From: a virus
DNA length: 21,858 bases
Strand: one strand, 5' to 3'
IMG/VR virus record: IMGVR_UViG_3300024262_002612
Span: 1-21,858 of that record
Made by a program: the position numbers and the translations under genes. Below, one piece after another: positions 1 through 21,858 of the stretch. The notes beneath the pieces were generated by a model. That model had not been told where the DNA came from. It ran no database searches and worked only from the letters and a program-made list of their open reading frames with translations. Within the stretch, counting starts at the first letter, position 1. Every line of letters begins with the position of its first letter.

Positions 1-695
1 CAATTTATACTGCAAATGTAACTGGTCTTGGAACACTTAATTTATTAGAAGCCGTTAAATTAATCAAGCCATCAATTAAAATCTATCAAGCATCTTCATC
101 CGAAATGTTTGGTAATTGTATTGATGATGATGGTTATCAAAGAGAAACAACACCAATGAATCCCGTATCACCTTATGGGTGTGCAAAGGTATTCTCATAT
201 AACATTTGTAGAAATTATCGTAACTCTTATGGTATGTATATATCAAATGGTATTCTATTTAATCATGAATCACCACGAAGAGGAACAAACTTTGTCACTA
301 ATAAAGTAGCTAAAGAAGCGGTAAAAATTAAGTTAGGCTTATCTAATGAACTTAAATTAGGTAATTTAGACGCAACACGAGATTGGGGACATGCCAAAGA
401 CTATGTTGAAGCGATGTGGTTAATCTTACAACAAGATAAATCAGATGATTATGTATGTTCTACAGGGATATCAAACTCAGTTAGGAATTTATGTGAGTAT
501 ACGTTCTCAAAACTCGGACTTAATTATAAAGATTACGTAAAACAAGATGAAAAATTCTTAAGACCTGAAGAGTTAGAAAATTTAAAAGGAGACTCATCTA
601 AATTAAAAAAAGACACAGGATGGTGTCCAAAATATACTTTTGAAACTATGATGGATGAAATGATTGATTATTGGTTAAATTATTATAAATTATAA
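1..695 (+). CDS. gmd: GDP-mannose 4,6-dehydratase, C-terminal part (5' end outside window)
   Basis: The reading frame is open to the left edge (first full codon at base 3), so the N-terminal NAD(P)-binding Rossmann part is missing; 230 residues are visible. The enzyme converts GDP-D-mannose to GDP-4-keto-6-deoxymannose, precursor of GDP-fucose, rhamnose and related sugars. Visible family features are the catalytic SSSEMFG (visible residues 31-37), the YGCAK Tyr-x3-Lys pair of short-chain dehydrogenases (about 58-62), the FNHESPRRG substrate loop, RDWGHAKDYVEAMW and the C-terminal GDSSKLKKDTGW, matching the usual GDPSKAKKxLGW. All catalytic residues in the visible part are kept, so the gene looks intact. 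It lies 26 bp upstream of phoH and a few genes upstream of two glycosyltransferases, which suggests a phage sugar-modification group. A close alternative is another NDP-sugar epimerase/dehydratase, but the motif set is specific. Confidence 0.93.
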   Translation, partial: IYTANVTGLGTLNLLEAVKLIKPSIKIYQASSSEMFGNCIDDDGYQRETTPMNPVSPYGCAKVFSYNICRNYRNSYGMYISNGILFNHESPRRGTNFVTNKVAKEAVKIKLGLSNELKLGNLDATRDWGHAKDYVEAMWLILQQDKSDDYVCSTGISNSVRNLCEYTFSKLGLNYKDYVKQDEKFLRPEELENLKGDSSKLKKDTGWCPKYTFETMMDEMIDYWLNYYKL

Positions 696-721
696 TAAAT
701 AAAAAGCATTAGAAATTATAT

Positions 722-1444
722 ATGCCGACAAGAAAGCAAAAAGGTGAGTTATCACCACAACAAAATAAGATGACAAGAAAAGAACTCATAAACTCAATAA
801 TCGGTAAAACACCAAGAAAAAAGTTTTTATCTGAAGGTCAAAAAGACTATTATGATATACTATTGAATAGTGAAATCACAGTGTGTACAGGACCTGCAGG
901 TGTGGGTAAATCATATATCGCAATGAAAGCTGCGGTAGAATTACTTATGGATACTAATAATTCATATGAAAAAATCATAATCGTAAGACCTGCAGTCGAA
1001 GCTGAAGAAAAGTTAGGTTCACTACCAGGTAATTTAGAAGAAAAATTAGACCCTTATATTTTTCCATCTTACTATCTTTTAAATAAGATAATAGGAAAAG
1101 AGGCTAGAGAAAAATTAAAAGAAAATGACATCATCGAAGTATTTGCATTAGCATATATGAGGGGTATGAATATTGATAACTCGATATTAATTTTTGAAGA
1201 GGCTCAGAACTCGACACCGTCTCAAATGAAACTTCTATTGACAAGGATTGGTTTTAACAGTAAGTTTTTTATATCAGGCGATATTGAACAAACAGACAGA
1301 TATAAAGATAAGACACAATCGGGTCTTTATGATGCGGTTCAAAGATTCCAAAATATGGACGGAGTGGGTACATATTCTTTTGATAACAAAGATATCATCC
1401 GTAACCCACTAATAAGTAAATTATTAAAAAGGTACGAAGAATGA
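722..1444 (+). CDS. phoH: PhoH-family P-loop ATPase
   Basis: The 240-residue protein has a Walker A motif GPAGVGKS at residues 57-64, the PhoH-typical IIIVRPAVEAEEKLGSLPG (85-103), and a Walker B SILIFEEAQN (154-163) followed by TPSQMKLLLTR and ISGD (185-188, sensor region). Length and motif order match the helicase-like PhoH core common in marine and T4-like phages. The family binds ATP and is linked to RNA metabolism and phosphate starvation in bacteria; its role in phages is unknown. The start ATG follows A/T-rich sequence without a Shine-Dalgarno. The stop overlaps the next start in an ATGA arrangement, so the two are translationally coupled. Confidence 0.93.
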   Translation: MPTRKQKGELSPQQNKMTRKELINSIIGKTPRKKFLSEGQKDYYDILLNSEITVCTGPAGVGKSYIAMKAAVELLMDTNNSYEKIIIVRPAVEAEEKLGSLPGNLEEKLDPYIFPSYYLLNKIIGKEAREKLKENDIIEVFALAYMRGMNIDNSILIFEEAQNSTPSQMKLLLTRIGFNSKFFISGDIEQTDRYKDKTQSGLYDAVQRFQNMDGVGTYSFDNKDIIRNPLISKLLKRYEE

Positions 1445-2052
1445 AAATAGCATTTGATGTAAATGGAGTTTTAAGAGATACTTTAGGTAAGGCCGAACAA
1501 GTATATCAAAAATTTTTTATAGACGATTACATCAAAGAAGATGGTGAAGAAGAGTTTGATTATGAATTAAACTTACCTATCACCAGCTTAAATTTAATCG
1601 AACATTTTAAATTTCCTAAAATGGAAGATTTGTATGATTTCTTTTATGTAGATTTTCCTATGAATATTTTTGGTCACGCTCCATCTGTTACTGCTAATAC
1701 TTTCAACACACTAAATGAAGTATATGAAGATTTGAGGGATAACCACGAAATTTCCGTAATTTCTGATGAAATTCAAAAATCAAAACCAGCAACATTATTC
1801 TTCCTTTCAAAATATGGTTGTTTAGTTGAAAAGATTGTTTTTTACTCTAAAATAACTATGGATGATGTTTTATCAGAGTATGATGTCATTATAACATCAA
1901 ATCCTGATATTCTTACAGATGAAAATTACGACTTAATCAAGGTTAAATTTAATACAACATACAATACAAATATAAAAGTGAACTACGAAATTAACAAACT
2001 TGATGAGTTTAAAGAGTTATACACTGAATTAAAATTAAAAGAAGATGTTTAA
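1441..2052 (+). CDS. HAD-superfamily-like protein, probable degenerate or variant phosphatase
   Basis: The 203-residue protein begins MKIAFDVNGVLRDT, which matches HAD motif I (DxDGxLxDT) with the nucleophile Asp at residue 6. The second Asp, the general acid/base, is replaced by Asn8. Further along, ISVISDE is a plausible motif II (Ser/Thr after a hydrophobic strand), KPATLFFLSKYG looks like the region around the motif III lysine, and YDVIITSNPDIL could be the motif IV strand, although its acidic pair is not clear. The family hydrolyses phosphate esters, for example nucleotides. The Asp-to-Asn change may abolish or slow turnover or change the chemistry. The start overlaps the phoH stop; the next gene overlaps its end by 8 bp. 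Confidence 0.62.
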   Translation: MKIAFDVNGVLRDTLGKAEQVYQKFFIDDYIKEDGEEEFDYELNLPITSLNLIEHFKFPKMEDLYDFFYVDFPMNIFGHAPSVTANTFNTLNEVYEDLRDNHEISVISDEIQKSKPATLFFLSKYGCLVEKIVFYSKITMDDVLSEYDVIITSNPDILTDENYDLIKVKFNTTYNTNIKVNYEINKLDEFKELYTELKLKEDV

Positions 2053-2314
2053 AATTTTAGGAGAAATGTATTATCTAGATTTTAACGAATTAGATAATCA
2101 AATTACAATTAACAAAGAAAAAAAAGAAGATGATGAAAACCATAGTATTAATATGGTAAAATTCGAACTTCTAAAATTAATGGTCGAAGTAATATTAACC
2201 GAAAGGGAAGATTACGATGAAAACTTAGGGACTTATTCTTCAAAAGATTTAAGTATTCCCTTTAAAGTTGCATTTAATACATTATTAAGACATAACATTA
2301 TAAAAAGCATATAA
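2045..2314 (+). CDS. hypothetical protein, 89 aa
   Basis: I do not recognise this small protein. It is acidic to neutral, with a charged patch around residues 24-33 (KEKKEDDEN), a predicted helix VKFELLKLMVEVILTERED near the middle, and a C-terminal helix AFNTLLRHNIIKSI. It starts inside the end of the preceding HAD-like gene (8-bp overlap) and ends 1 bp before the glycosyltransferase start. The tight packing supports it as a real member of this operon. No function is proposed. Confidence 0.72.
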   Translation: MFKILGEMYYLDFNELDNQITINKEKKEDDENHSINMVKFELLKLMVEVILTEREDYDENLGTYSSKDLSIPFKVAFNTLLRHNIIKSI

Positions 2315-2315
2315 A

Positions 2316-3380
2316 ATGGAAGCAGAAAAAATACAGAAGATTGAAGGTTCTATCCTTAATTTAGTGGATAGAAAATCCAAAATTTACTTCTTAGTACAAG
2401 ATACTAAGGGTCATGCCAAAGGGTCTATTAGGTACATATACCAAGTTGCACAAACCTTAAAAGAAAACGGATTTAATCCGATAATCATTCATGAAGAACA
2501 ACAATATACCGGAGTCGGTGGTTGGTTAGATGAAAAATACATGGAATTACCTCACCAAAGTATTGAAGGTCAAAGTTTACAAATTTCACCTGAAGATTTT
2601 GTGGTTATTCCTGAAATTTATGGACACGTATTAGAACAACTTTCTAATTTCCCATGTGGTAAAATAGTTCTATGTCAAGCATATGACCATATGTTAGAAA
2701 CGTTAGCACCTGGAACAAATTGGGCACAATATGGTTTTAGAAAATCTATCACGACAAATCATTCACAAAAAGAATACATCAGTAATTTTATGAAAGCTAC
2801 GGATATTGATGTCTTACAACCTTTTATTCCTGAATATTTTAATAAAAAAGACAAACCTTCGAAACCAATTGTTTCAATACATTGTAGAGAACAAAGAAAT
2901 ACTGCAAAAATTATTAAAGGTTTTTATTTAAAATACCCTCAGTTTAGATGGATAACATTTAGAGATATGAAGGGTATTAACCAACAAGAATTCTCAACAT
3001 ACTTAAAAGATAGTTTTGTATCAGTTTGGGTAGATGATGAGTCGGGTTTTGGAACATTCCCATTAGAATCTATGGCATCTGCAACACCTGTTATCGGTAA
3101 GGTTCCAAATATGAAACCTGAATGGATGACAGACCAAAATGGTGTTTGGACATATGAGTTCAATAATATTATTGATATTTTGGCAGAATTCGTACAAAAT
3201 TGGTTAGAAGATAATATTTCAGAATCTTTATATGAACATTCATTAAAGACAGTTGAGTCTTATAATAATATGACACAATTCACAGAAAATGTTTTATCAT
3301 TATTTAATGAATATTTTGAAATTAGAAAAGAAAGTTTCCAATCTCAATTGGATAAAATGAAAGTAACAGAAGAAAATTAA
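2316..3380 (+). CDS. GT-B fold glycosyltransferase (group 1-like)
   Basis: The 354-residue protein has a two-domain GT-B pattern. The N-terminal half starts with IYFLVQDTKGHAKGSIRYI, typical of an acceptor domain with a glycine-rich turn. The C-terminal half carries DESGFGTFPLESMASATPVIG (about residues 239-259), the GT-B nucleotide-sugar signature E-x7-E ending in a conserved PVIG turn. No membrane segment is visible, so it should be a soluble cytoplasmic enzyme. It sits 1 bp after the preceding gene and 2 bp before a family-2 glycosyltransferase. Donor and acceptor cannot be read from sequence. The nearby GDP-mannose dehydratase makes a GDP-sugar donor possible; targets could be modified DNA bases, virion proteins or host glycans. 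Confidence 0.83.
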   Translation: MEAEKIQKIEGSILNLVDRKSKIYFLVQDTKGHAKGSIRYIYQVAQTLKENGFNPIIIHEEQQYTGVGGWLDEKYMELPHQSIEGQSLQISPEDFVVIPEIYGHVLEQLSNFPCGKIVLCQAYDHMLETLAPGTNWAQYGFRKSITTNHSQKEYISNFMKATDIDVLQPFIPEYFNKKDKPSKPIVSIHCREQRNTAKIIKGFYLKYPQFRWITFRDMKGINQQEFSTYLKDSFVSVWVDDESGFGTFPLESMASATPVIGKVPNMKPEWMTDQNGVWTYEFNNIIDILAEFVQNWLEDNISESLYEHSLKTVESYNNMTQFTENVLSLFNEYFEIRKESFQSQLDKMKVTEEN

Positions 3381-3382
3381 TT

Positions 3383-4186
3383 ATGGAAAATTTTAACGTA
3401 TCGGTAATTCTACCAATAGAAAGTTCAAAACATAAAGACTTTAACGAACTATTCTCAAAATCAATACAATCAATAGTAAATCAAACTGTAGGTGTAAACG
3501 AATTAGTTATTGTACACTCAGATGAAGAATCATTAACTTCAATAGTAAATGAATTTGATTACAGTGGATTAACAGTCACTAAAGTAGTTAATACTGGTGA
3601 CACTGATTTTTCATCTCAGATTAATTTAGGTGTTGAAAATGCGTCTTCAGAATGGATTACCATTTTGGAATTTGATGATGAATTCGCATCAATATGGTTT
3701 AAAAATGTTAAACGTTACTCTGAAGCTTACCCCGACATGCAAGGGTTTTTACCTATCGTAGTTGATATTGATGAGAAAGGTGTCTTTGCTGGTTTTACAA
3801 ATGAGGCAACATTTGCGGCAAGTATGAACAGTGAAATAGGTATCTTAACAAATGAAGTTTTATTAAATTATCAAAACTTCCAAAGTAGTGGTATGGTTTT
3901 AAAGAAAGAAACATATCAAGATTTTGGTGGATTTAAACCTTCTATGAAGTTAACATTTGTGTATGAATTTTTACTACGACTAACTTATAATTCAGTCAAT
4001 ATTATGACTATACCAAGACTTGGTTACAAACATATGAATTTACGTTTTGGTTCAATATTTTGGAACTATAAAAATGGTGAAGAAAGAGTTAGTGAGGATG
4101 AAGTAAAATTTTGGTTAGAGTCAGCAAAAAAAGAACATTTCTTTACTAATGACAGAGGCATAAAATATGAAGGTATTGAAGCTTAA
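3383..4186 (+). CDS. GT-A family 2 glycosyltransferase
   Basis: The 267-residue protein starts with NVSVILPIESSKHKDFNELF and SIQSIVNQT, the typical N-terminal strand and helix of family-2 enzymes. It continues through GVENASSEWITILEFDDE, where the acidic EFDDE cluster (about residues 96-100) takes the place of the metal-binding DXD. The later SSGMVLKKETYQDFGGF segment matches the usual acceptor-side pattern 'g..~ R...~.~GGF'. No transmembrane helix follows, so it is a soluble transferase. It is encoded just after the GT-B enzyme, and its stop overlaps the sigma-factor start (TAATG). The sugar and acceptor are unknown. Confidence 0.85.
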   Translation: MENFNVSVILPIESSKHKDFNELFSKSIQSIVNQTVGVNELVIVHSDEESLTSIVNEFDYSGLTVTKVVNTGDTDFSSQINLGVENASSEWITILEFDDEFASIWFKNVKRYSEAYPDMQGFLPIVVDIDEKGVFAGFTNEATFAASMNSEIGILTNEVLLNYQNFQSSGMVLKKETYQDFGGFKPSMKLTFVYEFLLRLTYNSVNIMTIPRLGYKHMNLRFGSIFWNYKNGEERVSEDEVKFWLESAKKEHFFTNDRGIKYEGIEA

Positions 4187-4941
4187 TGTTGTCAACCGAA
4201 AGCAGTGGAACTTCAGAGAATAAAGAAGTTAAAAAAAGAGGTCGTAAACCTAAAACGACCACTAATTATTTTGCTGAAAGAGAAGAGCATGCAGTTCGCA
4301 TGTTCTTATCTGCTTCTACTGAAAGTGAAAAAAATGAAATATATAATGATTATCTGAAGGCTCCTTTAGATAAGATGATAGAGTCTATTATTAGACGATA
4401 CAAATTATATAGAAAAGATATGGATTTTAGAGAAATCCATCATGACACACATTCATTTTTAATTACTAAAGTAGAAAAGTTCAAACCAGACAGAAACAAA
4501 AAGGCATATTCTTATTTTGGTACTATTTGTAAAAATTATTTAATGGGTCAAATCATTAAAGACCAAAAAGAGACAAATCGCAAAATTTCATATGAAGACA
4601 TTTCAAGTACTTTAGAAAATAGACCCGATATGGTTTATTACTTAGAACATGAAAAAATAGAACCTAATCAAATTATTGATGAGTTTTTAACTAAATTAAA
4701 AGATTTTGTAGAATCTGAAAATTTAAATCAAAATGAAAAAAAGTTAGGTTACGCTTTAAGTGAATTATTTGATAATTACGATGAAATTTTTATCGGAACC
4801 GATAATAATAAATTTAATAAAAATATCATTTTACTCTCGTTGAGGGAAATGACTAATTTAACAACAAAAGAAATTAGAACCTCAATGAAAAAATTTAAAA
4901 ATCTGTATTATGATATGATGAAAATTATTAATAATAGATAA
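4186..4941 (+). CDS. phage late-transcription RNA polymerase sigma factor (gp55-like)
   Basis: The 251-residue protein resembles T4 gp55 and other phage late sigma factors that direct host RNA polymerase to late (structural-gene) promoters. The central segment (about residues 80-130) has the sigma region-2 pattern: VEKFKPDRNKKAYSYFGTIC, then NYLMGQIIKDQKETNRK, equivalent to the KFKN(P)xAYITQACxNAF...KKERKE pattern of gp55. The N-terminus has an AT-hook-like KKRGRKPK (about 16-23). The C-terminus (about 210-248) contains SLREMTNLTTKEIRTSMKKF, a helix-turn-helix-like stretch in the place of sigma region 4. T4 gp55 lacks such a region, so this is a difference. It lies between the sugar genes and the tail genes and starts in the stop codon of the preceding gene (TAATG). 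Confidence 0.82.
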   Translation: MLSTESSGTSENKEVKKRGRKPKTTTNYFAEREEHAVRMFLSASTESEKNEIYNDYLKAPLDKMIESIIRRYKLYRKDMDFREIHHDTHSFLITKVEKFKPDRNKKAYSYFGTICKNYLMGQIIKDQKETNRKISYEDISSTLENRPDMVYYLEHEKIEPNQIIDEFLTKLKDFVESENLNQNEKKLGYALSELFDNYDEIFIGTDNNKFNKNIILLSLREMTNLTTKEIRTSMKKFKNLYYDMMKIINNR

Positions 4942-4954
4942 AATCTAAAATTCA

Positions 4955-4963
4955 ATATTTATA
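4955..4963 (+). promoter_or_regulatory. candidate phage late promoter motif ATATTTATA
   Basis: The 27-bp gap between the sigma-factor gene and the 124-aa gene contains ATATTTATA, ending 5 bp before the ATG. The same motif sits in the sense orientation before other structural genes in this window (see findings). If it is a -10 element, the transcript would be nearly leaderless. Confidence 0.5.
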
Positions 4964-4968
4964 GTATT

Positions 4969-5343
4969 ATGGGAAGACCTAAGAAAAAAGAAATCGTTCT
5001 ATCAAAAGATTCTGTTTTGAGTCTTATGCAGGAAATCTACAATGAACTTGTAGAACAAAGAGCAACTGCAGTAAGAATTCAAAATAAGATGTTAGCAATG
5101 TTGAAAGACCCTGAAGATATGACGGTTATAGGTCCTGTAATCAAAGAACAACAAAAGATTATAAACGATACTATAGAAAAAAAATTAACCCTTTCTAAAT
5201 TACAATCTTCTATTTGGGAAAAGGCTTCAAGTAATGATTCAGAATCCTTTAGTCTTTCTGAAATGGATGACGATGTTCTACAAGCACTAATACAAAAAGA
5301 TATAGATAACGAAGGTAAAGGCGAGGGGTATAAAATAGATTAA
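4969..5343 (+). CDS. hypothetical basic/helical protein, 124 aa
   Basis: I do not recognise a family with confidence. The N-terminus MGRPKKKEIVLSK is AT-hook-like (GRPKKK), and residues 14-85 look mostly helical and coiled-coil (LMQEIYNELVEQ, VIKEQQKIINDTIEKKLTL). The C-terminus is acidic (SLSEMDDDVLQALIQKDIDN). It follows the late sigma factor and precedes the tail genes, with its own candidate late promoter. A small terminase subunit or a late-transcription co-activator (a gp33 analogue) would fit the position and build, but neither is supported by a specific motif. Confidence 0.7.
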   Translation: MGRPKKKEIVLSKDSVLSLMQEIYNELVEQRATAVRIQNKMLAMLKDPEDMTVIGPVIKEQQKIINDTIEKKLTLSKLQSSIWEKASSNDSESFSLSEMDDDVLQALIQKDIDNEGKGEGYKID

Positions 5344-5353
5344 TTATACCGAT

Positions 5354-7288
5354 ATGTCCATTGATTTAAGTCAAGATTATTCTACGATTAAAGCCAAGTT
5401 AAGTGCTCTTACTACGGTATTAGAAAATGATAAGAATGAAAAAATTCTTAGCAAATCAAGAGATGGGGATGCTCAAGATAAAAGTAATCGAGATATAACC
5501 CAACCAATATCAGAACTTACTAGTGGTATCACAAAATCAATTAAAAACGTTAAAAGTCAATTTGACGAATTAATTGATATATTCAAATACACATTACCGA
5601 ATAATCAGAGTGGTTCTTATAATAGCACATTAATACGAGTTTTTTCTTTAGCGGCGAATAATACAAAAGAAAAAATATTACAAATATTAGTAGAAGAGGT
5701 ATTATCCGCAGTTGGTTGTTCTCAAGAACAAACCTTTACGATTAACAAACCGATTTATATTAAAGTTGAGTCTATTGATTTATTTGACCAATTAAAAAAT
5801 AACCCTAATGAAGAACCAAACGCATTCTTATATGAGGAAACGGAGACTTCACCAGGGACATTACCATTTTCTATGAATAGAGAAATATATTCTCGTATTC
5901 AGGACCCTAATGTTAGTTTAAATGGAGATACGGGTAGTAATTATATTGGAGCATCTAATACCGATATATTTGACTTTGAATATACAAAACAAGATGACCA
6001 AGGAAATATCGGTAATTTCTTAAAAGTAACTCTTCTAAAAGATACTGGTCAAGTCAAAAGAATATCAGACTTTTTAATGGATTATTATCAGTCTATAGAT
6101 ATTTTAAATTTTGATGTCTTAGTTGCTAATATACTACAATTAATGACTGGTTTTATTTCAATATCAGGAGGTATTTCAGATGGTAAACAAACAGACATTT
6201 CAGGGTGGCAAAAACTACTAACACGTATTATGGGACTATGTTTTGATGATACTCAAGAGATTGCCGTTAGTGGAAATGCAAAGTTATCAGATTTAGGTTT
6301 AATTGATGACTCATTTTTTGAATTAACACCTCAAGATTTAAGAAATATTGAATTAGAAACCAACAACATACAACAAGGAGTTGTTGAGTTTGAAGATTGT
6401 GATAACGTAAAACTACCTGTAAATGTTGAGGCATTTAATAGTGCCATGAGAAATATTAGGTCTGAAACTAATATTACTTCTAAAATTTTAGCAGTAGAAA
6501 ATCTTATAAATGATACTGCAAATAATAAAGATTGGAAACAAGCCACATTACCTAAATTTAATTTAGACGCGGCACTAAAATTAGACTTTATAAAGGCATT
6601 ACCACGTGCAGTAATGTCTACAATTTTATCACCAAAAACCATGTTTGGTATGATGGTAGCGCTAAAATCATTAGGGTCATTAGTTGGTGATAATATTGAC
6701 AGTTTAAAATCATTTATTAATAGATTTAAGAAATTTACAGTAAATCTAATGAGTAGAACTCTTTCAATTTTTATTGAAGAATTATTCGATTTAATTAAGA
6801 AAAATATTAAAAACTTAGTTGCTGATATTTTAGCTAGAATTGTACAAGAAAGTAAAAATAAACAAGTACAAATGTATACCTCAATTATTTACGCATTATA
6901 CCTTTTAGGTAGTCTTATATTAGATTATCGAAAATGTAAAAGTGTTGTTGATGAGATATTAGCATTATTAAACTTAGGATTACAATCTGCAGGTCTTGGA
7001 AATATAAGTTTACCGTTACCATTATTAGCAGGAAGTGCAGTATTACCTGGATATTCAGATATTAGAGCTTTTTCAAATGTTATAGAACAATTACAAAAAT
7101 CAGGTTTACCAACTGGTGACTTACCCGATGGTTCACCTAATCTTATGAATATAGGTATATTAAGTATGATAAAAGGAACGAGTCAAGAGCAATCAGAAAA
7201 CTCTAAAACTGATGTGTTTATACCATCATTAGCAATAACACCTGCAGGTGTTACAGTACCAGCAAAGGGTTGGGGTAAAACTTATTAA
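5354..7288 (+). CDS. putative baseplate/tail structural protein, 644 aa
   Basis: I do not recognise a named family. The N-terminal ~90 residues are polar and helical. Residues about 400-560 are rich in amphipathic and hydrophobic helices (ALPRAVMSTILSPKTMFGMM, FIEELFDLIKKNIKNLV, IIYALYLLGSLILDY), and the C-terminus ends VTVPAKGWGKTY, a Gly/Pro-rich tail. There is no signal peptide. The hydrophobic middle could be membrane-active or a helical packing core. It lies directly before a small coiled-coil gene and the gp5-like hub (2-bp gap), so a baseplate or tail-hub role is inferred from context only. Confidence 0.72.
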   Translation: MSIDLSQDYSTIKAKLSALTTVLENDKNEKILSKSRDGDAQDKSNRDITQPISELTSGITKSIKNVKSQFDELIDIFKYTLPNNQSGSYNSTLIRVFSLAANNTKEKILQILVEEVLSAVGCSQEQTFTINKPIYIKVESIDLFDQLKNNPNEEPNAFLYEETETSPGTLPFSMNREIYSRIQDPNVSLNGDTGSNYIGASNTDIFDFEYTKQDDQGNIGNFLKVTLLKDTGQVKRISDFLMDYYQSIDILNFDVLVANILQLMTGFISISGGISDGKQTDISGWQKLLTRIMGLCFDDTQEIAVSGNAKLSDLGLIDDSFFELTPQDLRNIELETNNIQQGVVEFEDCDNVKLPVNVEAFNSAMRNIRSETNITSKILAVENLINDTANNKDWKQATLPKFNLDAALKLDFIKALPRAVMSTILSPKTMFGMMVALKSLGSLVGDNIDSLKSFINRFKKFTVNLMSRTLSIFIEELFDLIKKNIKNLVADILARIVQESKNKQVQMYTSIIYALYLLGSLILDYRKCKSVVDEILALLNLGLQSAGLGNISLPLPLLAGSAVLPGYSDIRAFSNVIEQLQKSGLPTGDLPDGSPNLMNIGILSMIKGTSQEQSENSKTDVFIPSLAITPAGVTVPAKGWGKTY

Positions 7289-7290
7289 TT

Positions 7291-7491
7291 ATGGATGAAA
7301 ATAAAATAAAAAGTACACTATTAGATTACAAGAATAAGTCAAATAAAGAGTTGACTGAAGCCATGGACTTTTTAAACAATGATTTTGAAAAGACCAAAGA
7401 ATATATTGTTAAAATGACACATCACTTAGATGGTGTTGAAAGGGCTTACAATAAACTTTTAGAGGAATATCAAAAGAGAAATAAAAAATGA
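7291..7491 (+). CDS. small coiled-coil protein, 66 aa
   Basis: This 66-residue, highly charged protein is predicted to be almost entirely helical, with heptad-like spacing of Leu/Ile/Met (LLDYKNKSNKELTEAMDFL, YIVKMTHHLDGVERAYNKLL). It starts 2 bp after the 644-aa gene, and its stop overlaps the next start (ATGA), so it is coupled to the hub gene. A chaperone or tail-assembly helper would fit, but nothing specific can be seen. Confidence 0.75.
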   Translation: MDENKIKSTLLDYKNKSNKELTEAMDFLNNDFEKTKEYIVKMTHHLDGVERAYNKLLEEYQKRNKK

Positions 7492-9122
7492 GTATAGTCG
7501 ATAATATTATCAATACTCAGATACTATCCGCAGGTAGGGTTATAGATGTAAATGACCCAATGATGTTGGGTAGAATTAGAGTTTTGTCCGAAAACGATAA
7601 CGAAGACGAACTTAAAAGGTCGTCAAAAGGTTTTGACCCCAATAGTCCAACACCCGATGATAATGGTCCTTGGTCTTCAAAGGACCCGTTTTTATTCCTC
7701 CCACTTTTACCTGTATTTATTAATCCTGTTCCAAAAGAGGGTGAATATGTACACCTGTTTTATCAATATAGAAGCTCAAGAACATCAAAAAACAAATTTT
7801 ATGTTCAAGGTCCGTTTTCAACACCCATAAATCTTAATAGTGAGGATATTGAAAAGTCTAAAACTCATTTAGATTCAGGTTCACGTTTACCTCGTCCAAC
7901 AAATATTAAAGTTAATCTATCAACTCAAGGTGCTCAAAGATTACAAGAGGCTAAAAATAATTTAGGACAAAACGAAGATAAAGTTAATTTAGGTTATACT
8001 AATGATAAGACAAAAGGTATATTCCCCGAACCAGGTGATAATGCATTATTAGGTAGAGGAAGTTCTGATGTTGTTATAAAAGAAAATGAGGTCATATTAA
8101 GAGCTGGAAAGTATAAGAATTTACAACCACCAAATATGCCCGATGCAAATGGAAATAGAGCGTTTTTACAACTATCTAAATTTGATTTCACCAAGAGTAT
8201 AGGACAAAAGAATAACAGACAACGATTAGTTAAGAGTGATACGTTTATTAAATACTTAATTGAATACAACATATATAACCCTGAAAATACTCAAAACAAA
8301 TTTAGGGGAGATATCACATTATATAAACTACCAAGTCAAGTTCCAAAAACAAATACAGCCAACTTTGATATTGATACTGTTTTGGAAAGTAGTATTTCTG
8401 TATCAACACTTATCACATCTTTTGAAAATAAATCTTCTAATGAAGTTATCAAATTGGTTAATAACTTTATACGTGATTTTAAAAATGGTGAAGTATCCGA
8501 AGTGTTTGGAATCAATGGTACCCTTAGAAATGGGGAACAATACCCCTTTTATTTTAGACCAAAAAAATCCTTATTAAATCTAACGATTAATTTAAGTTCA
8601 GATAGTGATTCAAATACCACAAAAAATGTTGGTGAAATTTTAAATCAAATTAAAATAAATGATTTGGACATCACACCCGGATATAGTTTAGTTTATAACG
8701 AAAAAGGTGATGATTCCGTACCATATGAATTTGTTGATGATTCTTTTGCAGAAGAACAAATCAATAGTGTCGATGAAACTGTTGCCCTGATGGGGGGTAA
8801 GAAATTATTCTTGTTATCAAATCAAACATTAGGTACTGGTTCAGGAAAGAAAGTTATCGATTTTTCAGACTTTGACGTATATGGAATAAGTCAAGATAAA
8901 ATTTTTCAGGATATCGAACCTAATACATCTTCATTAGTAAGGGGTGAGGAATTGATGGAGTTATTAAACCTTATAGTTAAGTTTTTGGTAACTCACGTTC
9001 ATCCATATCCGGGTTTACCTCCGGTACCTGTTTCTCAAGATGGGACAAGTACTCAAGACATACTAAAATCCATATTAGAGGCTCAACAAAAAATATTGAA
9101 CGGCAATATTAGAATTAATTGA
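7488..9122 (+). CDS. baseplate central hub/spike protein with OB-fold (gp5-like)
   Basis: The 544-residue protein has an N-terminal OB-fold typical of gp5/VgrG-like hubs: AGRVIDVNDPMMLGRIRV (about residues 14-31), then WSSKDPFLFLPLLPVFINPV and PKEGEYVHLFYQY. A second element, DVVIKENEVILRAGKY (near 195-210), resembles the repeats seen in phage baseplate spikes. The C-terminus has LIVKFLVTHVHPYPGLPPVP followed by a helix ending NIRIN, a common ending of such hub proteins. I see no lysozyme-type catalytic motif like that inside T4 gp5, so cell-wall cutting may be done by another protein. It acts at the tip of the contractile tail. Its start overlaps the stop of the coiled-coil gene. Confidence 0.8.
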   Translation: MSIVDNIINTQILSAGRVIDVNDPMMLGRIRVLSENDNEDELKRSSKGFDPNSPTPDDNGPWSSKDPFLFLPLLPVFINPVPKEGEYVHLFYQYRSSRTSKNKFYVQGPFSTPINLNSEDIEKSKTHLDSGSRLPRPTNIKVNLSTQGAQRLQEAKNNLGQNEDKVNLGYTNDKTKGIFPEPGDNALLGRGSSDVVIKENEVILRAGKYKNLQPPNMPDANGNRAFLQLSKFDFTKSIGQKNNRQRLVKSDTFIKYLIEYNIYNPENTQNKFRGDITLYKLPSQVPKTNTANFDIDTVLESSISVSTLITSFENKSSNEVIKLVNNFIRDFKNGEVSEVFGINGTLRNGEQYPFYFRPKKSLLNLTINLSSDSDSNTTKNVGEILNQIKINDLDITPGYSLVYNEKGDDSVPYEFVDDSFAEEQINSVDETVALMGGKKLFLLSNQTLGTGSGKKVIDFSDFDVYGISQDKIFQDIEPNTSSLVRGEELMELLNLIVKFLVTHVHPYPGLPPVPVSQDGTSTQDILKSILEAQQKILNGNIRIN

Positions 9123-9130
9123 TATTTATA
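9122..9130 (+). promoter_or_regulatory. candidate phage late promoter motif ATATTTATA
   Basis: GATATTTATA lies between the hub gene stop and the 505-aa tail gene, 14 bp before that ATG, in the sense orientation. It overlaps the last base of the hub stop codon. It is the same motif as at 4955-4963. Confidence 0.5.
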
Positions 9131-9133
9131 TTT

Positions 9134-9141
9134 AAAAGGAA
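9134..9141 (+). promoter_or_regulatory. unusual Shine-Dalgarno-like site AAAAGGAA
   Basis: The sequence AAAAGGAACTAATG places an AAGGA core about 5 bp before the ATG at 9145. Nearly all other starts in the window lack such a site (typical contexts are ATTATGG or AAAATGG), so this is the clearest Shine-Dalgarno-like sequence seen. Confidence 0.45.
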
Positions 9142-9144
9142 CTA

Positions 9145-10662
9145 ATGTCAATTCACAAATCTTATTTTAATAAAAGTAATACATTAATTTACAACTCGTA
9201 CACAAATACCGCGAGAAATCCTGTGGTTGAACTTTTTTATGGTAGAGTTGATGATGTCATTGCACCAAAAGGGTATAGTAGATATCTTTTTGATTTGAAT
9301 TTGACAACACTACAAGAAAAGTTTGATAATGGTGTCATCTCAACAGGTTGTACAACTACGGGTATAACACATACTCTTAGAATGACAAATACTTCGTCAT
9401 TCGACACTGAACTTTTAAACACAAAAACATCACAAGGAAGAAGAAGGGCGACCTCATTTGATTTGGTATTATTTAGAATACCTAAAGTGTCGGGTTCGAC
9501 TGGTGATGCTCAGTCGTGGGATTCAGGTGTTGGTTATGACTATTACAATAACTCAAGAGCCTTAAACAGTAGTAATTCCATGAGTGTTATGAATGCTATT
9601 GATACTGATAAAAGTTTCTCTAACAGACCATCAAATTGGTATCAAAGAACGACAATCAATGATTGGTCGGTACCAGGTTTGTACGACAACACAAATTCAC
9701 AAACAGGAACAACATCAGGATTAAATTATTCAGGATTGACAATAATCGATACACAACATTTCGAATTTGGTAATGAAGATATTGAGTTTGATATGACAAA
9801 TGAAATCAACTCGATTTTAAGTGGTGGTACCACTGATAGTGTTGGTTATGGTGTTGCCTTTTTACCTCAGGTTGAAAACATAACAGGATTAACTGAAAAT
9901 TATTCTGTTGGATTCTTTTCTCCGCATACTCAAACTTTTTACGAACCTTTCTTAGAGACAAGTTATGATGATTTAATATTAGACGATAGAAATGTATTCT
10001 ATCAGGGTAAAACAAACTATTTGTATCTATATTCTTATGTTAACGGTAATCCAATAAATTTTGACACTCCACCAACGGTTAATATTTTAGACGGTAACGG
10101 AGACGAGGTTTCAGGATTTACAGGTTTATCAAGTTGTTTAATTACTGAAGGTGTTTACAGAGTTGAGGTTAGTGGTTTAACCGCAACAACAGTTCCTTGT
10201 TTTTATTATGATAAGTGGGATAATTTATCTGTTAACGGTGATAGTATCAGTGCAATTGAAAATGAATTTGTTTTAAAATCTTCTGACGGATATTACCAAA
10301 TAGGCACAAGAACTGAACAACCAAAAATTTATGGTTTTGACTATAGTGGTATCAAACAAGACGAAAAAATATTAAATACTGATGTTAGAAATGTTAGTGT
10401 TTACATTAAAAAGGCATATTCAGTAAATGAAGTTGTTAATAGTATTCAAGCATTCTATAGAGTTTATGTAATGGAAGGAACTACCGAGGTACAAGTTCAA
10501 GATTGGACTCAGATTAATAGAACTCCCGATGGTTACTATTTTGTATTTGATACAAGAGACAAACTACCAAATGAATATTTTGTTGATATGAAGGTTAACA
10601 CTGACAGAAATGTTGATACTTATAAAAGAACACTCAAGTTCCAAATAGTTAATAAGAAATAA
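9145..10662 (+). CDS. DNRLRE-like virion/tail protein, 505 aa
   Basis: The protein looks like an all-beta structural protein. The pattern of a 'YLFDLNL' strand near residue 47, a mid-region with NDWSVPGLYDN, then IEFDMTNEINSILSGG, YGVAFLP and finally PHTQTFYEPFLETSYDD (about residues 254-272) resembles the DNRLRE/disaggregatase-type beta-sandwich, in which a Pro-x-Leu-x-x-x-Tyr strand closes the domain. The C-terminal half (about 285-505) has Ig-like beta segments (TVNILDGNGDEVSGFTG, GVYRVEVSGL). There is no signal peptide. It sits after the baseplate hub, so it is probably a tail, baseplate or fibre component. The start ATG has the clearest Shine-Dalgarno of the window. Confidence 0.7.
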   Translation: MSIHKSYFNKSNTLIYNSYTNTARNPVVELFYGRVDDVIAPKGYSRYLFDLNLTTLQEKFDNGVISTGCTTTGITHTLRMTNTSSFDTELLNTKTSQGRRRATSFDLVLFRIPKVSGSTGDAQSWDSGVGYDYYNNSRALNSSNSMSVMNAIDTDKSFSNRPSNWYQRTTINDWSVPGLYDNTNSQTGTTSGLNYSGLTIIDTQHFEFGNEDIEFDMTNEINSILSGGTTDSVGYGVAFLPQVENITGLTENYSVGFFSPHTQTFYEPFLETSYDDLILDDRNVFYQGKTNYLYLYSYVNGNPINFDTPPTVNILDGNGDEVSGFTGLSSCLITEGVYRVEVSGLTATTVPCFYYDKWDNLSVNGDSISAIENEFVLKSSDGYYQIGTRTEQPKIYGFDYSGIKQDEKILNTDVRNVSVYIKKAYSVNEVVNSIQAFYRVYVMEGTTEVQVQDWTQINRTPDGYYFVFDTRDKLPNEYFVDMKVNTDRNVDTYKRTLKFQIVNKK

Positions 10663-10663
10663 A

Positions 10664-11143
10664 ATGAGAAGCGAAAGATATATGTTTTTTAGTAATCTAC
10701 AACAAATGAGAAGACAATGTGATTTGTTGTTAGATTTAGATAAAGATATGGTTGAATCCATATTAGATAACGGTCACGATTGGGCTCAAGACCATATTGC
10801 CGAAGCAAAAAACAACTTAGACCAAGTTTTTGATTTCATGATGAATGAAACAAAAAAAGATGGTACAGAACTCTCTATGAATATAGATGATGTTGGTATG
10901 ATTGAAGAACAAAAATTACTTGAACAAATTATAAGAAGAGTTATTGACGAAAAGAAAAAGAAGAGTAAAAAAAAGAAGGACACAACATTATGTGCTCGTG
11001 GTAAATCAGCAGCCAAATCAAAATTTGAAGTATATCCTTCAGCATACGCTAATGGATATGCCGTACAAGTTTGTAAAGGAAAGATGCCAGGGTTAGATGG
11101 GAAAAAAAGATGTTCTGGAAAATATTGTTCAGGTAAAAAATAA
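10664..11143 (+). CDS. small basic Cys-rich phage protein with YPSAYAN motif, 159 aa
   Basis: The N-terminal ~105 residues are helical and acidic (QMRRQCDLLLDLDKDMVES, EQKLLEQIIRRVIDEKKKK). A lysine linker follows (KKKKSKKKKD). The C-terminal ~50 residues form a distinct module: LCARGKSAAKSKFEVYPSAY, ANGYAVQVCKG, and a final RCSGKYCSGKK. Four cysteines in this module could bind a metal. I recognise ARGK..AK.KF.VYPSAYAN as a motif recurring in tailed-phage proteins, but its function is unknown to me. It starts 1 bp after the tail gene stop, so it belongs to the same operon. Its basic module is similar in style to the ends of the 518-aa protein on the other strand. Confidence 0.78.
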   Translation: MRSERYMFFSNLQQMRRQCDLLLDLDKDMVESILDNGHDWAQDHIAEAKNNLDQVFDFMMNETKKDGTELSMNIDDVGMIEEQKLLEQIIRRVIDEKKKKSKKKKDTTLCARGKSAAKSKFEVYPSAYANGYAVQVCKGKMPGLDGKKRCSGKYCSGKK

Positions 11144-11155
11144 TACTTATATTTG
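11125..11155 (+). promoter_or_regulatory. Bacteroidota-type promoter (TTG ... TATATTTG)
   Basis: TTG at 11125-11127 and TATATTTG at 11148-11155 are separated by 20 bp, matching the Bacteroidota vegetative promoter (-33 TTG, -7 TAnnTTTG). The -33 lies inside the end of the preceding gene. It would drive the 55-aa gene starting at 11185. Confidence 0.5.
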
Positions 11156-11184
11156 TAATGAATATTTTTTAACCTTTAAATGAA

Positions 11185-11352
11185 ATGTCAAACACAACCT
11201 ACCAACTCGCAAAAGATGAAGAAATAGTTATGGAAACACAGGCAGTTGATGCTGAAAGAGCCATAGATTATTTCTATTTGGATTATCCTGAAATGTTTAC
11301 AGAAACAGGTTATTCAGTAAAAATTAAAAGAAAAGATAAAGAGGGTCGTTAA
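11185..11352 (+). CDS. hypothetical protein, 55 aa
   Basis: A short frame opens at ATG 11185 and ends with TAA at 11350-11352. The protein starts MSNTTYQLAKDEEIVMETQA, continues VDAERAIDYFYLDYPEMF and ends in a basic tail (VKIKRKDKEGR). I do not recognise it. The compact acidic body and 'DAERAIDYF' helix look like a genuine small folded domain. A Bacteroidota-type promoter lies upstream, and the last codons form the left arm of a terminator hairpin shared with the convergent gene, whose stop codon overlaps its own. Confidence 0.6.
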   Translation: MSNTTYQLAKDEEIVMETQAVDAERAIDYFYLDYPEMFTETGYSVKIKRKDKEGR

Positions 11353-11361
11353 ACCCTCTTT
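11338..11361. terminator. bidirectional terminator embedded in two convergent gene ends
   Basis: AAAGAGGGT (11338-11346) pairs with ACCCTCTTT (11353-11361) around a 6-base loop CGTTAA. The loop carries the stop codons of both the plus-strand 55-aa gene (TAA 11350-11352) and the minus-strand cupin gene (TAA, complement of 11349-11351). T-rich runs follow in both directions, although they are short. Confidence 0.7.
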
Positions 11362-11906
11362 ATTGTTTCATGTATTACCCAATCATATCCATAGTCACCA
11401 CCTCTTAATAACCAATCTACATATTTTTTATCTTTTTGGGGTATACCTTTAAAAGATTCATTTAATGTTATGTTTTTTGAGTGTGAGTGGAAAAAGTCTC
11501 TGAACTCTATTATTACCGATATATCCACTTTGTCTTGATTGGATATCTGTTCAAATTTATGTGAGGATTTTCCCTCAAGTTTTAAATACCTTAAACCCTT
11601 TTTAATGTTTCTTTTGACTGATTTAGGAACCTTAACTTTATTAATACCTTCATCAATAACTATTTTAAGGTCACCAGTCCCTTTAATTACTCTATGGTAT
11701 GTTCCTTTAGGTATGAAGTATTTTTGTCCTTCCTGTAACATCTGAGGTACCTCATTGTCCATTTGTAACATCCATCCGTCATTTGATTCCACAAAAACCT
11801 CACGGTCTTCGTAGTCACGGTGCCATACCAACTCTTCAGTATCCGCATTTTCTTTAAAAATACGTCTGAATTTATCTTCTGTTATATTTTCTTGTTTGTA
11901 TACCAT
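11349..11906 (-). CDS. cupin-fold protein with C-terminal extension, 185 aa
   Basis: The ATG at 11906 is used; it overlaps the stop of the upstream gene (TAATG), while a TTG two codons upstream is less likely. Residues about 20-95 form a cupin: WHRDYEDREVFVESNDGW is a motif-1-like stretch with His, Asp and Glu, and GQKYFIPKGTYHRVIKG fits motif 2, G(x5)PxGxxH, exactly. The His/Asp/Glu/His set could bind a metal, so it may be an enzyme or a sugar- or small-molecule-binding protein. The C-terminal ~85 residues (from about KVPKSVKRNIKKGLRYLKL to the WLLRGGDYGYDWVIHE end) are unfamiliar. It is probably co-transcribed with the 518-aa protein. Confidence 0.72.
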   Translation of the reverse strand: MVYKQENITEDKFRRIFKENADTEELVWHRDYEDREVFVESNDGWMLQMDNEVPQMLQEGQKYFIPKGTYHRVIKGTGDLKIVIDEGINKVKVPKSVKRNIKKGLRYLKLEGKSSHKFEQISNQDKVDISVIIEFRDFFHSHSKNITLNESFKGIPQKDKKYVDWLLRGGDYGYDWVIHETIKRV

Positions 11907-13462
11907 TACCAAAATCTCCCTGGAACATTTTTACCAAAATCTTTATGAGCTCTACACGCCCAATATCCTGCTTTTGTTTTATCTTTTTTCTTATCACACT
12001 GATGTCTCGCAGCAAAAGATTTACGAGCTGCAGGGTCATTCCATTTAGCTGTCATTACAGGTGAACCATAAGAAACCTTCATAACCTTACCTGTTTTAGG
12101 ATTTCTTACGTAAACATACCATTTTTTAGAACCCCCCGATTTTGGTTTATTCAATTCAACTTTCTTACCTTGATACTCTGATTCATTAATCATCGGATAT
12201 TCCAAAGGTAATCTCTCACCTTCGTAGATAAAGAATTTTCCTAAATCACTTTCCAATATTTCTCGGTCTTCTTCGTTATAGTAATAACCTTCGTTATATA
12301 GTTTTCTTGCTTCTTGAATTACTTCAAAGTATTTTTCACTACCAGGTCTAAAAACATTTTCACTTAAAGGAACGTTATTTTTAACATGGTATTCCATACC
12401 CTCAGACATTAGGGGTTTGTTTTTTAACTTATTAAGTTCCCTGATTATACTTTCTTTAATCGGGTTTGATTCTTTTCGTTTGATATGTTCACCATTATTT
12501 TTAATAAAGTTATAAAAATAATCCACGACATTTTCTCTTTTTGGATTTTTCATTCTTAAACCTATGTACGTTCTTAATAAGTTATCTTCCATATACCCAT
12601 CCCATAATTTTTCAAAGATGTCGGAATGTAATGCAAAAGGTTCCACATCATATCCCTTTAATTGTTCTTTGATGTTAAACGACTTTTTTGTTCTCTCAGA
12701 TGGTTTGTCCATAAAATCGTAATAATCATTAAATTTACTCATGGTATCAAAGAATATTCTTTCTTTGTCGACTTTTTCAAACTCATTAGACAACCATTGT
12801 TCACCATTAAGATATTCGTTGTTTAATTCGTCATATACCAAAGTTCTACCAGGACCTTCACCCCAACCTCGGTATAATCCAAATTTTGAATTACCCATAC
12901 GGTCAGCAAGTTCTTTATCTTTAAGTATTAAATATACTAACGTACCACCAATGATGTGTTCATCGAACATTTCATCACTATCTCTTGTTGTTGTACACCA
13001 CTTAGTTCCCGCACCATATTTACACGACGCATTGTGAGTTAATGGAGCAACCAACAAATAAGTGTCGTTCTCAAAAAGTTTTTGATATTCGTTAGAATCC
13101 ACCTTGAATTTTTCGGTAACCAAGTTAACCAACTTATCCACAGATTCTTTTTTATAATTTTTTACCTTTATTCTTGTCGGTTTTTGTCCCTTACCCGTTT
13201 GAGGGTCTTTCTTTTCCTTCTCTCTTTTTCTTCTACAAGCTGAATCTTTTTCAGATTGTGACATTTTACCAGCAACTCCGGCAGCTCGACAAACAGGATA
13301 CGCACCCTTATCAGCATCACTTCTACCACAAGGGGGGTGTCCACCACCTTTTTTCTTTTTACAAATATTAACCCATGGTCCTTTTGGTTGAGAAGAACCC
13401 TTTTTCTTTTTTTTCTTACCAAACCATACGGCTAAATCTTCACTTAAAATATATTCCGACAT
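11906..13462 (-). CDS. three-module Cys-rich phage protein with GTKWCT domain, 518 aa
   Basis: The start MSEYILSEDLAVWFG (ATG 13462) is preferred; an upstream in-frame ATG would add a 32-residue hydrophobic leader and overlap the divergent gene. Module 1 (about residues 14-100) is basic with spaced cysteines: GPWVNICKKKKGGGHPPCG, GAYPVCRAAGVAGKM, DSACRRKRE. Module 2 (about 105-250) has KYGAGTKWCTTTRDSD, then GGTLVYLILKDK, a pattern I know from many T4-like phage proteins of unknown function. Module 3 (about 430-518) has KKWYVYVRNPKTGKVMKVSY, RKSFAARHQCD, and AGYWACRAH, with His/Cys spacing HxC-x13-CxxH that could bind zinc. It may be a virion-internal or DNA-associated protein, but that is inference. 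Confidence 0.78.
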   Translation of the reverse strand: MSEYILSEDLAVWFGKKKKKKGSSQPKGPWVNICKKKKGGGHPPCGRSDADKGAYPVCRAAGVAGKMSQSEKDSACRRKREKEKKDPQTGKGQKPTRIKVKNYKKESVDKLVNLVTEKFKVDSNEYQKLFENDTYLLVAPLTHNASCKYGAGTKWCTTTRDSDEMFDEHIIGGTLVYLILKDKELADRMGNSKFGLYRGWGEGPGRTLVYDELNNEYLNGEQWLSNEFEKVDKERIFFDTMSKFNDYYDFMDKPSERTKKSFNIKEQLKGYDVEPFALHSDIFEKLWDGYMEDNLLRTYIGLRMKNPKRENVVDYFYNFIKNNGEHIKRKESNPIKESIIRELNKLKNKPLMSEGMEYHVKNNVPLSENVFRPGSEKYFEVIQEARKLYNEGYYYNEEDREILESDLGKFFIYEGERLPLEYPMINESEYQGKKVELNKPKSGGSKKWYVYVRNPKTGKVMKVSYGSPVMTAKWNDPAARKSFAARHQCDKKKDKTKAGYWACRAHKDFGKNVPGRFW

Positions 13463-13510
13463 ACTTGATTTTTTTTGTCTTTTACTTATATATATTATAA
13501 ATATCAAGTA
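13462..13510. repeat. 8-bp inverted repeat in divergent promoter region
   Basis: TACTTGAT (13462-13469) and ATCAAGTA (13503-13510) are perfect inverted copies 33 bp apart, between the divergent starts at 13462 and 13520. They flank the candidate promoter motif. An operator is possible but chance cannot be excluded. Confidence 0.35.
13496..13504 (-). promoter_or_regulatory. candidate phage late promoter motif ATATTTATA (minus strand)
   Basis: Read on the minus strand this is TTGATATTTATA, about 33 bp before the ATG of the 518-aa gene. The plus strand reads TATAAATA here, the T4 late consensus, so it could instead serve the divergent 93-aa gene. The strand pattern in the rest of the window favours the minus reading. 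Confidence 0.45.
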
Positions 13511-13519
13511 AAATAGATT

Positions 13520-13801
13520 ATGGAAGAGAATAAAGAACAAATTCAAGAACAACCACAACCGGCAGGTACATTGTTTGAAATTATCAATTACTATTCAAAC
13601 GAAGACTTAAATAAGTTTGTAGACCAAATGACACAAGAACAAGCTCTTTATAGTGTTATACAAGCGGCACGTTCAGGACACAGACGAGGAATATACAAAA
13701 TGGAGGAAGCTGAAGTTATTTCTAAAGCAATTAGAATATTGACGACACCCCCACCCATGGAAAACGACTTACCTGAACCTGAAATTCACAAATCAGAATA
13801 A
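13520..13801 (+). CDS. hypothetical protein, 93 aa
   Basis: I do not recognise the family. It has a Gln/Glu-rich, Pro-containing N-terminus (KEQIQEQPQPAGTL), a helical centre (INYYSNEDLNKFVDQMTQEQ, YSVIQAARSGHRRGIYKMEE) and a Pro-rich C-terminus (TPPPMENDLPEPE). It is soluble, with no membrane segment. It is transcribed divergently from the 518-aa gene and is followed by a strong intrinsic terminator, so it forms a one-gene unit. Confidence 0.75.
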   Translation: MEENKEQIQEQPQPAGTLFEIINYYSNEDLNKFVDQMTQEQALYSVIQAARSGHRRGIYKMEEAEVISKAIRILTTPPPMENDLPEPEIHKSE

Positions 13802-13814
13802 TATATTATTAATT

Positions 13815-13841
13815 GAGGACTTTATTAGTCCTCTTTTTTTT
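13815..13841 (+). terminator. intrinsic terminator after the 93-aa gene
   Basis: GAGGACT (13815-13821) pairs with AGTCCTC (13827-13833) around the loop TTATT, followed directly by eight T residues (13834-13841). Confidence 0.85.
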
Positions 13842-13886
13842 GCCCAATAAAAACTAAATAAATAAAAATAAAACAAAAAAAAACAA

Positions 13887-14717
13887 ATGAAAAACACAAA
13901 AACGTACAACGAATTAGTACAGAAGATGAGAGAATTCTTCTTAAACAAAAATTTCAAAGAAGTTCCAACACAAAGTAGATTGTCTATTTTGGCGGCATGT
14001 GAAAATCCACACTCAGTTAAAACTTTTGAATACTGTGGTGAGATTTGGCCATTACCACAAACAGGTCAAATGTGGTTGGAATATGAATTACTCAAAAACC
14101 CTGAATGGGAAGGTGTATTTTGCGTATCTACATCATACCGAGAAGAAAAAGAACCCATACCAGGTAGACATGAATTAATCTTCCCTATGTTTGAATTTGA
14201 ATCAAAAGGTGGTGTCAATGAAATGATAAAATTAGAATCTGAATTATTAGAATGGTTAGGTTTTGATAAACCTATTAATGTAACATACAATGAGGTGTGT
14301 GAAGAATATGGAGGTGTTAGTATACTTGAAGATGAACATGAACAGAAAATGTGGAATGAAAAAGGTAATGTAGTATCTTTACAAAAATTCCCATTACGTA
14401 CCAACCCTTTTTGGAATATGAAACACGTAGGTGATGGAATCTTTAATAAAGTTGACGTTATACTTTATGGTCAAGAAACAATAGGTTCTGCTGAACGTTC
14501 ATCTAATGTTGTGGAAATGAGAGAAATGTTTTATAAGATTGAAGATGGGGGATATTCTCAAAAACTATTTGACCTTTTTGGTAAAGAAAGAGTTGAAAGA
14601 GAATTAGAAGACTTTTTATCTTTTGACTTCTTCCCACGTTTTGGTGGAGGTATCGGTATGACTCGTCTCGCAAGAGCATACGAACTTATGAAAGAAGAAC
14701 AAATTGCAGTCGTTTAA
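13887..14717 (+). CDS. stand-alone class II aaRS-like catalytic core (AsnRS/AspRS/AsnA-like)
   Basis: The 276-residue protein looks like only the catalytic core of a class IIb aminoacyl-tRNA synthetase. WPLPQTGQMWLEYELL (54-69) matches the SGQ strand-helix. Motif 2 is seen at STSYREEKE (81-89; the fRxE arginine is R85), followed by GRHELIFPMFEFE (93-105), like the RHxxEFxMxE of AsnRS. Motif 3 is GGGIGMTRL (253-261; R260), close to GGGIGQSRL of asparagine synthetase AsnA. There is no N-terminal OB-fold anticodon-binding domain; AspRS and AsnRS are usually above 400 residues. Possible roles are asparagine synthesis by ligation, or aminoacylation of a protein or small molecule. Terminators lie on both sides, so it is an independent cassette. 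Confidence 0.8.
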   Translation: MKNTKTYNELVQKMREFFLNKNFKEVPTQSRLSILAACENPHSVKTFEYCGEIWPLPQTGQMWLEYELLKNPEWEGVFCVSTSYREEKEPIPGRHELIFPMFEFESKGGVNEMIKLESELLEWLGFDKPINVTYNEVCEEYGGVSILEDEHEQKMWNEKGNVVSLQKFPLRTNPFWNMKHVGDGIFNKVDVILYGQETIGSAERSSNVVEMREMFYKIEDGGYSQKLFDLFGKERVERELEDFLSFDFFPRFGGGIGMTRLARAYELMKEEQIAVV

Positions 14718-14742
14718 ATTACTTATACATAACACATAAAAA

Positions 14743-14764
14743 AAGGGGACCGATTGGTCCCCTT
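14743..14764. terminator. bidirectional terminator between aaRS-like gene and major capsid gene
   Basis: AAGGGGACC (14743-14751) pairs with GGTCCCCTT (14756-14764) around GATT. On the minus strand the stem is followed by a long run of T (seven A on the plus strand at 14738-14744), which serves the capsid gene; on the plus strand TTCTTATT follows. Confidence 0.85.
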
Positions 14765-14787
14765 CTTATTTATTCATTTTGAGTTGA

Positions 14788-16581
14788 TTATCTCAATTCT
14801 CTCAAGTCGAATGTACGTACACCATCAACTGTGATTTTACCGTAGAAACGGTTGTTCACCATCTTCTTAGCGTATCTAGTCATGATACCCTTAATTGGTG
14901 TAAAGTTGAATGGATTATACATAGTTGGAGTCAACTGTAATGGTACATATGGTGCGTAAACGTAACCTGTATCCAACAAAGAGTTACCTTTGTGTCCCAT
15001 CAATACTGTGTTAGGTGGGAAGTAAGGGTCACGATATACTTGATATCTACCTGATAACGTACCAACTCTTTCGATACCCATGTTGTAGTTATCTTGGTCA
15101 GGTGCTGCATTTGATACGTGGAAGTATTCCAAATCATCAAAAATTGCACTGATTTCAGAAGATACAACAATCCAGTTAGCCCCACCTCTCAATGTAGATT
15201 TGTGAATCTGTGCTGAGATTTGGTTGATAGCTGTAATCAACGTTTGGTTCCAGTCTTTCTGAGTGTACTGAGTTAATGGATTAGCCGCAGTTCCTCTCTT
15301 CCATCCGTTGTAGTCCCAACGTAATGTCCAAGCTGCACCTTTTCTCAAGTCTCTTAAGATTTCACGGTCAATCTCTGCTGCCACCTGCTCTGACAATAAA
15401 GCTGTTAATTCAGCCTCAGCGTCAATGTTGTGGAATGCAGAAACGTCCTGTGCTAATTCAGGAGACCACTGTGCTCTCAACTTTCTTTCTGTAACTGATA
15501 CAGTCACTGATTCTAAGTCGAAAGAAACTTCACCAATTTTATCTTCAAATTCTAACTCTTCGTATACTCTGTATGTTGCTGTAAACTGTGAATTAGCAGT
15601 TGCAGTTCCTGCGATAGTTGTAGTTAAACCTGAGTAACCATCGATAGAGTCTGAAGTAATTGAACATGGTACTTGTAAATCAACTTCAACGTAGATAGTA
15701 CCTGTAGCATCACAAATATTGTCATAAATACCACCGTTTGCAGTGTTATCCGCTCCAAATGTTGTTTGTGTTTGTGAACCGTATTCTACGATACCTTTAC
15801 CATATTTCTGTGTTACAACTCTAAATAACAAGTTACCTGCACCTGCTCCTGAGAATGCACCACCTGCAGTTGTTACAGCTTTAATAGTCAAATCAGATAA
15901 GAAAGACTCGTTGTCAACTGTGTTACCATCAGGACCGATTAATTTACCAAAACCACCATTAGTAAATCCAGTTAGTTTTAATAAAACCTTTCTGTATTCA
16001 TCAGCTGAATATGCTCCACTAACTAAATCACCAGCAGACCAAACAACAGTACCCGCATCTGCAGTTACAGCAGAAAAACGACCTTTAGAATAGTCAAATA
16101 ATCCTGGTGGGTCTAAAGCTGCCTCATTACCTTCGTAGAAACGGTCATACAAGTTTTTACCTGAATTGTAAGCTGCTGCAGCCTCTGCTTGTGTTGGTCC
16201 GTTAGGTGCTCCAACAGGTGCAAAATGGTTGTCACCACTGTTATACCCTTGGATTTTAGGTACGAAGTAGAACAATTTACCGATTGGTAAGTTCATAGCT
16301 TGTACAGAAACGATGTCGTTTGCTAACAATTTAGAGAATACTCTTCTCACAATTGGGAAAACTACAGTTTCGAAAGAACCTGAGTTATCTGAAGACGATG
16401 CTTCGTTTATTAAATGTGACGCTTGGTTTTCATATAACTGCGCCATGTTTTCTTTAACGTGACCTTTAAGACCCTCTAAGAATCCTAATTTGTCCCATTT
16501 GTTGATTGTGTCTTCTTTGATAACTTTCAAGTGTTTTAAACCGATGTTACCAACAAGACCTGATTCTAATAATGCTCCCAT
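14788..16581 (-). CDS. major capsid protein (gp23-like)
   Basis: The 597-residue protein shows the T4 gp23 signature. After an N-terminal delta region (residues 1-60) comes FPIVRRVFSKLLANDIVSVQ (75-94), with AMNLPIGKLFYFVPKI following. The C-terminal half has RKLRAQWSPELAQDVSAFHN and LTALLSEQVAAEIDREILRD, typical of the shell fold. A likely prohead-protease cut lies after LINE60, before ASSSD, consistent with the (L/I)xE consensus of gp21. It is longer than T4 gp23 (521 aa), with Gly/Ala/Thr-rich insertions around residues 150-330. Its codons look visibly more C/G-rich than neighbours, as expected for a highly expressed gene. It follows the core gene by 24 bp and shares its start context AATACTAAAATGG. 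Confidence 0.95.
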   Translation of the reverse strand: MGALLESGLVGNIGLKHLKVIKEDTINKWDKLGFLEGLKGHVKENMAQLYENQASHLINEASSSDNSGSFETVVFPIVRRVFSKLLANDIVSVQAMNLPIGKLFYFVPKIQGYNSGDNHFAPVGAPNGPTQAEAAAAYNSGKNLYDRFYEGNEAALDPPGLFDYSKGRFSAVTADAGTVVWSAGDLVSGAYSADEYRKVLLKLTGFTNGGFGKLIGPDGNTVDNESFLSDLTIKAVTTAGGAFSGAGAGNLLFRVVTQKYGKGIVEYGSQTQTTFGADNTANGGIYDNICDATGTIYVEVDLQVPCSITSDSIDGYSGLTTTIAGTATANSQFTATYRVYEELEFEDKIGEVSFDLESVTVSVTERKLRAQWSPELAQDVSAFHNIDAEAELTALLSEQVAAEIDREILRDLRKGAAWTLRWDYNGWKRGTAANPLTQYTQKDWNQTLITAINQISAQIHKSTLRGGANWIVVSSEISAIFDDLEYFHVSNAAPDQDNYNMGIERVGTLSGRYQVYRDPYFPPNTVLMGHKGNSLLDTGYVYAPYVPLQLTPTMYNPFNFTPIKGIMTRYAKKMVNNRFYGKITVDGVRTFDLRELR

Positions 16582-16605
16582 TTTAGTATTTTTTAATTTT
16601 AATTT

Positions 16606-17928
16606 TTATTTTGTTATTTTTGTCATCAAATCCTTCATTCTTAAGAATTGTGGATTTTCATAAGTTTTAGACTCAATAAGATTTGTTGCCGAACCTTTTG
16701 ATGGTGACTTCTGTACTTTAGATTCTACTGATTCTGTAACTACATTACTCTTACCTTCATAGTCTTCTTTCAAAGTCTTATATAAAGCCTTAGATTCCTT
16801 TAATGTTTCAACTGAGTCAAAACGTCTTAGGATATTTATTTTTTCTTGCTTGGTTGTTGAATTTTCAGTAAACAAACGAGTAGCATAAGCCAAGTTTGAG
16901 TTAAATACAGCAACTTCATTTAACTTCTCTCTAAAGATGTTTAACGCTTTTCTGTATTCTTCATTTTTAGCTCTTAAAGATTCAACTTCAGATTTCAATT
17001 CACTTTCAGAAACTGTTGATACTTTTTTCTTAGGTAGACCTTTTCTACCTGGAAAATTGTTTGAACCATTTCCTAATGTACGTGCTGCTTCTGATGTTTC
17101 AGCTTCTTCTTCATAAGCGGGTGTTTTTTGTTTCATACCTTTTTTAGTGGTATAATCCTTAACACCAGGGTGAGTTTTTGATTCATCACCATACTTTTCA
17201 CCTTCTTTCATTTCTTCTTCATTGTAACCTTCATCAACCATTTCAGATTTCTCTTCGTCCTCCTCTTCATTAAATTCAATTTCGAAAACAATCTCCTCTT
17301 CAAATTCGTCCATACCTTTTTTGTATGAACCTTCTTCAACTTCCATGTTATCCATTTCAGTTTTTTCATGTTCAGATTCCGTTTGAATTATGTACTCAAC
17401 ATCTTCATCCTCGTCATTCAAGTGAATTTCATCACCATCTTTTTTAACGATAATACCATCTTCATTGCCCATTGCTTTGAAGACTTTTAAGATTTCATCG
17501 TCAGATGCCCCTGTTAAGTCTAGAGGAAGTAAAACTTCTTCTTCATCATCTACTTCCAAATCATCACCAGGTAAATCCATCATTAACATGTCTTCCATGT
17601 CTAATTCATCACCCTCGATATCATCTTCCATATCTAATTCTTCATCCGCATCCATGTCGCCCATCTCAGGTTCCATTTCAACTTCTTCGTCATCCATTTC
17701 AACATCTTGTTCAGTCACTTCTTCTGCAACTTCATCTGTAGTATCCATTTCGACTTCCATTTCAACCGTATCATCTTCTTCTGATAACGATTCTTTTACT
17801 AATTCGCTGATTTCTTCCTTCATAGTAGAAGCAAGTATTCCTTTTGCATTTTCAGTTACGGCTTCTTCCAAATTTTTCATTTGTAATAGTGCCTCTTCAA
17901 CTAATGATTTTTTAGTATTTTCTGCCAT
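16606..17928 (-). CDS. prohead scaffold core protein (gp22-like)
   Basis: The ATG at 17928 (MAENTKKSLVEEALLQMKNL) is chosen; an upstream in-frame TTG adds five residues and is less likely. The 440-residue protein is extremely acidic between about residues 48 and 255, with a small, less charged segment around 132-182 (LLPLDLTGASDDEILKVFKA). The C-terminal third resembles gp22: SESELKSEVESLRAKNEEYR forms a coiled coil (307-326), then FNSNLAYATRLFTENSTTKQ and KINILRRFDSVETLKESKAL. The protein should form the internal assembly core, to be digested by the prohead protease; NLIES at 416-420 is one possible cut. Position between protease and capsid genes matches T4 gene order. T4 gp22 is only about 270 residues. 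Confidence 0.88.
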   Translation of the reverse strand: MAENTKKSLVEEALLQMKNLEEAVTENAKGILASTMKEEISELVKESLSEEDDTVEMEVEMDTTDEVAEEVTEQDVEMDDEEVEMEPEMGDMDADEELDMEDDIEGDELDMEDMLMMDLPGDDLEVDDEEEVLLPLDLTGASDDEILKVFKAMGNEDGIIVKKDGDEIHLNDEDEDVEYIIQTESEHEKTEMDNMEVEEGSYKKGMDEFEEEIVFEIEFNEEEDEEKSEMVDEGYNEEEMKEGEKYGDESKTHPGVKDYTTKKGMKQKTPAYEEEAETSEAARTLGNGSNNFPGRKGLPKKKVSTVSESELKSEVESLRAKNEEYRKALNIFREKLNEVAVFNSNLAYATRLFTENSTTKQEKINILRRFDSVETLKESKALYKTLKEDYEGKSNVVTESVESKVQKSPSKGSATNLIESKTYENPQFLRMKDLMTKITK

Positions 17929-17958
17929 TTTAGTATTACGCAAGCGTTTATTTTACTA

Positions 17959-17967
17959 TATAAATAT
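17959..17967 (-). promoter_or_regulatory. candidate phage late promoter motif ATATTTATA (minus strand)
   Basis: On the minus strand this reads GAATATTTATATAG, 30 bp upstream of the core-protein ATG and downstream of the terminator at 18011-18036. It would start a core-plus-capsid transcript. Confidence 0.55.
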
Positions 17968-18010
17968 TCAGATATTTAAAAAAAGTTAATTTTCAATATT
18001 AATGGCAAAA

Positions 18011-18036
18011 AAAAATCGGGTATTATCCCGATTTTT
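18011..18036 (-). terminator. intrinsic terminator between the DUF4494-like gene and the core gene
   Basis: AAAAATCGGG (18011-18020) pairs with CCCGATTTTT (18027-18036) around TATTAT. In the minus direction the stem runs into a T tract (nine A on the plus strand, 18007-18015). It separates upstream head genes from the core/capsid unit. Confidence 0.8.
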
Positions 18037-18058
18037 AGATTCTAAAATTTAATTAGTT

Positions 18059-18268
18059 TTATTCGTAAACCTCATCGATTTTACTTTCAGCACATGCTGT
18101 GATTCTCCATTCATGTTGAAATCCTTCGAATTTTTTCGTAACCTTAGCCTCAACTTCGGTAACGTTATAACCCCTAACTAATTTCTCTTCTCTGATTTTT
18201 TTGATTTTACCACTGTTCTCATCGGGTAAATCATACTGAATTTTTGCTACAAAATATTTTTCGTCCAT
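18059..18268 (-). CDS. small DUF4494-like protein, 69 aa
   Basis: The 69-residue protein begins MDEKYFVAKIQYDLPDENSG and has EKLVRGYNVTEVEAKVTKKF in the middle, then EWRITACAESKIDEVY. The layout of strand, 'KIKKIREEKLV', the TEVEA helix and a closing strand resembles DUF4494, a small domain I associate with Bacteroidota and their phages. The function is unknown. It lies 10 bp after the protease gene stop and is followed by a terminator, so it ends the portal-side transcript. Confidence 0.68.
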   Translation of the reverse strand: MDEKYFVAKIQYDLPDENSGKIKKIREEKLVRGYNVTEVEAKVTKKFEGFQHEWRITACAESKIDEVYE

Positions 18269-18278
18269 AATAAAAGTT

Positions 18279-19007
18279 TTAATACCCTAAATAATCGGAT
18301 AATTTTTTCATTAAGTCAAGAGATTTGTCCAAACCTTTTCCACCATCTATTCTTGGTTCTTGGGACCTAGCTTTAGTTTCTTCTTCAATATTCTCCTCAT
18401 ACTTGTTTTTATCCTCTTTATTTAAGAATAGATATGCACCTGGAGTTGATGGTGAAGATACTAAGTCAAAACAAATCAATTCGAAATCTTCTTGTACTTC
18501 ATTTTTTTCACCTCTTTTAACTAAAGAACCTACACCACGAGATGAAACACCCATAGTTACACCTTGTCTCATTAAATTTGCGGCCATGTCACCAGGACAA
18601 GAAACTACACCATCCTTATGGAAACCTGGTGATGTTAGTAATTTAATCTTACCCATCAACGTATTTCCTTCCCACCACATATCTGTAATAAGATGTGATA
18701 CTCGGTCTAAATCTATTAAAGATGATTCAGGGTGATTTAATTCAGAAATTGATAATCCTTTATCTATCGCCTTTTTGTAGTTTTCGGCTTCTCTACGTAA
18801 AATCTTTTCAGGGTATATACGACCATTTCTATTTGGTGTATCAAATTTTTGTAATACCGCGTAAAATACGAACGGTTTAGAATGGTCCAATTGTCCATAG
18901 GATTCTTTTATAACCTCAGCATTGCGTGAATCTTTTGGTGATATGTAACCTGCGTCCCATTCCACTAATATTCCTTTACCTGTATCTTGTGGTCCTAATA
19001 TTCTCAT
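18279..19007 (-). CDS. prohead protease (gp21-like)
   Basis: The 242-residue protein matches phage prohead serine proteases of the gp21/herpesvirus-protease group. PFVFYAVLQKFDTPNRNGRI leads in, ELNHPESS carries the catalytic His (about residue 92), and GVSSRGVGSL carries the catalytic Ser (about 155) in the usual SxRG context. FDLVSSPSTPGAYLF is the characteristic strand after the active site. Role: cleavage of the scaffold core and capsid N-terminus during head maturation. The C-terminal tail from about residue 200 is charged and probably removable. ATG 19007 lies 11 bp after a candidate late promoter. Confidence 0.92.
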   Translation of the reverse strand: MRILGPQDTGKGILVEWDAGYISPKDSRNAEVIKESYGQLDHSKPFVFYAVLQKFDTPNRNGRIYPEKILRREAENYKKAIDKGLSISELNHPESSLIDLDRVSHLITDMWWEGNTLMGKIKLLTSPGFHKDGVVSCPGDMAANLMRQGVTMGVSSRGVGSLVKRGEKNEVQEDFELICFDLVSSPSTPGAYLFLNKEDKNKYEENIEEETKARSQEPRIDGGKGLDKSLDLMKKLSDYLGY

Positions 19008-19018
19008 GAGTTTTATTT

Positions 19019-19027
19019 TATAAATAT
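19019..19027 (-). promoter_or_regulatory. candidate phage late promoter motif ATATTTATA (minus strand)
   Basis: On the minus strand this reads GATATATTTATAAAAT, 11 bp upstream of the prohead protease ATG, in the short gap after the 128-aa gene. It also fits TAnnTTTA, close to the Bacteroidota -7 element. Confidence 0.55.
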
Positions 19028-19037
19028 ATCAAATCAA

Positions 19038-19424
19038 CTAATTTAGATTTAGGACAACGTCATATTCACTTAAATCATGTTTTAGTGTCTTTTTAACCAT
19101 CGTGTCTATATTCTTAGATAAGAAAACTTTTATTAAAGTACCTAAAGGTAAATCATCACCTGTCCATTGGTCGTAAGTCGCATAATTTAATGCGAAATCA
19201 GTGACATCCTCACCTTCGTAAATTATCTTTTCAATTCTTGATTCAAGAAAAAAATCATCGATTGTTCCAGACAACTTTATATCTGTTAAATAAACATCCA
19301 TAGAACCATATTTAAAAATCTTATCTGTTTCGATAAATTTATTTAACGATTCTAAAGCATTACTTTCCTCAGACAATTGTTTTTTAACATTATTAAATTG
19401 TTTTTCACTTATTAGTATTTTCAC
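19038..19424 (-). CDS. hypothetical protein, 128 aa, GTG start
   Basis: The first codon is GTG, giving MKILISEKQFNNVKKQL, a start type I recognise from several unrelated phage proteins; no in-frame ATG lies close by to replace it. A variable linker follows, then a beta-rich domain (IFKYGSMDVYLTDIKLSG, IIYEGEDVTDFALNYATYD, LIKVFLSKNIDTMVKK). I do not recognise the family. It lies between portal and protease genes, the place of small core proteins in T4, so a head-assembly role is possible but not shown. Confidence 0.7.
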   Translation of the reverse strand: MKILISEKQFNNVKKQLSEESNALESLNKFIETDKIFKYGSMDVYLTDIKLSGTIDDFFLESRIEKIIYEGEDVTDFALNYATYDQWTGDDLPLGTLIKVFLSKNIDTMVKKTLKHDLSEYDVVLNLN

Positions 19425-19437
19425 GACAAAGTTTTAT

Positions 19438-19446
19438 AATAAATAT
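19438..19446 (-). promoter_or_regulatory. variant late promoter motif ATATTTATT (minus strand)
   Basis: On the minus strand this reads TTGATATTTATTATAAAA, 13 bp before the GTG start of the 128-aa gene. It differs from the main motif at the last base. Confidence 0.4.
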
Positions 19447-19886
19447 CAAACTTTTTTTGTTTTTGTTTTAGATAACGAAAAATAAGGTGAGTTATATAAC
19501 TCATCTGTATATAATGATGAAACTATTTTTTTAATTTTGTCTCTTAATATGGGTGATTTAAAATCTTCATATTCGTTTTTCATAAAAAGTGTTATTTCTA
19601 AATTCATGAATGAGCGCTTGTTTAATTGAATACCACTCGTTCTTAAATCTAAATCTACTATTGAATTTTTATGAAATGTTAAACTATCTACACACTCAAT
19701 TAAATTATGTTGTATTTGTCTTTTTAAATTACCCGCAACACGGTCCCAATTATTAACTTCTTTTCTCGGTTCTATCCACGACTGTATTACAATGTAAATT
19801 GATTTTAATTCTTTCGAGTCTACAGTACCATAAAAACATTTAGCATTATCGAATACATTTAGTTTCGAGGTTTTTCCTTTCTTCAT
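19446..19886 (-). CDS. hypothetical protein, 146 aa
   Basis: I do not recognise this protein. It starts MKKGKTSKLNVFDNAKC and contains a strand-helix pattern (YGTVDSKELKSIYIVIQSWI, WDRVAGNLKRQIQHNLIECV), then LDLRTSGIQLNKRSFMNLEI and a basic C-terminus (KTKTKKV). No membrane segment is visible. It is the first minus-strand gene left of the bS21 insertion and is transcribed divergently from it. Position suggests a head or neck accessory protein, without direct evidence. Confidence 0.75.
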   Translation of the reverse strand: MKKGKTSKLNVFDNAKCFYGTVDSKELKSIYIVIQSWIEPRKEVNNWDRVAGNLKRQIQHNLIECVDSLTFHKNSIVDLDLRTSGIQLNKRSFMNLEITLFMKNEYEDFKSPILRDKIKKIVSSLYTDELYNSPYFSLSKTKTKKV

Positions 19887-19940
19887 TCATTTTCTATTTT
19901 CTTTAGTTTATTTGTATTAAATATAAAATATTTTTCTCTG

Positions 19941-19956
19941 CAAGTCAAAACTTGAC
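19941..19956. repeat. small inverted repeat upstream of the bS21 gene
   Basis: GTCAA (19944-19948) and TTGAC (19952-19956) form a short dyad with an overlapping CAAGT/ACTTG pair (19941-19954), in the 105-bp divergent region. It may be an operator or a weak hairpin; the stems are only 5 bp. Confidence 0.25.
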
Positions 19957-19966
19957 GTATGACATT

Positions 19967-19975
19967 ATATTTATT
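19967..19975 (+). promoter_or_regulatory. variant late promoter motif ATATTTATT before bS21 gene
   Basis: TATATTTATTATC lies 16 bp before the bS21 ATG on the sense strand. It matches the variant at 19438-19446 and is close to the Bacteroidota TAnnTTTG. Confidence 0.45.
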
Positions 19976-19991
19976 ATCATAACAACCATAT

Positions 19992-20189
19992 ATGCTAATA
20001 ATTAAAGTAGGAAAAAATGAACACATTGACAAAGCCCTAAAAAGGTACAAGCACAAAGTCATTAAAACCAAACAAATGAAAGAAATACGTGAACGACAAG
20101 AGTTTACCAAAAAATCTCAGAGAAAGAGAAAAAAGATTGAAAAGGCAAAGTATGTACAAAAAATGAGAGATAATGAATATGATAAATAA
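19992..20189 (+). CDS. rpsU: phage-encoded ribosomal protein bS21
   Basis: The 65-residue basic protein matches bS21 along its whole length: MLIIKVGKNEHIDKALKRYK, then HKVIKTKQMKEIRERQEFTK and the Lys/Arg-rich helix KKSQRKRKKIEKAKYVQKMR. The tail ending YVQKMRDNEYDK resembles Bacteroidota bS21 rather than the E. coli form. bS21 joins the small subunit next to the 3' end of 16S rRNA and affects start-site choice. In Flavobacterium ribosomes it is known to help hide the anti-Shine-Dalgarno, with an aromatic residue near position 54; here Tyr54 is present. It is the only plus-strand gene inside the head cluster, with its own promoter-like motif and a perfect palindromic terminator. The start context CAACCATATATG has no Shine-Dalgarno. 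Confidence 0.9.
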   Translation: MLIIKVGKNEHIDKALKRYKHKVIKTKQMKEIRERQEFTKKSQRKRKKIEKAKYVQKMRDNEYDK

Positions 20190-20217
20190 AAAAAGTGGTC
20201 AATTGACCACTTTTTTT
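20188..20217. terminator. perfect-palindrome bidirectional terminator after bS21
   Basis: A 30-bp perfect palindrome has GTGGTC / GACCAC cores around AATT, flanked by seven A and seven T. It gives a hairpin with a T run in both directions, between the converging bS21 gene and the minus-strand 70-aa gene. Confidence 0.9.
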
Positions 20218-20235
20218 ATATAATAGAATTAAATT

Positions 20236-20448
20236 TTATTTATTTAATTTAGACAACAACCACACTTTTAGTATATCCCAATTTCTTGTCGCAAAAACAC
20301 CGAAACAGAATCCAGCCCAAATTTTAAAGTTTAATATCCAAAGTACTAAACCAACTAATATACTAAGTACTCCTTCAACACCGTTTTTATTAATCCAATC
20401 TTTTACTATCGTAAAAATCTTTTTTAAGAATTCTAATACTTTTTTCAT
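20236..20448 (-). CDS. small membrane protein, 70 aa
   Basis: The N-terminus is an amphipathic basic helix (MKKVLEFLKKIFTIVKDWI). It is followed by two hydrophobic stretches, VLSILVGLVLWIL and IWAGFCFGVFA, joined by a short NFK turn, which suggest a membrane hairpin. The C-terminus is basic. This could be a holin-like or other small inner-membrane protein, but the neighbours are head genes, and there is no lysis gene next to it. Its start overlaps the stop of the 245-aa gene (ATGA), so the two are coupled. Confidence 0.75.
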   Translation of the reverse strand: MKKVLEFLKKIFTIVKDWINKNGVEGVLSILVGLVLWILNFKIWAGFCFGVFATRNWDILKVWLLSKLNK

Positions 20449-21182
20449 AATCCCTGATTTAATTGTGTAAGTTTATAGAGTGATACTAAATCACTTTTAG
20501 AATCTGAAATTTTTTGAATTGTTAAATTAATTTTTTCAGATATTTCAGTGTCAGTAGATTCATTTAAATTATTTTGTAATTTACTTAATACTGACTCTTT
20601 TAATTCGTTATGTTTTGTTTGAATGTCCTTCTTTGATAGTGATAGTAATTCAGTCAATTCTTTTTTATCCGATTCACTAATATTTTCAAATTCTTTATTA
20701 AATGAATTTGATGCAATTTTTAACATAGAAGATAAAGGAATATTAATTGATTCTTTTACAACTTTAATTTCTTTTTCTGTTGTTATAAGATTTTTAATAT
20801 TTTTCTTAGATTCTAAAACATTTTCTAAATTTTTGATAGATTTGTTGTTATACACTACATTATCAATATCACTATATTCACTATCAATATCTTCAGATAA
20901 AATACCATCAATCCATTCAGATAGTGATGTGATTTTATTAGTGTTTTTGTCAATCAATCTTTGTAATTCTTCAATAGATTCATTTACGTAATCAGAAGCG
21001 ATTTCTTTGTCTAAACCCTTTTTAGATGATAAATCATCATAGATATAAAAAATCTTTGATATTTCTTTGTTCTCTAAAATATTCTTTTTGAAATTTTTCA
21101 TATGCCCTTTAAATGATTCTTTACCGTAAAGATGAGACAATGAACGTTCAATTTTAGTTTTAATTTTTCCGAAAGGTTTCAT
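20445..21182 (-). CDS. hypothetical helical protein between portal and protease, 245 aa
   Basis: I do not recognise a family. The N-terminus is basic (MKPFGKIKTKIERSLSHLYG). The remainder is rich in Lys, Glu, Ser and Asn and largely helical (VNESIEELQRLIDKNTNKI, IKNLENVLESKKNIKNLITT, SKKDIQTKHNELKESVLSKL), giving several coiled-coil-like stretches. The position just downstream of the portal gene corresponds to the small core-protein genes 67/68 of T4, so a prohead-core or internal protein is possible. A candidate late promoter lies in the 23-bp gap upstream. Confidence 0.75.
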   Translation of the reverse strand: MKPFGKIKTKIERSLSHLYGKESFKGHMKNFKKNILENKEISKIFYIYDDLSSKKGLDKEIASDYVNESIEELQRLIDKNTNKITSLSEWIDGILSEDIDSEYSDIDNVVYNNKSIKNLENVLESKKNIKNLITTEKEIKVVKESINIPLSSMLKIASNSFNKEFENISESDKKELTELLSLSKKDIQTKHNELKESVLSKLQNNLNESTDTEISEKINLTIQKISDSKSDLVSLYKLTQLNQGL

Positions 21183-21194
21183 ATTATTTTATTT

Positions 21195-21203
21195 TATAAA
21201 TAT
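21195..21203 (-). promoter_or_regulatory. candidate phage late promoter motif ATATTTATA (minus strand)
   Basis: On the minus strand this reads GTAATATTTATAAAAT, 12 bp upstream of the 245-aa gene start, within the 23-bp gap after the portal gene. Confidence 0.5.
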
Positions 21204-21205
21204 TA

Positions 21206-21858
21206 CTATTTCAGTAACTCGCCCAATTTATCATCTATTTCGCTTAAAGACTTCTTACCTTTAGATAGGTCTAACGAATCTATACCATTAATTAAATCAT
21301 CTTCTAAAATTAAATTTAAATCATTGGCCATTTTAGATTCAGGTGCCAATTCTGGTGGTGGTGCAGCGGCTTCTTCACCACCACCACCACCTAAGTCAGG
21401 CATTGGTGGTTCAGCACCCCCTAAGTCACCCCCTAAGTCACCCCCTAAGTCTCCAAATCCTGTGTCAGCTGGTTCTGTTACTTCACCTTCAGGTGTTGTA
21501 CTACCACCTTCACCAGGTTTGTTTCCATATAACTTATCGATGTTTGCAAAAATTCCCGTCTTAGTAATTACCTCAGCAGTCTTTTCAAGTTCAGCAGCAA
21601 CCGCCTTTTCAATACGTTGTTGTTGTATATCCAACTTAATTTCTTCATCAGAAAATCCAAGAATATGTTTTTTAGCCCATGATGAAGACACCGGTAATAT
21701 TCCATTACCAGGGTCAGATGTTGCATCACGATAAAGTTGAATCTTAGATTGCCATTGTTCAATCTTAAGAAGGTCAGCTTGTGTTGATGGATTAGTAAGT
21801 CCTAATGTGAAATTGTTAAGTTCATCTTCAAAACCTAAAAGGTAAAGGTGAATAATAG
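21206..21858 (-). CDS. portal protein, C-terminal part (gp20-like; 5' end outside window)
   Basis: The frame is open to the right edge, so 216 C-terminal residues are visible and the true start lies outside; an internal GTG at 21691 is not the start. The visible part begins with HLYLLGFEDELNNFTLGLTN, continues with QADLLKIEQWQSKIQLYRDA, then SSSWAKKHILGFSDEEIKLD and QQQRIEKAVAAELEKT. This is the C-terminal helical region of T4-type portal proteins, which form the 12-subunit ring at the head-tail vertex. It ends in a long low-complexity Gly/Pro/Glu tail with GDLG repeats and a final helix (SLSEIDDKLGELLK). Gene order portal - protease - core - capsid is that of T4. Confidence 0.85.
   Translation of the reverse strand, partial: IIHLYLLGFEDELNNFTLGLTNPSTQADLLKIEQWQSKIQLYRDATSDPGNGILPVSSSWAKKHILGFSDEEIKLDIQQQRIEKAVAAELEKTAEVITKTGIFANIDKLYGNKPGEGGSTTPEGEVTEPADTGFGDLGGDLGGDLGGAEPPMPDLGGGGGEEAAAPPPELAPESKMANDLNLILEDDLINGIDSLDLSKGKKSLSEIDDKLGELLK
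21415..21450. repeat. three perfect 12-bp tandem repeats in the portal tail
   Basis: CACCCCCTAAGT is repeated three times without change (21415-21426, 21427-21438, 21439-21450). It codes on the minus strand for the GDLG repeats of the portal tail. Copy number may vary by slippage. Confidence 0.85.

Follow-up and report, generated by a model that had tools for sequence, protein, structure and literature searches.

A Bacteroidota-type bS21 gene of a T4-like phage lacks a Shine-Dalgarno sequence and may escape the feedback control of host rpsU

Among viral ribosomal proteins bS21 is the commonest, and the use that viruses make of it is still unproven. The locus studied here raises this question: why does a phage keep a 65-aa bS21 gene inside its head gene cluster, on the strand opposite to the cluster? 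The stretch analysed (the window) spans an entire IMG/VR record, 21,858 bases long, which very likely represents part of a larger genome; TerL and portal genes were not found on it. Its features are listed in Table 1. An earlier note, made from the sequence alone, described bS21 as lying opposite to all its neighbours. This holds within the head cluster, where every gene between 14788 and 21691 except bS21 is on the minus strand, but not further out, where plus-strand genes resume (722-11352 and 13520-14717).

Table 1. Features of the bS21 locus, in coordinates of the window
Feature	Position	Strand	Remarks
Major capsid protein, T4 gp23 type	14788..16581	-	PF07068, 248 bits
Prohead protease, T4 gp21 type	18279..19007	-	PF03420, 83 bits
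146-aa gene, function not assigned, divergent from bS21	19446..19886	-	Conserved beside bS21
ATATTTAT promoter-like motif	19967..19974	+	17 nt before bS21 start
bS21 leader, 22 nt before start	19970..19991	+	No SD; best pairing -2.0 kcal/mol
bS21 gene, 65 aa	19992..20189	+	Matches to PF01165, TIGR00030, PHROG 21469, 7JIL
Palindromic terminator-like hairpin	20186..20219	Both directions possible	Between bS21 and the convergent 70-aa gene
70-aa gene, convergent to bS21	20236..20448	-	In 10 sequences, near relatives only

The 65-aa ORF matched the Pfam profile PF01165 with 43.9 bits (E = 1.9e-11, profile positions 2-54 of 55; curated cut-off 27 bits) and the NCBIfam profile TIGR00030 with 38.2 bits (curated cut-off 28.95 bits); in PHROGs it matched family 21469, 'ribosomal protein S21'. 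The closest solved structure was 7JIL chain z, the bS21 of Flavobacterium johnsoniae (E = 3.3e-12, residues 1-61). These searches agreed with the earlier identification of the protein as bS21. An AlphaFold model had a mean pLDDT of 84, with helices at residues 12-26, 28-35 and 41-64, and all six matches of a fold search were ribosome entries, apparently S21 chains, each of them weak (E = 0.09 or worse). Tyr54 of the phage protein aligned with Tyr54 of 7JIL chain z; as shown by this alignment, the phage protein keeps the aromatic residue that in F. johnsoniae stacks on A1534. The aromatic Tyr54 to which the earlier note had drawn attention is not peculiar to the window, since position 54 is aromatic in all 55 distinct phage bS21 copies. 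Positions 21-28 carry different signatures, KRKFDKTG in the host and K-x-KVIKTKQ in the phage.

A first scan for relatives gave 80 viral loci, and a second scan, made with an alignment, gave at least 537 relatives. Of the 80 loci, 78 have bS21 flanked by head genes of the opposite strand, as far as each contig reaches; these include the divergent 146-aa gene and the genes for protease, scaffold and capsid. The divergent gene was found in 78 of 81 compared sequences, on the strand opposite bS21 every time. The earlier wording that bS21 is 'inserted' is therefore misleading; the gene has long been a conserved component of the cluster. A comparison of the window bS21 with that of L005 gave a pS of 0.59 and a pN of 0.118, and other pairs of the group gave pS values of 0.27-0.94 against pN values of 0.03-0.21; one pair (L063 and L077), whose members differ in length and were compared ungapped, yields no usable value. 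Phage bS21 is thus under purifying selection in most pairs of the group, and because of this selection and the synteny in 78 of 80 relatives the ORF is not a chance one. In a tree of 103 bS21 sequences, all 37 copies of the group and two other phage copies formed one clade (99/98), and this clade together with Bacteroidota rpsU was separated from E. coli and Clostridia, again at 99/98. The alignment had 64 columns and two outgroup rows, too few columns to fix the exact host sister. Genome matches were to Bacteroidota in 64 of 65 cases. The phylogeny that the earlier note had suggested as a check thus placed the phage protein with Bacteroidota rpsU and not outside it, in keeping with the proposed Bacteroidota type.

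Other parts of the window carry genes of separate interest. A stand-alone class II aminoacyl-tRNA synthetase-like core of 276 aa (13887-14717, plus strand; PF00152, D/K/N type, 44.5 bits) matched the uncharacterised PHROG family 29758 and has a look-alike in a 322-kb relative. The end of a GDP-mannose dehydratase-like gene and two weakly matching glycosyltransferases (105-695 and 2316-4186, plus strand), beside PhoH, are surface-sugar genes.

A directional motif, ATATTTATA, precedes phage structural genes by 10-20 nt, and it stands before bS21 as well. In 37 non-redundant loci, 122 of 135 sites lay in sense orientation no more than 60 nt ahead of an ORF, and the reverse complement was so placed in only 13 of 135 (about 3.3% of positions are upstream in this way). 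Within the window, eight of nine ATATTTAT sites were in sense orientation and no more than 60 nt upstream of a start (binomial p = 3e-11). The ATATTTAT(A) sites, at 4955+, 9122+, 13504-, 17967-, 19027-, 19446-, 19967+ and 21203-, lie 6-34 nt from starts, with an internal ATG taken as the likelier start for two genes. The exact 8-mer occurred in 23 of 37 bS21 leaders (1.5 expected from shuffles) and was absent within 60 nt of bS21 in 14 of the 37 representative relatives; among the 55 distinct phage bS21 genes, 33 had it within 60 nt before the start. In the 322-kb relative, the motif preceded TerL, scaffold, an endolysin-domain protein and a protein resembling tail sheath by eye. It was lacking at RNR (PHROG match) and at PhoH, DnaK and glycosyltransferases (assigned by inspection or from homology with window genes), and a DnaB-like helicase was an exception to the pattern. 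From this placement we read ATATTTATA as the putative late promoter of the phage group, which bS21 probably shares. If it is a late promoter, the motif would explain at the sequence level why bS21 and structural genes are co-expressed, as published, and could serve to predict late genes in these phages.

The Bacteroidota -7 element is TAnnTTTG. ATATTTATA resembles this element, without a -33 box, and is the reverse complement of the T4 late box TATAAATA rather than the box itself. The motif did not turn up in the literature searched. Two other promoter types were rejected: a sigma-70-type match before bS21 (19952-19980, 10/12) was no better than chance (20 found against 17.8 +/- 3.9 expected), and a host-type promoter TTG-N-TAnnTTTG directed toward bS21 was absent from the window and scattered in relatives. 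Of the promoter-like elements before bS21 in the window, ATATTTAT is the convincing one, not the sigma-70-type match.

The hairpin that follows bS21 has 15 pairs, an MFE of -18.5 kcal/mol, a z of -7.2, and a T-rich 3' arm and tail, but a search with a stricter terminator pattern did not list it. Three relatives (L005, L008 and L018) have hairpins at the same place with different stem sequences, and most other clades have none. On the other side of bS21, GTCAAAA (TTTTGAC on the other strand) was present in 31 of 37 intergenic regions between bS21 and the divergent gene (19887-19991 in the window), with 0.8 expected. It more likely belongs to the divergent gene than to bS21, because the reverse complement keeps a roughly fixed distance of 57-62 nt to the start of the divergent gene, as judged from sequences read by eye. 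TTTTGAC is likely to be a -33-like box of the 146-aa gene.

A simple pattern search of the 322-kb relative (L147-L163) found 33 proteins with an N-terminal tag, e.g. MKKVIRLTESDLxxLVKRIIxE or MKYLITESxL. The tag was commoner among motif genes (19 with the motif, 14 without; Fisher p = 3e-7), and the window protein at 19038-19424 (minus strand) bears it. By analogy with T4, it may be a capsid-targeting sequence cleaved by the gp21-type protease.

To compare translation signals, we paired the 16S tail GGAUCACCUCCUUUCU with the 22 nt that precede each start and took the energy of the best pairing as the Shine-Dalgarno (SD) measure; an SD was called strong in gene surveys below -8 kcal/mol, and an rpsU SD extended below -13 kcal/mol. 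Only 1.3% of 301 genes of the 322-kb relative and 0.9% of 112 Flavobacteriaceae genes (rpsU excluded) were below -8 kcal/mol. Phage and host messages are equally SD-less. The earlier note was right that phage starts lack SD sequences, but its proposal that phage bS21 biases ribosomes toward such starts finds no support. Host genes are SD-less to the same degree; SD-lessness therefore cannot separate phage from host mRNA, and it was ruled out as a basis of phage selectivity.

The sole host mRNA found to contrast with the phage genes in SD is rpsU itself. An extended SD was present in 24 of 25 Flavobacteriaceae rpsU loci (median -19.6 kcal/mol), whereas an SD was absent from all 55 distinct phage bS21 genes of the group (minimum -4.8 kcal/mol), a contrast between one phage clade and one host clade rather than many independent cases. 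In a smaller sample, none of 39 distinct phage copies was below -5 kcal/mol. The window gene, at -2.0 kcal/mol, lacks the extended SD (below -13 kcal/mol) of autoregulated rpsU. In F. johnsoniae, an extended SD precedes rpsU, and the ribosomes that translate this gene most efficiently are those without bS21, so that a feedback loop arises; initiation by the bS21-free ribosomes is slower on SD-less mRNA but faster on rpsU (McNutt 2023; PMC9976891). The phage bS21 gene is without this control sequence and would thus escape the loop if the host is Flavobacteriales-like. Outside Flavobacteriaceae, a strong rpsU SD was found in only 2 of 40 sampled loci, in agreement with the report that no Bacteroidales rpsU has an SD (McNutt 2023; PMC9976891); escape from the loop therefore fails as an explanation for, e.g. 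a Saprospiraceae or Bacteroidales host. In a 735-kb phage of another group (L167; LR756501.1), bS21 has a strong SD, AAAGGAGGAT (-12.1 kcal/mol, fifth of 69 genes).

Our main reading, to which we assign a probability of roughly 0.6, is that the gene encodes a functional Bacteroidota-type bS21 of a T4-like, probably jumbo, myovirus, which is made late and keeps ribosomes bS21-replete outside host feedback. Judging by the late-gene motif, bS21 would be produced late in infection, enter host 30S subunits and, like host bS21, sequester the anti-SD. Ribosomes would then stay bS21-replete, the state in which SD-less mRNA is initiated best, at a time of possibly failing host rpsU expression. Since the phage bS21 mRNA has no SD, the protein would be made without limitation by host feedback, and since phage bS21 would fill ribosomes, host rpsU translation would tend to fall. 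The phage might even exploit host autoregulation, its SD-less late bS21 filling ribosomes, shutting off rpsU translation and replacing host bS21 without a protease; we hold this stronger version to be doubtful.

It is similarly doubtful that the extra gene serves only to make up for bS21 turnover, without any tie to feedback or mRNA choice. The phage protein does resemble host bS21 in the tested respects, and phages carry bS21 more often than any other ribosomal protein (PMC9723584). The single old phage clade (99/98), the kept position, the purifying selection and a leader unlike that of Flavobacteriaceae rpsU speak against such a role. Unlikely, in our view, is the selective hijack favoured by Chen et al. 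and the earlier note, in which the different N-terminal half (positions 21-28) makes ribosomes prefer phage mRNAs. The signature shared by phage copies at these positions is also reported in PMC9723584, and bS21 is co-expressed with late genes in relatives, but phage and host mRNA are not distinguished by the absence of an SD, no phage-specific leader element readable by bS21 is shown, and transcript abundance would suffice. A capsid-borne bS21 injected at the start of infection, a possibility raised in PMC9723584, would fit a gene adjoining capsid and protease genes; it is very improbable, as the ORF starts directly at the bS21 domain without the N-terminal tag that many other proteins of the group bear, although the role of the tag is itself inferred. 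Least credible is a decoy or regulator acting off the ribosome, on free 16S tails, other RNA or further targets, for which the bS21 reported in the non-ribosomal OLE RNP of another phylum (PMC12054373) is a precedent, but against which stand the conserved family core and rRNA-contacting Tyr54.

The reading of a late bS21 that keeps ribosomes replete builds on known systems. Chen et al. (2022; PMC9723584) described 47 bS21 phage genomes with Bacteroidetes hosts, in which bS21 lies on the opposite strand in a cluster of TerL, portal, protease and capsid genes and position 54 is aromatic. RNA data for relatives indicated that bS21 and structural genes are highly transcribed together, late, and ribosome substitution by phage bS21 was put forward as a hypothesis (PMC9723584). 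The interpretation in the earlier note therefore restates a published hypothesis; the architecture, Tyr54, late expression and substitution idea are already in that paper, and the window adds one member. Clades a-e of Chen et al. are like the window in their opposite-strand bS21, Bacteroidetes-type protein, Tyr54 or other aromatic residue, myovirus type, and phage copies apart from bacterial ones; in the window, too, bS21 runs opposite to the cluster, flanked by conserved hypothetical genes and close to protease and MCP. Because the contig carries neither TerL nor portal, it was not placed in these clades, whose core set comes from freshwater lakes, reservoirs and one wastewater. The accessible part of PMC9723584 makes no mention of a leader SD or a promoter motif. 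The bS21 of the Pelagibacter phage HTVC008M, viral like that of the window but with a host from another phylum, enters E. coli 70S ribosomes (Mizuno 2019, PMC6375957, cited in PMC9723584). Ribosome substitution by the window bS21 is plausible. F. johnsoniae bS21 (rpsU; 7JIL; PMC9976891) is like the phage protein in its end-to-end alignment and Tyr54, and differs at positions 21-28 and in its autoregulated gene with an extended SD, where the phage gene has none. This contrast between rpsU and the SD-less phage copies provides a concrete test in the tractable F. johnsoniae, with rpsU and SD-less reporters.
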